The notes beneath the pieces were generated by a model. The model searched no databases. It worked only from the letters and a program-made list of their open reading frames with translations, and was not told the origin of the DNA. Shown here one piece after another: positions 1 to 64,000 of a stretch of DNA of 64,000 nucleotides. The position numbers were made by a program, and so were the translations under genes. Within the stretch, counting starts at the first letter, position 1; each line of letters opens with the position of its first letter. Source of the stretch: Sphingomonas koreensis (lineage in GTDB: Bacteria; Pseudomonadota; Alphaproteobacteria; Sphingomonadales; Sphingomonadaceae); the NCBI RefSeq assembly GCF_002797435.1, contig NZ_PGEN01000001.1, positions 4,152,501 to 4,216,500 of the forward strand, in the 5' to 3' direction.

Positions 1-1585
1 CGGTGCGACCGTCGGCGGTGCGGCACTCGACATAGGCGGCGGCCTGCGCGCCCGATCCGTGGCCGATCGCGTGCTCGGCATAGTCAGCGATGTCGAGATC
101 GACGCCGAAGCCCTCGCGCATCGCTGCGACGACGCTGGAGATCAGGCCGTTGCCGCGCCCGCTGACCGACTGCTGCACGCCGTCCACCTCGATCGAGCCG
201 GCGAAGATGCGCTCGCCATTCGACGCGCGCGTCTCGTCATAGGCGCCCAGCGTGAACCGCTGCGGATGCTTGAGCCGGTAGGTTTCGACGAAGGTCGCCC
301 AGATATCCTGCGCATTGAGCTCGCGGCTGCTCTCGTCGGCGACGCGCTGGACGTGGCGGCTGAAATCGGCCTGGAGGCGTTTGGGCAGTTTCAGGCCCTT
401 GTCCTGCTCCAGTACCCAGGCGACGCCGCCCTTGCCCGACTGCGAGTTGACGCGGATCACCGCTTCATAGCTGCGGCCGAGATCGGCGGGGTCGATCGGG
501 AGATAGGGCACCTCCCAATATTGGTCGTTGCGCGCCTCCTGCGCGGCAAAGCCCTTCTTGATCGCGTCCTGATGGCTGCCCGAAAAGGCGGTGAACACCA
601 GATCGCCGGCATAGGGCGTGCGCGGGTGGACCGGGATGTTGGTGCAATATTCCACCGTCTTCACGATCTCGTCGATGTCGGAGAAGTCGAGGCCGGGATC
701 GACGCCCTGCGTGTACATGTTCATCGCGACGGTCACGAGGTCGCAATTGCCCGTCCGCTCGCCATTGCCGAGCAGGCAGCCCTCGACGCGGTCGGCGCCG
801 GCCATCATGCCCAGCTCCGCAGCCGCGACGCCGGTGCCCCGGTCGTTATGCGTGTGCAGCGAGACGACCACCGCGTCGCGATTGGGGATGTTGCGGCAGA
901 AATACTCGATCTGGTCGGCATAGATGTTGGGCGTCGCGCACTCGACCGTCGCGGGCAGGTTGAAGATGATCGGGCGCTCGACCGTGGGCTGCAGCACGTC
1001 CATCACCGCGGCACAGACCTCGACCGAGAAATCGATCTCGGCGGTCGAGAAGGTTTCGGGCGAATATTGGAAATGCCAGTCGGTATCGGGCTGGGCGGCG
1101 GCATTGTCGCGCAGCAGCTTCGCCGCATCGATCGCGATCTGCTTCACCTCGGCGCGGTCCATGCCGAAGACGATCTTGCGCCACGCCGGCGAGACCGCGT
1201 TGTAGACATGGACGATGCCGGTCTTGGCACCGCGCAGACTCTCGAATGTCGTGTCGATCAGGTCACGCCGGGCCTGGGTCAGCACCTGCACCGTCACGTC
1301 GTCCGGAATGCGATTGTCGCGGACGAGGCCGGAGATGAAGTCGAACTCGGTCGCACCCGCGCTGGGGAACCCGACCTCGATTTCCTTGATGCCCACGCGG
1401 CAGATCAAGTCGAAGAAGCGGGTTTTCTTCTCCGCATCCATCGGGTCGATCAGCGCCTGATTGCCGTCGCGCATGTCGGTCGACAGCCAGCGCGGTGCGC
1501 GGGTGATCGTGCGGTTCGGCCATTGCCGGTCGGGCAGGGCGATTGGCGGGAAAGGGCGGTATTTGACGCTGGGGTCGCGCAACAT
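1..1585 (-). CDS. leuA: 2-isopropylmalate synthase, C-terminus cut by the window edge
   Basis: Condenses acetyl-CoA with 2-oxoisovalerate, the first committed step of leucine synthesis. The visible 528 residues begin [15 protein letters not shown] and carry the [15 protein letters not shown] and [11 protein letters not shown] motifs of the long LeuA type, the HxH metal motif ([13 protein letters not shown]) and the start of the C-terminal allosteric region. The ATG at 1585 matches the usual N-terminus of the family, but its ribosome site is weak. Upstream lies a leucine-rich leader peptide and competing hairpins, so expression is probably set by leucyl-tRNA supply. The last part of the regulatory domain lies outside the window. 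Confidence 0.95.
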
Positions 1586-1630
1586 TTGCGGTCTCGCTTC
1601 GATTCTGACGTGGCGTTCGGGAGTGGCTTT

Positions 1631-1689
1631 GCCCTTAGGCCGTGTGCGCGGCACGGCGGCCACGCGAATGCACGCGCCTAAGGGCGCGT
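1631..1689 (-). promoter_or_regulatory. Candidate leuA attenuator with alternative hairpins
   Basis: On the minus strand ACGCGCC-CTTA-GGCGCGT (1672-1689) forms a 7-bp hairpin across the leader-peptide stop. The overlapping arm GCCCTTAGG (1677-1685) can instead pair perfectly with CCTAAGGGC (1631-1639). The two structures exclude each other. A smaller CCGTG/CACGG hairpin lies in the loop at 1640-1656. No U-tract follows, so control may be on translation or Rho access rather than an intrinsic terminator. Confidence 0.5.
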
Positions 1690-1725
1690 AAGTCGAAGCA
1701 GGCGAAGGCGAAGCGTGCGCAACAT
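1678..1725 (-). CDS. Leucine-rich leader peptide of leuA (15 aa)
   Basis: A short reading frame 92 bases upstream of leuA encodes [15 protein letters not shown] and stops at TAG. Six of the 15 residues are leucine. The stop codon lies inside a hairpin that can form in two mutually exclusive ways, the classic arrangement for ribosome-mediated attenuation of an amino-acid operon. No strong Shine-Dalgarno sequence precedes the ATG, which is the main weakness. The call rests on composition, position and RNA folding read by eye. Confidence 0.6.
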
Positions 1726-1779
1726 CTGGGGTCGCAGATAGACCGTGGAAGCAAGAAATGTCCATAGCCGCAGCCAAGA

Positions 1780-1793
1780 TTGATCTCGATCAG
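1780..1793. promoter_or_regulatory. FNR/FixK-type box
   Basis: TTGATCTCGATCAG matches the TTGAT-N4-ATCAA consensus of FNR/FixK proteins at nine of ten fixed bases. It is centred about 44 bases before the BLUF start codon and about 61 bases upstream of the leuA leader peptide on the other strand. A Crp/Fnr-family gene and a fixLJ pair occur elsewhere in the window. A single site can arise by chance. Confidence 0.35.
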
Positions 1794-1830
1794 TTGCAAG
1801 CCTGGCTTTCAGCGTGCAAGCTCCTGAAAG

Positions 1831-2232
1831 ATGAAGCAAATTCTGTACGCCAGCGTCAGCGCGCATCCCGGCGAGCAGCCGGTGGACGTGATCGCCATCC
1901 TTGAGGAGTCGCGACACAACAACGCGCTCGACGGGATCACCGGGCTGTTATGGACCGACGGCCACCGATTCCTGCAGGTGATCGAAGGCGGCGAAGAGGC
2001 GGTCGATGCCTGCTACGCACGCATTCGCGCTGACACCCGGCATCGCGCGATCGTGACGATTGTCGAGCGCACGGTCGATCGCCGCGAGTTCGGCTATTGG
2101 GCGATGGCGCACAAGACGGCCGAAACGCTGGCCGACGTGCACGATCAGCGCGTCCGGCGGATGATGGCCAATGCCGCCGAGGAAATTCGCGCGCCGTTCC
2201 TCGAACTGGTATCGGCGCGCGAAGCTGCCTGA
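1831..2232 (+). CDS. BLUF-domain blue-light sensor
   Basis: A 133-residue single-domain flavin photoreceptor. The BLUF signature is complete: Tyr6 (QILYAS), Asn31 (NALDGITGLL) and Gln49 (RFLQVIEGG), with Trp90 and Met92 in FGYWAMAH, corresponding to the AppA residues Tyr21, Asn45, Gln63, Trp104 and Met106. A helical tail of about 35 residues follows and there is no fused output domain, so it should act through a partner protein. No strong ribosome site precedes the ATG. It converges with the YceI gene. Confidence 0.92.
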   Translation: MKQILYASVSAHPGEQPVDVIAILEESRHNNALDGITGLLWTDGHRFLQVIEGGEEAVDACYARIRADTRHRAIVTIVERTVDRREFGYWAMAHKTAETLADVHDQRVRRMMANAAEEIRAPFLELVSAREAA

Positions 2233-2238
2233 ACCCGT

Positions 2239-2880
2239 CTATTTGACGAATGCGGCCGCGATCTTGAGATCGACGGCGTCGCTGACCAGCGGGATGGCAT
2301 AGGTGATGCCGAAATCGCTGCGGCGGATCGTCGCCTCGGCCTCGAACCCGACATTCTCCTTGCCGCCCATCTGCGGCGGGGTCTTGCCCGCGCCATAGAA
2401 ATCGACGTCGAGCGTCACCGGTTTCGTCACGCCGTTGAGCGTGAGGTTGCCCGTCACTTTCGCTTCGTCGCCATCCTCGTCGATCACGACATTGGTGGAG
2501 ACGAACCTGGCGTCGGCAGGGGCGGGGCCGAAGAAGTCGGGCTTGCCGCCGTCCTTGCCCGCGCGCAGCAAATGGCCGGTCAGGCCTTCGCTGGCGGTGA
2601 TCACCTTGGACACGGGAATGGTGATGTCGACCTTCGAGGCCGCGGGATTCGCCTTGTCGAAGGTCGCCGTGCCGGTGATGCCGCCGAACAGGCCCCAATA
2701 GGGGGTGAAGCCGAAATGATCGACTTCCCAGCGGACCAGCGTGTGCCCCGGATCGACGGTGTAGCTGCCGCCGCTGATCGCGGCCCTGTTCTTTGAGCCC
2801 GGCAACTGCATCTGCTGCTGGGCGACGATCGGCGTGGCGATGGCGATGCTGGCCGTGAAGGCGGCGAGGACGAGGCGCAT
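2239..2880 (-). CDS. YceI-family periplasmic protein
   Basis: A 213-residue protein with an N-terminal signal peptide ending near AIATPIVAQ. The YceI lipocalin-like beta-barrel is recognised by YTVDPGHTLVRWEVDHFGFTPYWG near the start and by repeated motifs such as FVSTNVVID, VTGNLTLNGVTKPV and FGITYAIPLVSD. Family members bind isoprenoid or amphiphilic ligands in the periplasm; the ligand here is unknown. The gene stands alone and converges with the BLUF gene. Confidence 0.9.
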   Translation of the reverse strand: MRLVLAAFTASIAIATPIVAQQQMQLPGSKNRAAISGGSYTVDPGHTLVRWEVDHFGFTPYWGLFGGITGTATFDKANPAASKVDITIPVSKVITASEGLTGHLLRAGKDGGKPDFFGPAPADARFVSTNVVIDEDGDEAKVTGNLTLNGVTKPVTLDVDFYGAGKTPPQMGGKENVGFEAEATIRRSDFGITYAIPLVSDAVDLKIAAAFVK

Positions 2881-2997
2881 TGGCAGGACTCCCCTTTGTC
2901 GGAAACTAGTGTCGGAAAAGCGCGGGGATTGTCGGCGCGCCGGCCCCCGCGGTCAAACAACGATTCGGGAAACCTGTGTTTCCGTGCGCAGGGGCGT

Positions 2998-3501
2998 TCA
3001 GCCCGCCAGCGCTCCCTCGAGCATCTCGACGCGCTTGGTCTGGGCGAGCGCCTGTGCGGCGATCGCGTCGATTGCGTCATCGAGCGCCGGATAGGCCGGC
3101 GTACCCGCCTGAGCGCGCGCGCTGGCCTCCTGCTCCAGTTCCGTGATCAGCTCGACCGTTTCGCCACGCACGCCATCCAGATCGGACAGCGCCATCTGTG
3201 CGGCCACCCATGGCTGGCTGCCCGCTGCGACGCCGCGTGCGACAGCGACACGCGATTCGGCGATGGCCGCCGCCGTCTGGAAGCGTTTCGCAGCGTCCGC
3301 CGCCTTGCTGCGCTTCTCTGCGATCCGCGCGTCGAGCGCGGAATCGGGTGCCGCAACCGGATCGGGGTGCACGGGTTCGCGATCGTCGCGGCTTTCGATC
3401 GGCCGCGGGAGCAGCGATGGGTAGCCCGCATCGGTAGCGGTGCAGGCGGCCAGCATGCCCATTGGGAGAGCCAGCGCGGAGAGGAGAATGGTGCGTCGCA
3501 T
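2998..3501 (-). CDS. Putative lipoprotein of unknown function
   Basis: A 167-residue protein starting MRRTILLSALALPMG with a lipobox LAAC, so it is probably lipidated and membrane-anchored. The rest is Ala/Arg-rich and largely helical (AADAAKRFQTAAAIAESRVAVARG), with possible coiled-coil character. I do not recognise a family. The ATG at 3501 is chosen over a TTG twelve codons upstream because it places the signal peptide correctly. Confidence 0.6.
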   Translation of the reverse strand: MRRTILLSALALPMGMLAACTATDAGYPSLLPRPIESRDDREPVHPDPVAAPDSALDARIAEKRSKAADAAKRFQTAAAIAESRVAVARGVAAGSQPWVAAQMALSDLDGVRGETVELITELEQEASARAQAGTPAYPALDDAIDAIAAQALAQTKRVEMLEGALAG

Positions 3502-3585
3502 TGCGTTTTTTCTATGCCGCGAAGAAAGTGTGCGCAACGGGGTTGCCTTTCCCGAAAAGCGCTTCTATCTGCGCCCCTCCACTGC

Positions 3586-3662
3586 GCGCCCGTAGCTCAG
3601 CTGGATAGAGCATCAGACTACGAATCTGAGGGTCGGACGTTCGAATCGTTCCGGGCGCGCCA
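3586..3662 (+). tRNA. tRNA-Arg (anticodon ACG)
   Basis: A 77-base cloverleaf with a 7-bp acceptor stem GCGCCCG/CGGGCGC, D-arm GCTCAGCTGGATAGAGC, anticodon stem TCAGA/TCTGA enclosing loop CTACGAA (anticodon ACG at 3620-3622), T-arm with TTCGAATC, discriminator G and an encoded CCA. The A34 is expected to become inosine and read CGU, CGC and CGA. A terminator follows directly. Confidence 0.97.
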
Positions 3663-3665
3663 TTC

Positions 3666-3701
3666 AAAGCCCCGCCAGGTCTTAGGACCCGGCGGGGCTT
3701 T
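3666..3701 (+). terminator. Rho-independent terminator after tRNA-Arg
   Basis: An 11-bp perfect stem AAAGCCCCGCC/GGCGGGGCTTT encloses a 14-base loop that itself contains GGTC/GACC. It begins four bases after the tRNA CCA and ends in TTT. Nothing else is visible from 3702 to 3910. Confidence 0.85.
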
Positions 3702-3910
3702 GTTGCTTCTGGCGCCGCGCATCGCAAGCCGGCGCGGGACGGCCTGGTAGCGCCCGCGCAACATCGGATGTCTCGGGATTTCGCCACTGGAGCGGGCAGG
3801 GCGCGCGTTAGTGCCGGGCTTGTGTCCTGGCGCCCCAGCCCCGGAGTTGCCTCTCTGACCGCCCATGATGGGCTCGCGAGCTGGTCCGAGATCTCATCCG
3901 CGCAAAGAAA

Positions 3911-3947
3911 AGGGCGTGCGGACGGGGTGAACCCGGCCGCACGCCCT
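3911..3947 (-). terminator. Terminator of the TonB-receptor gene
   Basis: An 11-bp perfect stem AGGGCGTGCGG/CCGCACGCCCT lies 16 bases beyond the receptor stop codon on the minus strand, followed in the direction of transcription by TTTCTTTG. Confidence 0.8.
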
Positions 3948-3962
3948 GAAAGGAGTGGGTGA

Positions 3963-6900
3963 TCAGAAGTTGAAGCCGGTGGACAGCTTCACGGTCCGCG
4001 GCGGACCGTCGATGTTGTAATTGTTCGGGTCGCGTCGACCCGTCGTGGCGTTGAAGCCGTTATAGTTATAGTCGTTGAACAGGTTGATGATATCGACGCG
4101 CACCCAGACCCGCGTGGCGTCGCTCAGGAAACCGAGCTTCAGCTCCTTGGTCGCCGACAGGTCCATCTGGCGATAGCCCCAGCGGTCGCCATTGCCGGCC
4201 GCCTCGATCGCGACGATGTCCTTCGTCCCCGGCACGCCGGTGCCCGGCGTCGTCACGAAGCGCTTGAGCCAGACCGGCGAGGCGATCTGGAACTTGGTCG
4301 CAAGCGTGATACCGCCCGGCACATCGACCGTCCCCGCCATCACAAAGCGATGGCTGCGCACGCCCGCCGAAGGGCGGAAGGGATAGTCGCTGATGTCCTC
4401 GTAATCGAGCGCGAAGGTCTCACCGAACTGCCGGTTCTCGTTCGCCTTGGTGTAGGTATAGGTGGCGTCGATGCTCCACGGCGATTCCTTGGTGTAACGC
4501 TTGATGAGCTTCACGAAGGCGGTGTCGGCGTTGGTCTCCAGCCCGTTGTCGCCGATGATGATCGACCCAAACGGTGCGGGGGTGAAGCCGAAGGGCGCGT
4601 CGGGCGCGCCCGTCGCCGGGAAGAACAGTCCGCCCGGACGACGGTTGCCCAGCATATAGACGAAGCCGTCACGGCTTTCGACATGCGAATAGCCCACTTC
4701 AAGATCGAGCAGACCGAAATTGCCGCGCACGCCCAGGCTGTACTGGTCGGAATACGGCATCTTGATGTCGTTCTTGATGAAGCGCAGCTCGCGTCCGGCA
4801 CCCGCCGGTAGGCCGGCGATCAGCGCGGCGCGTCCGGCCGCGGTCTGATAGTTGGCGTTGTAGGCGATGCAGGTCACGCTCGGCGTGCAGACGTTCACCG
4901 TGTCGCCCGGGACGTTGAAGTTGAACGTGCGGCCCGCTGCCTGGCCCTGCGCCAGTTCTTGCTGGATGAAGTCGAACTGCGTGCGGTCATACGAACGGCC
5001 GAAACCGCCGAAGATCGCGAAGCGGCCGGCTTCGTCGAGCTTGTAGTTGAAGCCGATGCGCGGCTGCCAGGCGCCGGTGAACGCCTTCCGTTCCTTGCCC
5101 GTCGAGATATAGTCGTTGATGTTGTAGTTGGCGCCGTTGAGGTTCGAGTAGTTGGCCGGGCTCACAGCGGCAACCTGCGCCGCCGAATGGACATAGTTGA
5201 GGAACGCCGGCGTGCGCTCATAGTCCCAACGCAGGCCGAGGTTGACGGTCAGGCGATCGGTTACGTCCCAGTCGTCCTGCAGATAGATTCCGAGCTGGAA
5301 GTTCTTCGACCGGATCTGCGCATCACTGAAGCCGCCAGCCAGCGCCTGGAAGGTCATCTGGTACGGCGCCGTCGTGTTGAGCGTCGTCGCGCCCAGCGGC
5401 GTGAAGTAGCGGAACGTCGGGTTGAAGCCGTTGAGCTGCAGCGAATTGAGCGTCACCCACTTCGTCTTCACGCCGACCTTGAAGGTGTGATCTTCGAGGC
5501 CGGTGTAGGTGAAGTCGTTCGAAATCTGCCAGCCTTTCTGGCCCTTGTTCTGGAAGTTGGTGCCGCCGCCGGTCTCGAGGACGTTGCCGTCAAGGAATGC
5601 ACCGGCACGAGAGGGATCAGGGATGCGGATGCGATAGACGTTTCGGTTCGCGTCTGTGAACGGACGCGGGTTCCATTCCACGTCCTCATAGGCGACCTTG
5701 AAGTCGTTGATCCAGCTGTCGGCGGTATGTTCCCAGCGCGCCAGGCCGCGGATTTCCTTCACGCGAGCGACCGTGCGGGTCTCATAGGCAGTGATGCCGC
5801 CGCCGAACGATTCGCCATTCTCGTCACGATACTTGCCCGAGAATTCGAACAGGTCGCGATCGCTCGGCGTGAAGTTGATCTTGCCGAAGTAGAGGTTCTC
5901 GTTGAACTCCTCCGTGAACGAGCCGTAGTTCCCCGCGAGGTTCGCGGGGAGCAGCGGACGGCCGGAGCTCAGGAGACTGGGGAAAGTGACGTCGCGCGGG
6001 TTGAAAATGCGCTTGCCCTCATAGGCCACGAAGAAGTGCAGGACGTCCTTGATGATCGGGCCGCCGAGCGTGCCGCCGAAGTGGAGATCCTTGCTCTTGA
6101 CCTTGATGCCGGTCGCGTTCGTCGGCATGAATTCGACCGGGCGCGCGTCGCGCAGGTGCTCGTTGGAGAAGTCGACGAAACCCGAGCCTTCGAACTTGTT
6201 GGTGCCCGACTTGGTTACCGCGGTGATCGCGACCGAGCTGACCTGATCGAACTCAGCCTTATAGTTCGAACTGATGACGCGATATTCGCCGATCGCCGAC
6301 TGCGGGAACGGGTTGCCCTGGCTCGAATCCTGGCCAGTGATGCCGTTCTTCAGGACATAGTCCTTCTGGCCGACGCCATCGATGAAGATGTTGACCGTGT
6401 TCGAGGTCTGCGCGCCGCCCTGAAGACGAGCCTGCTGGGTGCTGCCGCTGGTCACGAACTGCACGCCGGGAGCGAGGTCGGCAAAGGCCATGAAGTTGCG
6501 GTTGTACTGCGGCAGCTGCTGGATCAGGCGCTGCGAGATCGTCGTGCCGATTTCACCACCCTGCATCGAACGGATGCGGCTGCCGGTGACGATGACCTCT
6601 TCACCGCCAGGCGTGCTGACGTCGGGCGTCGAGAGATCGAAGTCGAACTCGGCATTCTGCGCGACCGCAAGGCGGAATTCGTCGGTGCGGCGCACGCCAT
6701 TGGGGGTCGTGACCTCAAGCCGGTAGTTGCCCGGGGGAAGCGAGGCGAACTGATAGGCGCCATCGGCGGTCGGCGTGCTGGTGCGGGTGAAGCCGGTATC
6801 GACGTTGACGATCGTGACTTGGCTGACGCCGCCCTCGGCAGTCACCTTGCCGCGCAGCGACGAGGACACCTGCGCCTGCGCGGGGGCGGCGACTCCGACC

Positions 6901-7001
6901 GCCAGCGCCGCGGCGCCGCTGGTCCAGGCAAGTGCGGCCGCGACCGCGCGGATTCGCGAACGGCGAACGACACCGGTTTTGGCGATATGTGTTGAATTCA
7001 C
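3963..7001 (-). CDS. TonB-dependent receptor, Oar-like, with carboxypeptidase-regulatory-like N-domain
   Basis: A 1012-residue outer-membrane receptor. Order: signal peptide (cleavage near APAQAQ, about residue 44), a carboxypeptidase-regulatory-like beta-sandwich (about 47-125: LRGKVTAEGG, GAYQFASLPPGNYRLEV), a plug with GGEEVIVTGSRIR and the IDGVGQKDYV region, then a large beta-barrel ending in the aromatic terminus STGFNF. It should import a bulky substrate with TonB energy. Initiation is at GTG 7001, with a GGGGGG-type ribosome site; the nearby ATG is out of frame and stops at once. Three LacI-type palindromes upstream suggest carbohydrate-responsive control, but no transporter or hydrolase neighbours confirm the substrate. 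Confidence 0.93.
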   Translation of the reverse strand: MNSTHIAKTGVVRRSRIRAVAAALAWTSGAAALAVGVAAPAQAQVSSSLRGKVTAEGGVSQVTIVNVDTGFTRTSTPTADGAYQFASLPPGNYRLEVTTPNGVRRTDEFRLAVAQNAEFDFDLSTPDVSTPGGEEVIVTGSRIRSMQGGEIGTTISQRLIQQLPQYNRNFMAFADLAPGVQFVTSGSTQQARLQGGAQTSNTVNIFIDGVGQKDYVLKNGITGQDSSQGNPFPQSAIGEYRVISSNYKAEFDQVSSVAITAVTKSGTNKFEGSGFVDFSNEHLRDARPVEFMPTNATGIKVKSKDLHFGGTLGGPIIKDVLHFFVAYEGKRIFNPRDVTFPSLLSSGRPLLPANLAGNYGSFTEEFNENLYFGKINFTPSDRDLFEFSGKYRDENGESFGGGITAYETRTVARVKEIRGLARWEHTADSWINDFKVAYEDVEWNPRPFTDANRNVYRIRIPDPSRAGAFLDGNVLETGGGTNFQNKGQKGWQISNDFTYTGLEDHTFKVGVKTKWVTLNSLQLNGFNPTFRYFTPLGATTLNTTAPYQMTFQALAGGFSDAQIRSKNFQLGIYLQDDWDVTDRLTVNLGLRWDYERTPAFLNYVHSAAQVAAVSPANYSNLNGANYNINDYISTGKERKAFTGAWQPRIGFNYKLDEAGRFAIFGGFGRSYDRTQFDFIQQELAQGQAAGRTFNFNVPGDTVNVCTPSVTCIAYNANYQTAAGRAALIAGLPAGAGRELRFIKNDIKMPYSDQYSLGVRGNFGLLDLEVGYSHVESRDGFVYMLGNRRPGGLFFPATGAPDAPFGFTPAPFGSIIIGDNGLETNADTAFVKLIKRYTKESPWSIDATYTYTKANENRQFGETFALDYEDISDYPFRPSAGVRSHRFVMAGTVDVPGGITLATKFQIASPVWLKRFVTTPGTGVPGTKDIVAIEAAGNGDRWGYRQMDLSATKELKLGFLSDATRVWVRVDIINLFNDYNYNGFNATTGRRDPNNYNIDGPPRTVKLSTGFNF

Positions 7002-7026
7002 TGCATCCCCCCTTGTTACACAAGCG

Positions 7027-7159
7027 TGACAACGTTTACCTTCGATGGCGTCTCGCGACTCGAAACGACTCGACGGCGCGCTCTTATGTTCTTCGATTGA
7101 AAAATGTAACCGGTTTCATCTGTGCTGGATAGTTGCCCAGGCGATGGGAACGTTATCAT
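7027..7159. promoter_or_regulatory. Three LacI-family operator-like palindromes upstream of the TonB receptor
   Basis: Three near-palindromes with LacI-family cores lie within 133 bases: TGACAACGTTTACC (7027-7040), ATGTAACCGGTTTCAT (7104-7119, one mismatch pair) and ATGGGAACGTTATCAT (7144-7159). Cores are AACGTT or AACCGGTT. Spacing between centres is 78 and 40 bases. LacI-family repressors commonly control TonB receptors for oligosaccharides in proteobacteria. The rest of the 303-base gap holds the promoters of two divergent genes. Confidence 0.5.
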
Positions 7160-7304
7160 CTACGGTTCCGCCCGAAACTGTTGCCTGAAGGTGACGCCTC
7201 TCAAGGGGGGCGCGCGCGGCGGGTTGGGCGGGCGTTAACCCTTTTACCGCCCCTTAACCCTGTATGGTTACCCCGTCGCAAGGGCCGAAGAAGGGGAGTT
7301 CGCC

Positions 7305-9188
7305 TTGCGCATTCTGATCGTGGACGACGAGCCGGGGATGCACCAATCCTATCGCCAGTGCTTCAGGCGCGCGAGCGGGGATCAGGGGCACGCGCTCGAT
7401 GCGATGGCGGCCGAACTGTTCGGCGACGAAGCTGCGCCTGCGGCTGCGGAAGAGCCCGCGGGGTTCGAGACCGTCCATTGCATGCAGGGCGTCGAGGGTG
7501 TCGAGGCGGTCGCGGCGGGGCTTGCGCGCGGGGAGCGGTTCGCGGTCGCGTTCATCGACGTGCGCATGCCACCAGGGATCGATGGCAAGGAAACGGCAAA
7601 GCGGATCCGTCAGCTCGATCCCGACATCAACCTCGTGATCGTGACCGGCTTCTCTGATTTCTCGCCGCTCGAAATCAGCCGTGCGGCGGGCCCGGCGGAC
7701 AAGATCTTCTACATCGCCAAGCCGTTTCAGGCCGAAGAAGTCGTGCAGACCGCGATCGCGCTCTCGCATCGCTGGGAAGCCGACCGCGCGCTCGCTGCGG
7801 CGATGACGCGGCTCGAGGAGCAGAAGGCCGAGCTTGCTGCGAACGAGAGCAAGGCCACGCATCTCGCCAATCACGACAGCCTGACCGATGCGCCCAATCG
7901 GCTCGCCTTCATGCGCGCGCTGACCGATCATGTCCGCGGGCCGGACGTGTTTGCGATGGCGATGATGGACCTCGACCGGTTCAAGCTGGTCAATGATACG
8001 TTCGGGCATCTGGCGGGTGACGAGCTGATCCGCATGGTCTGCAACGTCGTGCAGGAATCGGTGCCGGAGGGTGGCTTCGTCGCCCGGCTCGGCGGCGACG
8101 AATTCGCGGTGCTGATGAAGGTGACCGGCGAGGACGAGGCGGTGATGGCGGTCGAGCGGCTGCTCCTCGCCTGTTCGACGACCTTCACCGTGTTCGGTCA
8201 TTCGGTGCAGGGCTCGGCCTCGGCCGGTCTCGTCATCGTCCAGCCGGGGATGCAGCACGACCCGATCGACGTGATGCGCCGCGCAGACCTTGCGCTCAAC
8301 GAGTCCAAGAAGGCCGGACGCGGCATCGTCAAACTGTTCGACGAGAGCATGGACGAATCCATCCGTTTCCGCCGCCAGATCGAGGGAGGGCTCAGCCAGG
8401 CGATCGCCAATGGCGAGTTGCGCCTCATGTACCAGCCGATCGTCGCGCGCGACGGACTGGAGGTCGTGGCGTTCGAAGCGCTGCTCCGTTGGAGCAGCCC
8501 CGAATATGGCCATATTTCCCCCGGCCTGTTCATTCCGATCGCCGAGGAATCGAACCTCATTCACGAACTGGGCGACTGGGTGCTCGACGAGGCGCTGCGG
8601 ACCCTGCAGCAATGGCCGGGGCAATATGTCTCGGTGAACTTCAGCCCGCGCCAGTTCCGCCGCCAGAATTTCGTCGGCCATGTCGTCGAACGCGTCCAGC
8701 GCGCCGGGATCGAGCCCAATCGGCTTCAGATCGAGATCACCGAGACGGCGATCTTCGACAATGCCGAACGGGCGGCGGAAACGCTCTATCGTCTGCGTCA
8801 GATGGGGTTCCGGATCGCGCTGGACGATTTCGGCACCGGCTATTCCTCGCTCTACAATATCCGCAAGTTCGCGCTCGATTGCCTCAAGATCGACCGCAGC
8901 TTCATCGACGGGATGGGCCGCGAGCGCGAAAGCGCAGCGATCGTCCATTCGATCATCCATCTCGGCCGCGCCCTGGGGCTCGAAGTCGTCGCGGAAGGCG
9001 TCGAGACCGAGGCGCATCTGAGAGCGCTCCAGCTCGCCGGCTGCAGCCACTATCAGGGCTATTATCTCGCCCGGCCGCTCGAGGCTGAGGACGCGGTGGC
9101 GCTCGCGCATGAGCCATTCATGGCGGCGGACCCGATCGCGATCGCGGAGGCCGATGCAGAGATGCCGGGCAACGGCACCCGGGGCTGA
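7305..9188 (+). CDS. Response regulator with receiver, GGDEF and EAL domains
   Basis: A 627-residue cyclic-di-GMP enzyme. The receiver (about 1-150) has VDDEP at 6-10, phosphoacceptor Asp85 (FIDVRMP) and Lys139 (IAKPF), with an extra Ala-rich loop of roughly 30 residues before beta-2. GGDEF (about 190-345) has an intact active site at 263-267 and no clear RxxD inhibitory site. EAL (about 360-615) keeps EALLRW, VNFSP, IEITET, DDFGTGYSSL, LKIDR and AEGVET, so both synthesis and hydrolysis look possible. Initiation is at TTG 7305 behind AAGGGGAG. The stop overlaps the ATG of the downstream kinase, its likely partner. Confidence 0.93.
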   Translation: MRILIVDDEPGMHQSYRQCFRRASGDQGHALDAMAAELFGDEAAPAAAEEPAGFETVHCMQGVEGVEAVAAGLARGERFAVAFIDVRMPPGIDGKETAKRIRQLDPDINLVIVTGFSDFSPLEISRAAGPADKIFYIAKPFQAEEVVQTAIALSHRWEADRALAAAMTRLEEQKAELAANESKATHLANHDSLTDAPNRLAFMRALTDHVRGPDVFAMAMMDLDRFKLVNDTFGHLAGDELIRMVCNVVQESVPEGGFVARLGGDEFAVLMKVTGEDEAVMAVERLLLACSTTFTVFGHSVQGSASAGLVIVQPGMQHDPIDVMRRADLALNESKKAGRGIVKLFDESMDESIRFRRQIEGGLSQAIANGELRLMYQPIVARDGLEVVAFEALLRWSSPEYGHISPGLFIPIAEESNLIHELGDWVLDEALRTLQQWPGQYVSVNFSPRQFRRQNFVGHVVERVQRAGIEPNRLQIEITETAIFDNAERAAETLYRLRQMGFRIALDDFGTGYSSLYNIRKFALDCLKIDRSFIDGMGRERESAAIVHSIIHLGRALGLEVVAEGVETEAHLRALQLAGCSHYQGYYLARPLEAEDAVALAHEPFMAADPIAIAEADAEMPGNGTRG

Positions 9189-11053
9189 TGCCGCGCTGGC
9201 GGACCACTTTCGCGCGGCTGCGCCGGCGCATTCCCGTTTCTCTCGGCGCCAAGCTGGTCGCGATCCTGACCGGCGTCGCGCTGCTGGGGGCGGGGGCGGT
9301 GACGCTGCTGCTTGCCCTCGTCATCACGCCCGGTTTCGACCAGCTCGAACAGGCGGCGGTGGAGGGGCATGTCGAGCGTACCCGCGCCGCGCTCACCGAA
9401 TATGCTTCGAAGGTCGAAGCCTCGGTCCGCGACTATGGCGACTGGAGCGAGAGCTACGACTATATGGGCGCACCGAACAAGGCGTTCGAGGAGGATAGCT
9501 TCGCGACGTCCGCGATGATCAACCTCGGCGTCAACGGGATGGCCTATGTTACGCCGCAGGGCAAAGTGGTGATCGCCCGCTGGCTCGATATCGACAGCGG
9601 GCGCGACGTTCCGGCGATGCGCAGCCGCATGCTCGAGGCGATCGGCCGGATCGATCTTGCCACGGCGCTGGCGGGCGACAATTCGGCGAGCTTCTATGTT
9701 CGGCTTGGCGACCAGATCGCCGCGATCGGCATCGCACAGGTCCGGCGCACCGACGGCACCGGCGAACCGCGGGGGCATGTCGTCATGGCGCGACTTCTCT
9801 CCTCCAAGCAGCTGTCGACCCTTTTGCAGGTAAAGGCGGCGCTTGATGTGCCGCATCCGGTGCCCGACGCAACGGTGACGCGCCACGAGTACAGCCAGAT
9901 GGTTGCAGTGCCCATCCGCGGACCCGGCGGTGTCCCGGTCGCGAGTGCCACCTATTCGGTGTCGCGCGATCTATCGGCGCTGGGACGCAATATGCTGTTG
10001 TTCGCCGTCGGCGGAACGGTGTTGCTGCTGCTCGTGGTGATGGCCGTACTCAGCCTGATGATCGCGCGGCTGGTGTTGCGGCCGCTCCATCGGGTGGAAC
10101 GGCATATGGGGCTGGTACGCAGTTCGGGCGATCTGCTGCCGCTGACCGAAAAATCGCGCGGGGACGAGATCGGTAGCCTGGTCAACAGCTTCAACGGGAT
10201 GCTGAGCCAGCTCAAGGATCTGCGCGAGCAGGTCGAGGCGCAGTCGTTCAAGCTCGGTCAGTCCGAGAGTGCGGTTGCGGTGATGCACAATGTCCGCAAC
10301 GCGCTGAACCCGGTCAGCACGGTGCTGAGCCAGGGTCTGGCGCCGGTGCCGGTTGCCGATCGCGCGCTGGTCGATCGCGCACTGGCCGAACTGGCGGACC
10401 CGGAGATCCCGGCGGTGCGGCGGCAGAAGCTGGCGGCGTTCGTGGCTGCGGCCTTTGCCAGCGAGGCGGGCGCGCGTGAGGAACGCGACGGCCAGATGGC
10501 GATCGGCCGTGACGCCTTGCAGAATGTCCTCGAGATCATCGGCCGCCAGCAGGAGCAGGCGCATGAGCGCCCGCCGCTCGACCCGTGCGACGTCACTGAC
10601 ATCGTCGCCCGCAACGCGACGATCGCGCGCTATTCGGGCGGCAGCTCGATCGCCTTCCACTTCCCGTCCCGGGCGCACTGGGCGATAGCGAACCGCGTGC
10701 TGCTCAGCCAGGTGATCGGCAACCTCTTCGCCAATGCCGCCGAGGCGATCGCCGCGACCGGACATGAAAGTGGCAGCATCTCGGTCACGATCCGCGAGCA
10801 TGACGGCAAGGTCGAGATCGCGATCCGCGACGATGGCGAGGGGTTCGATCCGGAGATCGCCGCCAAGCTGTTCCAGCGCGGCTTCTCGACCCGCGAGAGC
10901 AAGATGGGCGGGCTCGGCCTGCACTGGTGCGCCAATTCGATGATCGCAATGGGCGGCAGCCTGGCGCTGCGCAGCGACGGCAAGGGGACGGGCGCGCGCG
11001 CGGTGCTGACACTTCAGGCCGCCGACGCGGCGAAAGCGGGAATCGCGGCCTAG
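9188..11053 (+). CDS. Membrane sensor histidine kinase with CHASE4-like sensor
   Basis: A 621-residue kinase. Transmembrane helix 1 is at about 24-48; a periplasmic region with DYGDWSESYDYM (82-93) is typical of CHASE4; helix 2 is at about 268-292, then HAMP. The histidine box is unusual (MHNVRNALNPV, His367) and is followed by a long helical insert. The ATPase domain has NLFANAAEA, DDGEGFD and STRESKMGGLGLHW. It shares an ATGA overlap with the upstream receiver-GGDEF-EAL gene, so the two are probably a cognate pair. It converges with the SET-fusion gene. Confidence 0.9.
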   Translation: MPRWRTTFARLRRRIPVSLGAKLVAILTGVALLGAGAVTLLLALVITPGFDQLEQAAVEGHVERTRAALTEYASKVEASVRDYGDWSESYDYMGAPNKAFEEDSFATSAMINLGVNGMAYVTPQGKVVIARWLDIDSGRDVPAMRSRMLEAIGRIDLATALAGDNSASFYVRLGDQIAAIGIAQVRRTDGTGEPRGHVVMARLLSSKQLSTLLQVKAALDVPHPVPDATVTRHEYSQMVAVPIRGPGGVPVASATYSVSRDLSALGRNMLLFAVGGTVLLLLVVMAVLSLMIARLVLRPLHRVERHMGLVRSSGDLLPLTEKSRGDEIGSLVNSFNGMLSQLKDLREQVEAQSFKLGQSESAVAVMHNVRNALNPVSTVLSQGLAPVPVADRALVDRALAELADPEIPAVRRQKLAAFVAAAFASEAGAREERDGQMAIGRDALQNVLEIIGRQQEQAHERPPLDPCDVTDIVARNATIARYSGGSSIAFHFPSRAHWAIANRVLLSQVIGNLFANAAEAIAATGHESGSISVTIREHDGKVEIAIRDDGEGFDPEIAAKLFQRGFSTRESKMGGLGLHWCANSMIAMGGSLALRSDGKGTGARAVLTLQAADAAKAGIAA

Positions 11054-11075
11054 GGCACGCGGATCGCGCCAGCCC

Positions 11076-12227
11076 CTAGCCCCAGCCGACCCGCTTCGGT
11101 GGTGCCAGATCGTCCCTGCGCCGCAGATAGGGTGCGACGAGGTTGCGGGCGCGGAAGAATTCCTGGGCGTGGGGCGTGAGTGTCTCGAAATTGCCGATCA
11201 CGCGGCGGCAGTTCGCCGAACGGCACTGGCAGATCATATGCCAGTTCGACTGCGCCAGCGTGGTGGAATAGTCCCAGCTGATCTCCTCGCCGAATGCGAT
11301 GTCGCGGATCGCGACCAGGATCACGCCGTCATCGGTGAAGCGCAGCCCGGCGTTGGGATCGCAACTATGGTTGACCAGATCGTCGAGCTGCCCCGACGGA
11401 CCCATATAATGGTCGGGGGTGACCTGCACGAAGCGGTCCTCGCTCCCGCGCATCAGGCTCGGCACCTCCGTCACATGGAAACGGCGGCCGGTGAAGCGCA
11501 TCAGCTCCGCCCCCTCGGCGAAGCGACACCGGGCGTACACGGCCTTGCCCAGATGATTGTCGCCGACCGCGAACAGATTTCGGTCGGGGCGGTACCGGTC
11601 GAGGATGAGGAAGTTGCCGCGTGCCGACCCCAGCGAGCGCAACGGGTTGATCGTGGCCAGACCGATCATGAACCAGATGCTCGCATGGCAGGCGAGTTCG
11701 ACGAAGATATAGGCGAACTCGTCCACGCCGGTGCCCCCCGCGCGTGCGGCGACGAGCAGCGTCGCGAGGTCGCCCAGCGTCCACAACCCCCATGCCGGGG
11801 AACGCTCGCGGCTGCGGTCCTTCCATACGCTCGCCCAGGTCGGCCAGAAGCTGATCGGGACGGCCGCGACCACCAGCATGTGCGCCCAGAAGGTCTCGCG
11901 GAACGCGACCCACAGGATCAGCGCGACGAGGCAGGCGGCCATGCACAGGGATTCGACGGTGCTGGGCTGTGCCCAGTTCGACCGCCGCCACAGCGCGAGC
12001 GTGACGACGATGCAGCAGATGGCGGAGAGCAGGAAGACCCAGCTTTGCGGCGAGCCGGGGTTCACCGCGTTGTAGGTGAGCGCTTCGACCGCTGCCGATG
12101 CGCTCCAGATCAGCCACGACGCGCGGTTGGGCTGGACGATCTCGCGTCGTAGCCCGAGCAGATAGACCGCATAGGCAGCGAAGCTGAATCCCATCGCGGT
12201 CACGAACCAGAAATCGGCCGTCATCAT
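11076..12227 (-). CDS. Multi-pass membrane protein fused to a SET-domain methyltransferase
   Basis: A 383-residue protein. Residues about 5-200 hold six or seven hydrophobic helices (for example FWFVTAMGFSFAAYAVYLLGL and FAYIFVELACHASIWFMIGL) with PQ-loop-like features (VQPNRASWLIW). Residues about 220-345 form a SET domain: GKAVYARCRFAEGAEL, NHSCDPN (286-292), IAFGEEISWDY (catalytic-type Tyr320) and a post-SET-like Cys cluster C334, C336, C340. SET domains methylate lysines using S-adenosylmethionine; membrane fusion in a bacterium is uncommon. The target is unknown. Likely monocistronic. Confidence 0.8.
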   Translation of the reverse strand: MMTADFWFVTAMGFSFAAYAVYLLGLRREIVQPNRASWLIWSASAAVEALTYNAVNPGSPQSWVFLLSAICCIVVTLALWRRSNWAQPSTVESLCMAACLVALILWVAFRETFWAHMLVVAAVPISFWPTWASVWKDRSRERSPAWGLWTLGDLATLLVAARAGGTGVDEFAYIFVELACHASIWFMIGLATINPLRSLGSARGNFLILDRYRPDRNLFAVGDNHLGKAVYARCRFAEGAELMRFTGRRFHVTEVPSLMRGSEDRFVQVTPDHYMGPSGQLDDLVNHSCDPNAGLRFTDDGVILVAIRDIAFGEEISWDYSTTLAQSNWHMICQCRSANCRRVIGNFETLTPHAQEFFRARNLVAPYLRRRDDLAPPKRVGWG

Positions 12228-12276
12228 GCCCCCTTGCCAAGGGACTGTTTACCTTATCCGCTAACCTTCGTCAAAG

Positions 12277-12305
12277 CGCGACTCGTGCTGAGTCCACGAG
12301 TCGCG
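12277..12305 (-). terminator. Terminator of the first cys operon
   Basis: A perfect 11-bp stem CGCGACTCGTG/CACGAGTCGCG with a 7-base loop begins six bases past the cysQ stop on the minus strand. The T-tract after it (CTTTGACG) is weak. Confidence 0.65.
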
Positions 12306-12310
12306 TGGAA

Positions 12311-13030
12311 TCAAAAGTCACATTTGGCGACTTGATCGAGGACCGTATCGGCAAGCTCGCGACGGCAGATCAACAGGTCCGGCATGCTCGATCCCGCCTG
12401 GTTGTAGACCAGGGGCGATCCGTCGATCCGCGAGGCGTGCAGCCCTGCGGCAAGCGCTACGGCGACCGGCGCGCAATTGTCCCATTGATGCTGGCCGCCC
12501 GAATGGAGGTAGATTTCCGCTTCGCCCAGCACCACCGCCATCGCCTTGGCGCCGGCGGAACCCATGCCGAGCGTCGGCGCGTCGAGCGCCTGCGATACCG
12601 CGGCGCACAGCTGGCTCGGACGCGTGCGGCTGACCAGCATCCGCGGCGGGGCGGCTGCGGGGGGCAGGGGCGGGGGCGCATCGTTCGAAAGCGTGATGCC
12701 GCGGCGGGGCAGCGCCACGGCGCCCACGGCCGGGGCACCGTCTATCGCAAGTGCGATGTGCACGGCCCAATCCTCGCGGCCTTCGGCGAACTCGCGGGTC
12801 CCGTCCAGGGGGTCGACGATCCAGACCCGGCGGGACGCGAGGCGAATGGGATCGTCCGCCGACTCCTCCGACAGCACCGGATCGTCCGGCCGCATGCTGC
12901 GCAGCATGTCGAGGATCAGGCGGTTCGCCTCGCGGTCCCCGCGATCGCCGTCGGCGCCTTCCTCCTGGATCTTGAGCAGCAATGCTCCGGCCGCATCCGC
13001 GACGGCGCGCGCAACTTCGGCGTCAGCCAT
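12311..13030 (-). CDS. cysQ: 3'(2'),5'-bisphosphate nucleotidase, CysQ type
   Basis: A 239-residue member of the inositol-monophosphatase superfamily. The metal site is visible as LSEES followed by WIVDPLDGTREF, and the C-terminal signature as GAEIYLHSGG-like and HQWDNCAPVAVALAAGL. CysQ removes the 3'-phosphate from PAP or PAPS, recycling the by-product of PAPS use. It is last in the minus-strand operon cysD-cysNC-small ORF-cysQ, which supports CysQ over a generic inositol phosphatase. Confidence 0.9.
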   Translation of the reverse strand: MADAEVARAVADAAGALLLKIQEEGADGDRGDREANRLILDMLRSMRPDDPVLSEESADDPIRLASRRVWIVDPLDGTREFAEGREDWAVHIALAIDGAPAVGAVALPRRGITLSNDAPPPLPPAAAPPRMLVSRTRPSQLCAAVSQALDAPTLGMGSAGAKAMAVVLGEAEIYLHSGGQHQWDNCAPVAVALAAGLHASRIDGSPLVYNQAGSSMPDLLICRRELADTVLDQVAKCDF

Positions 13031-13062
13031 ACCCGTATGGCCTTGATCGGACCGGGGCCAGC

Positions 13063-13245
13063 CTAAGGGCGTTTCTGCAGCTCGCGGCGCTTTGCCTCTG
13101 AACTGCCCGCCATGCGCAGCTTACGCCAATGCGCGCGTTGGCGGTACACCAGCCCCGCCACAGTGGCACCCGTGAAGAGCGCAGCGAGGATCCCAAAGGC
13201 GATCCACTCCCGAACTTCAAACTCCCCCAACTCTCTACTCCGCAA
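13063..13245 (-). CDS. Small single-pass membrane protein in the cys operon
   Basis: A 60-residue frame with one hydrophobic helix (WIAFGILAALFTGATVAGLVY) and a basic C-terminal tail (RAHWRKLRMAGSSEAKRRELQKR). It fits between cysNC (22-base gap) and cysQ (32-base gap) on the same strand. The start is uncertain: TTG at 13245, or an in-frame TTG five codons later. The family is not recognised. Position and hydrophobicity argue for a real gene; the non-ATG start argues against. Confidence 0.45.
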   Translation of the reverse strand: MRSRELGEFEVREWIAFGILAALFTGATVAGLVYRQRAHWRKLRMAGSSEAKRRELQKRP

Positions 13246-13267
13246 GCAAGCGCGACAAACCGGCGCG

Positions 13268-15196
13268 TCATAACACTGGGGACCAGATACCGAGGATACG
13301 CTCGATGATCAATTCGGCAGCTTCCTCGGGCGTCATCAAACTGGTGATAATTCGGATCTCGGGGTTCTCGGGTGCTTCATATGGGCTTGAAATGCCGGTG
13401 AAGTTCGTGATCTCGCCGGCACGTGCCTTCTTGTAGAGACCCTTCACATCGCGGCGTTCGGCCTCTTCGATCGGGGTGTCGATGAAGATCTCGAAGAACT
13501 CGCCATCGGGGATCATGCTGCGCACCATTTCGCGCTCGGCACGGAAGGGCGAGATGAACGCGGTGAGCACGATCAGCCCGGCATCGGTCATCAGCTTGGC
13601 GACCTGACCGACGCGTCGGATATTCTCCACCCGGTCGGCATCGCTGAAGCCCAGATCGCGGTTGAGGCCGTGGCGGATATTGTCGCCATCGAGCAGGAAG
13701 CTGTGCTTGCCCATCGCGTGCAGCTTCTTTTCGACCAGATTGGCGATGGTCGACTTGCCCGATCCGGACAGTCCGGTGAACCACAACAGGCGCGGGTGCT
13801 GGCCTTTCTGTGCGGCATGCGCTTCGCGCGTGATCTCCACTGCCTGCCAGTGGACGTTCTGCGCACGACGCAACGCGTGGTCGATCATCCCCGCCGCGAC
13901 GGTGGCGTTGGTGATCTTGTCGATCAGGATGAAGCCACCCAGGTCCTTGTTGGGAGTCCCCGCCTCGGCGGCATAGGTTTCGAACACCACGCCCCGGTCG
14001 GTCGCGATTTCGGCGACGCCGATGTCGTTGAGTCCCAGCGTCTTGGCGGACAGCTTGGCCAGCGTGTTGACATCGATCGCGTGCTCGGGCTCACGGATCG
14101 TGGCGCTCACCGTCTGCGTCCCGAGCTTCAGCCAGTAGCTGCGGCCGGGCAGCATCTCCTGCTGGTCCATCCAAACGATCGTGGCGCTGAACTGGTCCGC
14201 AACCTGGGGCGGATCGCCCGCCGCGACGATCACGTCGCCGCGCGAACAGTCGATCTCGTCGGCAAGCGTCAGCGTGACCGACTGGTCGCGACCGGCCTCG
14301 TCCAGGTCGCCGTCATAGCTGACGATACGCGCGACGGTGCTGGTTCGACCCGAGGGGAGGACGCGAATCTTGTCGCCCGGCTTCACCGTGCCCCCGGAGA
14401 TCGTTCCCGCAAAGCCGCGGAAATCCAGATTGGGGCGGTTGACCCATTGCACCGGCATGCGGAACGGACGGGCGGCGCCGCCCTCGCCGACGGGCACCTC
14501 CTCGAGGTGCGCGATCAGGGCCGGGCCGGTGTACCAAGGCGTGTTTGCACTAGTGGCGGTGATGTTGTCGCCCTTGAAGCCCGAAATCGGGATCGCGGTG
14601 AAATCCTCGATACCGATCGAAGCCGCGAATGCGCGATAGTCGGCGACGATGCCGTCGAACACCGACTGATCATAGCCGACCAGATCCATCTTGTTCACCG
14701 CCAGGACGATGTGACGGATGCCGATCAGGTGGGCGAGGAAGCTGTGCCGCCGCGTCTGGGTCAGAACGCCCTTGCGCGCATCGATCAGGATCACGGCGAG
14801 GTCGGCGGTCGAGGCGCCGGTGACCATGTTCCGCGTATACTGTTCATGCCCCGGCGTGTCGGCGACGATGAACTTGCGTTTCTCGGTCGCGAAGAAGCGA
14901 TAGGCGACGTCGATCGTGATGCCCTGCTCGCGCTCGGCGGCGAGACCGTCGACGAGCAGCGCGAAGTCGATCTCCTGCCCCTGCGTGCCGACACGCTTGC
15001 TGTCGGCCTCGAGTGCGGCAAGCTGATCCTCGAAGATCATCTTGCTGTCGTAGAGCAGGCGGCCGATCAGTGTGGACTTGCCGTCGTCGACCGATCCGCA
15101 GGTGATGAAGCGCAGCAGCGACTTGGATTGATGCTGCGCCAGATAGGCGCCGATGTCGGACGCGATCAATGCGTCGGGGCGATAGCTGGAGGTCAT
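13268..15196 (-). CDS. cysN: Sulfate adenylyltransferase large subunit fused to APS kinase
   Basis: A 642-residue CysN-CysC fusion. The N-terminal GTPase has GSVDDGKST (34-42), [12 protein letters not shown] and [10 protein letters not shown]-Tu-like beta-barrels follow. The C-terminal APS kinase has a P-loop GLSGSGKST (475-483), [11 protein letters not shown] and [11 protein letters not shown]. With CysD it makes APS from ATP and sulfate, driven by GTP, and then phosphorylates it to PAPS. Its neighbours cysD and cysQ complete the housekeeping sulfate-assimilation set. A second, diverged copy lies at 53616-55523. Confidence 0.96.
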
Positions 15197-15210
15197 GGTT
15201 TCAATCCGTC

Positions 15211-15285
15211 ACCCCAGCGAAAGCTGGGGTCTCTTTCGGTCGTGAGTGTGATGTTCCTGGCGCGCGGCCCCGGCTTGCGCCGGGG
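15211..15285. repeat. REP-like pair of palindromes between cysD and cysNC
   Basis: Two GC-rich hairpins occupy the 124-base gap: CCCCAGC-GAAA-GCTGGGG (15212-15229) and CCCCGGC-TTGC-GCCGGGG (15268-15285), about 40 bases apart. The GTCACCCCAGCGAAAGCTGG-type sequence is reminiscent of intergenic repeats in sphingomonads (recollection, not checked). In mRNA they may tune cysNC expression relative to cysD. Confidence 0.55.
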
Positions 15286-15320
15286 TTGACGCTTCGGAAC
15301 GCTTCGCATTCCGTGGCACG

Positions 15321-16217
15321 TCAAAAATACCCCTCCTGCTTCTTCTTCTCCATCGATGCGGCCTGATCGTGATCGATCGCGCGGCCCTGGCGCTCGCTGG
15401 TGGTAGTCAGCAGCATTTCCTGGATCACCTCGTCCAGCGTCGCAGCCTCGCTCTCCACCGCGCCGGTCAGCGGGTAGCAGCCCAGGGTGCGGAAGCGGAT
15501 CGATCGTTCGACCGGCACTTCGCCGTCCAGCGGGAAGCGATCGTCATCGACCATCAGCGTGAGGCCCCCGCGCACCACGGTCGGGCGCGGCGCCGCGAAG
15601 TAGAGCGGGACGATCTCGATCCCTTCGGCGCGGATATATTGCCAGATGTCGAGCTCGGTCCAGTTCGAGAGCGGGAAGACGCGGATGCTCTCGCCCTTGG
15701 CCTTTTTCGCATTGTAGAGCCGCCACAGCTCGGGCCGCTGCGCCTTGGGATCCCAGCGGTGGCTGGCCGAGCGGAAGCTGAACACGCGCTCCTTGGCGCG
15801 GCTCTTCTCCTCGTCGCGTCGCGCGCCGCCGAACGCCGCGTCGAAGCCATATTTGTCCAGCGCCTGCTTCAGTCCCTCGGTCTTCCACAGGTCGGTATGC
15901 AGCCCGCCATGGTCGAACGGGTTGATCCCGCGCGCCTCGGCTTCGGGATTGCGGTGGACCAGCAGCTCCATGCCCGCGTCGCGCGCGGCCTTGTCGCGCA
16001 GCGCGTACATGTCGCGGAATTTCCAGGTCGTATCGACGTGAAGCAGCGGGAAGGGCGGCGGGGCGGGGTAGAAGGCCTTCTTGGCCAGGTGGAGCATCAC
16101 CGCGCTGTCCTTGCCGATCGAATAGAGCATCACGGGACGCTCCGCCTCGGCCACGACCTCGCGCAGGATATGGATGCTCTCGGCCTCTAGCCGGGCAAGA
16201 TGGGTAAGCGACTGCAT
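15321..16217 (-). CDS. cysD: Sulfate adenylyltransferase small subunit
   Basis: A 298-residue PAPS-reductase-like ATP pyrophosphatase subunit. Visible motifs: [18 protein letters not shown], the PP-loop [32 protein letters not shown] and [16 protein letters not shown]. It catalyses the adenylation step with CysN. The ATG at 16217 is preferred over an in-frame GTG six codons upstream because it gives the usual N-terminus. It heads the operon continuing to cysNC and cysQ. Confidence 0.95.
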
Positions 16218-16298
16218 GGCCGCCGACTTAGTCACACGAACCCGCGGCTGCGATCTAGATAAAGTTTAGGCCGCTCCAGTCTGGCGCGGGGCGCGATC

Positions 16299-16463
16299 TC
16301 AGGCCGCGCGATCGCGATCGAGCCGCCATCCGACCGCATCCTTCACCATCGCAGCACCACAGCCCTTGCAGCGCCCGTGATGCCAATGCGTGCCGATGAC
16401 CACGCTGGAGCGATCGCGCTTGTGCTGGCCTAGCGCGCAACGCGCAAGCTGCAGAATACTCAT
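16299..16463 (-). CDS. Small Cys-containing protein, possible zinc-ribbon-like
   Basis: A 54-residue frame starting MSILQLARCALGQHKRDRSS with cysteines at C9 and CKGC plus several histidines (GTHWHHGRCKGCG), a possible metal-binding arrangement, ending VGWRLDRDRAA. Its layout resembles short proteins of unknown function that I associate with sphingomonads. The start could lie up to 13 codons further upstream; GAGGTGAAGGA sits just before the chosen ATG. No function is assigned. Confidence 0.5.
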   Translation of the reverse strand: MSILQLARCALGQHKRDRSSVVIGTHWHHGRCKGCGAAMVKDAVGWRLDRDRAA

Positions 16464-16539
16464 GCTATGCTGATCCTTCACCTCAGGACGGGGCGTCACC
16501 ACAACGCCGATCTCGCGTGAAGGGTGCAGGCGGAATCGG

Positions 16540-17865
16540 TCAGCCGTTGCTGTCCCGCCGTGGCTTGCCGACGCCGACGAACGTGAAGCCGGCGCGTTCG
16601 GCCTCGGCGGCGGGGTAGATGTTGCGCAGATCGATCAGCAGCGGCTGGTTGAGCAGTGATTTCATCCGATTGAGGTCGAGCGCACGGAATGCGTCCCACT
16701 CGGTCACGATCACCAGCGCGTCGGCGCCTTCCGCGGCCGCATAGGGGCTGGCGGAGAATTCGACGTCCTTGATGACCAGCCTGGCCTGTTCGACGCCCTC
16801 GGGGTCGAACGCCTTCACGGTCGCGCCAGCATCCTGCAGCGTCTGGATGATCGCGATCGACGGTGCGTCGCGCATGTCGTCGGTGTTGGGCTTGAAGGTA
16901 AGTCCAAGAATTGCAACGGTTTTCCCGCGGACTTCGCCGCCCATCGCCTTGATGACTTTGCGGCCCATGGCGCGCTTGCGCTGGTCGTTGACCTGCACGG
17001 TCGCCTCGACGATGCGCAGCGGCGTCTCATGGTCGTCGGCGGTCTTGAGCAGCGCCAGCGTATCCTTGGGGAAGCACGAACCGCCATAGCCGGGCCCGGC
17101 GTTCAGGAACTTGCGGCCGATGCGGTTGTCCATGCCGATGCCGCGCGACACTTCCTGCACGTCGGCGCCGACCTGTTCGCACAGGTCCGCGATCTCGTTG
17201 ATGAAAGTGATCTTGACCGCGAGGAACGCATTTGCGGCATATTTGATCAGCTCGGCGGTGCGGCGGCCGGTGAACATGACGGGCGCCGACTGGTTGAGCG
17301 ACAGCGGGCGGTAGATGCCGCGCATCACCTCGCTGGCGCCCTCGTCCTCGCTGCCCACCACGACGCGGTCCGGCCGCTTGAAATCCTCGATCGCCGCGCC
17401 CTCGCGCAGGAATTCCGGATTGGAGACGACCTTGATGCACTTGTCCGGCGCGATCCGGGCGACGATCCGCTCGACCTCGTCGCCGGTGCCGACCGGGACG
17501 GTGGACTTGGTGACGATTACCGCCGGGCCATCGAGTGCGGCGACGATCTCCTCGGCGGCGGCGAAGACATAGGAAAGGTCGGCATGACCGTCCCCGCGGC
17601 GGCTGGGGGTGCCGACCGCGATGAACACCGCGTCCGCGCCCTTCACGCCTTCGGCAAGGTTGGTGGTGAACGACAGGCGTCCCGCCTGCACGTTCGACGC
17701 GACCAACTCGGCCAGGCCGGGCTCATAGATCGGCATGACATTCTGGTGCAGCAGTTCGATCTTGCGCGCGTCCTTGTCCACGCAAACCACATCGTGCCCG
17801 AAATCCGAGAAGCAGGCCCCCGAAACGAGGCCCACATAGCCGGTACCAATCATCGCAATACGCAC
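16540..17865 (-). CDS. ugd: UDP-glucose 6-dehydrogenase
   Basis: A 441-residue enzyme oxidising UDP-glucose to UDP-glucuronate with NAD. Rossmann motif GTGYVGLVSG (7-16), STVPVGTG, EFLREGAAIEDF and catalytic Cys264 in GYGGSCFPKD are present, as is the C-terminal domain GLTFKPNTDDMRDAPS. It supplies uronic acid for surface polysaccharides and is the logical partner of the epimerase at 56751-57812, although they are 40 kb apart. Monocistronic. Confidence 0.96.
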   Translation of the reverse strand: MRIAMIGTGYVGLVSGACFSDFGHDVVCVDKDARKIELLHQNVMPIYEPGLAELVASNVQAGRLSFTTNLAEGVKGADAVFIAVGTPSRRGDGHADLSYVFAAAEEIVAALDGPAVIVTKSTVPVGTGDEVERIVARIAPDKCIKVVSNPEFLREGAAIEDFKRPDRVVVGSEDEGASEVMRGIYRPLSLNQSAPVMFTGRRTAELIKYAANAFLAVKITFINEIADLCEQVGADVQEVSRGIGMDNRIGRKFLNAGPGYGGSCFPKDTLALLKTADDHETPLRIVEATVQVNDQRKRAMGRKVIKAMGGEVRGKTVAILGLTFKPNTDDMRDAPSIAIIQTLQDAGATVKAFDPEGVEQARLVIKDVEFSASPYAAAEGADALVIVTEWDAFRALDLNRMKSLLNQPLLIDLRNIYPAAEAERAGFTFVGVGKPRRDSNG

Positions 17866-17968
17866 GCCAAGACCTTTCGTTGAACGTCAGCGTGCTCTTA
17901 GCGCAACAGGGTGGGACGGCAAGGGGCGGCTGCCGATGCGGTGTCCACCAACGATGCGCTGCGGACGC

Positions 17969-18150
17969 AAAAAAAGCGCGGTCCGGAGGGGTACGCGCGC
18001 TGCCGTTACCAATGTCATGAACGGGAAGAGAGCCCGGACGGGTCGAGAGCCGCGGACCGTCCGTGGCACCGCCCATCCGGGCTTTCCGGAATTACCAGGG
18101 GCGAAGCGACTCGCCGTAGGTTTCCCGAAACAGGAAATCGAACATTCATT
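17969..18150 (-). ncRNA. Candidate structured small RNA with intrinsic terminator
   Basis: The 441-base gap between ugd and the EAL gene has no convincing gene. On the minus strand it contains a long irregular hairpin closed by AGCCCGGA/TCCGGGCT (18031-18083) with an inner CCACGGA/TCCGCGG arm. It ends in AGCGCG/CGCGCT (17975-18001) followed by seven T residues (17969-17975), a clear terminator signature. The size of about 180 bases and the rod shape recall 6S RNA, but I cannot match a consensus. The 5' end is a guess. Confidence 0.4.
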
Positions 18151-18306
18151 TTCTCCCATGTGCGCAATTACGCGCACGGGCGAATGCTTAATTGAATTTT
18201 AACTTTAAATCAAGATTTACTGATAGCGGTGGACAGGGGCGCCACCGCACGGCGTGCGTTTCGTCCTTAAGAGTTCCTTCAAGAGTGGGAGTTATTCGCG
18301 GATCTG

Positions 18307-19710
18307 ATGTCCGAGCGTGTCGAACCCGCCGAAGTCACGAATCCGCCCTTGCTGGCGGATGACGCCGTGTCGTCCGGCCTTCCGGCGCGGCTCGACATGC
18401 CGATGCCCATGGTGCTTTCCCGCAAGCGTGGCGCGGTTGTCCGCAGAGACGGCGACGCCGGCCCGGCAACCGGCCTGTGGCGCGCGCTATCGCTCTGCGA
18501 AATCTCGAATTTTCAATCGCTTCGCCGGCATCTTGGCCGGCCCCGCGCGGACACGCTGGTGCGCGACCTGGCCGACCATATCGGCCGGCTCGAACCCGAT
18601 GTCCGGCTTGCCGCGGCCGGCCGCTCGCTGCTCGAAATGTCGTTCGAAGCCGACTCGGCCGAATCCGCGACCGGGGTGATCGAGCGACTGGCGCGCGAAT
18701 TCACTCGCACCGTCGATCTCGACGGCGAACGGCACGTGATTCAGCTCCGCTGGGGCATTGCGGTGGCGCCCGCGATCGAGGACGACGAGGTGCGTCTGAC
18801 CGAGGCCGCGGAATCGGCGCTTGCGCAGGCACGCGCAGAATCGCGCATCGTGACGCTCGACCTGTCGCAGACCGACATCGCCTTCGACCGGCTGGCGCTG
18901 ATCCGCGAACTGCCGCGCGCGATCAGCTCCGGGCAATTGTTCCTGCAATATCAGCCCAAGGTTCATGTCCGGAAGGAAGCCGTGACCGGTGCCGAGGCGC
19001 TGGTGCGCTGGCGGCATCCGGTGCGCGGGCTGATCCTGCCCGGCGACTTCATTTCCGCCGCTGAAGAGGGGGGCGAGATCGCCGGCCTCACGCTGTGGAC
19101 GCTGCGCCAGGTGATCGCCGATCAGCAGGTATTGGCCGCGCATGGCCATGACATGCCCGTGTTCATCAACATTTCGGGCGTGCTCCTGGCCGATGCCGCG
19201 TTCGTGACCGAGGCGTGCCGGATCATCCGCGAGACCGGCGCGAAGATCGGGTTCGAGATCACCGAGACGGCGGTGATCCGCGATCCGGACAGCGCGATCC
19301 GCCACCTCCAGTCCTTCTCGGAAATCGGCATCCCGCTCGCCATCGACGACTATGGCGCGGGGCTTTCGTCGCTCGCCTATCTCAAGCAGTTGCCAGCGAC
19401 CGAACTCAAGATCGACAAGATGTTCGTGATGCAGCTGACCAGCAGCAATCGCGATCCGCTGATCGTCCGCTCGACCATCGACCTTGCGCACGCACTGGAG
19501 ATGGAAGTGACGGCGGAAGGTGTGGAGACGCCGGCCGCGCTGGCGCTGTTGAGCGTGATGGGCTGCGACATGGTTCAGGGCTTCCTGATCAGCCGCCCGG
19601 TCGCGCTTGACGCCTTTATCCGCTTCCTCGACGAGGAAGGGCACAAGGCGGCGTCGGCGATCCGGCCCACCTTCGCGCGGCCCGAGGGCTTCTGGCGCAA
19701 GAGCGGCTGA
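18307..19710 (+). CDS. EAL phosphodiesterase with degenerate GGDEF domain
   Basis: A 467-residue protein. Residues about 55-185 look like a GGDEF fold with the active site lost (AAAGRSLLE in place of GGDEF). Residues about 195-440 form EAL with Glu230 in EALVRW, INISG, FEITET, AIDDYGAGLSSL, LKIDK and AEGVET, so cyclic-di-GMP hydrolysis is expected. There is no membrane segment or receiver. Its TGA overlaps the ATG of the downstream hybrid kinase. Confidence 0.9.
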   Translation: MSERVEPAEVTNPPLLADDAVSSGLPARLDMPMPMVLSRKRGAVVRRDGDAGPATGLWRALSLCEISNFQSLRRHLGRPRADTLVRDLADHIGRLEPDVRLAAAGRSLLEMSFEADSAESATGVIERLAREFTRTVDLDGERHVIQLRWGIAVAPAIEDDEVRLTEAAESALAQARAESRIVTLDLSQTDIAFDRLALIRELPRAISSGQLFLQYQPKVHVRKEAVTGAEALVRWRHPVRGLILPGDFISAAEEGGEIAGLTLWTLRQVIADQQVLAAHGHDMPVFINISGVLLADAAFVTEACRIIRETGAKIGFEITETAVIRDPDSAIRHLQSFSEIGIPLAIDDYGAGLSSLAYLKQLPATELKIDKMFVMQLTSSNRDPLIVRSTIDLAHALEMEVTAEGVETPAALALLSVMGCDMVQGFLISRPVALDAFIRFLDEEGHKAASAIRPTFARPEGFWRKSG

Positions 19711-22136
19711 TGCGCCGGCTCCTTCCCATCGTTGCGGCGATTACGCTGGGGCTATCGGCTCCGGCACTTGCGCAACAGAGTGCCGCGGAAACTCTGATCG
19801 ACCGCGCCAAGGCTGCGATGATCACGCAGCCTGGCGAGGCGCTCAAACTGGCGGGCGAGGCCGAACGCCGCGCGGCCGTGATCACCGATCCGCGCGCAAA
19901 GGCGACGGCGATCGCGACTGCGCTGTGGTTGCAGAGCGAGGCTTCGATCCGCACACGCGATTCAAAGACGGCGGAGCCCCGCATCGCCCGCGCGCTGCAG
20001 CTGATCAGTCCCTATCCCGAGCCGAGCAAGCTGCGCGGCGATCTGCTGCTCGCGCGGGCCGGCGTCCAGCAGGACGAGATGCGCCCGGCCGAAGCGCTGG
20101 CATCGCTCCAGGAAGCGTTCAACATCTTCGGCGCGGTGGGCGAGAAGCGGAGCCAGTCGATCGCCCTTCAGACGATCGCGAACCTCTATACCGAGGCCAA
20201 CGACTTCGCGAGCGCCGACAAATATTTCCGCCAGGCGTCTGAAATCTATGAGGGCGATCCGCGGCTGTTGTTGTTCCTCTACAATAATCGCGGCAACGTG
20301 CTCTTGCGGCTGGAACGCAATGCGGACGCGTCGGCGCAGTACCGGCGCGCGCTGGCGACGGCACGCAGCCTGGGAAGTGAAACCGTCCTGCCTCCGATCC
20401 TTGCCAATCTCGCACGCTCACTTATCTCGGAAGACAAGCTGGACGAGGCGGACGCGGTTCTCGACGAGGCAATGGAGATCGTGCGCCGCAACGACGGCAA
20501 GGGCCCCGAGGCGCAACTCCTGGCAATCTCGGCGGACGCGGCCTATCACCGCGGGCAATTGAACCGCGCCCGCTCGCTGATCGAGCGCAGTTTCGCCGGG
20601 GTCGACCTCTCGCAAACGTCGATCGCGTATCGCGACGCGCACCTGACTGCCTATAATATCTATCGCAAGCTCGGCGAAAGCGCACTGGCGTTGCCGCATC
20701 TTGAGCGCGTCCGCAAGCTTGGCGACGAGGCCGCTCAGCTCGCCACGTCGACGAACATCGCGCTGATGGCCGCGCGCTTCGACTATGCCAATCAGGAGCT
20801 GCGCATCGCGAACCTGAAGGCGGACGAAGCCCGGCGCGAAGCCGAATTCCAGCGCACCCTGCTGTTCGGGGTGGGCGGCGCGACGCTGATCATCATCACC
20901 TTGCTGAGCATCGGCCTGTTCACGATCCGCCGCAGCCGCAACCAGGTGCGCGCCGCGAACGTCGAACTGGGCGAGACCAACGTCGCGCTCGAAAAGGCAT
21001 TGAAGGCCAAGACCGAGTTCCTCGCGACGACCAGCCACGAGATCCGCACCCCGCTCAACGGGATTCTCGGCATGACCCAGATCATGCTGCGCGACCCGAC
21101 GGTGCCGGCGCAGACGCGCGACCGGCTGGGCATCGTGCACGGCGCGGGCATGACGATGCGGGCGCTGGTCGACGACATTCTCGACGTGGCGAAGATGGAG
21201 ACCGGCAATCTGACGGTCGAGCTGGCCGCCGCCGATCTGCACGCGATGCTGCGCGATGTGACGCGGATGTGGGAAGAGCAGGCACGCGGCAAGGGGCTCG
21301 ACTTCAAGCTCGAGACCGAAGGCGCGCCGGCCTGGGTCGAAACCGATGCCGGACGGCTGCGGCAGATGCTGTTCAACCTGCTCTCCAACGCGCTCAAGTT
21401 CACCGAAAAGGGGACGGTTGCGGTCAAGGCTTTTGCCACGGACGGGCGGCTGCGCATCGCGGTGTCCGACAGCGGCATCGGCATTCCTGCCGAGAAGCAT
21501 GAGGAGATCTTCGAATCCTTCCGCCAGGTCGATGCGGGCACCACGCGCAAGTTCGGCGGGACCGGGCTGGGCCTTGCGATCGTGCGCAATCTCGCCCGGG
21601 CGCTCGACGGCGACGTTTCGGTCGCGAGCGTGGAAGGCGAGGGGACGACCTTCACCGTCGATCTGCCGCTGATCGAGGCTGCGGCGCCGGACGGCGCGGG
21701 CGCGGCCGGCGGGCCGGGCGAGCCGGTGATCGTGCTCGACCGCAACCCGATCGCACGCGGCATGCTGCGCACCCTGCTCGAACCGCATTTCTCCTCAGTC
21801 CAGTTTGCGGCGACACCCGACGAGGCGCTGGCGATGCTGACCGGTTCGGGCCCGGCGCTGCTGCTCGGCGAAGAGGCGACGCTCAAGGCGGCGGGGGACG
21901 ATGCGGTGGCGGTTCTGGCCAGCCTCGCCAAGGCCGTAAAGGAAAAGGGCGGACGGAGCGCGGTGCTCTGGGTCAAGCCGGACGAAGCGATGCTCGCGGC
22001 GCTGGCGGAAGCAGGTGCGGATACCGTCGTCGCCAAGCCCGTCGCGGGGGCGGCGCTGGTCGAAGCGCTGGTGGCCGGGCGCCCACAGAATTCTGGGCAA
22101 TCCACCGCATCCCGACTTGTGTCGCAAGCGGCTTAA
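19710..22136 (+). CDS. TPR-containing hybrid sensor kinase with degenerate receiver
   Basis: An 808-residue protein: signal peptide (about 1-21), periplasmic TPR-like helical repeats (about 25-380), one transmembrane helix (384-406), a short coiled coil, HisKA with TSHEIRTPLNGILGM (His443) and ATPase motifs NLLSNALKFTE, DSGIGIP and FGGTGLGLAI. The C-terminal 140 residues resemble a receiver (EPVIVLDRNPIARGML) but have LLLGEEA where the phosphoacceptor Asp should be. Signal is probably passed to the single-domain regulator 62 bases downstream. Confidence 0.9.
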   Translation: MRRLLPIVAAITLGLSAPALAQQSAAETLIDRAKAAMITQPGEALKLAGEAERRAAVITDPRAKATAIATALWLQSEASIRTRDSKTAEPRIARALQLISPYPEPSKLRGDLLLARAGVQQDEMRPAEALASLQEAFNIFGAVGEKRSQSIALQTIANLYTEANDFASADKYFRQASEIYEGDPRLLLFLYNNRGNVLLRLERNADASAQYRRALATARSLGSETVLPPILANLARSLISEDKLDEADAVLDEAMEIVRRNDGKGPEAQLLAISADAAYHRGQLNRARSLIERSFAGVDLSQTSIAYRDAHLTAYNIYRKLGESALALPHLERVRKLGDEAAQLATSTNIALMAARFDYANQELRIANLKADEARREAEFQRTLLFGVGGATLIIITLLSIGLFTIRRSRNQVRAANVELGETNVALEKALKAKTEFLATTSHEIRTPLNGILGMTQIMLRDPTVPAQTRDRLGIVHGAGMTMRALVDDILDVAKMETGNLTVELAAADLHAMLRDVTRMWEEQARGKGLDFKLETEGAPAWVETDAGRLRQMLFNLLSNALKFTEKGTVAVKAFATDGRLRIAVSDSGIGIPAEKHEEIFESFRQVDAGTTRKFGGTGLGLAIVRNLARALDGDVSVASVEGEGTTFTVDLPLIEAAAPDGAGAAGGPGEPVIVLDRNPIARGMLRTLLEPHFSSVQFAATPDEALAMLTGSGPALLLGEEATLKAAGDDAVAVLASLAKAVKEKGGRSAVLWVKPDEAMLAALAEAGADTVVAKPVAGAALVEALVAGRPQNSGQSTASRLVSQAA

Positions 22137-22198
22137 GACGATAGCACACATATGATATCCTCACCTCGCGACGGCAACGAGATGGGCATGGCCCGCAC

Positions 22199-22591
22199 AT
22201 GAATATCCTGTTTATCGAAGACGATCCCATGAACCGCCGTGTCGTTCGCGACATGCTTGACGTGGCCGGCGCGTCGATGGCCGAGGCGGAGCATGCCGAA
22301 GAGGGGTTGCGGCGTATCGGTGCCGAGGATTTCGATGTCGTGCTGGTCGATCTGCGGATGCCGGGGATGGACGGGATCGAGGCGATCGAACGCATCCGGG
22401 CGCGCGACGACGCCAAGGCCGAACTGCCGATTATCGTCGTCACCGCCGATACCGCGATCGACCTGCGCGAACGCTGCCTGACCGCGGGGGCGGACGAGGT
22501 GCTGTTCAAGCCGGTGGCGATGGACGCGCTGTTCGACACGATCGGCCGCGTGCTCGCGCTGCGCAGCGGCGGCGACGGGATGCTGCTTTAG
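22199..22591 (+). CDS. Single-domain CheY-like response regulator
   Basis: A 130-residue receiver with all key residues: EDD (7-9), phosphoacceptor in LVDLRMPGMDG, Thr in VVTADT and Lys in LFKPV. There is no output domain, so it acts by protein contact or as a phosphorelay link. It is third in the run EAL-hybrid kinase-regulator. Confidence 0.92.
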   Translation: MNILFIEDDPMNRRVVRDMLDVAGASMAEAEHAEEGLRRIGAEDFDVVLVDLRMPGMDGIEAIERIRARDDAKAELPIIVVTADTAIDLRERCLTAGADEVLFKPVAMDALFDTIGRVLALRSGGDGMLL

Positions 22592-22618
22592 ACGTTTGCG
22601 CCGCTCACGCGGCGAGCA

Positions 22619-22694
22619 GCACCGGCCCGCTCCCCCACCCGGCCACCCACAGCCTATTCTGGATGGGTGGCCGGGTGGGGGAGCGGGCCGGTGC
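22619..22694. terminator. Perfect 31-bp inverted repeat between convergent genes
   Basis: Arms 22619-22649 and 22664-22694 are exact reverse complements with a 14-base loop. The left arm begins GCACCGGCCCGCTCCCCCAC. It lies 27 bases after the response regulator and 13 bases before the hydroxylase stop, so it should act as a bidirectional terminator. A perfect 31-bp stem is much longer than termination needs, so it may also be a palindromic repeat element. Confidence 0.7.
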
Positions 22695-22707
22695 CGTCCT
22701 ACCCCAA

Positions 22708-23412
22708 TCAATAGGTCTTGATCGGCAGGTTGATCCAGGGGAACTCCCTGAACCATTTGGTGATGATGTACTTGGTGCCCTTCACCACCGGGCTGCCCTC
22801 GTGCAGCGTGCCGGGATTGGGCGAACCGTCGGGCTTCATGTTGTTCCAGGCGAGCAGCAGCCCGCGCTTGGGCGTCACGCGGATCCCGGCCTGGGGGAAC
22901 CAGGTCGCGCCGCCTTCCTCGACGTCGTTGAGGTAGATCATCGTCGTCCAGGTACGCTGGCCGCCCGACGCCTTCATCGCGGTCCAATATTCCTGATTCT
23001 CGCTGAACCAGTCATAGTGCGGGCGGAATTGCTGGCCGGGGGCATAGCGCTGGCCCTGCATCGTCTCGCCATGTTCTGGAGGGACGCCCAGCAGGTTCGC
23101 CATCCGCTCGTCCAGCGGGCGTACATCGGGCGACCAGCGGTCGAGGTCGCAGCTTTCGCTGGTGCGGAATTCGGGGTCTTCCGAAGCCGCGAGCAGCGTC
23201 GAGGGACGGCGATTGGCGTCGATCAGCCGTATCAGCGTGTCGCACTCGGCATCGTTCAGAAAGCCGGGATAATAGTAGATCTGGGCGGCATCGATCTTGG
23301 CCTTGCGGATTGCCGGATTGGCCTCGAGCCGGGTCGTGACCTGCTGCCCGGCGCGCGCGCGGGTCATCGAGGCGCCGCCCTGTTTGGGTTTGGGTTTGGC
23401 GAAGATGCTCAT
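22708..23412 (-). CDS. 2-oxoglutarate/Fe(II) oxygenase, prolyl-4-hydroxylase family
   Basis: A 234-residue enzyme. The double-stranded beta-helix carries the iron ligands in PHYDWF (HxD) and the distal His in TLHEGSPV, with the 2-oxoglutarate-binding Lys in VVKGTKYIITKWF. YYYPGFLNDAECDTLI is typical of the family N-terminus. The ATG at 23412 (MSIFAKPKPKQGG) is chosen because upstream sequence does not look like protein. The substrate is unknown. Confidence 0.88.
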   Translation of the reverse strand: MSIFAKPKPKQGGASMTRARAGQQVTTRLEANPAIRKAKIDAAQIYYYPGFLNDAECDTLIRLIDANRRPSTLLAASEDPEFRTSESCDLDRWSPDVRPLDERMANLLGVPPEHGETMQGQRYAPGQQFRPHYDWFSENQEYWTAMKASGGQRTWTTMIYLNDVEEGGATWFPQAGIRVTPKRGLLLAWNNMKPDGSPNPGTLHEGSPVVKGTKYIITKWFREFPWINLPIKTY

Positions 23413-23447
23413 GGCGGCCAACTTGCCGAGGGCGCCGTGAAACGCAA

Positions 23448-23475
23448 GAGGCCCGGCCGTTGCCGGCCGGGCCTC
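23448..23475 (-). terminator. Hairpin after the RcnB gene
   Basis: A perfect 12-bp stem GAGGCCCGGCCG/CGGCCGGGCCTC with a 4-base loop lies 23 bases beyond the RcnB stop. Only a weak T-tract follows. Confidence 0.6.
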
Positions 23476-23497
23476 CGCGTGACGATCGGCGATCGCC

Positions 23498-24343
23498 CTA
23501 CCAGAAGATGTCGTATTCGACGTCCACGACCTGGCCGGTATGGATATCCACCAGCAGCGCATCGTTATAGTAACGCACCCAGCGATACGGCCCATAGGCC
23601 GGCGGCAGGCGATAGTAGAACGGATCGTTGATCCAGTAGTTCGACGAGAACAGCATCGATCCCAGCGTCAGCCCGATCGAGAAGCGCTGATAGCCGTAAT
23701 TGTAGCCGCGCGGGGCGTAGTAGCGCGGCAGGCGGTAGATGTTGCGGTTGCGGTTGCGATAGTCGCCCCAGTTGTAACGGCGATCCTGGCGCCAGCCGCG
23801 GTTCCAGTTGCGGTTGTCGCCCCGGTCGCGATTCCAGTCGCGATCCCGATTCCAGTCGCGGCGATTGTCGTCGCGGCGGTCACGGTTCCAGTCGCGGCGA
23901 TCGTCCCGGCGGTCGTTGCGCCAGTCCCGGCGGTCGTCGTTGCGGTCCTGTCGCCAGTCGCGGCGGTCGTCCCGCCGGTCGTTACGCCAGTCCCGGCGGT
24001 CGTCGCGGCGATCCTGACGCCAGTCGCGGCGATCCTGCTGCGGCTGCGGCGTCACGCCCTGGGGTTGTGCGGGGCGCTGGAATTGCGGCCGCTCGGGCCG
24101 TTCGGGGCGTTGGAACTGAGGCCGATCGGGGCGCTCGGGCCGCTGGAACTGCGGCTGCTGCGCACGCTGCTGTTCGCGCTGGGCGCGGAATTGCTCACGC
24201 TGCGCGCGGAACTGTTCGCGCTGTTGCTGCCGCGCTTCGCCGCCGCCGTCACGGCCGCGCCACTGGCCACGCTCCTGCGCGACCGCCATGGTGGGGGTCA
24301 GGATGGTCGCACCGATCAGCGCGGCCAGAACAAACTTTTTCAT
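23498..24343 (-). CDS. RcnB-family periplasmic protein with arginine/aspartate repeats
   Basis: A 281-residue exported protein. A signal peptide (MKKFVLAALIGATILTPTM) is followed by QFRAQREQ repeats (43-60), QFQRPERP repeats (65-91) and about ten RDDRRDWR-type units (104-181). A C-terminal RcnB-like domain follows (about 205-281: YYAPRGYNYG, YRLPPAYGPYRWVRYYNDALLVDIHTGQVVDV). E. coli RcnB is a periplasmic factor in nickel/cobalt balance; sphingomonads have many expanded RcnB-like proteins of unclear role. The repeat tract is highly charged and probably disordered. Confidence 0.85.
   Translation of the reverse strand: MKKFVLAALIGATILTPTMAVAQERGQWRGRDGGGEARQQQREQFRAQREQFRAQREQQRAQQPQFQRPERPDRPQFQRPERPERPQFQRPAQPQGVTPQPQQDRRDWRQDRRDDRRDWRNDRRDDRRDWRQDRNDDRRDWRNDRRDDRRDWNRDRRDDNRRDWNRDRDWNRDRGDNRNWNRGWRQDRRYNWGDYRNRNRNIYRLPRYYAPRGYNYGYQRFSIGLTLGSMLFSSNYWINDPFYYRLPPAYGPYRWVRYYNDALLVDIHTGQVVDVEYDIFW
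23801..24034 (-). repeat. Tandem coding repeat of the RcnB protein
   Basis: A run of imperfect 12- to 24-base units such as CGATCCTGACGCCAGTCGCG and CGGTCGTCGCGGCGATCC (plus strand) encodes RRDWRQDR/NDRRDD units. Such a tract is prone to slippage and length change between strains. Confidence 0.75.
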
Positions 24344-24447
24344 CTCGGTCCTCCGCTCCGGCAGAGCGCCGGCGTTCAGAATAACCCGCTAATGCACCGA
24401 GTCGGCTGACACGCGTCTGAATTGCGCTGACAGCATTGCGAAAGGAT

Positions 24448-24963
24448 TCAGGCTTCGGGCTCGATCGCGGTCTGCTGATCGTCGGGCTCCCCCGCGCTGC
24501 TGTCGTCTTCGCCGCGGGCAAGCCGGGCCGCACGCCCCACGGCTTCGATCAGGCGGGGATAGACGCCGCAGCGGCAGAGGTTGGTGATCGCCGCGGCGAT
24601 CTCCTCGTCCGAGGGGTTGCGGTTCTTCCGCAGCAGCACCGACGCGGCCATGACCATGCCGGGGATGCAATAGCCGCACTGGCCGACATTGGCGGCGAGG
24701 AAGGCGCGCTGCACCGGATGCGCGCGATTCTCCGCCAGCCCTTCGATCGTGGTGACGAAGCTCCCCTCGATCGCCCCGATCGTGACCTGGCACGATCGCA
24801 CCGCGGCACCATCGATATCGACCGTGCATGCGCCGCAATCGCCCGTGCCGCAGCCATATTTGGTGCCGGTCAGGTTCGATGCATCGCGCAGCGCCCAGAG
24901 CAGCGGCGTCCGCGCATCGAGCTTGTATTCGACGGGCTGGTTGTTGACGGTGAACCGGGTCAT
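24448..24963 (-). CDS. 2Fe-2S subunit of a xanthine-dehydrogenase-family oxidoreductase
   Basis: A 171-residue electron-transfer subunit. It has the plant-type cluster motif CGTGDCGACTV with its distal Cys (RSCQV) and the second helical cluster motif CGYC...CRC (GQCGYCIPGM, LCRCGVYPRL), as in IorA/CoxS proteins. These normally pair with a molybdopterin-binding large subunit, but none lies in this window on either side. It may serve a distant partner or be a remnant. An acidic tail rich in Asp and Ser ends the protein. Confidence 0.9.
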   Translation of the reverse strand: MTRFTVNNQPVEYKLDARTPLLWALRDASNLTGTKYGCGTGDCGACTVDIDGAAVRSCQVTIGAIEGSFVTTIEGLAENRAHPVQRAFLAANVGQCGYCIPGMVMAASVLLRKNRNPSDEEIAAAITNLCRCGVYPRLIEAVGRAARLARGEDDSSAGEPDDQQTAIEPEA

Positions 24964-25253
24964 GCGGGGCGCACCCTAGCGGATGCCGCACGAAACCCAA
25001 GCCCGGACGGTCGAATCCCTTCAGCGGGGCAGAAGCAATGCCTGCATGCGCTTCAGCGACGCTGGAACAGGGGGCAGTCGAGCGCGGGGGCCGCCTCGAG
25101 CAGTCGCGACGCGGATCCGCCCCTCGCCAGGAAGGCCGCGCCCTGCATCCGCCGCCGTTCCCGTACGATCGCGCCGGAGCGAGGCGGTCACGTTTCGCTC
25201 CCCAGGATCACGCAGTCGCGGGTGATCGTGGCGGGCGGGAGCGGCACGAGCGT
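24964..25253. other. Gap without a confident gene
   Basis: This 290-base stretch separates the iron-sulfur subunit from the MaoC gene, both on the minus strand. Only short, poorly supported frames are present, one ending AAPALDCPLFQRR on the minus strand. I see no repeat or terminator. Confidence 0.5.
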
Positions 25254-25703
25254 TCAGCTCCGTGCTTGCAGCAGCGCGCTGCGCAGGCAGGTGCACACCG
25301 TCTCGTCGCGCTGGTTGAGCATGACATGGCGGAAGGTGACGATGCCCTGGCCGGGGCGGGACTTGGAGGGGCGCAGTTCGACTACTTCGGTCTCGGCGCG
25401 CAGCGTGTCGCCGATGAAGACCGGCTTGGGCATCCGCACCTCGTCATAGCCGAGGTTCGCGACCAGCGTGCCGAGCGTGGTGTCGCCGACGGAGATGCCG
25501 ATCAGCAGTGCGAAGGTGAAGGTGCCGTTGACGACGATCCGGCCGAACTCGGTTGCGCCGGCATAGTCGGCGTCGAGGTGCAGCGGCTGCGGATTGTGGG
25601 TGAGGGTAGAGACGAGCAGATTGTCGGTCTCGGTCACCGTACGGCGCAGGTCGTGCACGATCCTGTCGCCCACCCGCCACTCGTCGAAATAGCGCCCGGC
25701 CAT
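25254..25703 (-). CDS. MaoC-like hydratase/dehydratase
   Basis: A 149-residue hot-dog-fold protein. The hydratase motif appears as TETDNLLVSTLTHNPQPLHLDADYA with a downstream VNGTFTFALLIGISV, and the C-terminal half has PVFIGDTLRAETEVVE. Family members hydrate enoyl-CoA or act on mesaconyl-CoA-type substrates. It lies next to branched-chain acyl-CoA genes, which fits an acyl-CoA role, but it is on the opposite strand and the exact substrate is open. Confidence 0.88.
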   Translation of the reverse strand: MAGRYFDEWRVGDRIVHDLRRTVTETDNLLVSTLTHNPQPLHLDADYAGATEFGRIVVNGTFTFALLIGISVGDTTLGTLVANLGYDEVRMPKPVFIGDTLRAETEVVELRPSKSRPGQGIVTFRHVMLNQRDETVCTCLRSALLQARS

Positions 25704-25753
25704 GTCCTGCTCTCCCTTGATTTGCGCTTCACATAGCGCCGCTTCGCCGCCTG

Positions 25754-26629
25754 TCAGCCCCCGAATTGGGTGCGCAGCGCATCCGTGAGGGGGGCCGCCG
25801 CCTCGCGGATCGCCGCGGTGTCGTCACCCCAGGCCAGCGCCAGCGTGCGCGCGGCGCCGAAGCCGAGCAGCGCCGGGCTCGCGACGCCGGGATGGCGATG
25901 CGACTGGGGAATTACCGTCGCACCGAGCCCCGCCGCCACCATCTCCAGCGCGCGGTCGTCATTGGTGGTACGCAGCGCGAAGAAGGGGCGGATACCGCGC
26001 CGGGTGAAATAGCGGCTGGTCTCCGACAGCGCCTCGCAATTGCGCCGGACGATCATCGTTTCGCCTGCCAGCGCCTCGCCGGGCACCGCCGCCTCGCCGG
26101 CAAGTGGATGCGACGCGGTGAGCGCAAGGACGAACGCCTCGCTGCGCAGCGGCTCCATCTCCGCGCCCGGCTCGCGCTGCGTGGCGGTGAGCGCAAGATC
26201 GATCCGCCCGCGCGACAGATGCTGCGACAGCGCCGCCGCATTGCCCTCGACCAGCTCGACCGCAAGCTCGGGCGCCGCGCGCGCTGCCAATGCTGCGAAG
26301 GCGGCCAGCTCCGCGCTGGCGATCGTGTTGAGCACGCCCAGCCGCAGCGTGCCACCGGACGCGACGCCGTCGATCGACGCCTGGGCCAGATTGAACTCGC
26401 GTTCGATCCGTCGTGCATGCACCGCGAAGCGCGCGCCCGCCTCGGTCAGCTCGACGCGCTGGCTGTTGCGCCGGAACAGCTTGGCGCCGGCCTCGCGCTC
26501 CAGCTTGGCGATGCCGGCCGAGAGGGTGGGCTGGGACACATTGACCTGAGCGGCGGCCGCGGTGAACGTCCCGCTATCGATGACGGCGAGGAAATAGCGC
26601 AGCAGATAGCGGTCGATCATAGATGTCAT
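25754..26629 (-). CDS. LysR-family regulator
   Basis: A 291-residue regulator with an N-terminal winged helix ([33 protein letters not shown]) and a periplasmic-binding-like effector domain (about 90-290). It is divergent from the isovaleryl-CoA dehydrogenase gene with an 81-base gap, so it probably controls leucine catabolism and itself. Starts at 26629 or 26620 are both possible; both overlap a LysR-type T-N11-A palindrome. Confidence 0.9.
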
Positions 26630-26633
26630 CTAT
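26619..26633. promoter_or_regulatory. LysR-type operator palindrome
   Basis: ATAGATG-T-CATCTAT is a perfect inverted repeat containing the T-N11-A motif of LysR-family sites. It overlaps the regulator's own start codon and lies about 80 bases before the dehydrogenase ATG. Autorepression with divergent activation is inferred. Confidence 0.55.
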
Positions 26634-26710
26634 GCTGTTGCGCGCCGCCTTTCAATTTTTCTCCGGCGCATTCCATCGCTAGAGTACGGCAAAAGTCCCA
26701 GGAGAGCCGA

Positions 26711-27868
26711 ATGAGCCTGCCCCAGATGGATTTCGCGCTGAGCGAGACCGCGGAGATGATCCGCGACACCACCCAGCGTTTCGCGAAGGAGCGGATCGAG
26801 CCGCTCGCCGCGAAGATCGACGCCGAGGACTGGTTCCCCCGCGACGAGCTGTGGACCGCGATGGGCGAGCTCGGCCTGCACGGCATCACCGTCGATGAGG
26901 AATTCGGCGGCCTGGGCCTCGGCTATCTCGAACATGTCATCGCGTGCGAGGAAGTCAGCCGTGCCTCGGCCTCGATCGGCCTCAGCTACGGCGCGCACTC
27001 CAATCTCTGCGTCAACCAGATCAGCCGCTGGGCCAGCCCCGCGCAGAAGGCGAAATACCTGCCCAGGCTGATCAGCGGCGAGCATGTCGGCAGCCTCGCC
27101 ATGTCCGAAGCAGGCGCCGGGTCGGACGTCGTCAGCATGAAGCTGCGCGCCGAGCACAAGGGCGACCGCTACGTCCTCAACGGCACCAAGTTCTGGATCA
27201 CCAACGCGGCCTATGCCGATACGCTGGTGGTCTATGCCAAGACCGGCGAAGGCTCGCGCGGCATCACCACCTTCCTGATCGAGAAGGACATGCCCGGCTT
27301 CAGCATCGGGCAGAAGATCGACAAGATGGGCATGCGCGGCTCGCCCACCGCGGAGCTGGTGTTCGACGATTGCGAAGTGCCCGAGGAGAACGTCATGGGC
27401 CCGCTCAACGGCGGCGTCGGCGTGCTCATGTCCGGCCTCGATTACGAGCGCACCGTGCTCGCCGGCATCCAGCTCGGCATCATGCAGGCCTGCCTCGACG
27501 TGGTCCTGCCGTACCTGCGCGAGCGCAAGCAGTTCGGCCAGGCGATCGGCAGCTTCCAGCTGATGCAGGCCAAGGTCGCCGACATGTATGTCGCGCTCAA
27601 TTCGGCGCGCGCCTATGTCTATGCCGTCGCCCAGGCGTGCGACGCGGGCAAGACTACGCGCTTCGACGCCGCGGGCGCGATCCTGCTCGCCAGCGAGAAT
27701 GCCTTCAGGGTCGCCGGCGAGGCGGTTCAGGCGCTGGGCGGCGCGGGCTATACCAAGGACTGGCCGGTCGAGCGCTTCCTGCGCGACGCCAAGCTGCTCG
27801 ACATCGGGGCGGGGACCAACGAGATCCGCCGCATGCTGATCGGCCGCGAGCTGATCGGTGCCGCGTGA
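26711..27868 (+). CDS. ivd: Isovaleryl-CoA dehydrogenase
   Basis: A 385-residue acyl-CoA dehydrogenase. [20 protein letters not shown] ([11 protein letters not shown]) and [17 protein letters not shown] motifs bind FAD and substrate; the C-terminal LQGY-equivalent is [33 protein letters not shown]. The sequence strongly resembles IVD/LiuA, which oxidises isovaleryl-CoA to 3-methylcrotonyl-CoA in leucine breakdown, and the carboxylase for the next step is nearby. The ATG at 26711 follows AGGAGA. It overlaps the next gene by GTGA. Confidence 0.93.
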
Positions 27869-28212
27869 TCTGGCTCTGGGCCTCGGCGGCGCTGATGCTC
27901 GCGACCGGGATCACCCATTCGATCCTGGGTGAGGCGAAGCTGATCGGTCCGATGCTGCGCGCCCGTCATGGGGTGCTGGCCGGCGGCTTTGCGCGCACGA
28001 TCATCCGCTATGCCTGGCACGTCACCAGCGTGCTGATGGCGGCCACGGCGATCGCCGTCGTCTGGCCCGGCACGCCCGCCGCACTGATCCGCGCGATCGG
28101 CGCGATCTGGCTCGGGCTCGGCCTGGTCAGCCTCGTCTGGACCCGCGGCAAGCATGTCGGCTGGCCGGTGCTGAGCGGTGCCGGCATCTGCGCGCTGATC
28201 GGCGCGGCGTGA
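27865..28212 (+). CDS. Small membrane protein of unknown function
   Basis: A 115-residue protein with three or four hydrophobic helices ([65 protein letters not shown]). It starts at GTG 27865 inside the stop of ivd, so it is translationally coupled. The family is not recognised; the THSILGE motif after the first helix may be diagnostic. Confidence 0.75.
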
Positions 28213-28213
28213 G

Positions 28214-28552
28214 CTACTTCCCCACGAACAGGAAGGCGACGCCGCCCATGATGCAGACGAACGCTGCGGCATGGCGCCAGTGCAGCGCTTCGCCCAGCAC
28301 CGTGACCATGAAGACCCCGAACACGATCAGCGCGATCGCCTCCTGCGCGATCTTGAGCTGGCCGGGCGTCCAGCCTGCCAGAAACCCGACGCGGTTCGCG
28401 GGTACTGCAAAGCAATATTCGGCTCCGGCGATTGCCCAGGAGATCAGGATGACGGTCATGAGGGGCTTGTCGAGGCCCGCTTTCCCCAAATGCCAGTACC
28501 AGGCGATGGTCATGAGGACGTTGGAAATAATGAGCAGCAGGATGGTCGTCAT
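28214..28552 (-). CDS. DUF486 family membrane protein
   Basis: A 112-residue four-helix membrane protein ([63 protein letters not shown]). The pattern fits DUF486, distantly related to small multidrug-resistance-like transporters. It is on the opposite strand within the leucine-catabolism block and stops two bases from the preceding gene. The ATG at 28552 follows AAGGGGGAC. Confidence 0.8.
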
Positions 28553-28600
28553 GAAGTCCCCCTTCGCGCCGCTGTGCGCCGCCCGCGCGGAGTGCGCAAG

Positions 28601-30202
28601 ATGAGCGGTCCCGTCCTCAGATCCGCGCTCTCCCCTGAGGATGAGGGCTTCCGCACCAATGCTGCGCACAATCGCGCGCTGGCGGAGAAGCTTCATGCCG
28701 ATGTGGCGCAGGCCGCGCTCGGCGGCAACGAGAAGAGCCGCGAGCGCCACACCTCACGCGGCAAGCTGCTCCCCCGCGAGCGCGTCGAGCGGCTGCTCGA
28801 CCCCGGCTCGCCGTTCCTCGAGATCGGCCAGCTCGCCGCATGTGACATGTACGAAGGCGAAGTGCCCGGCGCGGGCATGATCGCCGGCATCGGCCGCGTC
28901 TCGGGCCGCCAGTGCATGATCGTGTGCAACGACGCGACGGTGAAGGGCGGCACCTACTACCCGATGACCGTCAAGAAGCACCTGCGCGCCCAGGAGATCG
29001 CGGAGGCCAACCGGCTGCCCTGCATCTACCTCGTCGACAGCGGCGGCGCGAACCTGCCGCATCAGGCAGAGGTGTTTCCCGACAAGGAGCATTTCGGCCG
29101 CATCTTCTTCAACCAGGCGAACATGTCCGCCAAGGGCATCCCGCAGATCGCCTGCGTGATGGGCAGCTGCACCGCCGGCGGCGCCTATGTCCCGGCGATG
29201 TCGGACGAGAGCGTGATCGTGCGCAATCAGGGCACGATCTTCCTCGCCGGCCCGCCGCTGGTGAAGGCGGCGACGGGCGAGGAGATCAGCGCCGAGGATC
29301 TCGGCGGTGGCGACCTGCACGGCCGCAAGTCGGGCGTGGTCGATCATGTTGCGGAGAATGACGAGCATGCGCTGACCATCGTCCGCGACATCGTCAGCCA
29401 TCTCCCGCGCGATCGCACGCCCGACGTCGCGATCCTCGATCCGCGCCCGCCCAAATTCGACGCCGAGGAGCTCTACGGCATCGTCCCCACCGATGTCCGC
29501 GCGCCCTACGACGTCCACGAAGTCATCGCCCGCATCGTCGACGGCTCCGAGTTCCACGAGTTCAAGGCGCCCTACGGCTCGACCCTCGTCTGCGGCTTCG
29601 CGCATATCTGGGGCATGCCGGTCGCGATCCTCGCCAATAACGGCGTGCTGTTCAGTGAGAGCGCGGTCAAGGGCGCGCACTTCATCGAGCTGGCCTGCCA
29701 GCGCCGCATCCCGTTGCTGTTCCTCCAGAACATCTCGGGCTTCATGGTCGGCGGCAAGTACGAGGCGGAGGGGATCGCCAAGCACGGCGCCAAGCTCGTC
29801 ACCGCCGTCGCCACCGCCAGCGTGCCCAAGATCACCGTGCTGATCGGCGGCAGCTTCGGCGCGGGCAATTACGGCATGTGCGGCCGCGCCTACTCGCCCC
29901 GCTTCCTGTTCAGCTGGCCCAACAGCCGCATCAGCGTGATGGGCGGCGAACAGGCCGCATCGGTGCTCGCCACCGTCCATCGCGACGCCGACAGCTGGAC
30001 GCCCGAGCAGGCCGAGACCTTCAAGGCCCCGATCCGCCAGAAGTACGAGGACGAGGGTAACCCCTGGCACGCGACGGCACGCCTGTGGGACGACGGCATC
30101 ATCGACCCCGCCCAGACCCGCGACGTCCTCGGGCTGGCGTTCGCGGCAACGCTGAATGCGCCGGTGGAGGAGGGGACACGCTTCGGCGTGTTCCGGATGT
30201 GA
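28601..30202 (+). CDS. mccB: Methylcrotonyl-CoA carboxylase, carboxyltransferase (beta) subunit
   Basis: A 533-residue carboxyltransferase. It has the [17 protein letters not shown] opening, [33 protein letters not shown] and the acyl-CoA/biotin sites near [26 protein letters not shown] typical of MCC beta. It transfers CO2 from biotin to 3-methylcrotonyl-CoA. The stop overlaps the start of a HEPN-like gene that separates it from the alpha subunit. Confidence 0.95.
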
Positions 30203-30771
30203 TGACAGTTTATGAATTCAATCCGAATAAGTTGCCGGACGATTACCTCAGAGCAATTGGCCTTGTTATTTCTTGCGCCTCTCAGACCGAAGAGATCATG
30301 AGAAGCTTTCTTGGGGCGTTACTCGGTGCGGATATCATCGAGACGATCGCCTTGGGCACTCATATGTCCCTGCCCATGAAAGACGACATCATTCGTGCTG
30401 TGGTCGAACTAAATGCACCCAGCGCTAGCGCTGTCGATGAAGTCGACGATATTCTAGACAATATTAGAGCTGCAATGCAGCTTCGGAATGAGGTGGCTCA
30501 CAACGCATTCGCCATCCATCCCGATAGCGGTGAAATTTATAGTTTGCGGGAAAAAGCCCGCGGTAGCCTCCAGGCCGAAATCAAGCCGGTGAAAGTCGAA
30601 GAGCTGCTCGCCGTTGCTGATCAGGTCTATGGCGCCGGAATGGCCTTGCAAGAATACATGATCAAGAGTGGCGTTGGTCCTCGCATGAGAGAAAAGCAGC
30701 TTCGTGAGCCGCTCAATCGCAGGAAAAAGGCCCGAGAACAACGGCGAGCCGACTTCGGCGACCGGTATTGA
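30202..30771 (+). CDS. HEPN-like protein inserted between carboxylase subunits
   Basis: A 189-residue protein that is clearly lower in GC than both neighbours and uses different codons. It is helical and contains LRNEVAHN near the middle, an exact RNxxxH motif as in HEPN ribonucleases, preceded by conserved-looking helices (CASQTEEIMRSFLGALLG). A basic tail (REPLNRRKKAREQRRADF) could bind nucleic acid. HEPN proteins act in toxin-antitoxin and defence systems, but some are not RNases. Its ATG overlaps the mccB stop, and mccA starts ten bases after it. Probably a horizontally acquired passenger; the function is inferred from one motif. Confidence 0.7.
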   Translation: MTVYEFNPNKLPDDYLRAIGLVISCASQTEEIMRSFLGALLGADIIETIALGTHMSLPMKDDIIRAVVELNAPSASAVDEVDDILDNIRAAMQLRNEVAHNAFAIHPDSGEIYSLREKARGSLQAEIKPVKVEELLAVADQVYGAGMALQEYMIKSGVGPRMREKQLREPLNRRKKAREQRRADFGDRY

Positions 30772-30781
30772 GGAATACTGT

Positions 30782-32662
30782 ATGATCAACTCCCTCCTCA
30801 TCGCCAATCGCGGCGAGATCGCCTGCCGCATCATCCGCACCGCGCGGAAGCTCGGCATCCGCACCGTCGCGGTCTATTCGGACGCCGACGCGCACGCCCT
30901 CCACGTCCGGGAGGCCGATCAGGCGGTGCATATCGGCGGCTCGCAGGCGCGCGAATCCTATCTTGTCGGCGAGCGGGTCATCGCCGCCGCGAAGGAGACC
31001 GGCGCCGAGGCGATCCACCCCGGCTACGGCTTCCTCTCGGAGAATGCGGACTTCGCCGAGGCGGTGGTCGCCGCCGGCCTGATCTGGGTCGGGCCCAACC
31101 CCGACAGCATCCGCGCCATGGGCCTCAAGGATGCCGCCAAGAAGCTGATGCAGGACGCCCGCGTCCCCGTCACCCCCGGCTATCTCGGCGAGGACCAGTC
31201 GCTCGACCGTCTCCAGCGTGAGGCCGACAAGATCGGCTACCCCGTTCTGATCAAGGCGGTCGCGGGCGGCGGGGGCAAGGGGATGCGGCGCGTCGACGTG
31301 GCCGAGGATTTCGCCGACGCGCTTGCCAGCTGCCAGCGCGAGGCCGCCTCGTCGTTCGGCGACGATCGCGTGCTGATCGAGAAGTATATCCTCGCCCCGC
31401 GCCATATCGAGGTGCAGGTGTTCGGCGACAGCCACGGCAACATCGTCCATCTGTTCGAGCGCGACTGCTCGATGCAGCGCCGCCACCAGAAGGTGATCGA
31501 GGAAGCCCCCGCGCCGGGCATGGACAAGTCGGCGCGCTTTGCGGTGTGCGAAGCGGCGGTCAAGGCCGCGCGCGCGGTCAACTATGTCGGCGCGGGGACG
31601 ATCGAGTTCATCGCCGATGCGTCGCAGGGCCTGCACGCCGACCGGATCTGGTTCATGGAGATGAACACGCGGCTTCAGGTCGAGCATCCGGTGACGGAGG
31701 CGATCACCGGCGTCGATCTCGTCGAATGGCAGCTCCGCGTCGCCAGCGGCGAACCGCTCCCGCTGCGGCAGGAAGAGATCGCGATCAGCGGCCATGCGAT
31801 CGAGGCGCGGCTCTATGCCGAGGATCCCGCACGCGGCTTCCTGCCCAGCACCGGCAAGCTCGAGGTGCTCGACTTCCCGGTCAACGCGCGCGTCGATACC
31901 GGGGTCGAGGCGGGCTCGGTGATCTCGCCCTTCTACGATCCGATGATCGCCAAGCTGATCGTTCACAGCGATACGCGGGAGGAAGCGATCGCCTTGCTCC
32001 GCTCGGAGCTCAGCTACCTCACCGTCTGGCCGGTGCGCACCAATGCCGGCTTCCTGTTCCGCCTGCTCGGCGACGGCGATTTCGTCCGTGCGCAGCTCGA
32101 TACCGGGCTGATCGAGCGCCGCGGCGAGGTGCTGACGATCGATCCGCTTCCGACCGCGGCCGATCTGACCCGTGCGACCTATTGGCTTGAAACGGACATC
32201 CCGTCCGACACCCTGTCGATGGCACACGGCCTCGAAGGCTTCCGCCTCAACCGCTCGCCGGTAACCCAGCGTGCGCTCGCCGTGAATGGTGAGCGGATTG
32301 TGTTCACCGCCGACCATGGCGACATCGCCTCGCATTTCTACGGCCATGAGCGCGACGGCGCGGCGCTGCTCGTCCATGGCGGCGCGACCTTCCGCGTCAC
32401 CGCCGACCGCACCGACGGCGCCGCGGGCGCCGCGGCGGGAGACGGCTCGATCCTTGCCCCGATGCCGGGCCGCATCGTTTCGGTCGAGGTGGCGGAGGGG
32501 CAGGCGGTTATCGCCGGCCAGAAGCTGCTGGTGCTCGAAGCGATGAAGATGGAGCAGGCGCTCACCGCCCCGTTCGACGGCACGATCGAAACCCTCAACG
32601 CCGTCGCGGGCGCTCAGGTTCAGGTCGACGCGCTGCTGGTCAAGGTCGCGAAGGGGGAGTGA
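30782..32662 (+). CDS. mccA: Methylcrotonyl-CoA carboxylase, biotin-containing (alpha) subunit
   Basis: A 626-residue protein: biotin carboxylase domain (about 1-450: LLIANRGEIACRIIRTAR, KAVAGGGGKGMR, FMEMNTRLQVEHPVTE), a linker domain, then a biotin carrier (about 550-626) with the biotinyl Lys in LEAMKMEQ. It carboxylates its own biotin with ATP and bicarbonate for use by MccB. GAGGAA precedes the ATG at 30782. A GC hairpin (32669-32687) follows the stop. Confidence 0.95.
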   Translation: MINSLLIANRGEIACRIIRTARKLGIRTVAVYSDADAHALHVREADQAVHIGGSQARESYLVGERVIAAAKETGAEAIHPGYGFLSENADFAEAVVAAGLIWVGPNPDSIRAMGLKDAAKKLMQDARVPVTPGYLGEDQSLDRLQREADKIGYPVLIKAVAGGGGKGMRRVDVAEDFADALASCQREAASSFGDDRVLIEKYILAPRHIEVQVFGDSHGNIVHLFERDCSMQRRHQKVIEEAPAPGMDKSARFAVCEAAVKAARAVNYVGAGTIEFIADASQGLHADRIWFMEMNTRLQVEHPVTEAITGVDLVEWQLRVASGEPLPLRQEEIAISGHAIEARLYAEDPARGFLPSTGKLEVLDFPVNARVDTGVEAGSVISPFYDPMIAKLIVHSDTREEAIALLRSELSYLTVWPVRTNAGFLFRLLGDGDFVRAQLDTGLIERRGEVLTIDPLPTAADLTRATYWLETDIPSDTLSMAHGLEGFRLNRSPVTQRALAVNGERIVFTADHGDIASHFYGHERDGAALLVHGGATFRVTADRTDGAAGAAAGDGSILAPMPGRIVSVEVAEGQAVIAGQKLLVLEAMKMEQALTAPFDGTIETLNAVAGAQVQVDALLVKVAKGE

Positions 32663-32707
32663 GGCCGCGCGGCGGCTCGTCCGCCGCGGGTGTCATATGT
32701 GCGCGCC

Positions 32708-33496
32708 ATGAATAACCCTTCGTCCTTCGACCGCTATGTCGAAACCCCCGCCGGCCGTCTCTTCGCCCGCGAATGGAAGGCCGCCCCGGCAAATGGTCTT
32801 GCGCCGTTCGTCCTGTTCCACGACAGCCTCGGTTCGGTCGAACAGTGGCGCGATTTCCCCGCACAGCTCGCCGCGGCCACCGGCCGCACCGTGATCGCAT
32901 ATGACCGGCTCGGCTTCGGGCGGTCGGACCCGCATCCGGGCACGCTCCGGAACGACTTCGTGCAGGACGAGGCGCGCTCGGGTCTGGCCCCGATCCGGGC
33001 GGCGTTCGCGATCGATCGCATGATCCTGTTCGGGCACAGTGTCGGCGGCGGCATGGCGATCGCGAGCGGCGCGGCGTTCCCCGTCGAAACCGACGCGATC
33101 ATCACACTGGCGGCGCAGGCCTTTACCGAAGACCGGACCCTCGCCGGCATCGAAGCGGCGAGGATCGCGTTCGAGGCCGAAAGCCAAGTCGAACGCGTCG
33201 CCAGATATCATGGCGACAAGGCGCGCTGGGTGCTCGACGCCTGGATCGGGACCTGGCGGAGGCCCGCCTTCGCGACCTGGTCGCTCGACGACGAGCTTCG
33301 CCGGCTACGCTGCCCGGTGCTGGCGCTGCACGGCGATCACGACGAATATGGCTCGAACGCGCATCCCGAACGCATCGCCGCGCTCGCCGGCGGCCCGGCC
33401 CGCGCGGTGATCCTCAAGGACTGCCACCACATGCCGCATCGCGAGATGCCGGATACGGTGCTGAACCTGGTCCGGGATCTTGTGCGGACGGTCTAG
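32708..33496 (+). CDS. Alpha/beta hydrolase
   Basis: A 262-residue hydrolase. The nucleophile elbow is FGHSVGGG, the acid is probably in LHGDHDEYG and the His in KDCHHMPHREMP; the oxyanion region is FHDSLGSVEQW. It follows mccA by 45 bases on the same strand and may belong to the operon. The substrate is unknown. ATG 32708 is chosen over GTG 32690. Confidence 0.88.
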   Translation: MNNPSSFDRYVETPAGRLFAREWKAAPANGLAPFVLFHDSLGSVEQWRDFPAQLAAATGRTVIAYDRLGFGRSDPHPGTLRNDFVQDEARSGLAPIRAAFAIDRMILFGHSVGGGMAIASGAAFPVETDAIITLAAQAFTEDRTLAGIEAARIAFEAESQVERVARYHGDKARWVLDAWIGTWRRPAFATWSLDDELRRLRCPVLALHGDHDEYGSNAHPERIAALAGGPARAVILKDCHHMPHREMPDTVLNLVRDLVRTV

Positions 33497-33511
33497 CGCG
33501 ACAACGGCGTC

Positions 33512-33850
33512 CTAGCTCGCAGGATCGTATGCGAATTCGCGCAACTCCTGTGCGCAACGGCATGCGACCGCGATCCGGCGCGCCCATTCGACCGCCTCGT
33601 CGCGCGTTGGCACCTCCAGCACCAGGAACCCGCCATTCAGCCGGCTGCCCGGATAGGTCTCGCCCGATACCGATCCGTCGCCGGAGACCCGCACCGGCGC
33701 GACGCTCTCGTCGATCCCGCCGCCGAATACATAGACTCCCGCGGCCTTGGCCTCCTCGACCACCGCATGCGCGTCGATCGACACGGCCGGAAGCTCGTCT
33801 TGTGAGACCTGCATGGCCTCGGCGGGGAAGGAGATGAGGTATTTGGTCAT
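33512..33850 (-). CDS. YCII-related protein
   Basis: A 112-residue protein starting MTKYLISFPAEAMQVSQDEL, with the ferredoxin-like YCII pattern (SGETYPGSRLNGGFLVLEVPTRDEAVEWARRIAVA). Such proteins are often coded beside ECF sigma factors, but none is present here. Function unknown. The conserved DG-containing region (VRVSGDGSVSGE) supports the family. Confidence 0.85.
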   Translation of the reverse strand: MTKYLISFPAEAMQVSQDELPAVSIDAHAVVEEAKAAGVYVFGGGIDESVAPVRVSGDGSVSGETYPGSRLNGGFLVLEVPTRDEAVEWARRIAVACRCAQELREFAYDPAS

Positions 33851-34261
33851 GCCGCGATGATGTCGCGAAGATCGGGCCGCAGCAAGCGGGCAGGGTGGAT
33901 GCGCTGCGCGATTGGCAGGCGCGTGCGACATCTCCGGTTTGCCGGAGCGCCGCGTGGCATCGACATGCTCGCCGTTGCGCTGGCGGATCTGCAATCGCGT
34001 CGGAAGCATCGCCGCAACATCGACCTCCACCTGTTCCTCAATGCCCTTCGCCCTGCCTTCCGCCGTCCGGTACGGTTGTCCTCACCCGCTGAAACCCGTC
34101 AGCCGTGTAAGTCACGGGATAACCGTAATAACCTGGTGAAGTTTTCCTACACGAGCCAAATGGGTTATACTGCGATCCTCGGCATTGGACGGGAAAGCGA
34201 AAGAGAACAGGATGCACCGCGCAGCCAATTCAAGTGTGAACTTTGCCGGCCGCCGTTCGTG
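33851..34261. other. Gap without a confident gene
   Basis: The 411 bases between the YCII and aldolase genes hold only poor, overlapping frames. The part from about 34080 to 34200 is relatively AT-rich (GTTTTCCTACACGAGCC, GGGTTATACTGCG). I see no tRNA, repeat or terminator there. Confidence 0.5.
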
Positions 34262-35026
34262 CTATTCGCGCCAGCTCTTGTCGGTGCGGTCGACCAGCCG
34301 CACCATTGCGGCAAAGTCGGCCGCGCCCGGGGCGATCGATGCCTGCGCCATGTGCAGGTCGCGCTGATGCACCGCGACCACCTCGTCCGGCACCACCAGC
34401 GGCTTGCCCATCGACAGGGTGGCGAGCTGGATCTCGCAGGCGCGTTGCAGTGCCCAATGCTTGACGAACGCCTCGGGCAGGGTACGGCCCATCGCGACGA
34501 TGCCGTGGTTGCGCAGCAGCAGCATCCGCTTGTCGCCCAGATTCTCGATCAGCCGGTCGCCTTCCTCGTCGCGCACCGTCACGCCCTCGAAGTCGTGATA
34601 GGCGATCTGCCCGGCGAAGTTGCAGGCGTAGAAGTTGATCGGCTGCAGCCCGCCCTCCAGGCTGCTCACCGCCATCCCCGCGGTGGTGTGGGTGTGCATG
34701 ATGCAATGCACGTCGGGCAGGTTGCGGTGGAACACCGAATGCTGGACGAAGCCGGCGCGGTTGACGAGGTACGGGCTGCCGTCGAGCTTGTTGCCGTCGA
34801 TATCGATCTTGACCAGGTTCGACGCCTTCACCTCGCTGAAATGCAGCCCGAACGGGTTGATCAGGAACGCATGATCCTCGCCCGGCACCTTCAGCGTGAT
34901 GTGGTTGTAGATCATCTCGGACCAGCCGAGCATGTCGAACACGCGGTAGGCGGAAGCGAGCTGCTGGCGCGCCTCCCATTCGGCGTCGGTCATGACGCGG
35001 CTGGTCTCGGCGGCGGCGGTGGCCAT
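34262..35026 (-). CDS. Class II aldolase/adducin family protein
   Basis: A 254-residue protein with the family core: YNHITLKVPGEDHAFLINPFG, the metal-binding HTHTTAGMAVSS and the distal His in LLLRNHGIVAMG. True class II aldolases cleave sugar phosphates with zinc, but many members with this LINPFGL pattern have no known reaction. It is monocistronic, with the manganese riboswitch on the other strand upstream. Confidence 0.88.
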   Translation of the reverse strand: MATAAAETSRVMTDAEWEARQQLASAYRVFDMLGWSEMIYNHITLKVPGEDHAFLINPFGLHFSEVKASNLVKIDIDGNKLDGSPYLVNRAGFVQHSVFHRNLPDVHCIMHTHTTAGMAVSSLEGGLQPINFYACNFAGQIAYHDFEGVTVRDEEGDRLIENLGDKRMLLLRNHGIVAMGRTLPEAFVKHWALQRACEIQLATLSMGKPLVVPDEVVAVHQRDLHMAQASIAPGAADFAAMVRLVDRTDKSWRE

Positions 35027-35118
35027 GATACCCTCTCCGTTTTTCGTGGTTGCGGTATGTATGCCATGAAGCGGCGGGGCAGGGCAACTTGCGTTGCGCG
35101 GGCGAAGCCGCTAGGGGC

Positions 35119-35243
35119 CGCCGCAGTCATCTGGGGAGTAGCCAGCCGTCTTGCGACGGGCCTCCGCGTCAACACACTTGGTCGAGAGGCCATGGCGCGA
35201 AGGGAACAGGGACTTGCGTCCCGTTCGGGCGAGACCAATGGCG
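35119..35243 (+). promoter_or_regulatory. yybP-ykoY-type manganese riboswitch
   Basis: The leader of the GDT1/UPF0016 gene holds the two hallmark loops of this class: GGGGAGTAGCC (35133-35143) and GTCAACACAC (35168-35177), ending in GGCGAGACC (35228-35236). A closing helix CGCC..GTC/GAC..GGCG (35119-35128 with 35233-35243) can form. Downstream, GGGCGG (35264-35269) can pair with CCGCCC (35298-35303) just before the GGAG ribosome site, a plausible expression platform. Known members sense Mn2+ and switch on manganese exporters. Confidence 0.8.
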
Positions 35244-35319
35244 CCATGCTTTCCGCTCAGGCTGGGCGGGAGGGTGTGGTGTCGTTGGAACTTCGCACCG
35301 CCCGGCCTGGAGACCTGTC

Positions 35320-35889
35320 TTGGAAGCCTTCCTCACCTCTACCGCGCTGGTCGCGCTCGCCGAGATCGGCGACAAGACGCAGCTGTTGGCGATTGTGCTG
35401 GCCACCCGTTTCAAGCGGCCGATGCCGATCATCCTCGGCATCCTCGTCGCGACCCTCGCCAATCATTTCCTCGCCGCGCTGGTGGGGCAGCAGGCGGCGG
35501 CTTGGCTGGAAGGGGCGTGGTTCCGCTACCTGATCGCGGCCTCCTTCATCGTCATGGCGGCGTGGACGCTGATCCCCGACAAGCTCGACAATGAGGATAG
35601 CAAGCCTTTGAAATACGGTGCATTTGCGACCACGGCTATCGCCTTCTTCCTGGTCGAGATGGGCGACAAGACCCAGGTCGCGACGATCGCGCTCGGCGCC
35701 CGCTTTGCCGAGGTCGGCTGGGTCACCGCCGGAACCACCCTTGGAATGATGATCGCCAATGTTCCGGCGGTCTTCCTCGGCAACGAGCTGGTCAGGCGCG
35801 TCCCGCTGCGCACCGTCCGTATCGTCGCGGCCCTCATGTTCCTGGCCATCGGCATCTGGATGCTCGCGCAGACTGCGCTGGCCGGATAG
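35320..35889 (+). CDS. GDT1/UPF0016 family cation (Mn2+) transporter
   Basis: A 189-residue, six-helix membrane protein with the two family signatures EIGDKTQ and EMGDKTQ, one in each half, which line the cation path. Homologues export or exchange Mn2+ or Ca2+. Initiation at TTG 35320 behind CTGGAG gives the right N-terminus (EAFLTSTALVALAEIGDKT); upstream in-frame sequence is the riboswitch. The ROK kinase starts ten bases after its stop. Confidence 0.92.
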   Translation: MEAFLTSTALVALAEIGDKTQLLAIVLATRFKRPMPIILGILVATLANHFLAALVGQQAAAWLEGAWFRYLIAASFIVMAAWTLIPDKLDNEDSKPLKYGAFATTAIAFFLVEMGDKTQVATIALGARFAEVGWVTAGTTLGMMIANVPAVFLGNELVRRVPLRTVRIVAALMFLAIGIWMLAQTALAG

Positions 35890-35899
35890 GCTGCGCGGT

Positions 35900-36775
35900 A
35901 TGAGTGACATGCGAACCTGGCTGGCCATCGAGACCGGCGGCACCAAGCTACTCGCGCGGCTGGTGCGGGATGAAGGCGTAGTCGCCGAAGCGCGCTGGCC
36001 GACCACCAGTCCGGAAGCGGCGGAGGCGGCGTTGCTCGCCTTCGCCGGGCGCACGCCGCTGGCGGGCGTGGGCATCGCCGCCTTCGGACCAGTCGTCGTC
36101 GATCCCGCCGCTGCCAACTATGGCGAGGTGCTGGCGACCCCCAAGCCCGGTTGGACTGGCGCCAATCTGCGCGCCGCGCTCGAACAGGCGCTGGGCGTTC
36201 CGGTCGCGATCGATACCGACGTCAATGCCGCCGCACTGGCCGAGGCTGCGGCGGGCGCCGGGCAGGGCTGTTCAAGCCTCGCCTATGTCACCGTCGGCAC
36301 CGGCATCGGCGCCGGTCTCGCGCGCGACGGGCGAACGCTGACGGGCGCGCTGCACCCCGAAATGGGGCACGTCCCGGTGCTGCGATTCGAGGGGGACCCG
36401 ACCCCGAGCGCTTGCCCCTTCCATTCGGGCTGCGCGGAGGGGATGGCGGCTGGCCCGGCAGTGCAGCGGCGGCTCGGCGGCAAGCTACTCGAGGACTCGC
36501 CCGCCGATTTCGCCGCGGTTGCGGACTATCTCGGCCAGCTCTTCGCGACGATCGTGCTCGCCTGGTCGCCGCACCGGATCGTCGTCGGCGGCGGTGTGAT
36601 GGATGTACCCGGGCTCGGGAAAGCGGCAACCGTGCGGATGCGCGTGGCACTCGGTGGCTATGGCGTCGGCAGCGCGGTCGGCGAGGCGGATTTCATCCGC
36701 TCCGCTGCGCTCGAGCATGCCGGGCTCGAAGGCGCGCTGATCCTCGCCCGGCAGGCCGCGGCGCGCGCCGGCTGA
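35900..36775 (+). CDS. ROK-family sugar kinase (fructokinase-like)
   Basis: A 291-residue kinase. ETGGTK near the N-terminus binds phosphate of ATP; DTDVNAAALAEA carries the catalytic Asp; the ROK zinc site appears as GHVPVLRF...ACPFHSGCAEG (His plus three Cys/His ligands), the pattern of YdhR-type fructokinases. It is coupled to the GDT1 gene by a ten-base gap although no functional link is obvious. It converges with the PliG-like gene. Confidence 0.88.
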   Translation: MSDMRTWLAIETGGTKLLARLVRDEGVVAEARWPTTSPEAAEAALLAFAGRTPLAGVGIAAFGPVVVDPAAANYGEVLATPKPGWTGANLRAALEQALGVPVAIDTDVNAAALAEAAAGAGQGCSSLAYVTVGTGIGAGLARDGRTLTGALHPEMGHVPVLRFEGDPTPSACPFHSGCAEGMAAGPAVQRRLGGKLLEDSPADFAAVADYLGQLFATIVLAWSPHRIVVGGGVMDVPGLGKAATVRMRVALGGYGVGSAVGEADFIRSAALEHAGLEGALILARQAAARAG

Positions 36776-36793
36776 CGCACGCCGCGAATTGCT

Positions 36794-37480
36794 TCACTCG
36801 CCGTCGCGGTCGAGCGGCATCACCTCGATGAAGCGGTTGCGCGCGTCGAAGCGGCAGCGGAAGCGCTTGATTCCTTCGCGGCCCTTGTCCGCCGTGCCCT
36901 CGATCCGGGTGCCGCCACCTGGGGCGGCGGCGAGCCTTCCGGTGCGGACATAGGCCGGGCGCAGGCCATAAAGGCCCGCTGCCTCGCCCCGGCAATAAGC
37001 GGCCATGTTGCCTGCCGCGATCGGTTGACCGGAACCGATGCCGCCCGGGCCGCCGGGACCACCCGGACCTCCGCCGATCTGCCCGCTCACCCCGATATCG
37101 AGCGAATAGCTTGCGCTCTCGCCACGCCGCGCGGCGTTGCGCATCAGATAGACGCGAATCCGATAGTCGCCGGTCTGCGGCAGCCGTCCGCTGAAGCTGT
37201 TGCCTCCGTTGGAGCCGATGAACATCGCGCTCTGCGCGCCCGGCGCGATGACGTTGAAATAGGCGGATGCGTTGCCGCTGCGCATGTTCACCCGCATCGC
37301 CTGCCCTGCTCGCGCATTGATGATGTAATCGACGGTCGAATACCCACGGATCGTTCCGCGAACGACCTGGGATGTGGCGCCGCGTGGAAACTGCACGCGC
37401 TCGCTGCGGGCCGGCGACTGGGCAACGGCCGGCACAACGATGCACAGGCTGGCGGCGGCAAGCATCAACGGTTTCTGCAT
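36794..37480 (-). CDS. Secreted PliG-like protein
   Basis: A 228-residue exported protein with a signal peptide (MQKPLMLAAASLCIVVPAVAQ). Residues about 30-130 resemble PliG, the periplasmic inhibitor of goose-type lysozyme: FPRGATSQVVRGTIRGYSTVDYII-type opening, AGQAMRVNM, GDYRIRVYLMRNAARRGE and ASYSLDIGV. After a Gly/Pro linker (QIGGGPGGPGGPGG) an additional domain of about 75 residues follows with two Cys (AAYCRGEAAG, FRCRFDARN). The PliG match is from memory; the inhibitory role is untested. Confidence 0.6.
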   Translation of the reverse strand: MQKPLMLAAASLCIVVPAVAQSPARSERVQFPRGATSQVVRGTIRGYSTVDYIINARAGQAMRVNMRSGNASAYFNVIAPGAQSAMFIGSNGGNSFSGRLPQTGDYRIRVYLMRNAARRGESASYSLDIGVSGQIGGGPGGPGGPGGIGSGQPIAAGNMAAYCRGEAAGLYGLRPAYVRTGRLAAAPGGGTRIEGTADKGREGIKRFRCRFDARNRFIEVMPLDRDGE

Positions 37481-37703
37481 CTGGACTCTCCTGGGCAGGG
37501 ATGGCGCCGGGAGAACGCTATCATCGACTGTTTGTTGCGCGAACCGAACAATATCGCAGCGCCATGCCCCGCCGGGCATCACGCGGGCCGGATCCGGGCG
37601 CGCCGTCTCGATCTTTAATCTTCGGGTAACCATGCTTCGCCATTGTCGATGCGGCGAAACGGGGGCGGGCTGCGCCGGTCCGGCAATTGGAAACGGTCTA
37701 TTA

Positions 37704-39209
37704 ATGGCAGATCTTGGGCTCGCCCCTGCTCGGGCAGCGTTCAGCGGGAGAACGTTTCTTCGTCCGGCCTCTGCCTGGGATTGGATCTGCGCTGCGCCGT
37801 TGCTGATCCTCGCGATTCTGCTGTTCGCCCGGCCGGGCCTTCCCCTCGACGACGCCTATATCACGCTTCACAATGCGCGAACGCTGCTCGCCGGGGGCAC
37901 GGACCCGGTCTATGCCGGCTCGACCGCGCTGACTGGCGCCACCAGCGCGATCCATCTCGTCCTTATCGCGATCCTGGGACTGGCAATGCCGCTCGAGCTT
38001 GCGTCCAAGTTCGTGACACTGGCGGCGATCCTGCTCTACGCCGCTGGCCTGATCGTGCTGCTGCGCCGCTTGCAGTGTCCGCCAGCCGCACGCGCGATAC
38101 TCCTCATCACCGGCTTGATGGTCGGCTATATGCCCTATAATCTGCTCAACGGGCTGGAGAGCGGGCTGGCGGTCGCGGCGATCGTCTGGGGGCTCGTGCT
38201 GATCGACAGCAAGTGGCTGCCGCTGCTCTGCGGAACGATGCCCTTCGTGCGCCCGGAGCTCGCCTTTCTCGCCGCGCCGCTGTTCTTCTATCGCTGCTGG
38301 CTCGACCGGCGCGACCTGCGCCGGCTGGTAACCAACGGAGCGCTCGCGCTGGCCGCAGCGTCGCCATGGCTGATCTTCTACACCGTCTATACCGGCTGGC
38401 CGATTCCCAATACCGGCGGCGCCAAGGTGGCGTTCTTTGCAGAAACGACGCTGGGCTGGCGGGCGCGACGGGGGATCCTGATCGGCGTCGTCATCTCGTG
38501 CCTGTTCGGTCCGCTCTGGCTGTCGATGCCGGCGCTGGCCCGCCGGCCGGCCGGGCTTTGCGCGCTCGTCTTCCTGATCTGCTGGATCGGACTGACCGCG
38601 CTCGTCTTTCCGGGCGGCCTCCACCATAACTGGTTTCGTTATGTGAGCATGATCCTGCCCGTGTTGCTGCTCGGCTGGGCGATCATCTTCGCGCGCAAGG
38701 CCGCCTGGCATCCGCCGCTGCTCGCGCTGCTGTTGGGCTGGACCTTCTTCACCGGCGCGATCGGCGTGCGGAGCTATCTGGACCGGTCGCATACCGAGGC
38801 GCTCGATCGCGCCGCACAGCTCATCGGCACGAAGTTGCCGCGCGATTCCGTCATTCTGGTCCATGACGCAGGCTATCTCGCCTGGGCCTTGCCCGGTCAT
38901 CGGCTGGTCGATGTGGTGGGCCTCAAGAGCACCGCGAGCATGACATGGCACCGCCGGTATACCGCGCAGACCGGGAAGCGCGACGTGGCGCTGAACGGGA
39001 TCGCGCACGGCGCGAAGGCGCAGTATCTGGTCGCGCTGGCCGATCCTCCGGGCTTCTGGGGCGAGCTGGCGCTGGCGCTGAAACGGTCGGGGTGGACGCT
39101 GCAGCCGCTCTCGCCGGTCAAGGACTATGAGTATGTGGTGTACCGCATCGATCCGCCGGGGCGGACCGTGCCGGACACCGGCAACGCTGCGCCGCAGCGC
39201 GCGCGATAG
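37704..39209 (+). CDS. AftB-like GT-C membrane glycosyltransferase
   Basis: A 501-residue protein with about ten transmembrane helices and a C-terminal extracytoplasmic domain. Directly after the first helix comes LDDAYITLHNARTLLAGG, the acidic loop typical of GT-C arabinofuranosyltransferases of the AftB type, followed by GSTALTGATSAIH. Such enzymes use decaprenylphosphoryl-arabinose outside the membrane. The DPA-synthesis genes lie downstream on the same strand, supporting the role. ATG 37704 is preferred; an in-frame ATG at 37632 is possible. Confidence 0.65.
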   Translation: MADLGLAPARAAFSGRTFLRPASAWDWICAAPLLILAILLFARPGLPLDDAYITLHNARTLLAGGTDPVYAGSTALTGATSAIHLVLIAILGLAMPLELASKFVTLAAILLYAAGLIVLLRRLQCPPAARAILLITGLMVGYMPYNLLNGLESGLAVAAIVWGLVLIDSKWLPLLCGTMPFVRPELAFLAAPLFFYRCWLDRRDLRRLVTNGALALAAASPWLIFYTVYTGWPIPNTGGAKVAFFAETTLGWRARRGILIGVVISCLFGPLWLSMPALARRPAGLCALVFLICWIGLTALVFPGGLHHNWFRYVSMILPVLLLGWAIIFARKAAWHPPLLALLLGWTFFTGAIGVRSYLDRSHTEALDRAAQLIGTKLPRDSVILVHDAGYLAWALPGHRLVDVVGLKSTASMTWHRRYTAQTGKRDVALNGIAHGAKAQYLVALADPPGFWGELALALKRSGWTLQPLSPVKDYEYVVYRIDPPGRTVPDTGNAAPQRAR

Positions 39210-39218
39210 GGACAATCG

Positions 39219-40790
39219 ATGTACGCTTCGCAAGACACCCAGCCATCCGCGACCGCCAAGCACGCGCAGGTGGAGCCGGCTGCCACCGCGGCGCTGCCGT
39301 GGTGGCTGTATCTGATCTTCTGCGCGCTCAGCGTCGTACCGTTCATCGCCGTCGCCAACCCGCCGATTGTCGATTTTCCCAACCATGCGGCCCGGTTGGG
39401 CCTGCAATGCGCGATGGGCGATCCCGTCGTCTCGGCGATGTACGGCTTCAGGCTTGGGCTCATTCCCAATCTGGCGGCGGACCTGATCAACGCGCCTTTG
39501 TGCGGGATCGCGGCGCCTGCACTGGTGCTCAAGGGGACGATCATCGCCGCATTGGCCATCCTCTATTGCGCGTGCTGGCAGATCCAGCGTTCTCTCTACG
39601 GGGCCACCAACCCGTTCCTTCTCTTCGTGCCCGCCATGAGCCTCAACGTGGTCACCACCATCGGGTACATCAACTTCCTGTTTGGCGTCGCGATCGCGGC
39701 CGCCATGATCGCGCTTGCACTCGCGCGGCCACGGATGCGGTCGCTGGTGCTGATCGGCAATGCGGGCGGCGTCCTGCTGTTCTTCGCCCACATCTTCGCA
39801 CTGGCCTTCGCGGTGGTCTTCTTCTTTGGATGGTTCCTGAAATGGCCGATACGGTTGCGCGGCCTCATCGAGGCCTGGCTGCGGACGCTCGCGATGTTCG
39901 CGGTTCCGCTTGCGCTGATCCCGTTCGTGCCGAGCGAGAGCGCCGAGCTCTCCATCGGCTATATGGCGAAGACGAGGGCATTGTTCGCCCCCTTCCTGGT
40001 CCATTCAGGTGCGCAGGCGATCCTGATCCCCGTGGCGCTGGTGGTGCCATTCTATCTCCTGTGGCGGCATGGCCGGATCGCGCTGCACCGACGGATGCGA
40101 TTGCCGCTGCTGATGGTCGCGATCTACATCGTGATCGTCCCGTGCCAGTTGCAGGATGCGGTCGATATCGACTCCCGGACTTCCGTAGCGCTTGCCTATC
40201 TGCTGTTCGCGTCGCTGGCCCCGGCGGGGGTTGGCCGGCCCGTCGCGAAGCTGCTTTCGCTGCTGGCGGCGGTCCCGCTGATCGCGCATCTCGTCACCGT
40301 GGTGGCGGTGTGGGCGCCGTTCAGCCGCCAGGTGGACGAATTCCGTACGGCGATTGCGGTGCTGCCTGCGCATGCCACGATCCTGAGCGTCGGCGCGGAT
40401 GAGGGGGATACCCGCACCAACATCGCACCGACGGTAGCGTACAGCCACCTCGCAAGCTATGCCACCGCGGACCGGCGGGTCTTCAACCCGCTTGAGTTCA
40501 CCGGGATCGGCATGCAGCCCCTGCATGCGACAGGCCGTTTCGTCGATTATGACGTGCCGGCGTCGATGCCGCTCCCGGTCGAGGCGGCGATCGCGCTCAA
40601 GCTGCCCGACGCGCTGACGCGCTATCCGGTGCTGTCAAAACAGGTCAGCTACGCGCATCGCTGGCCGGAGCGCTTCGACTATGTCGTCTATTATCACTTC
40701 GGGACCAATCCGAACTTCGATCCGCAGGCGTTGCGCATGGTCAGGCAGGGCAGCTTCTTCTCGCTGCTTCAGGTGCGGCGCCCCCGATAG
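39219..40790 (+). CDS. Polytopic membrane protein, possible second GT-C-type transferase
   Basis: A 523-residue protein with about ten helices and an extracytoplasmic C-terminal region (about 380-523). After helix 1 it has NPPIVDFPNHAARLG, an acidic-loop position as in GT-C enzymes but with one Asp only. It begins nine bases after the AftB-like gene and precedes the arabinose-lipid genes. I do not recognise the family, and the transferase role is inferred from topology and context. Confidence 0.5.
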   Translation: MYASQDTQPSATAKHAQVEPAATAALPWWLYLIFCALSVVPFIAVANPPIVDFPNHAARLGLQCAMGDPVVSAMYGFRLGLIPNLAADLINAPLCGIAAPALVLKGTIIAALAILYCACWQIQRSLYGATNPFLLFVPAMSLNVVTTIGYINFLFGVAIAAAMIALALARPRMRSLVLIGNAGGVLLFFAHIFALAFAVVFFFGWFLKWPIRLRGLIEAWLRTLAMFAVPLALIPFVPSESAELSIGYMAKTRALFAPFLVHSGAQAILIPVALVVPFYLLWRHGRIALHRRMRLPLLMVAIYIVIVPCQLQDAVDIDSRTSVALAYLLFASLAPAGVGRPVAKLLSLLAAVPLIAHLVTVVAVWAPFSRQVDEFRTAIAVLPAHATILSVGADEGDTRTNIAPTVAYSHLASYATADRRVFNPLEFTGIGMQPLHATGRFVDYDVPASMPLPVEAAIALKLPDALTRYPVLSKQVSYAHRWPERFDYVVYYHFGTNPNFDPQALRMVRQGSFFSLLQVRRPR

Positions 40791-40864
40791 AAAGGGTGCG
40801 GGTTTAGCGTTTCGTTAACCACAGTCGTGGGATTGCCTTCGCAGCTTGATGAGGGGGCGGAACG

Positions 40865-42361
40865 GTGAGTGTTGCAACTGCAATTCGGCCAGACGAAGCA
40901 GGGGAAGTCTCACCTTCGGAAATCCGCGGCTTCTATCCGCTCGTCCTCGATCTAGATGGTACGCTGCTTCGCACCGATCTGCTCCTCGAATGCGCACTGC
41001 AGTTTGTACGCACGCGTCCATTGCGGGTCTTCCTGCTCCTGTGGTGGGCGCTCCACGGGATCGCATATCTGAAGCAGCAGCTCGCCGAACGGGCCGAACT
41101 CGCCATCGACCTGCTCCCAGTTAACGAAGCGCTAGCCGCCTATGCGCAGACCGCGGCCGACAATGGGCGCGAGGTAATCATCGCGACCGCGGCGAACCAG
41201 CTTCTTGCGCAGCATGTGTGCGATCGTTTCGATTTCGCGCGCGAGGCGCTGGCCTCGACCGCCGAGCTGAATTTGAAGGGCAAGCGGAAGGCCGAGGCGC
41301 TGGCCGCACGCTATCCGGACGGATTCGTCTATGCGGGCGACGCAGCTGCGGACCTGCATGTCTGGCGTGCTGCACGCTTCGCCATCTTTGCCGGCGACGA
41401 CGCTGGCGTCTTCAACCGGGTCAAGGCGCTGGTTCCGGTCGAAGCCCATTTCCAGCGTGAGCGCGCCGGTCTGACCGGCTGGATGAAGGCGCTCCGTGTC
41501 CATCAATGGGCGAAGAACGGGCTGATCTTTCTGCCGATGATGCTGGCCGGCGTGCTACTCGATCTCAATGCCTGGCTGGCCTGCACGCTGGGCTTCGTCG
41601 CGATGGGTGTCACCGCCTCGGCGACCTACCTGCTCAATGACCTGATGGACCTGCAGGAGGATCGCCGGCACTGGAGCAAGCGCAACCGCGCGCTCGCTTC
41701 CGGCACGATTAGTATTCCTGCCGCGACACTGGCTTCGATCTTTCTTCTGGGAGCAGGCTTCGGCCTAGCCATGCTGGCGGGCGGCCTTCCGACGCTGGCG
41801 CTCGTCCTGCTCTATTGCGCGGCCACGCTGACCTATTCGCTCTATCTCAAGCGGGTGCCGCTGCTCGACGTGACTGTGCTGGCGGGACTCTTCACGCTGC
41901 GCCTGGCGGTCGGCGCGGTGATCGTCGATGTCCGGCTTTCGGCTTGGCTGATGGTATTCTCGATGTTCCTGTTCTTCTCGCTGGCGCTGGCCAAGCGTTC
42001 GATCGAGCTTACGCGGACGATCAGCCGGGGATCGGCGATCACGGCGATGCACGGGCGAGGCTATGTTCCTGCGGACGCACCGTTCGTCTCGACGCTGGGT
42101 GTGTCTTCCGCGCTCACCGCGGTCGCGATCATGGTACTCTACCTGATCCACGAGGCCTTCCCCAGCGCGCTCTACAGCCATCCGGAGGTGCTCTGGGCCG
42201 CACCGGTCCTGATCGGGCTCTGGCTCGGCCGGATCTGGCTGCTTTGCACTCGTGGCCAGCTCAACGACGATCCGGTGCAGTTCACCGTGCACGACCGGGT
42301 CAGCATCCTTCTCGGCGCCGGCGTGATGTGCAGCTTTGCCGGCGCGGCGCTGTTGCGGTGA
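40865..42361 (+). CDS. HAD phosphatase fused to UbiA-family phosphoribosyltransferase (DPPR synthase-like)
   Basis: A 498-residue fusion. Residues about 25-200 form a HAD domain with LDLDGTLL (nucleophile Asp29, acid Asp31) and AGDAAADL. Residues about 205-498 form a UbiA membrane domain with NDLMDLQEDRR (NDxxDxxxD motif) and YLKRVPLLDVTVLAGLFTLRLAVGA, as in decaprenyl-phosphate phosphoribosyltransferase (Rv3806c). One protein may thus make DPPR and remove its 5-phosphate, a step assigned to a separate phosphatase in mycobacteria. GTG start at 40865. Confidence 0.85.
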   Translation: MSVATAIRPDEAGEVSPSEIRGFYPLVLDLDGTLLRTDLLLECALQFVRTRPLRVFLLLWWALHGIAYLKQQLAERAELAIDLLPVNEALAAYAQTAADNGREVIIATAANQLLAQHVCDRFDFAREALASTAELNLKGKRKAEALAARYPDGFVYAGDAAADLHVWRAARFAIFAGDDAGVFNRVKALVPVEAHFQRERAGLTGWMKALRVHQWAKNGLIFLPMMLAGVLLDLNAWLACTLGFVAMGVTASATYLLNDLMDLQEDRRHWSKRNRALASGTISIPAATLASIFLLGAGFGLAMLAGGLPTLALVLLYCAATLTYSLYLKRVPLLDVTVLAGLFTLRLAVGAVIVDVRLSAWLMVFSMFLFFSLALAKRSIELTRTISRGSAITAMHGRGYVPADAPFVSTLGVSSALTAVAIMVLYLIHEAFPSALYSHPEVLWAAPVLIGLWLGRIWLLCTRGQLNDDPVQFTVHDRVSILLGAGVMCSFAGAALLR

Positions 42362-42363
42362 GC

Positions 42364-43674
42364 ATGGCGTTCCACCCCGATAGCGGGGTTTCGTCGTGGA
42401 GCCGTGTCGGGAAGCGCGAACACCGGGTCGGCCGGCCGCGCTTCGCTGCGGAGCTAACAGCCTGGAACCAAAGCGGCCGCGATACCCGCCTGGCGATCGG
42501 CAATGGCCGTTCCTACAGCGATGTCGGGCTTTGCGACCGGGGCAATCTGATCGCGATGGGCGGGCTTGATCGCTTTCGCAGCTTCGATCCCGAAACCGGG
42601 ATCCTGGTCGCGGAAGCGGGTGTGATGCTGGACGCGATCCTGGAGACGTTCGTTCCGCGCGGCTTTTTCCTGCCCGTCACGCCCGGCACGCGGTTCGTGA
42701 CGCTGGGCGGTGCCGTCGCCAACGACGTCCATGGCAAGAACCATCACCGCGCAGGCACCTTTGGCCGCCACGTCCGGAGCATCGTGCTGGAGCGTTCGGA
42801 CATGGGCCGGGTACGCGTTTCGCCGGGCGAGAATCCGCAGCTCTTTGCCGCGACGATCGGCGGGTTGGGACTGACCGGCATCATCGTCGAGGTCGAGCTT
42901 CAGCTCCAGCGGATCGCGTCGTCGCAGCTCGACGTGGAGACCATCGCCTGCGTCGATCTAGACGCTTTGTGCGACACGCTGGAGCGGAGCGAAACCGGTT
43001 TCGAACACAGCGTCGCATGGATCGACTGCACCGCACGCAACGGGCGCGGTATTGTCAGCCGTGCCAACTGGGCCGAGACGGGACCGCTTTCTGTTCATGC
43101 GCCGCCCCGGCGATCGGTACCCGGAATCGGTGTTCCGACGCCGCTCAATCCAATGACGCTCAAGCTGTTCAACGGCGCCTATTTCACGATGGGGCAAATG
43201 CGGGCGGGCCGGGCGCAGATCCATTATTCGCCGTTCTTCTATCCGTTGGACGCTATCCTCAACTGGAACCGGCTCTACGGAAAACAGGGCTTCTACCAGT
43301 ATCAATGCGTGATCCCGGCAGCGGCAGGGCGAGCGCCGCTGGCGGCCCTGCTCGCGGAGATCGCTGCGTCCGGCGAGGGATCGTTGCTGGCGGTGCTAAA
43401 GACGTTCGGAGACCTCCCGAGCCCCGGCATGCTGTCCTTCCCGACGAAGGGGCTGACGCTGGCCCTCGATTTCCGCAACCGGGGCGCGGCGACCCTCTCG
43501 TTGTTCGATCGGCTGGACCGCATCGTCCTCGAAGCGGGCGGCCGGCTCTATCCGGCCAAGGATTTGCGCATGCCGGCGGCGCTGTTCCGGGCGGGCTATC
43601 CCCAATCGAAACAATTTGAAGCGATGATCGACCCGTGCTGTCGATCCGATTTCTGGACGCGAGTGGCTCAATGA
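42364..43674 (+). CDS. dprE1: DprE1-like FAD-dependent oxidoreductase
   Basis: A 436-residue FAD_binding_4/ALO-family enzyme: LAIGNGRSYSDVGLC, PVTPGTRFVTLGGAVANDVHGKNHH and the C-terminal GGRLYPAKDLR, equivalent to the active-site Lys region of mycobacterial DprE1. It should oxidise decaprenylphosphoryl-ribose at C2'. At the position of the benzothiazinone-target Cys of M. tuberculosis (NICVDF) the sequence reads TLALDF, so Ala replaces Cys. Its start overlaps or abuts the UbiA stop (GTG 42358 is an alternative), and it overlaps the next gene by ATGA. Confidence 0.85.
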   Translation: MAFHPDSGVSSWSRVGKREHRVGRPRFAAELTAWNQSGRDTRLAIGNGRSYSDVGLCDRGNLIAMGGLDRFRSFDPETGILVAEAGVMLDAILETFVPRGFFLPVTPGTRFVTLGGAVANDVHGKNHHRAGTFGRHVRSIVLERSDMGRVRVSPGENPQLFAATIGGLGLTGIIVEVELQLQRIASSQLDVETIACVDLDALCDTLERSETGFEHSVAWIDCTARNGRGIVSRANWAETGPLSVHAPPRRSVPGIGVPTPLNPMTLKLFNGAYFTMGQMRAGRAQIHYSPFFYPLDAILNWNRLYGKQGFYQYQCVIPAAAGRAPLAALLAEIAASGEGSLLAVLKTFGDLPSPGMLSFPTKGLTLALDFRNRGAATLSLFDRLDRIVLEAGGRLYPAKDLRMPAALFRAGYPQSKQFEAMIDPCCRSDFWTRVAQ

Positions 43675-44411
43675 CGAAACGGATCCTTGTTCTGGGTGCA
43701 ACCTCCGAGATCGCGGAGGAAACGGCGCGCCTTTATGCTGCGGAGGGCGCGCGGTTCGTCCTGGCGGGGCGCGATCCTGTGCGGCTTGCGGACATCGCCG
43801 CGGATTTGCGGGTGCGGGGCGCCAGCCTGGCAGAGGTCGATGCGGTCGACCTTGCCGCGGCGGATGTGGAAACATGCACGCAGCGATGGATCGGCATTCT
43901 GGGGGGGCTTGATCTGGTCCTGCTCGCTTATGGTGTTCTGGGTGATCAGCGGATCGATGAGGCGGACCTTTCGGCAGCGGCGGCGATGATCGATACCAAC
44001 TTCCGTTCGGCCAGTCTTTGGTGCCTCGCCACGGCCCGTCATCTGGAGGCGGCCGGAAGCGGCACGCTGGCGGTGATCGGATCGGTTGCAGGGGATCGTG
44101 GCCGCCAGTCAAACTACCTCTATGGCGCGACCAAGGCGGGTCTCGCGGCGCTGGTCGAAGGGATCGCACACCGGCTCGCGCCGACGGGTGCGCGGGCGGT
44201 GCTGATCAAGCCTGGCTTCGTCGATACCGCCATGACCGCGCATATCCAGCCCAAGGGCGCATTGTGGAGTTCGCCGGCGAAGATCGCCGCGCGGATCCGC
44301 AAGGCGGCCGACGGGAAGGGGACGATCGTGTACGCGCCCGGCTATTGGCGCCTGATCATGACCATCGTCCGCTCGGTCCCGACACCAATCTTCCATCGCA
44401 CGAAGCTCTGA
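43671..44411 (+). CDS. dprE2: DprE2-like short-chain dehydrogenase
   Basis: A 246-residue SDR: cofactor loop LGATSEIAEETARLYAAEG, VIGSVAGDRGRQSNYLYGATKAG with the YxxxK catalytic pair, and KPGFVDTAMT. The GDRGRQSNYLYG stretch is close to mycobacterial DprE2, which reduces the 2'-keto intermediate to decaprenylphosphoryl-arabinose. Order and coupling with the DprE1-like gene support this. Confidence 0.85.
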   Translation: MTKRILVLGATSEIAEETARLYAAEGARFVLAGRDPVRLADIAADLRVRGASLAEVDAVDLAAADVETCTQRWIGILGGLDLVLLAYGVLGDQRIDEADLSAAAAMIDTNFRSASLWCLATARHLEAAGSGTLAVIGSVAGDRGRQSNYLYGATKAGLAALVEGIAHRLAPTGARAVLIKPGFVDTAMTAHIQPKGALWSSPAKIAARIRKAADGKGTIVYAPGYWRLIMTIVRSVPTPIFHRTKL

Positions 44412-44412
44412 C

Positions 44413-44823
44413 ATGGCGCTCGCGGCCCCCGCGATCGATCGCATACCGGTTTTCGTCCGGTTCCTCGCCTGCGGCGGCGTCGCCGCCCTGGCAAACTGGG
44501 GGTCGCGCTTCCTGTGGAGCCTGATCCTGCCGTTCAGCCTGGCGGTGGTCGCCGCCTATGGCGTCGGCATGGTCGTGGCGTTCTATCTGTTCCGCGCCTT
44601 CGTATTCGATTCCGCGCGGCCGATCGGCGGGCAGGCGCGGGACTTCTGCCTGGTCAATCTGTTCGGGATGGCTGCGACGGTCGGCGTCGCCTGGCTGCTG
44701 GTCGAGGTGCTCTTTCCAGCGGTCGGCATGACCTTTCACGCCGAAGCGATCGGACATGCGATCGCGATCGCGACGCCGGTCGCGACAAGCTGGGTCGGCC
44801 ACCGCATCGTCACGTTCCGCTAG
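44413..44823 (+). CDS. GtrA-family membrane protein
   Basis: A 136-residue protein with four helices (FLACGGVAALANWGSRFLWSL, AVVAAYGVGMVVAFYLFRAFVF, DFCLVNLFGMAATVGVAWLLV, VGHRIVTFR). GtrA proteins are linked to flipping or handling of polyprenyl-linked sugars; mycobacterial Rv3789 sits beside dprE1/dprE2. It begins one base after the SDR stop, so it is the last gene of the arabinose-lipid operon. It converges with the Hsp70 gene with ten bases between stops. Confidence 0.88.
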   Translation: MALAAPAIDRIPVFVRFLACGGVAALANWGSRFLWSLILPFSLAVVAAYGVGMVVAFYLFRAFVFDSARPIGGQARDFCLVNLFGMAATVGVAWLLVEVLFPAVGMTFHAEAIGHAIAIATPVATSWVGHRIVTFR

Positions 44824-44833
44824 GTCGAAAGGG

Positions 44834-46135
44834 TCATGCGACCCACTGGCTGAGATCGTCCTGTTCGCCGATCAGTGCCAGCCCGTGCGCGATCGAGGTC
44901 AGCTCGCCGCCGGTCGCGATCCGCTCGGCGCCGAAGCGGCGTTCGAACAACATGCGGATAGCGGGGATCAGTGACGAGCCGCCGGTCAGGAAGACGCGGT
45001 CGATCCTCTCGGCCGATGTCGCAGCCCGGTCAAGTGCGAGGTCGAGCGCTGCCTCGATCCGGCGCAGATCACCGGCGATCCATTGCTCGAAATCCACGCG
45101 CCGTACCGGTTCGGCGATGGTCACACCGCCGCCCTCGAAGCGGAACTGGGCTTCGGTATCGCTCGACAATGCACGCTTGAGCTCTCCGACCGCGTCGTAC
45201 AGCGGGAAGCCCTGCTCATGCTCGATCAGCGCGATCATCCGGCCGATCGGTTCGGGATCGATCGTGTCGCGTTGAAGGCGGCGCAGTTCTTCGAGCGTGC
45301 GGCGGTTGCGCATCAGCGCGAGCCGCGACCAATCGGCGAACTCGGTGAAATAGCCGCCGGGGATCGGCAGCAGTTTGCCGAACGAGCGGTAGTTCCCGCC
45401 CTTGCCGAGCAACGGAAGCACGAGATGATCGACAATGCGCTGGTCGAACCGGTCGCCCGCGATCCCGATGCCGGCCGAACCGAGCGGTTCGCAGCGGCGC
45501 ACTGCCCCCGGTTCGGCAACGCGGACGATCGAGAAATCGGTGGTGCCGCCACCGAAGTCGGCGACCAGAATCATCGCGGGCTCGGTGAGCCGGGATGCAT
45601 AGCTATAGGCGGCACCGAGCGGCTCGTAGACATAGTGAAGCTCGATTCCGAACCCTTCGAGCATCGCGTCGTAGCGCTGGCGGGCGAGGGCGGGATCGGG
45701 ACGGGCGCCAGCATATTCGACCGGGCGTCCGACGATCACGCGGCGAGGACGCTCGTTCAGCGCGCCGTCGGCATGCACGACGAGCTTGGCCAGGAACTTC
45801 TGTCCCAGATCCTCGAAGCGGAACGGTTTGCCGAAGATCTGCGCGCGCTCGAACAGCGGGCTTGCCGCGACGCTCTTGAACGACTGGACGAAACGGCTGT
45901 CGAGCGGTGACTGGAGGAACTCCCTGATTGCCCAGGGGCCGGCCTCGTGCGCGATCCCGTTCCAGCCGCGTTCTTCTTCCCAGAAACAGAGGGCAGTGCG
46001 GAACACGGCGCCGGCATTGCCCGCAAACTCGACAAGCCGGGAATCGCCGTGGCCGTCGGCCAGCGCGACGACCGTGTTGGTTGTACCGAAATCGAGCCCG
46101 AGCGCGCCCGGGCGTATGGCGCTGTCCACGCGCAT
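44834..46135 (-). CDS. Hsp70-family protein, YegD-like
   Basis: A 433-residue ATPase-domain-only Hsp70 relative: LGLDFGTTNTVVAL (phosphate 1), VADFGGGTTDFSIVRV (phosphate 2) and FLTGGSSLIPAIR (adenosine motif). It lacks the substrate-binding domain of DnaK, like E. coli YegD, and its role is unknown. The start is uncertain: AGGAG abuts the ATG at 46135 but is ideally six bases before the GTG at 46129, which may be the true start. Confidence 0.88.
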   Translation of the reverse strand: MRVDSAIRPGALGLDFGTTNTVVALADGHGDSRLVEFAGNAGAVFRTALCFWEEERGWNGIAHEAGPWAIREFLQSPLDSRFVQSFKSVAASPLFERAQIFGKPFRFEDLGQKFLAKLVVHADGALNERPRRVIVGRPVEYAGARPDPALARQRYDAMLEGFGIELHYVYEPLGAAYSYASRLTEPAMILVADFGGGTTDFSIVRVAEPGAVRRCEPLGSAGIGIAGDRFDQRIVDHLVLPLLGKGGNYRSFGKLLPIPGGYFTEFADWSRLALMRNRRTLEELRRLQRDTIDPEPIGRMIALIEHEQGFPLYDAVGELKRALSSDTEAQFRFEGGGVTIAEPVRRVDFEQWIAGDLRRIEAALDLALDRAATSAERIDRVFLTGGSSLIPAIRMLFERRFGAERIATGGELTSIAHGLALIGEQDDLSQWVA

Positions 46136-46307
46136 CTCCTGTTCTGGTTCGGAGGCTCGAAGGCACCGCGGCAATGCGCGAATCACACCGAGCGGCGGCC
46201 CACCTAGCTGAAGTTTCGGGCATTTCGAACCCGCAACGGCTCTGTGCCTCCTGCGGTTTTGTTTCCATAGTGGGATTTGGAATCACCACTTGGTCAGGGA
46301 GACGCCT

Positions 46308-47900
46308 ATGCGGAAACTCGTGCTGAAGACCTTCGCCGCCGCATTGCTAGCAAGCGCCCCGGTTGCGAGCGCGCACGCAAAGGCGTCGGCTGCCCTCAAG
46401 AAGGAGGTCGCCGCGGGCATCGATGCCCGCGCCAAGCTGGTGCAGGAGATGGTCGATTCGGTGTTCAGCTTTCAGGAGCCGGGATTTCAGGAATTCCGGA
46501 CGATGGAGTATCTGACCGCGATCCTCGAGAAGAACGGCTTCAAGATCGAGAAGGGGGTCGCCGGCATCCCCAGCGCCTGGACCGCGACCTGGAGCAACGG
46601 GGAGGGACCGGTGGTCGCGCTCGGCTCGGACGTCGACGGTCTGCTCGGCCTTTCGCAGATACCGGGCATTCCCCAGGTCAAGCCGATCGTTCCCGGCGCC
46701 CCAGGCCATGGTGAGGGACACAATGCCGGCATGCCGCTGATCGTCGCTGCAGCACTCGCGACCAAGGACGTGATGAGCAAGCACAACATCAAGGGCAAGC
46801 TGATGCTGTGGCCTGGCGTCGCGGAGGAGCTGCTCGCGACCAAGGCCTATTATGTTCGCGCCGGGCTGTTCAAGGACGTCGACGTCTCGATCTTCACCCA
46901 TGTCGCCTCGAGCTTCGGCACCAGCTGGGGCGATCTCGGCAACACCGGCATGGTTTCGGTCGAGTATAACTTCAAAGGCCTGACCAGCCATTCGGCGGGC
47001 GCGCCTTGGGCCGGACGCAGCGCGCTCGACGGTGTCGAGCTGATGAACATCGGCTGGAACATGCGGCGCGAGCATCTCCCGCTCACCCAGCGTTCGCACT
47101 ATGTCATCACCAACGGCGGCAGCCAGCCCAACATCGTGCCGGGCGAAGCGACGGTCTGGTATTATTTCCGCGAGCAGAATTTCGATTCGATCCGCAAGCT
47201 GTTCGAGACCGGGAACGAGATTTCGGAGGCCGCGGCCAAGGCGACGGGCACCACCGTCTCCCGCCGTATCCTGGGCTATGCCGCGCCCAACCACGCCAAC
47301 CGGCCTTTGGCGGAGGCGGCGCAGGCCAATATCGAGCTGGTCGGCATGCCCAAGTGGAGCGCCGACGATCAGGCGTTCACCAAGGCGGTTCAGGAGGGGC
47401 TGAAGTTCAAGGTCGAGCCGCTAAAGACGACCGTGGACAAGCTCTCCACGCCCGAGAAGCGCGGCCGTTCACTCGGCGGCGGCTCCGATGATATCGGGGA
47501 CATCATGTGGACGGTGCCGACCATCACGATCCGCTTCCCGTCGAACATCCCCAACATGATTGGCCACAACGTCACCGCGGCGATCGCGATGGCCACGCCG
47601 GTCGCCCACAAGGGCGCGGTGGCAGGGGCCAAGGCGGTCGCGATGACAGTGCTCGATGCCATGACGACGCCCAGGCTCGTCTCGGACGCCAAGGCCTATT
47701 TCCGCGACGTCCAGACCAAGGATCAGAAGTATGATCCGGTGCTCACCGCGGCCGACCAGCCAGCTATCCATCTCAACAAGGAGGTGATGGAGCGGATGCG
47801 GCCGGAACTGAGCAAATATTATTACGACCCGGTGAAGTATCCGAGCTATCTCGACCAGCTCGGTGTCAAGTATCCGACGCTGACGCCGGTCAAGGATTGA
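46308..47900 (+). CDS. Exported M20-family amidohydrolase/peptidase
   Basis: A 530-residue protein with a signal peptide (MRKLVLKTFAAALLASAPVASAHA). Metal-site motifs of the AbgB/M20 group are visible: LGSDVDGL, GEGHNAGMP, PGVAEELLATK and, near the C-terminus, IGHNVTAAIAMATP. It should cleave an amide or N-acyl amino acid in the periplasm. GGGAGA precedes the ATG. A strong bidirectional terminator follows. Confidence 0.9.
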   Translation: MRKLVLKTFAAALLASAPVASAHAKASAALKKEVAAGIDARAKLVQEMVDSVFSFQEPGFQEFRTMEYLTAILEKNGFKIEKGVAGIPSAWTATWSNGEGPVVALGSDVDGLLGLSQIPGIPQVKPIVPGAPGHGEGHNAGMPLIVAAALATKDVMSKHNIKGKLMLWPGVAEELLATKAYYVRAGLFKDVDVSIFTHVASSFGTSWGDLGNTGMVSVEYNFKGLTSHSAGAPWAGRSALDGVELMNIGWNMRREHLPLTQRSHYVITNGGSQPNIVPGEATVWYYFREQNFDSIRKLFETGNEISEAAAKATGTTVSRRILGYAAPNHANRPLAEAAQANIELVGMPKWSADDQAFTKAVQEGLKFKVEPLKTTVDKLSTPEKRGRSLGGGSDDIGDIMWTVPTITIRFPSNIPNMIGHNVTAAIAMATPVAHKGAVAGAKAVAMTVLDAMTTPRLVSDAKAYFRDVQTKDQKYDPVLTAADQPAIHLNKEVMERMRPELSKYYYDPVKYPSYLDQLGVKYPTLTPVKD

Positions 47901-47921
47901 GCGCGGTCCCGTCCGGATCGG

Positions 47922-47949
47922 TTCCCGGCCCGCATCTGCGGGCCGGGAA
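47922..47949. terminator. Bidirectional terminator
   Basis: A perfect 12-bp stem TTCCCGGCCCGC/GCGGGCCGGGAA with loop ATCT lies between the convergent M20 and lyase genes, 21 and 32 bases from their stops. No long T-tract. Confidence 0.7.
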
Positions 47950-47981
47950 GTCTGCTGCCCAGCGGGCGGCAGCAGGTTCGG

Positions 47982-50036
47982 TCAGTACATCGCCCGGCCG
48001 CAATTATAGGCCGGGACGCGGCCGGTTCCGGATCCGATGAAGCCCGAATAGCGCACATCGTCCCGGGCCAGCGCGTTCAGATACTCCTCGATATTGGGGT
48101 AGCCGTCGCCATCGGCATCGGCATTCGCATCCCAGACATTGGGGTTGGTATTGGTGAAGCGGCGTTCCCAGTCGTCGGGCATGCCGTCATTGTCGCTGTC
48201 GGTCTTGGCGGCCCCCTGCGTCAGGTTCGCCCAGCCGCCGGACTGCGCCACAGTCGATGTCCAGCTCGACGCGAAGAGATAGGGTGCGCTGTCGCAGGTG
48301 CGCAGGTCATCGACATAGAGCGCATCGACATTGTCGCGGCACCCGCCGTCGCGGCACAGGTCCGCACCGGCATAGGCCATGACGTCGCGCATCGCCTGTT
48401 CGGGCGAGGTGATCTGGCTCGGGTCGAACATCAGCGATCGTCCGGGTGCGAGCGCGTAGCTGCTGTTCTGCACGACGTTGAGTCCGCTGCGCGAGCAATC
48501 GGCGACACCCGCGGGCGTCACGGCGCAGATGGTGGTGGGCACGACATGAGTGATGAAACCCGCCGCATTGACGAAGGGGTCGGTGACGGTCGATCCGAAC
48601 TGCCCGGCAATCCGTGTGCGCGGGGTCACGTTGTCGCGCGCATAGACGTTGAACCCGAAGTTCAGCGCGCCACCCGGCGTATAAAGACCGATCAGATAGT
48701 TGCCGTCGCTCGCATTGTAGCGCGGCCCGCGCAGGCTGACGTTGCCGACATAGTTTGCATAGATGCTGCCGAACTGGTTGGAGAGCAGTCCACTCTCCGC
48801 GATGAAGTGGTAGAGAACATTGTTGAAGATGTCGGCCTGGCCGGTATTTCCGGCGGTGGGCGGGTTGGTTCCGGCCGCCAGGTTGATCCCACGCTGCTCG
48901 CCATGTTGCGACAGATTGTGTGCGATGGTGATGTTGTTGGCCGGCTTCAGGAAAAAGGTCTTGCAGTGCAGCGACGAGCTATGGCCGGCGTTGAGGCAGA
49001 TATTGGGACCGATGATCGACCATTGAACCGTGCAGTTGTTGCAGGCGGTATCGAGGCTCTCGTCGGTGCCGAACATCGTCGAGACGTGATCGATGATCTG
49101 GTAGCTGGTGTCCTGCAGCCGGATCGGATCGCCATTGTCCGACGACCGGCCGGGGTGTTCGCCCAGCCGTGTGCGGACATGGCGCAGGATCATGTGATCG
49201 CCGCCGCGCCGCGTGTCGATCAGCGAATCCACCGGATTGTAGTTGGCGCCCAGCCGAAACTCGATGCCGCCCGGTGACGTCTGGCCGGCGATATAGATCT
49301 TGGGCGTGGTTATCTGTGCGGGCGATTGAAGGATGATCGCGCCGGCGACGTCGAAGACGCAATAGCGCGGTCGTCCGGCGGGGATTGTGTAGGGTGTATT
49401 GACGGCCAGCGCGAGCGCGCACTCGCGATAGCTGATCTTCCCGTCGTTGGGGTTGGCCACGTCGTCCAGCGTGTCGATCTTGTACACGACGGCATTGGCC
49501 GCACGGACCGAGGTGTTTCGGCCGAACCCGATCGCGGTGGGAAAGGCGAGCGGGTGTAGGGCGCGGTCGGGAATAGCCCCATTGTCGGGATTGGCGAAAG
49601 CGGCGGCGGCGCCGGCAGGCGGTTGCGATCCTTGCACTGTCACGGTCGCCGAACCCGCCGCTGTGCCGGAGGGGAAGGTGCAGCTCAGCACGTAGTTGGT
49701 GGTGGCGCCCGGAGTGACGGTGACGCTTCCGCTGGCGGGCTGAGCGCCGCTGAAGGATGCGCCGCCGCTGGCTGTGCAGCCAGTCGCGCCTGAAGAGGCG
49801 GTCCAGCTGAGAACGATCGAAGCGCCGGGCGCGACCGTTGTGGACGAGGCGGTGAGGGTGACGGTTGCCGTGGGGGAAGGGGTGACTACCGGAGGCGGGC
49901 TGGGCGAGGGCGTCACCACCCCGCCTGTGCTGCTGCTGCCACCGCCACCACCGTCGCAGCCGGCCATCAGCAAGACGAGCGTCAGCGCTGCTTGCAACCG
50001 AACGGGCCGATCCCGTCGCAGATCGGATACTGCCAT
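47982..50036 (-). CDS. Pectate-lyase-like lipoprotein with Ca-binding repeats (copy 1)
   Basis: A 684-residue surface protein: lipobox LLMAGC, a Gly/Ser/Pro linker, an Ig-like domain (about 65-145), a right-handed beta-helix of the PL1 pectate-lyase type (about 150-590: GQTSPGGIEFRLG, IIDHVSTMFGTDESLD, VQWSIIGPNIC, NLSQHGEQRGIN) and a C-terminal Ca-binding tract (DSDNDGMPDDWE, DADGDGYPNIEEYL). It probably cleaves an acidic polysaccharide, perhaps the cell's own exopolysaccharide. A close paralogue lies at 58853-60877. ATG 50036 is preferred over GTG 50048. Confidence 0.85.
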   Translation of the reverse strand: MAVSDLRRDRPVRLQAALTLVLLMAGCDGGGGGSSSTGGVVTPSPSPPPVVTPSPTATVTLTASSTTVAPGASIVLSWTASSGATGCTASGGASFSGAQPASGSVTVTPGATTNYVLSCTFPSGTAAGSATVTVQGSQPPAGAAAAFANPDNGAIPDRALHPLAFPTAIGFGRNTSVRAANAVVYKIDTLDDVANPNDGKISYRECALALAVNTPYTIPAGRPRYCVFDVAGAIILQSPAQITTPKIYIAGQTSPGGIEFRLGANYNPVDSLIDTRRGGDHMILRHVRTRLGEHPGRSSDNGDPIRLQDTSYQIIDHVSTMFGTDESLDTACNNCTVQWSIIGPNICLNAGHSSSLHCKTFFLKPANNITIAHNLSQHGEQRGINLAAGTNPPTAGNTGQADIFNNVLYHFIAESGLLSNQFGSIYANYVGNVSLRGPRYNASDGNYLIGLYTPGGALNFGFNVYARDNVTPRTRIAGQFGSTVTDPFVNAAGFITHVVPTTICAVTPAGVADCSRSGLNVVQNSSYALAPGRSLMFDPSQITSPEQAMRDVMAYAGADLCRDGGCRDNVDALYVDDLRTCDSAPYLFASSWTSTVAQSGGWANLTQGAAKTDSDNDGMPDDWERRFTNTNPNVWDANADADGDGYPNIEEYLNALARDDVRYSGFIGSGTGRVPAYNCGRAMY

Positions 50037-50589
50037 ATACTTACCCACAACTTTCCGGAGCCCTAAACCAGAGTTGCTTCTAGTGGCGCGCCCTTCGGCT
50101 CACCAGTTGGCCAAAGGGACAGGGCGATGTCGCGATGCGGCAGCGGATCGGTGCGCGCGGGGGGCCGCGCAGCTCGTTCGTGCAGCAATTTCCGGGCGTT
50201 GGGCCGTTGCGGCTCCGAGCGGTTCGAAGCTGCAGGCGCGATATATGGTTGCCAATTCGCGTCGGGCCGACTTTTGCGATCGACGATCGGTGCTGCTTGA
50301 TGCGCCGCCGGTGCAGCTTGCTACGTAATATTCCTACTCGCGCGGCTGCAAACCGGCCTTAGATTGGCGCCGCGATTCCAGCGGTCCGCACGGAAAGGCA
50401 CAAAGCCGGGGTTCAATCGTAAGCCTGTGTTCCCGGGCCTCGATACCGGTCCTGCTGTCTGCGCAGCATCCATCTTGAGTACCGGCGGGTGATTGCATTC
50501 TTCGAATCTCCAGCCAGCTGCGGTGTCGGTTCGGTTGACCTGGAACGTGCGGAAGCCGGTTACACATGCAACTGAAGGCGTGACGTTGT
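50037..50589. other. Long gap without a confident gene
   Basis: These 553 bases separate the lyase promoter from the divergent receiver gene. The frames present do not look like protein. I find no clear hairpin, riboswitch or repeat. The region may hold two divergent promoters and long leaders. Confidence 0.5.
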
Positions 50590-50979
50590 ATGAATGCAGT
50601 CGCCCGGCGCGCGCGCGCGCCACGTCTCCTCCTGGTCGAAGGCAACGATGCGCTGCGGCGTGGTTTGCAACTGCTGCTCACCGGGCAAGGCTATCAGGTC
50701 TATGCCTTTTCCAGGATAATGCGCGCGCTGGCGGATCCGCTGGTGATGACTGCGAGCCATCTCGTCATCGATCATGTCCTGCCTGAAGCGGATGGCGTGG
50801 AGGCGCTCAATCTCCTGCAGTTGCACGGATGGAGCGGGCGCGCGGTGCTGATGACGACCTGCTATACGGCGAATCTCCGCCGGACTGCGCTCCGTGCGGG
50901 ATTTGCCGCGATCCTGCCAAAACCATTCTCGGACGCGAACCTGATCGAAGCCCTGCACGGCGAACCTGCGGCGACATGA
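50590..50979 (+). CDS. Single-domain receiver with altered acidic pocket
   Basis: A 129-residue receiver. The phosphoacceptor Asp is present (LVIDHVLPEADG), as are Thr (LMTTCY) and Lys (ILPKPF), but the acidic pair that binds Mg is reduced to VEGND. It may be a weak or phosphorylation-independent regulator. It is 134 bases upstream of the FixL-like kinase on the same strand and may modulate that system. Confidence 0.82.
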   Translation: MNAVARRARAPRLLLVEGNDALRRGLQLLLTGQGYQVYAFSRIMRALADPLVMTASHLVIDHVLPEADGVEALNLLQLHGWSGRAVLMTTCYTANLRRTALRAGFAAILPKPFSDANLIEALHGEPAAT

Positions 50980-51113
50980 CCTGTTCCGAGACAGGGGGAC
51001 GCGCCGCGGAATTTGCGCGATTCTGGACATATGGTATGGCGTAGCTGCTGGCCGGTGGACTGGCGCAGGCGCAGTTTTGCCGCGTCGGTTGCTCACCGTC
51101 TGGCGGGGGCCAC

Positions 51114-52988
51114 ATGAAAGCTGAAGGGAAGTCCATCAGCGATCGTATCTGGTTCGGCTACGGATTGGCGATAGTTGCCGTAGCCGTGGCAGCGCTCGTG
51201 CGCCTGGCGTTCGACCCCTGGGTGCCGGGGCGTGGCTACTTCCTGTTCTTCGGCGTCGCGGTTCTCGCCACCGGTGCGTTTGCAGGGCGTGGGCCCGCAC
51301 TTCTTTCTGCCGTGGCTTCGATCGTTGCCGTCAGGGCATTGGGGTGGTTTCCCGAGCCGCTCTGGTCGCCGGTATTATTCGTCTTCGTGCTGGCGTCGGG
51401 ACTGACCATCTGGGTGACTGGGCATGTCCGGTCGCTGTATCTCAAGGCGATAGAGAGCGAGCAGCGGGCCGAACTCCGGGCGGCGCGCGCCGATCAGCTG
51501 GCGGAGGAACTCAACCTGCTGATCGATGGCGCCAGCGGCTACGGCATCTACATGCTCGACCCCGATGGGAATGTGACGATCTGGAACAAGGCGGCCGAGC
51601 GCCTTCTGGGCTGGAACGAGGCAGAAGTGGTCGGCCGACATTATGGGCTGTTCTTTCCCGAGGAGACCGTTGCCGCGGGGCGGCCTCAACTCGATCTTGC
51701 GCGCGCGCGCAAGGAAGGGCGGCTCGAGAAGGAAGATTGGCGCGTCCGCAAGAACGGTTCGGAGTTTCTCGCTCACATCACGGTGACCGCGCTGCATGAC
51801 AAGCGAGGCAAGCTCAAGGGATTTGGCAAGGTCATTCGCGACGTGACCGAACAGCGCGCAGCCGAACAGAAGCTGGCTGCCAGCGCGTCGCACCTCCGAT
51901 CGATCCTCGCCACTGTTCCCGACGCGATGGTCGTGATCAACGAGTCTGGCAAGATCCTGTGGTTCAGCGCCGCTGCCGAACGGCTGTTCGGCTTCACGGA
52001 AGCGGAGGTCATCGGGCTCGATGTCAGCTGCCTGATGCCGCCGCACCACAGCGAGCGTCATGGCGACTATATCAGGCACCATATCGCCACGGGCGAAAAA
52101 CGCATCATCGGCATCGGGCGTACGGTGAGCGCCAGACGGCGTGACGGTAGCCTGTTCCCGATCGAGCTCGCCGTCGGCGAGGCGATCTCGGACGGTGCGC
52201 GCGTCTTTACCGGCTTCATCCGTGATCTAACCGAGAAACAGGCCGCCGAGCACCGCGTCAACGAATTGCGTTCCGAACTGGTCCATGCAGGCCGGGTGAG
52301 CGTGATGGGAACAATGGCCTCGACCCTGGCGCATGAGCTGAACCAGCCCATCACCGCGGTCGCGACCTTTGTGCGCGGTGTCCAGAAGCTGCTGCACGAA
52401 GAGGGGGCTGGCAACCGCGACATGATCGAGCGGGGGCTGGACGGCGCCTATGAGGAGGTGTTGCGGGCGGGGGGAATCATCCGGCGTCTGCGCGAATTCG
52501 TTGCACGCGGCGACATGGAGAAGACGGTGGAAGATCTGGTCACGCTGGTCGATGAGGCCTCTAAACTGGCTCTGATCGACGCGCGCGAAAAGGGGATCCG
52601 GGCCCAGTTCGAAGTTGACCGCGCCGTACGCCTGGTACTCGTCGACAAGATCCAGATCCAGCAGGTGCTCATCAACCTGATGCGCAATGCGATGGAAGCG
52701 ATGGGACAATCTGCGGTGCGGCTTCTCACCGTGTCGAGCAAGTCCGACGAAGGCGGCTATGTTCGCGTGACCGTGGCCGATACCGGGCCCGGCGTGGCCC
52801 CGGAAATCGCGGAGAATCTGTTTCGAGCCTTCAACAGCACCAAGTGCGATGGCCTTGGCCTTGGCCTTTCGATCTGTCGTACCATCGTCGAGGCAAACGG
52901 GGGGCGCATCTGGATGGAGCAACGGCCCGAAGGGGGCGCACGTTTCCACTTCACACTGGTCCGCGCCGACAGGGAGATTCCCGAATGA
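51114..52988 (+). CDS. fixL: FixL-like oxygen-sensing histidine kinase
   Basis: A 624-residue kinase with three or four N-terminal membrane helices (about 12-105), PAS1 (about 135-250) and PAS2 (about 262-375). HisKA has LAHELNQP (His407) and the ATPase has NLMRNAMEA, DTGPGVAPE and GLGLGLSIC. PAS2 matches the FixL heme domain: ERHGDYI gives His316, equivalent to heme ligand His200 of Bradyrhizobium FixL, and RIIGIGR ends in Arg336, equivalent to Arg220. FixL Arg206 and His214 are His and Arg here. It is coupled to fixJ by an ATGA overlap. Confidence 0.88.
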   Translation: MKAEGKSISDRIWFGYGLAIVAVAVAALVRLAFDPWVPGRGYFLFFGVAVLATGAFAGRGPALLSAVASIVAVRALGWFPEPLWSPVLFVFVLASGLTIWVTGHVRSLYLKAIESEQRAELRAARADQLAEELNLLIDGASGYGIYMLDPDGNVTIWNKAAERLLGWNEAEVVGRHYGLFFPEETVAAGRPQLDLARARKEGRLEKEDWRVRKNGSEFLAHITVTALHDKRGKLKGFGKVIRDVTEQRAAEQKLAASASHLRSILATVPDAMVVINESGKILWFSAAAERLFGFTEAEVIGLDVSCLMPPHHSERHGDYIRHHIATGEKRIIGIGRTVSARRRDGSLFPIELAVGEAISDGARVFTGFIRDLTEKQAAEHRVNELRSELVHAGRVSVMGTMASTLAHELNQPITAVATFVRGVQKLLHEEGAGNRDMIERGLDGAYEEVLRAGGIIRRLREFVARGDMEKTVEDLVTLVDEASKLALIDAREKGIRAQFEVDRAVRLVLVDKIQIQQVLINLMRNAMEAMGQSAVRLLTVSSKSDEGGYVRVTVADTGPGVAPEIAENLFRAFNSTKCDGLGLGLSICRTIVEANGGRIWMEQRPEGGARFHFTLVRADREIPE

Positions 52989-53608
52989 CCGACCGGCTTC
53001 TGGTTCATGTCATCGACGACGAGGAAAGCATCCGCCGCAGCGCCAGCTTCTTCCTCAAGACTTCAGGCTATGCCGTGCGAACATGGGAGTCGGGCGTACG
53101 GTTCCTCAGGGAAGTCGATCGCGTCGAGAATGGTTGCATCCTCCTCGACATCGGCATGCCGGAGATGGACGGACTGGAGGTCCAGCAGAAACTCAATGTG
53201 CGCGGCGTCACGATGCCGGTCATCATGCTGACCGGCCATGGCGACATCGCCATGGCCGTGAAGGCGATGAAGGCGGGGGCGATCGACTTTCTCGAGAAAC
53301 CCTTCGAGACCGACGCTCTAGAAGACGCGATCCACCGAGCGTTCGAACGGCTCGCCGCAGTGAGCCGGGCAACGGGGCGGGTGGCCGATGCCGAAGCGGT
53401 GATCGGCGTGCTGAGCGAGCGGGAGCGCGAGGTGTTGGAAGGGCTCGCGCAGGGCTATCCGAACAAGACCATCGCCTATTATCTTGGCATATCGCCCCGT
53501 ACGGTCGAGGTGCACCGAGCGAACATCATGGCGAAGCTGCAGACCCGCAGCCTGTCGGGGGCGCTGCGCATCGCCTTTGCCGCGGGGATGGGTGAAGGGC
53601 GCGCGTGA
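52985..53608 (+). CDS. fixJ: FixJ-like response regulator
   Basis: A 207-residue regulator: receiver with VIDDEESIRRS, LLDIGMPEMDG, LTGHGDI and FLEKPF; a helical linker; and a LuxR/FixJ helix-turn-helix (LSEREREVLEGLAQGYPNKTIAYYLGISPRTVEVHRANIM). In rhizobia FixJ activates fixK under low oxygen. Here a Crp/Fnr gene lies 4 kb away and may be a target. It converges with the second cysNC with seven bases between stops. Confidence 0.9.
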   Translation: MTDRLLVHVIDDEESIRRSASFFLKTSGYAVRTWESGVRFLREVDRVENGCILLDIGMPEMDGLEVQQKLNVRGVTMPVIMLTGHGDIAMAVKAMKAGAIDFLEKPFETDALEDAIHRAFERLAAVSRATGRVADAEAVIGVLSEREREVLEGLAQGYPNKTIAYYLGISPRTVEVHRANIMAKLQTRSLSGALRIAFAAGMGEGRA

Positions 53609-53615
53609 AGTCGCG

Positions 53616-55523
53616 TTACGCGTCGCCACGATCCTTCGCGAACAATTCGGCGATTATCCGGTCGGCGGCCTCGTCGGCCGAGCATTGCGTGGTATCCACC
53701 CGCAGTTCGGGCGCCTGTGGTGCCTCATAGGGGCTGTCGATACCGGTGAAGTTGGCGAGCTCGCCGCGCCGGGCCTTTCGATAGAGTCCCTTCACGTCGC
53801 GCGCCTCCGCATCGGCCAGTGGCGTATCGATGAAGATCTCGACGAACTCGCCATCGGGAAGCATCGCGCGGACCATCTCGCGTTCGGCGCGGAAGGGGGA
53901 GATGAAGGCGGCGAGCACGATCAGCCCCGCATCGGCCATCAGCGCCGCTACCTCTCCCACGCGGCGGATATTCTCGACCCGGTCGGCATCGGTGAAGCCG
54001 AGGTCGCCATTCAGCCGGTGCCGGACATTGTCGCCGTCCAGAAGGAAGGTGTGATAGCCGAGCGCGTGCAGTTTCTTCTCGACCAGATTGGCGATGGTCG
54101 ACTTGCCTGCTCCCGAAACTCCGGTGAGCCAAAGGACTCGCGGCGCCTGGGCCTTCATCGCAGCGCGTTGTTCGCGGCGGACCTCCAGGGGTTGCCAATA
54201 GATATTGTCGGCACGGCGCAGCGAGAAATGGAACATCCCGCCCGCGAGGGTGCGGTTGGTTTCCCGGTCGATCAGGATGAAGCTGCCGAGCGTGTTGCAC
54301 TCGACATAGGGGACGAAGGGGATAGCGCGATCGAGCCGGAGGGTGACGGTTGCGATCTGGTTGCACTCGAGCATGCGTGCGCAAGCATGGCCCAGCGTCT
54401 CCAGCTCGACCGCATGCTTGATCTGGGTCACCGTCGCACCGACTGTGGCGCTCGCCGTCTGCAGGAGGTAGCGGCGTCCGGGTAGCATTGGCGCTGTGTC
54501 GAGCCACACGAGCGAGGCCTCGAACTGGTCGGAGACCTGAACTGGCGTGTCGGCGGCGGCAATCAGGTCGCCACGAGCGCAATCGACATCGTCGGTTAGG
54601 GTGAGCGTCACCGACTGGCCAGCGCGGGCCAGCTCGAGGTCGCCGTCCATCGTAACGATGCGTGCGACGCGGGTGCTTTGCCCCGAAGGCAGGATGCGCA
54701 CTGGATCTCCCGGGCGGACGGTTCCGCTCGGAATCGTGCCTGCAAGGCCGCGAAAGTCCTGATTGGCCCGGTTGACCCATTGCACCGGCATGCGGAACGC
54801 TTTGGTCGCGTCGGTCGTGACATCGACCTCCACGGTCTCCAGATGCGCCATCAATGTTGGGCCGGGGTACCATGCCATCGCTTCAGACCGGGCGACGATA
54901 TTGTCGCCGTTGCGGCCCGAGATAGGAATGGCGGTGAAGCTGGAGATGCCGATCCGGCGCGCGAAATCGGCATAGTCCTTTACCGCCGCGTCGAACGATT
55001 CCCGCTCATATCCAACGAGGTCCATCTTGTTCACCGCCAGTACGATATGGCGGATACCGAGCAGGTGGACGATATAGCTGTGGCGCAGGGTCTGGGTCAG
55101 CACGCCCTTGCGCGCATCGACCAGGATCACCGCGAGGTCGGCGGTCGAGGCGCCGGTCACCATGTTCCGCGTGTACTGTTCATGCCCCGGGGTGTCGGCG
55201 ACGATGAACTTGCGTTTCTCGGTCGCGAAGAAGCGATAGGCGACGTCGATCGTGATGCCCTGCTCGCGCTCGGCGGCGAGACCGTCGAGCAGGCTGGCGA
55301 AGTCGATCCGCCGCTCTTGCGTCCCCGGGGCGGGTGCCTCCGCTTCGAGGGCGGCGAGCTGATCCTCGAACAGTAGCCTTGCGTCGTAGAGCAGCCGGCC
55401 GATCAGCGTGGACTTTCCGTCATCCACCGACCCGCAGGTCAGAAAGCGCAGCAGCGAGGGTTCGTGGCGCTGGGCGAGGCAATCCTGCAGATTCGAAGCG
55501 ATCACCCGATAGGGTTCGGCCAT
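53616..55523 (-). CDS. Second sulfate adenylyltransferase/APS kinase fusion (NodQ-like copy)
   Basis: A 635-residue CysN-CysC paralogue of the protein at 13268-15196. GTPase motifs [21 protein letters not shown] and NKMDLVGYE and the APS-kinase P-loop GVSGAGKST (468-476) are intact. The middle and C-terminal regions have diverged. Its start overlaps the stop of the second cysD (ATGA). No cysQ or reductase follows and the neighbours are polysaccharide genes, so it may supply PAPS for sulfation, as NodPQ does in rhizobia. Confidence 0.93.
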
Positions 55524-56443
55524 CAGAAATACCCTTCCTGTTTCTTGCGCTCCATGCTGAGGCCGTGCTCCTGGTCGATTGCCCGGCCAAGGCGCTCGCT
55601 GGTCGTGGCGAGCAACGTCTCCTCGATCAGGTCCGTCAGGGTCTTCGCCCTACTCTCCACCGCGCCGGTGAGCGGGTAGCAGCCGAGGGTGCGAAAGCGG
55701 ATCGAACGAGTCACCGGCACTTCTCGATCGGCGAGAGGAAAGCGGGCATCGTCCACCATCAGCAGGAGGCCGTCGCGGAAGACGGTCGGCCGCGGTGCCG
55801 CAAGATAGAGCGGCACGATTTCGATCTGCTCCGCCTGGATGTATTGCCAGATGTCGAGTTCGGTCCAGTTCGACAGCGGGAACACCCGCAAGCTCTGGCC
55901 TCTCGCGATCCTGGCGTTGTAGAGCCTCCACAGCTCGGGGCGCTGATCGCGCGGATCCCAACGGTGATCCCGGTCGCGGAAGCTGAAGATCCGCTCCTTG
56001 GCTCGGCTCTTCTCCTCATCGCGCCGGGCACCGCCGAACGCGGCGTCGAAACCATATGCGTCTAGGGCCTGCTTCAGTCCCTGCGTCTTCCACATCTCGG
56101 TGTGGAGTTCGCCGTGATCGAACGGATTGATCCCGCGCGCGAGCGCTTCCGGGTTCCGGTGGACGATCAACCTCATCCCGGCGTCGGCGGCCGCGCGATC
56201 CCGGTAGGCATACATCGCCTGGAACTTCCAAGTCGTATCCACATGCAGGAGCGGAAAGGGCGGGGCGGCGGGGTAGAAGGCCTTGCGGGCAAGATGCAGC
56301 ATCACGGCGGAATCCTTGCCCGCCGAATAGAGCATGACAGGGCGCGCAGCCTGAGCGACCACCTCGCGCAGGATGTTGATGCTCTCGGCTTCCAGTCGCT
56401 CGAGATGCGAGAGCGTTGGCAGAAGCGGCGGCGTTGGACGCAT
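55523..56443 (-). CDS. Second sulfate adenylyltransferase small subunit (NodP-like copy)
   Basis: A 306-residue CysD paralogue with [51 protein letters not shown] and [16 protein letters not shown]. It has an N-terminal extension ([10 protein letters not shown]) relative to the first copy. GGAAGA precedes the ATG at 56443. With the downstream cysNC copy it forms a two-gene PAPS-forming unit in the polysaccharide region. Confidence 0.93.
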
Positions 56444-56750
56444 GATATCTTCCGTTGCTCGGCCTCGGATGACAGCCAGCATGGCGGTTCCGGTCGGCGC
56501 TGGAAATTGCAACACCCGCTGATGGGGCGGCGAAGGCGAGGTAGCCCGGAAGTAGCGAGACGGCCCGGCCGCAACTTGCCGGGAGGCCTTCGGTCTGTGC
56601 ATGCACGCGGCCCGCCTCACCTGCGCCTTGCGCTCTCTGCCGCGGTGCAATCCCCAACAAGGGTCACTCACCTCCACCAATGCGCCCGCACGCGGGCGCT
56701 GCGATCCGCTACCCATCGATCACGATCGAGCGGCAATCGGAGTCGATGGG
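56444..56750. other. Divergent promoter region, no gene
   Basis: These 307 bases lie between the second cysD (minus) and the epimerase (plus). The epimerase leader contains a GC hairpin GCGCCCG-CACG-CGGGCGC at 56682-56699. No convincing operator was found. Confidence 0.5.
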
Positions 56751-57812
56751 ATGACTCAGTTCCTGATCACCGGCAGCGCCGGCTTCATCGGTTTTCACTT
56801 GGCGCGACGACTGCTTGAGGACGGTCACAACGTGGTCGGCTTCGATGCGCTCACCAACTATTACGACCCGGCGCTGAAGCGCAAACGCAACGCCATTCTC
56901 AAGGCATTCCCGGGCTATCATTTCATCGAGGGTGCGCTGGAGGATAGGGGCGCGCTGATGCGGGCGGTCGAGAAGAACGTGCCCGAGGTAATCGTGCATT
57001 TGGCGGCGCAGGCCGGGGTGCGCTACTCGATCGAGGAACCCGAAACCTATGTGTCGAGCAACCTGACCGGCTCCGGGGCGGTGCTTGAGCTGGCGCGGAT
57101 GATACAGCCAAAGCATCTGCTGATGGCATCAACGTCGTCCGTCTATGGTGCGAACGAGGCGATGCCGTTCGGTGAAACCGACCGCGCGGATCATCAGCTG
57201 AGCCTCTATGCCGCAACCAAGAAGGGCATGGAGGCGATGGCGCACGCCTATGCGCATCTGTTCGCGATCCCGACGACGCTGTTTCGTTTCTTCACCGTGT
57301 ACGGGCCATGGGGCCGGCCGGACATGGCGCTGTTCAAGTTCACCAGCGCCATCCTCGCGGGCCGTTCGATCGATGTCTACGGCGAGGGCCGGATGGCGCG
57401 TGACTTCACCTATATCGACGATCTAGTCGAGGCGATCGTCAGGCTGATCGATGCGGTGCCGGTACAGGGTATGGGAATCCGGGAAAGAGGCGTCATCGAC
57501 AGCCTATCGCCGGTCGCACCCTGCCGGACCGTGAACATTGCGGGGGGACGCCCGATCGAACTCATGGATTTCATCCGGACGATCGAGGCATGTGTAGGGA
57601 CGCGCGCGAGGCTGAACATGCTGCCAATGCAGCCCGGCGACGTATCACTCACCTGTGCGGATCCGTCGCTGTTGCGGGCGCTGACCGACTATGTTCCGAA
57701 GACCGGCGTCGCAGACGGCGTCGCCGCTTTTGTCGATTGGTATTGCGACTATAACGGCATATCGAGGCCGGGCGGCATACAGTCAGCCGCGCCTGTCGTT
57801 GCTGCTATCTGA
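56751..57812 (+). CDS. NAD-dependent sugar epimerase, UDP-glucuronate 4-epimerase-like
   Basis: A 353-residue extended [37 protein letters not shown], the Ser plus YxxxK catalytic set ([18 protein letters not shown]) and [23 protein letters not shown] and the [10 protein letters not shown] stretch are typical of UDP-glucuronate 4-epimerases, giving UDP-galacturonate. UDP-glucuronate would come from Ugd. The last eight bases overlap the convergent Crp/Fnr gene. Confidence 0.85.
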
Positions 57813-58614
57813 ACAGGGGGAGGTCGCGATCCTCGGGGCCGGTGCGAGCGGCGATTTCAGGGCCGGTGTCGGAGCGCGACATCAGCAATTCGCTGTCCGG
57901 CGCCAGTTCCAGATAGTTGGGCCTGAACATCGCAATGCGGGTCAGGCGCGGCAGATCCGAGATCTCGACGATCCGCCGCCGCCATTCGAGCAGACCTGCC
58001 GATCGCAGCAATTGCACGGTTCGGTTGACCTGGACGGTACTGAGACCGCGCGCATCGCCAAGATCGCGCTGGCCCATTGGCATGTCGAATGTGGTCCCGC
58101 GCGCCAGGCCTGCCCGCGCGGAGCGGTAGAGCAGTTCGCAGAACAAATGTGCGATCCGCTGGGTTGCGCTGAGCCTTCCGAGTGAGCGGATCCATTGCCG
58201 ATGGATTGCCGCGGCGACCGAGGCGTCCCAGAGCAGGGCCTGTCCGATCGCCGGGAATTGCCGGGCCACGGCGTCGAGCTCGCTTCGAGGAACCAGCGCA
58301 TAGGAAAGCGCCGAGATCGAGCAGGCAGAATGGTCCTGGCGCTCCACGAACTGGCAATCCTGACCCATGATGTCGCCGGGCAGAAACAGCTCGACGATCT
58401 GCCTCCGGCCATCGGCAAACTGTTCGTATCGGCAGGCCCAGCCGTCGAGGATGATACGGATCGGCGATATCGCGTCGCCTTCGACATAGAGGTCCTGCCG
58501 CGCCGGAAGGCGGCGCGCCTTGCTCTGAATCAACCCTGCAAGTGCTGCCCTTTCCTCCTGCCCCAGCGGCATCTTACCATCGAGCTTGGAGAAGAGCGGG
58601 TTGAGCACGGTCAC
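57805..58614 (-). CDS. Crp/Fnr-family regulator
   Basis: A 269-residue regulator: cyclic-nucleotide-like beta-roll (about 20-140: [43 protein letters not shown]) and a C-terminal winged helix (about 150-230: [34 protein letters not shown]). No Fnr-type N-terminal Cys cluster is present, so if it works with FixLJ it would be FixK-like. Start at GTG 58614. The extra C-terminal tail of about 35 residues is unusual. Confidence 0.88.
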
Positions 58615-58691
58615 CTTCGATACAAAATCGCCGTCATTGAACGATCGGATACAGGATCGGGATTTTAACGAATGCTACCAAGCTGTTAATA

Positions 58692-58707
58692 AGTACTAAT
58701 CCGTACT
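58692..58707. promoter_or_regulatory. Inverted repeat upstream of the Crp/Fnr gene
   Basis: AGTAC-TAATCC-GTACT lies 78 bases upstream of the regulator's GTG in an AT-rich stretch. It is a plausible operator but does not match the FNR/FixK consensus. Confidence 0.35.
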
Positions 58708-58819
58708 ATCCTTGTTGCTGTTGCATCCTATTCGCTACAGCGGCTGATTGTTCTTGGTCGACTGAAGAAGCGCCTTCGAGCTTCCCGCGCGGCTGCGGGC
58801 TTCGATCGGGCGAGACGGT

Positions 58820-58846
58820 CCGGGGCGCCCGTCGATAGCGCCCCGG
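58820..58846 (-). terminator. Hairpin after lyase copy 2
   Basis: A 9-bp stem CCGGGGCGC/GCGCCCCGG with a 9-base loop lies six bases beyond the stop of lyase copy 2; no T-tract follows. Confidence 0.5.
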
Positions 58847-58852
58847 CGCACA

Positions 58853-60877
58853 TCAGAACATCGGCCTTCCGCAATTATAGGCCGGTACGCGTCCCGTTCC
58901 GGAGCCGACCATGCCGTAGTAGCGCACATCGTCCTGGGCCAGCGCGTTCAGATACTCCTCGATGTTAGGGTAGCCGTCGCCATCGGCATCGGCATTCGCA
59001 TCCCAGACATTGGGGTTGGTGTTGGTGAAGCGGCGCTCCCAATCGTCGGGCATGCCGTCATTGTCGCTGTCGGTCTTGGCGGCCCCCTGCGTCAGGTTCG
59101 CCCAGCCGCCCGCCTCCGCGACCGACGACGGCCAGTTCGACGCGAAGAGATAGGGCGCGGTGTCGCAACTGCGCACATCCTCCACATACATCTGATCGAC
59201 ATTGTCGCGGCAGATGCCATCACGGCAAAGGTCGGCGCCGGCGAAGGTGAGCACATCGAGGAGCGCCTGCTGGGCCGTCGCGATGCGGGTCGGATCGAAC
59301 GAAGGCTCGGTGGTGCCGGGCATCAGCGCAAAGGCGGAATTCTGCACCGTGGCGAGGCCGGTGCGGCTGCAATCCTGCGCTCCGGTGCTGGTGACGCCGC
59401 AGATCGAGCTTGCGGTCACGTGCGCAATGAAGCCCGCGGTGTTCTGGAACGGGTCGGTCGTCGTCGATCCGAACTGACCGGCGATGCGGGTGCGCGGCGT
59501 CACGTTGCCCGCGGAATGGATGTTGAAGCCGAACGGCAAGCGGGCGCCGTTGCCATAAAGGCCGATCAGGTAGTTGCCATCGCTTGCATTGTATCGCGGC
59601 CCGCGGAGATAGGCGTTGTTGACATAGTTGGCATAGACGCTGCCGAACTGGTTGGAGACAAGTCCCGCCTCCGCAATGAAGTGGTAGAGGACATTGTTGA
59701 CCACATCCACCTGGCCGGTGGCGCCGGCGGTGGCGGGGTTGGTTCCGACGGCGATGTTGATGCCGCGCTGTTCGCCATGCTGCGAGAGATTGTGCGCGAT
59801 CGTCACGCGCGATGCAGGCTTCAGGAAGAAGGTCTTGCAGTGCAGGGCAGACGTGTGCCCGGCGTTGCGGCAGATGTTCGGCCCGATGATCGACCATTGG
59901 ACCGTGCAGTCGATGCACGCCATGTCGAGGCTTTCGTCGGTCCCGAACATGGTCGAGACGTGATCGATGATCTGGTTCCGGGTGCCGGACATGCGGATCG
60001 GGTCGCCATTCTCCGACCTGCGGCCGACATGCGGGCCCGTGCGCGTGCGCACATGCCGCAGGATCATGTTGTTGCCGCCGTGGCGCGTGTCGATCAGCGA
60101 ATCCACCGGGTTGTACTTGTCGCCGAGCCTGAACTCGATCCCGCCCGGCGAGGTCTGCCCGGCAATGTAGATCTGCGGCTGGGTGATGAATGCCGACGAC
60201 TGCAGAACGATCGCGCCCGCGACGTCGAAGACGCAGTAGCGCGGGCGATTGGCCGGAATGTTGTAAGGGCTGGTTACCGGTAGTGCGAGCGCGCACTCCC
60301 GGTAGCTGATCTTGCCGTCGTTCGGATTGGCGACGTCGTCCAGCGTATTGATCTTGTACACGACCGCATTGGTGCTGCGGACGCTGGTTTTCTTTCCGAA
60401 TCCGGTCGCGGTCGGGAAGGCGAGGGGGTGGCGCGCCCGGTCGGGAATGGCGCCATTGTCGGGGTTTGCGAAGGCCGCAGCGGCGCCCGCCGAAGGCGGC
60501 GGCGTGGGGGTCGGGGTGACGATTGGCGGTAACGGCGTTGGCGTCGGCGTGGGGCTCGGCGGCGTGATGATGATCCCGCCGGTGGTCCGCAAAAGCGACT
60601 CGTTCACCCAGCCATCGACTCCCTGACCGAAATCAACCCGCCACCAGCGCTTTCCGAGGCGGAGGACTGGCCCCTCCACGACCGTGCCGACCGCGCCGCC
60701 CTGCTGCATGCCGACGCCCGTTTGAAGATCGCTTCCCATCACGCGGAATTTCGCGGTCAGTTCCACGCCTGCGCCCAGCGTAATCGGGTTAGCGCGGGCA
60801 GCGACCATCGCGGTGGCTGCCAATGCAATGACAGCCACCGCGCCCAGCCCCGCTCCACGCTTGGAGATGAAATCCAT
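58853..60877 (-). CDS. Pectate-lyase-like secreted protein with SH3-like domain (copy 2)
   Basis: A 674-residue paralogue of the protein at 47982-50036. The N-terminus differs: an ordinary signal peptide (GAVAVIALAATAMVAARA) and an SH3-like domain (about 35-98: GSDLQTGVGMQQGGAVGTVVEG, WWRVDFGQGVDGWVNESLL) instead of lipobox plus Ig, then a Thr/Pro linker. From residue about 130 the beta-helix and Ca-binding tract are nearly identical in sequence and, in places, in DNA. This version may be released or bound to wall or glycan. AGGGG precedes the ATG. Confidence 0.87.
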   Translation of the reverse strand: MDFISKRGAGLGAVAVIALAATAMVAARANPITLGAGVELTAKFRVMGSDLQTGVGMQQGGAVGTVVEGPVLRLGKRWWRVDFGQGVDGWVNESLLRTTGGIIITPPSPTPTPTPLPPIVTPTPTPPPSAGAAAAFANPDNGAIPDRARHPLAFPTATGFGKKTSVRSTNAVVYKINTLDDVANPNDGKISYRECALALPVTSPYNIPANRPRYCVFDVAGAIVLQSSAFITQPQIYIAGQTSPGGIEFRLGDKYNPVDSLIDTRHGGNNMILRHVRTRTGPHVGRRSENGDPIRMSGTRNQIIDHVSTMFGTDESLDMACIDCTVQWSIIGPNICRNAGHTSALHCKTFFLKPASRVTIAHNLSQHGEQRGINIAVGTNPATAGATGQVDVVNNVLYHFIAEAGLVSNQFGSVYANYVNNAYLRGPRYNASDGNYLIGLYGNGARLPFGFNIHSAGNVTPRTRIAGQFGSTTTDPFQNTAGFIAHVTASSICGVTSTGAQDCSRTGLATVQNSAFALMPGTTEPSFDPTRIATAQQALLDVLTFAGADLCRDGICRDNVDQMYVEDVRSCDTAPYLFASNWPSSVAEAGGWANLTQGAAKTDSDNDGMPDDWERRFTNTNPNVWDANADADGDGYPNIEEYLNALAQDDVRYYGMVGSGTGRVPAYNCGRPMF

Positions 60878-60920
60878 GGTTTGCGCCCCTTGTTTACTGG
60901 CGAGGGCGCGAATCAGTCTC

Positions 60921-60941
60921 TTGAATACTATAAGTATTCAA
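60921..60941. promoter_or_regulatory. 9-bp inverted repeat before lyase copy 2
   Basis: TTGAATACT-ATA-AGTATTCAA is a perfect dyad 44 bases upstream of the lyase ATG in an AT-rich leader, well placed for an operator or 5' mRNA hairpin. Confidence 0.5.
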
Positions 60942-61099
60942 TTTAAACATGATGTTGCGACCCTCTGTTCTGTAAATCTTTCGTCTATGAAAGATGTGGT
61001 CAATTTCGCCGTCGTCTAACGTGATATCGATTTAAAAAAAATGAATCCTAGCCCGGATTTGCCTCTATTCAGCTCAGCCGTGGGTAGTTAGATAGAAAC

Positions 61100-61133
61100 T
61101 ATTGTACCAATGGACATGTCCATTGGTACAATA
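61100..61133. promoter_or_regulatory. Perfect 34-bp palindrome
   Basis: The half-site TATTGTACCAATGGACA is followed directly by its exact reverse complement, with no spacer. It lies 35 bases past the NarL-type gene stop and about 220 bases upstream of lyase copy 2. It lacks a T-tract and a loop, so an operator for a dimeric or tetrameric regulator is more likely than a terminator. The 290-base gap is otherwise AT-rich and geneless. Confidence 0.6.
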
Positions 61134-61167
61134 TCGTAGAAGATGCTGTTGGGTTGGACGGTTCTGA

Positions 61168-61869
61168 CTAGGGATAGGCGCTGGCGATTGCGACGACCTG
61201 CGTTCGGTTACTCGCACCGAGTCGGCGCATGAGCTCCTTCACATGCGCTTTTACCGTGCGTTCGGTGACCATCAGGCTCTTGGCGATCTGCCGGTTTGTC
61301 ATTCCACGGGATAGCCCGTCCAGAACCTGGCGCTGGCGTCCGGTGAGCATCTCGTCATGGCTGCGGTGCGTGCGGGACGATCGTGCGATCGCTTCCATGA
61401 CCGGCGGGTCGAGTACCGAACGGGGATAGGTGATCCAGCCGCGGCTGACGATCCGGATCGCATCGATGGTCAGGTCGAACGACATTTCGGTGCTGAGCAG
61501 GCCCGCGATACCGAGGCGCAGGGCGGCGCGGGCATGCTCTGCGTCGACATGGCTGGTGAGGATCAGGATGCCACCTGGCGCGCGGTCGCGCAGCGGTGCG
61601 ATCATATGCGAGAGTGTGGAATGGTCGAAGGCGTCGGAAGCAAGGTTCAGCAGTGCCGCGCTGCGTCCTTCGATCCCGGCCAGGGCCGTCGCGGCCTCGT
61701 CAATGCTTCCGGCGCTTGTGACCGAGGCAATACCGGGCGCACTCTCCAGCGCCGCCACAAGACAGTCGCGGGTGAGGGACCGCGGATCGATCACCAGCAG
61801 ATGCAACTCGTCGGAATTGCTTCTGCCCTGGTTCCGCTCTCCGCCTATCGCGCGCAGGTTTGCGGTCAA
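61168..61869 (-). CDS. NarL/LuxR-type regulator with degenerate receiver
   Basis: A 233-residue regulator. The receiver-like half lacks the phosphoacceptor: LLNLASDAF stands where an Asp should be, and the N-terminal acidic cluster is VIDPRS. The C-terminal LuxR helix-turn-helix is intact (LTGRQRQVLDGLSRGMTNRQIAKSLMVTERTVKAHVKELMRRLG). It is probably controlled without phosphorylation. Initiation appears to be TTG 61869, with GAGG nine bases upstream. It follows the Wzc-like gene on the same strand by 61 bases. Confidence 0.85.
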   Translation of the reverse strand: MTANLRAIGGERNQGRSNSDELHLLVIDPRSLTRDCLVAALESAPGIASVTSAGSIDEAATALAGIEGRSAALLNLASDAFDHSTLSHMIAPLRDRAPGGILILTSHVDAEHARAALRLGIAGLLSTEMSFDLTIDAIRIVSRGWITYPRSVLDPPVMEAIARSSRTHRSHDEMLTGRQRQVLDGLSRGMTNRQIAKSLMVTERTVKAHVKELMRRLGASNRTQVVAIASAYP

Positions 61870-61930
61870 CGCTTTGCCTCGTCACAGGGGACTCTTGATC
61901 TCCGTCCGGCCATCGCGCGATCCGTCCGTT

Positions 61931-64000
61931 TCAGGCCAGCTCCGAACGGCGGCCGCGCAACCGCAGCAGCGGGTTGCGCAGGAGCGCATAGGGTTGGTCG
62001 TCGCGCGCATAGCGATGATATTGATGAATGCCGTCCCCGTAATCGAGCCGCGCATGCTTGCGATAGCGCACGCGGTTGAAGACGACCCCAGTCAGCGTTT
62101 CGCCGAACTGCAGGATCGCCGATCGCAGCAGATCCGGCGTGGTGCGGCCCCACCGCAGGACGAGCAGGCTCTGCTCGGCGAACCGCGCAAGCTGCTGCGC
62201 ATCGCTCACTGCGAGGACGGGGGGCGTGTTGATGACGATGAGGTCGTAGCGGTCCCGAAGGATCGCGAACAGGGTTTCTACGCGCGGCGAGGCGATCGCC
62301 GCGCCCGGGTCTGGCGCGGGCCTGTTCGCTTTCACGCCATGCACCGCCGGCGTGGAACTGCTGGTGAAGATGATCTCGTCGATCTCCGCATCGCCGCGGA
62401 TATAGTCCAGCAAATCCTTCTCGCCCGACGTGTCTTCGAGCAGGCCGGCCAGGCCGGGGCGGCGCAGATCGAAATCGGCGACAATGGCGCGGCGCCCGCG
62501 CGCGACGGCGGCGGCGGCAAGCCCGATCGACACGCTCGTCTTGCCTTCGTCGGGAAGCGGCGAGGTGACGAGCACGATATTGCCCGTCGCGCGTGTCGCG
62601 TTGCGTCCCATCCGCGTTTCGACCGACCGGATGGCTTCGGCAAAGACCGAATAGGGCTGGCCGATCACGCGAAGATGGGTCGGCATGCGTCGCCGGCTTT
62701 TGGGGAGCTCCGGGATCATGCCGAGCGTCGGTAGCCCGCTGATCGCCCAGACCTGGGCTGCACTGCGCACCTGCGTGTCGAGCGCTTCGCTTAGCATGAC
62801 GATGATCATTCCGAAGATGAGCGCAGCGGCAGCGGCGGCGCCCATGATCTGGGTACGCCGAGGGAAGCTCGGCTGCGTCGGCTGAAGCGCCGGCGAGGCG
62901 ATCGCCGCGTCTGCCTTGACGGTCTTCTCGTTGCGCGTGATTTCCTTCAGCCGCCCGAGCAGCGCGAGATAGACGGTCTGTGTCGCCTGCGCGTTCCGCT
63001 CCAAATCGGCGAGCGGCACGCCCTCCGCAATGTCATTGAGCGAGCGGGCGCGGAGCGAAGCGAGATCCCCGGCCAGCTGTGCCTCGCGCGAGCGCTGAGC
63101 GGATGCCTCGTTGGCAAGCTGGGCGCCGACCCGTCCGGATTCCCGGGCTATGCTCCCGTCAAGCTGCGCGAGTTCTGCCCGCACCTTGAGCACGTCCGGA
63201 TGCGCGCTGCCGTAGAGGGTGGTCAGTTCGCCCAGGCGGCGTTGTGCCGTTGCCTGCTGGCTGCGCAGGTCCGCAAGCAGCGGGGACATGATCTGCCCGG
63301 CTGATCCGCTTCGCCGTTCGCTTTCGGCGCGCTGGCCTCGGATCGCGGCGAGCTCGGCCGCCGCGCGTCCCATCTGCGCCGCATCCGCCTGGCTGCCAGC
63401 ACCGGCGTCGAGACCGTGCGATCGCCGGTAGGACGCGATCGTCTGTTCGGTGGAGACGAGCTGATCGCGCAATTCGGTGACGCGTTCGTCCAGCGTCTGG
63501 ATACGGCGGCGGATCGCAGCCTGGCGTTCCTCCACCTGAGTCTTCACATAGACGCGGGTGATCTTGTTCGCGATCAACGCGGCCTTCTCCGGGTGCCTGG
63601 AGGTGACGGTGACGTCGATGAAGCTGGACTGTCCGTCCTGGGCGACATCGAGCACCTCGAGTAGCCGGTCGGTCGTGCGCTCGACCAGCTGTGGCGAGAC
63701 GGTGCCCGCCGGGGTCTGCGTTGCCTTGACCGCATCGCCCTTCCAGAATTTCAGGCGGTCGAGGAAGCGGTCCCAGCCCGTCTTCTTGTCGGGATTGGCG
63801 TCGGGATTGAATTCGGCATCGTCGTGGAGCGCGAGGTCTCGCACCACCTGCCGGGCGACCGGGCGCGACTGGAGCAGCTGGATCTGCGTTTCGATCTGAT
63901 GTTCGCGCCGAAGTTCGGCGTCGCGGATCGAGGCGGCGGTTTCGTCCTCCGTCTGCAGCCCCGATTCCTCGACATCGACGCGCATCACCGCAGTTGCCTG
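61931..64000 (-). CDS. Wzc-like polysaccharide copolymerase with tyrosine-kinase domain, N-terminus cut
   Basis: The visible 690 residues run to the window edge, so the first membrane helix is missing. Order: Wzz domain (SRPVARQVVRDLAL), long coiled coil (about 140-330), a second membrane helix (IMGAAAAAALIFGMIIVML), then a BY-kinase: Walker A SPLPDEGKTSVSIG, Walker A' AIVADFDLRRPGL, Walker B YDLIVINTPPV. A Tyr-rich tail follows (RVRYRKHARLDYG, HQYHRY, QPYALL). It controls chain length and export of exopolysaccharide by cycles of autophosphorylation. This supports a polysaccharide locus extending past the right edge. Confidence 0.93.
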   Translation of the reverse strand, partial: QATAVMRVDVEESGLQTEDETAASIRDAELRREHQIETQIQLLQSRPVARQVVRDLALHDDAEFNPDANPDKKTGWDRFLDRLKFWKGDAVKATQTPAGTVSPQLVERTTDRLLEVLDVAQDGQSSFIDVTVTSRHPEKAALIANKITRVYVKTQVEERQAAIRRRIQTLDERVTELRDQLVSTEQTIASYRRSHGLDAGAGSQADAAQMGRAAAELAAIRGQRAESERRSGSAGQIMSPLLADLRSQQATAQRRLGELTTLYGSAHPDVLKVRAELAQLDGSIARESGRVGAQLANEASAQRSREAQLAGDLASLRARSLNDIAEGVPLADLERNAQATQTVYLALLGRLKEITRNEKTVKADAAIASPALQPTQPSFPRRTQIMGAAAAAALIFGMIIVMLSEALDTQVRSAAQVWAISGLPTLGMIPELPKSRRRMPTHLRVIGQPYSVFAEAIRSVETRMGRNATRATGNIVLVTSPLPDEGKTSVSIGLAAAAVARGRRAIVADFDLRRPGLAGLLEDTSGEKDLLDYIRGDAEIDEIIFTSSSTPAVHGVKANRPAPDPGAAIASPRVETLFAILRDRYDLIVINTPPVLAVSDAQQLARFAEQSLLVLRWGRTTPDLLRSAILQFGETLTGVVFNRVRYRKHARLDYGDGIHQYHRYARDDQPYALLRNPLLRLRGRRSELA

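What the first reader, a model, noticed from the sequence alone, without database searches (positions are those of the whole stretch)
37704..44823. Complete decaprenylphosphoryl-D-arabinose pathway with candidate arabinosyltransferases
Six same-strand genes encode an AftB-like GT-C protein, a second polytopic protein, a HAD-UbiA fusion, DprE1-like and DprE2-like oxidoreductases and GtrA. This parallels mycobacterial Rv3789-Rv3791 and Rv3805c-Rv3807c and the Azorhizobium noe genes. With PRPP and polyprenyl phosphate it could make DPA and attach D-arabinofuranose to a surface molecule in a sphingomonad. The glycan target and the second transferase are undescribed.
Basis: partly seen in the sequence, partly recalled or inferred. 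Interest (0 to 1): 0.78.

Follow-up and report, generated by a model that had tools for sequence, protein, structure and literature searches.

The report
D-arabinose surface-decoration gene cassette
A compact set of six genes in a Gram-negative (probably sphingomonad) chromosome looks able to make the same kind of lipid-carried D-arabinose that tuberculosis bacteria use for their walls and to attach it to a still unknown surface molecule; the recipe is known from other bacteria, but the two attaching enzymes match no named protein family that was searched.

Summary

Best reading: a periplasmic pentofuranose-modification cassette: PRPP plus polyprenyl phosphate gives lipid-linked ribose, then D-arabinofuranose, flipped by GtrA and transferred by GTC2 and GTC1. 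That kind is published (Kelly 2024; P. aeruginosa pilin; Azorhizobium noe genes), so this is a new member of a known kind. It is an accessory trait: HAD-UbiA in 26 of 295 same-genus genomes, DprE1/DprE2/GtrA beside it in 4 including this one. Corrections: the lipid is probably undecaprenyl; the HAD domain replaces Rv3807c. D-arabinose itself and the acceptor are unproven.

The parts
37704..39209 (+). GTC1, AftB-like GT-C protein (501 aa), candidate D-arabinofuranosyltransferase
39219..40790 (+). GTC2, GT-C-fold membrane protein (523 aa) without Pfam or NCBIfam family; candidate second arabinosyltransferase
40865..42361 (+). HAD phosphatase-UbiA fusion (498 aa): polyprenyl-phosphate phosphoribosyltransferase plus 5'-phosphatase
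   Evidence: NF006088 567.2 bits over cut-off 351; M. tuberculosis DPPRS 8j8j E 2.5e-19 with the NDxxDxxxD motif at 258-266; HAD DLDGT at 29-33
42364..43674 (+). DprE1-like FAD oxidase (2'-oxidation of lipid-linked ribose)
   Evidence: PDB DprE1 E 5.9e-64; K418 kept, the C387 position is Ala; NF053785 339.2 bits, below the equivalog cut-off of 500 (run on the longer ORF 41815-43671)
43671..44411 (+). DprE2-like SDR reductase; its ATG overlaps the DprE1 stop
   Evidence: Best PDB match DprE2 21gq_C E 1e-28, next SDR E 5.2e-20; NF053786 179.6 bits, below cut-off 250
44413..44823 (+). GtrA-family small membrane protein, candidate flippase of the lipid-linked pentose
   Evidence: PF04138 50.2 bits, cut-off 26.1

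Best explanation
The six genes form one operon that makes and uses polyprenyl-phosphoryl-beta-D-arabinofuranose. Supported by homology and conserved motifs: the UbiA part joins PRPP to polyprenyl phosphate (probably undecaprenyl) and the HAD part removes the 5'-phosphate; DprE1 oxidises and DprE2 reduces C2, turning ribose to arabinose. Inferred: GtrA flips the lipid-sugar to the periplasm. Supported as fold and donor-site conservation, inferred as activity: GTC1, and by fold and linkage GTC2, transfer D-Araf from the lipid to an acceptor outside the inner membrane. Most likely GTC2 adds the first (or chain) residue and AftB-like GTC1 adds a further or terminal one. The acceptor is most likely a surface polysaccharide encoded elsewhere; this is a guess by analogy.
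For: Domain and residue matches. Biochemistry of a HAD-UbiA fusion of the same layout (PMC11127046) and the statement there that Araf systems carry DprE1/DprE2 homologues. In the 25 other same-genus HAD-UbiA loci, DprE1, DprE2 and GtrA homologues (tblastn E 1e-10) occur together in 3 (L065, L104, L113), and neither DprE1 nor GtrA in the other 22, as expected if the three serve one product. GTC2-UbiA contig-length coincidences 18, null mean 0.39, maximum 4 over 100 offsets. In a tree of 123 sequences the same-genus GTC2 paralogues (27 entries, 26 distinct) form their own clade with support 1.0, outside all 17 UbiA-linked sequences and own GTC2.
Against: No sugar or lipid data. DprE1 and DprE2 fall below NCBIfam equivalog cut-offs. 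No polysaccharide cluster was recognised among the 24 other window ORFs scanned, all between 18 and 63 kb, so the acceptor is unsupported. The three relatives with the donor genes have no GTC1 or GTC2 at E 1e-10; L113 has only a 16.7-bit GTC1-profile hit. Whether the contigs with GTC2 and UbiA also carry DprE1/DprE2 could not be read. GTC1 coincidences are few: 3 with GTC2 and 2 with UbiA, each against a null maximum of 2. At a looser cut-off weak DprE1 (L107, 43.9 bits) and DprE2 (L116 47.8, L117 56.6 bits) hits appear in loci counted as lacking the pair.
Confidence: 0.8

Rival explanations
1. The donor pathway is right but the acceptor is a protein, such as a pilin, as with TfpW of P. aeruginosa; one or both GT-C proteins arabinosylate protein side chains.
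For: TfpW, a GT-C protein, puts alpha-1,5-linked D-Araf on group IV pilins (PMC11841053, passages). The operon stands apart from recognisable polysaccharide genes among the ORFs scanned.
Confidence: 0.15
2. The cassette makes a free-standing D-arabinan (GTC2 polymerises, GTC1 branches or caps) rather than decorating another glycan.
For: The alphaproteobacterium Devosia submarina makes ->2)-alpha-D-Araf-(1->5)-alpha-D-Araf-(1-> (PMC8707391, passages with the abstract); the top-ranked UbiA in the plasmid collection is from Devosia neptuniae, 47.5% identity.
Against: That Devosia plasmid locus has UbiA and GtrA but no DprE1/DprE2 listed or matched. No export or priming genes were recognised next to the operon.
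Confidence: 0.15
3. The UbiA fusion and oxidoreductases act on another prenol or sugar (for instance a ribosylated or xylosylated lipid), so the product is not D-arabinose.
For: 22 of 25 other genus HAD-UbiA loci lack DprE1 at E 1e-10, so the UbiA fusion probably serves other products too; DprE1/DprE2 scores are below equivalog cut-offs.
Against: DprE1 and DprE2 are the best matches among solved structures, and homologues occur as a pair with GtrA in 3 other loci.
Confidence: 0.08

Closest known systems
Three-component pentofuranose side-chain systems (Citrobacter youngae ORF12-ORF15; Kelly et al. 2024, PMC11127046)
   Same: HAD-UbiA fusion as polyprenyl phosphoribose synthase, epimerising enzymes, lipid flippase, GT-C transferase; DprE1/DprE2 versions for Araf and versions with several GT-C genes are mentioned there
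   Different: GtrA instead of a MATE flippase; two GT-C proteins whose relation to GT136 is untested; not placed in a recognised O-antigen locus
Mycobacterial DPA pathway (Rv3806c, DprE1, DprE2, Rv3789) and AftB
   Same: Same reaction order; GTC1 matches AftB in profile, fold and donor residues. That Rv3789 is GtrA-like is recalled; Kelly calls it SMR-family
   Different: HAD domain fused to UbiA in place of the Rv3807c phosphatase; probably undecaprenyl; DprE1 position C387 is Ala; Emb, AftA, AftC, AftD relatives were not searched for in the genome
P. aeruginosa group IV pilin arabinosylation (TfpW)
   Same: D-Araf and a GT-C transferase in a Gram-negative
   Different: Two GT-C proteins here, no recognised pilin neighbour; sequence comparison with TfpW not made
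Azorhizobium noeCHOP (Nod factor arabinosylation) and the NGR234 UbiA locus
   Same: noeC, noeH, noeO are suggested there to make a D-arabinose precursor by similarity to M. tuberculosis proteins (PMC2443382, passages); pairing them with UbiA, DprE1, DprE2 is recalled
   Different: Target there is the Nod factor; NGR234 has a UbiA fusion at 40.8% identity without DprE1/DprE2 hits
Paracoccus sp. AK26 plasmid pAK3 and Ruegeria sp. SCSIO 43209 plasmid cassettes
   Same: UbiA-GtrA-DprE1-DprE2 in a row, in Paracoccus followed by three hypothetical proteins that look polytopic
   Different: No match to the GTC1 or GTC2 profiles at E 1e-3

Membership tests
Three-component pentofuranose modification system (Kelly 2024) | UbiA-type polyprenyl phosphoribose synthase with phosphatase | tested here: met
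   NF006088 567.2 bits, UbiA and HAD domains, NDxxDxxxD and DLDGT motifs
Three-component pentofuranose modification system (Kelly 2024) | Flippase for the lipid donor | tested here: inconclusive
   GtrA family instead of MATE; flipping not testable here
Three-component pentofuranose modification system (Kelly 2024) | GT-C transferase | tested here: met
   GTC1 and GTC2 models have GT-C folds
Three-component pentofuranose modification system (Kelly 2024) | GT-C of family GT136 | not tested
   ORF12 sequence not fetched; no GT136 model used
Three-component pentofuranose modification system (Kelly 2024) | DprE1/DprE2 homologues when the sugar is Araf | tested here: met
DprE1 (NCBIfam NF053785 equivalog) | Score above the curated cut-off of 500 bits | tested here: not met
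   339.2 bits; so DprE1-like, though the best solved match is DprE1
DprE2 (NCBIfam NF053786 equivalog) | Score above the curated cut-off of 250 bits | tested here: not met
   179.6 bits; NF005489, an SDR family without a specific name, scores higher at 255.6 (cut-off 267); best solved match is DprE2
AftB | Sequence relation to AftB | tested here: met
   Profile of 45 sequences, E 1.4e-7 to 9dlf, the only PDB sequence at E 0.001 or better; the single sequence gives no hit
AftB | AftB fold with periplasmic domain | tested here: met
AftB | Donor-contact residues D62, T91, E172, R221, T274, R372 | tested here: met
   First five aligned and conserved; R372 lies outside the aligned range, near-invariant R312 is a positional guess
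AftB | Retaining transfer of D-Araf giving a beta-1,2 link | not testable with these tools
   Needs enzyme assay and NMR
GtrA (PF04138) | Pfam gathering score 26.1 | tested here: met
   50.2 bits
GT-C superfamily (GTC2) | GT-C membrane fold | tested here: met

The most novel reading that the evidence does not exclude
GTC2 founds a new family of arabinofuranosyltransferases that travels with HAD-UbiA, and GTC1 is a Gram-negative AftB-type retaining enzyme; together they build a D-arabinan or D-Araf branch capped with beta-D-Araf, a rare linkage: Kelly et al. write that all but one of the pentofuranose side chains they surveyed were alpha-linked.
Probability: 0.25. Interest if true: 0.65.

Novelty: new member of a known kind. 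Interest (0 to 1): 0.42.

Why it matters
If true, a Gram-negative makes mycobacterial-type lipid-linked D-arabinose, giving an independent and perhaps easier source of enzymes that make and use it: a DprE1 relative with Ala at the C387 position (C387 as the benzothiazinone-bound residue is recalled, not looked up) and a compact AftB relative. It would also define GTC2 as a new transferase family, and the genus comparison suggests that one donor module is combined with different transferases.

Tried and rejected
Rejected: chance ORFs (homology); conserved core function. Not settled: a recent insertion. One tRNA-Arg at 3586-3662 is the only tRNA found, and the empty-site test failed because of 18 window genes searched (E 1e-15) in 17-20 kb around the YegD-like gene of 8 relatives, only that gene was found, plus weak histidine-kinase hits in two. 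Led nowhere: two genome-contig scans with GTC2 gave no confirmed relative; plasmid search with GTC2 gave none; promoter scan found 0 sites, shuffles mean 1.2; two distant GTC2 hits in other families (G651 and G1010, 27-28% identity, the latter reported with one in-frame TAG) have no UbiA hit in the 7.2 and 12.8 kb held; ORF 33857-35533 has no Pfam hit and looks like an antisense artefact. Other GT-C families absent from the structural lists are not excluded. TfpW, GT136 and Rgt sequences were not compared. Literature: searches; arabinofuranos* + Alphaproteobacteria + DprE1 gave 0 papers and Sphingomonas + arabinan + arabinosyltransferase gave 1, a plant paper (listing only), within the held open library. 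In Kelly 2024 the main text does not name sphingomonads or rhizobia; its supplement, which lists further systems, was not seen. Papers (passages) gave nothing on this pathway in Gram-negatives.
Full report
What is there. The window is part of a 4,398,689-base single-contig assembly without a name. Six + strand genes run from 37704 to 44823 with gaps of 9, 74, 2, -4 and 1 bases (DprE2 starts at the ATG at 43671, overlapping the DprE1 stop; the PDB search of DprE2 used 43674, one residue short). A - strand gene (36797-37633, a secreted-looking protein) diverges upstream and a YegD-like Hsp70 gene (44834-46186, - strand) converges downstream. No polysaccharide or pilin cluster was recognised among the 24 other window ORFs scanned with Pfam, all between 18 and 63 kb; several of these had no Pfam hit at all, and 1-18 kb was not scanned.

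The donor module. The UbiA fusion scores 567.2 bits with NF006088 (cut-off 351) and aligns to M. tuberculosis decaprenyl-phosphate phosphoribosyltransferase 8j8j with the NDxxDxxxD motif intact (N258, D259, D262, D266). Kelly et al. showed for Citrobacter ORF15, which has the same HAD-UbiA layout, that the equivalent residues are needed to make polyprenyl-phosphoryl ribose from PRPP, and that loss of the HAD aspartate leaves mainly the phosphorylated product with a little residual dephosphorylation (PMC11127046, section read). The DprE1-like protein matches DprE1 at E 5.9e-64 with K418 kept and Ala at C387; the DprE2-like protein matches DprE2 best (E 1e-28). Both fall below NCBIfam's equivalog cut-offs, so I call them DprE1-like and DprE2-like. 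GtrA is above its Pfam cut-off.

Do they belong together? The protein database gives no context, but it lists contig lengths. Comparing 94 of 95 GTC1 hits, 98 of 98 GTC2 hits and 119 of the 120 listed UbiA hits (2394 found; the own or 99% identical first entries dropped) and requiring a shared source, GTC2 and UbiA share a length 18 times, GTC1 and GTC2 3 times, GTC1 and UbiA twice; lengths offset by 1-50 bases give means of 0.39, 0.27 and 0.21 and maxima of 4, 2 and 2. So the GTC2-UbiA link is strong, and the GTC1 links are barely above or at the null maximum, though lengths 77,769 and 8,196 occur in all three lists. In a tree of 123 sequences (95 of 98 homologues, three short ones dropped, one of them UbiA-linked; 27 paralogue entries from same-genus loci, 26 distinct; own) the paralogues form one clade (support 1.0), and no paralogue lies among the 17 linked sequences and own. 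The node that joins the linked sequences has support 0.23 under midpoint rooting, so only the separation from the paralogues is firm.

Distribution. HAD-UbiA at E 1e-30 or better occurs in 26 of 295 same-genus genomes, own included, none of the others above 44% identity. I read all 25 other loci: DprE1, DprE2 and GtrA homologues at E 1e-10 sit beside UbiA in 3 (L065, L104, L113); in the other 22 there is no DprE1 or GtrA hit, one distant SDR hit (L117) and one 28% GTC2 paralogue (L111); none has GTC1 at that cut-off. At looser cut-offs L107 has a weak DprE1 hit, L116 and L117 weak DprE2 hits, and L113 a 16.7-bit GTC1-profile hit (run on 21 of the 25). L118 is only 6.2 kb. GTC2 at E 1e-30 is found in 1 of 396 sampled genomes of the order (own); GTC1 by profile in 1 of 385 of the class (own); GTC2 by profile at E 1e-60 in 3 of 385, the other two distant and without UbiA in the DNA held. 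These three searches scored only the 3-4 best first-look candidates per genome. GTC1 and GTC2 were not searched through all 295 genus genomes. In the 40 nearest relatives and own, DprE1 above 300 bits occurs in 2, own and G016, and distant GTC2 paralogues occur in 23 of 24 same-genus relatives. The operon is thus an accessory trait, and the donor module is paired with other proteins in the three relatives.

Mechanism. Cytoplasm: PRPP plus polyprenyl phosphate to lipid-ribose phosphate, dephosphorylated, then two-step epimerisation to lipid-D-Araf. Membrane: GtrA flips it (inference; Kelly et al. say direct flippase evidence is lacking for the model proteins too). Periplasm: GTC2 and GTC1 transfer D-Araf. 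Because AftB is a retaining enzyme making beta-1,2 links, GTC1 may cap or branch; residue conservation does not prove retention.

Novelty. The kind is published: Kelly et al. describe DprE1/DprE2-bearing three-component systems and ones with several GT-C or epimerase genes (Discussion read); P. aeruginosa TfpW and Azorhizobium noeCHOP are older cases. Devosia submarina shows that an alphaproteobacterium can make D-arabinan. What appears new is a GT-C family without a Pfam or NCBIfam name that travels with HAD-UbiA, and an AftB relative in a Gram-negative; whether Kelly's supplement already lists such cases I could not see. I therefore rate it a new member of a known kind.

Noticed in passing
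L065:13914-14549 (G016): A VTT-domain (DedA-type by recall) membrane protein directly follows DprE2 in a relative's GtrA-UbiA-DprE1-DprE2 cassette; a candidate lipid-carrier flippase tied to the pathway.
   Followed up: no
L066:8354-11864 (own genome C1:1468853-1472363): Two adjacent - strand proteins of 569 and 565 aa without Pfam hits; the first is a distant GTC2 paralogue. Such paralogues occur in 23 of 24 same-genus relatives.
   Followed up: partly
window 36797-37633: Secreted-looking protein of 279 aa next to the operon, without Pfam hit, found in only 2 of 41 genomes including own.
   Followed up: partly
window 47985-50048 and 58856-60877: Two - strand proteins of 688 and 674 aa with a weak, below-cut-off bacterial TSP3 repeat near the same C-terminal position; perhaps paralogues.
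   Followed up: no
L099-L103: Five same-genus HAD-UbiA loci have other polytopic neighbours and no DprE1; in three (L099, L101, L102) the neighbours have the same stop-to-stop lengths of 535, 475 and 438 codons. Probably another pentofuranose product.
   Followed up: no
L068 (CP099616.1): Plasmid of a leaf-isolated Sphingomonadaceae strain carries HAD-UbiA near a polysaccharide tyrosine autokinase, an acyltransferase, a PAP2 phosphatase and an integrase; similar UbiA hits lie on two sister plasmids.
   Followed up: no
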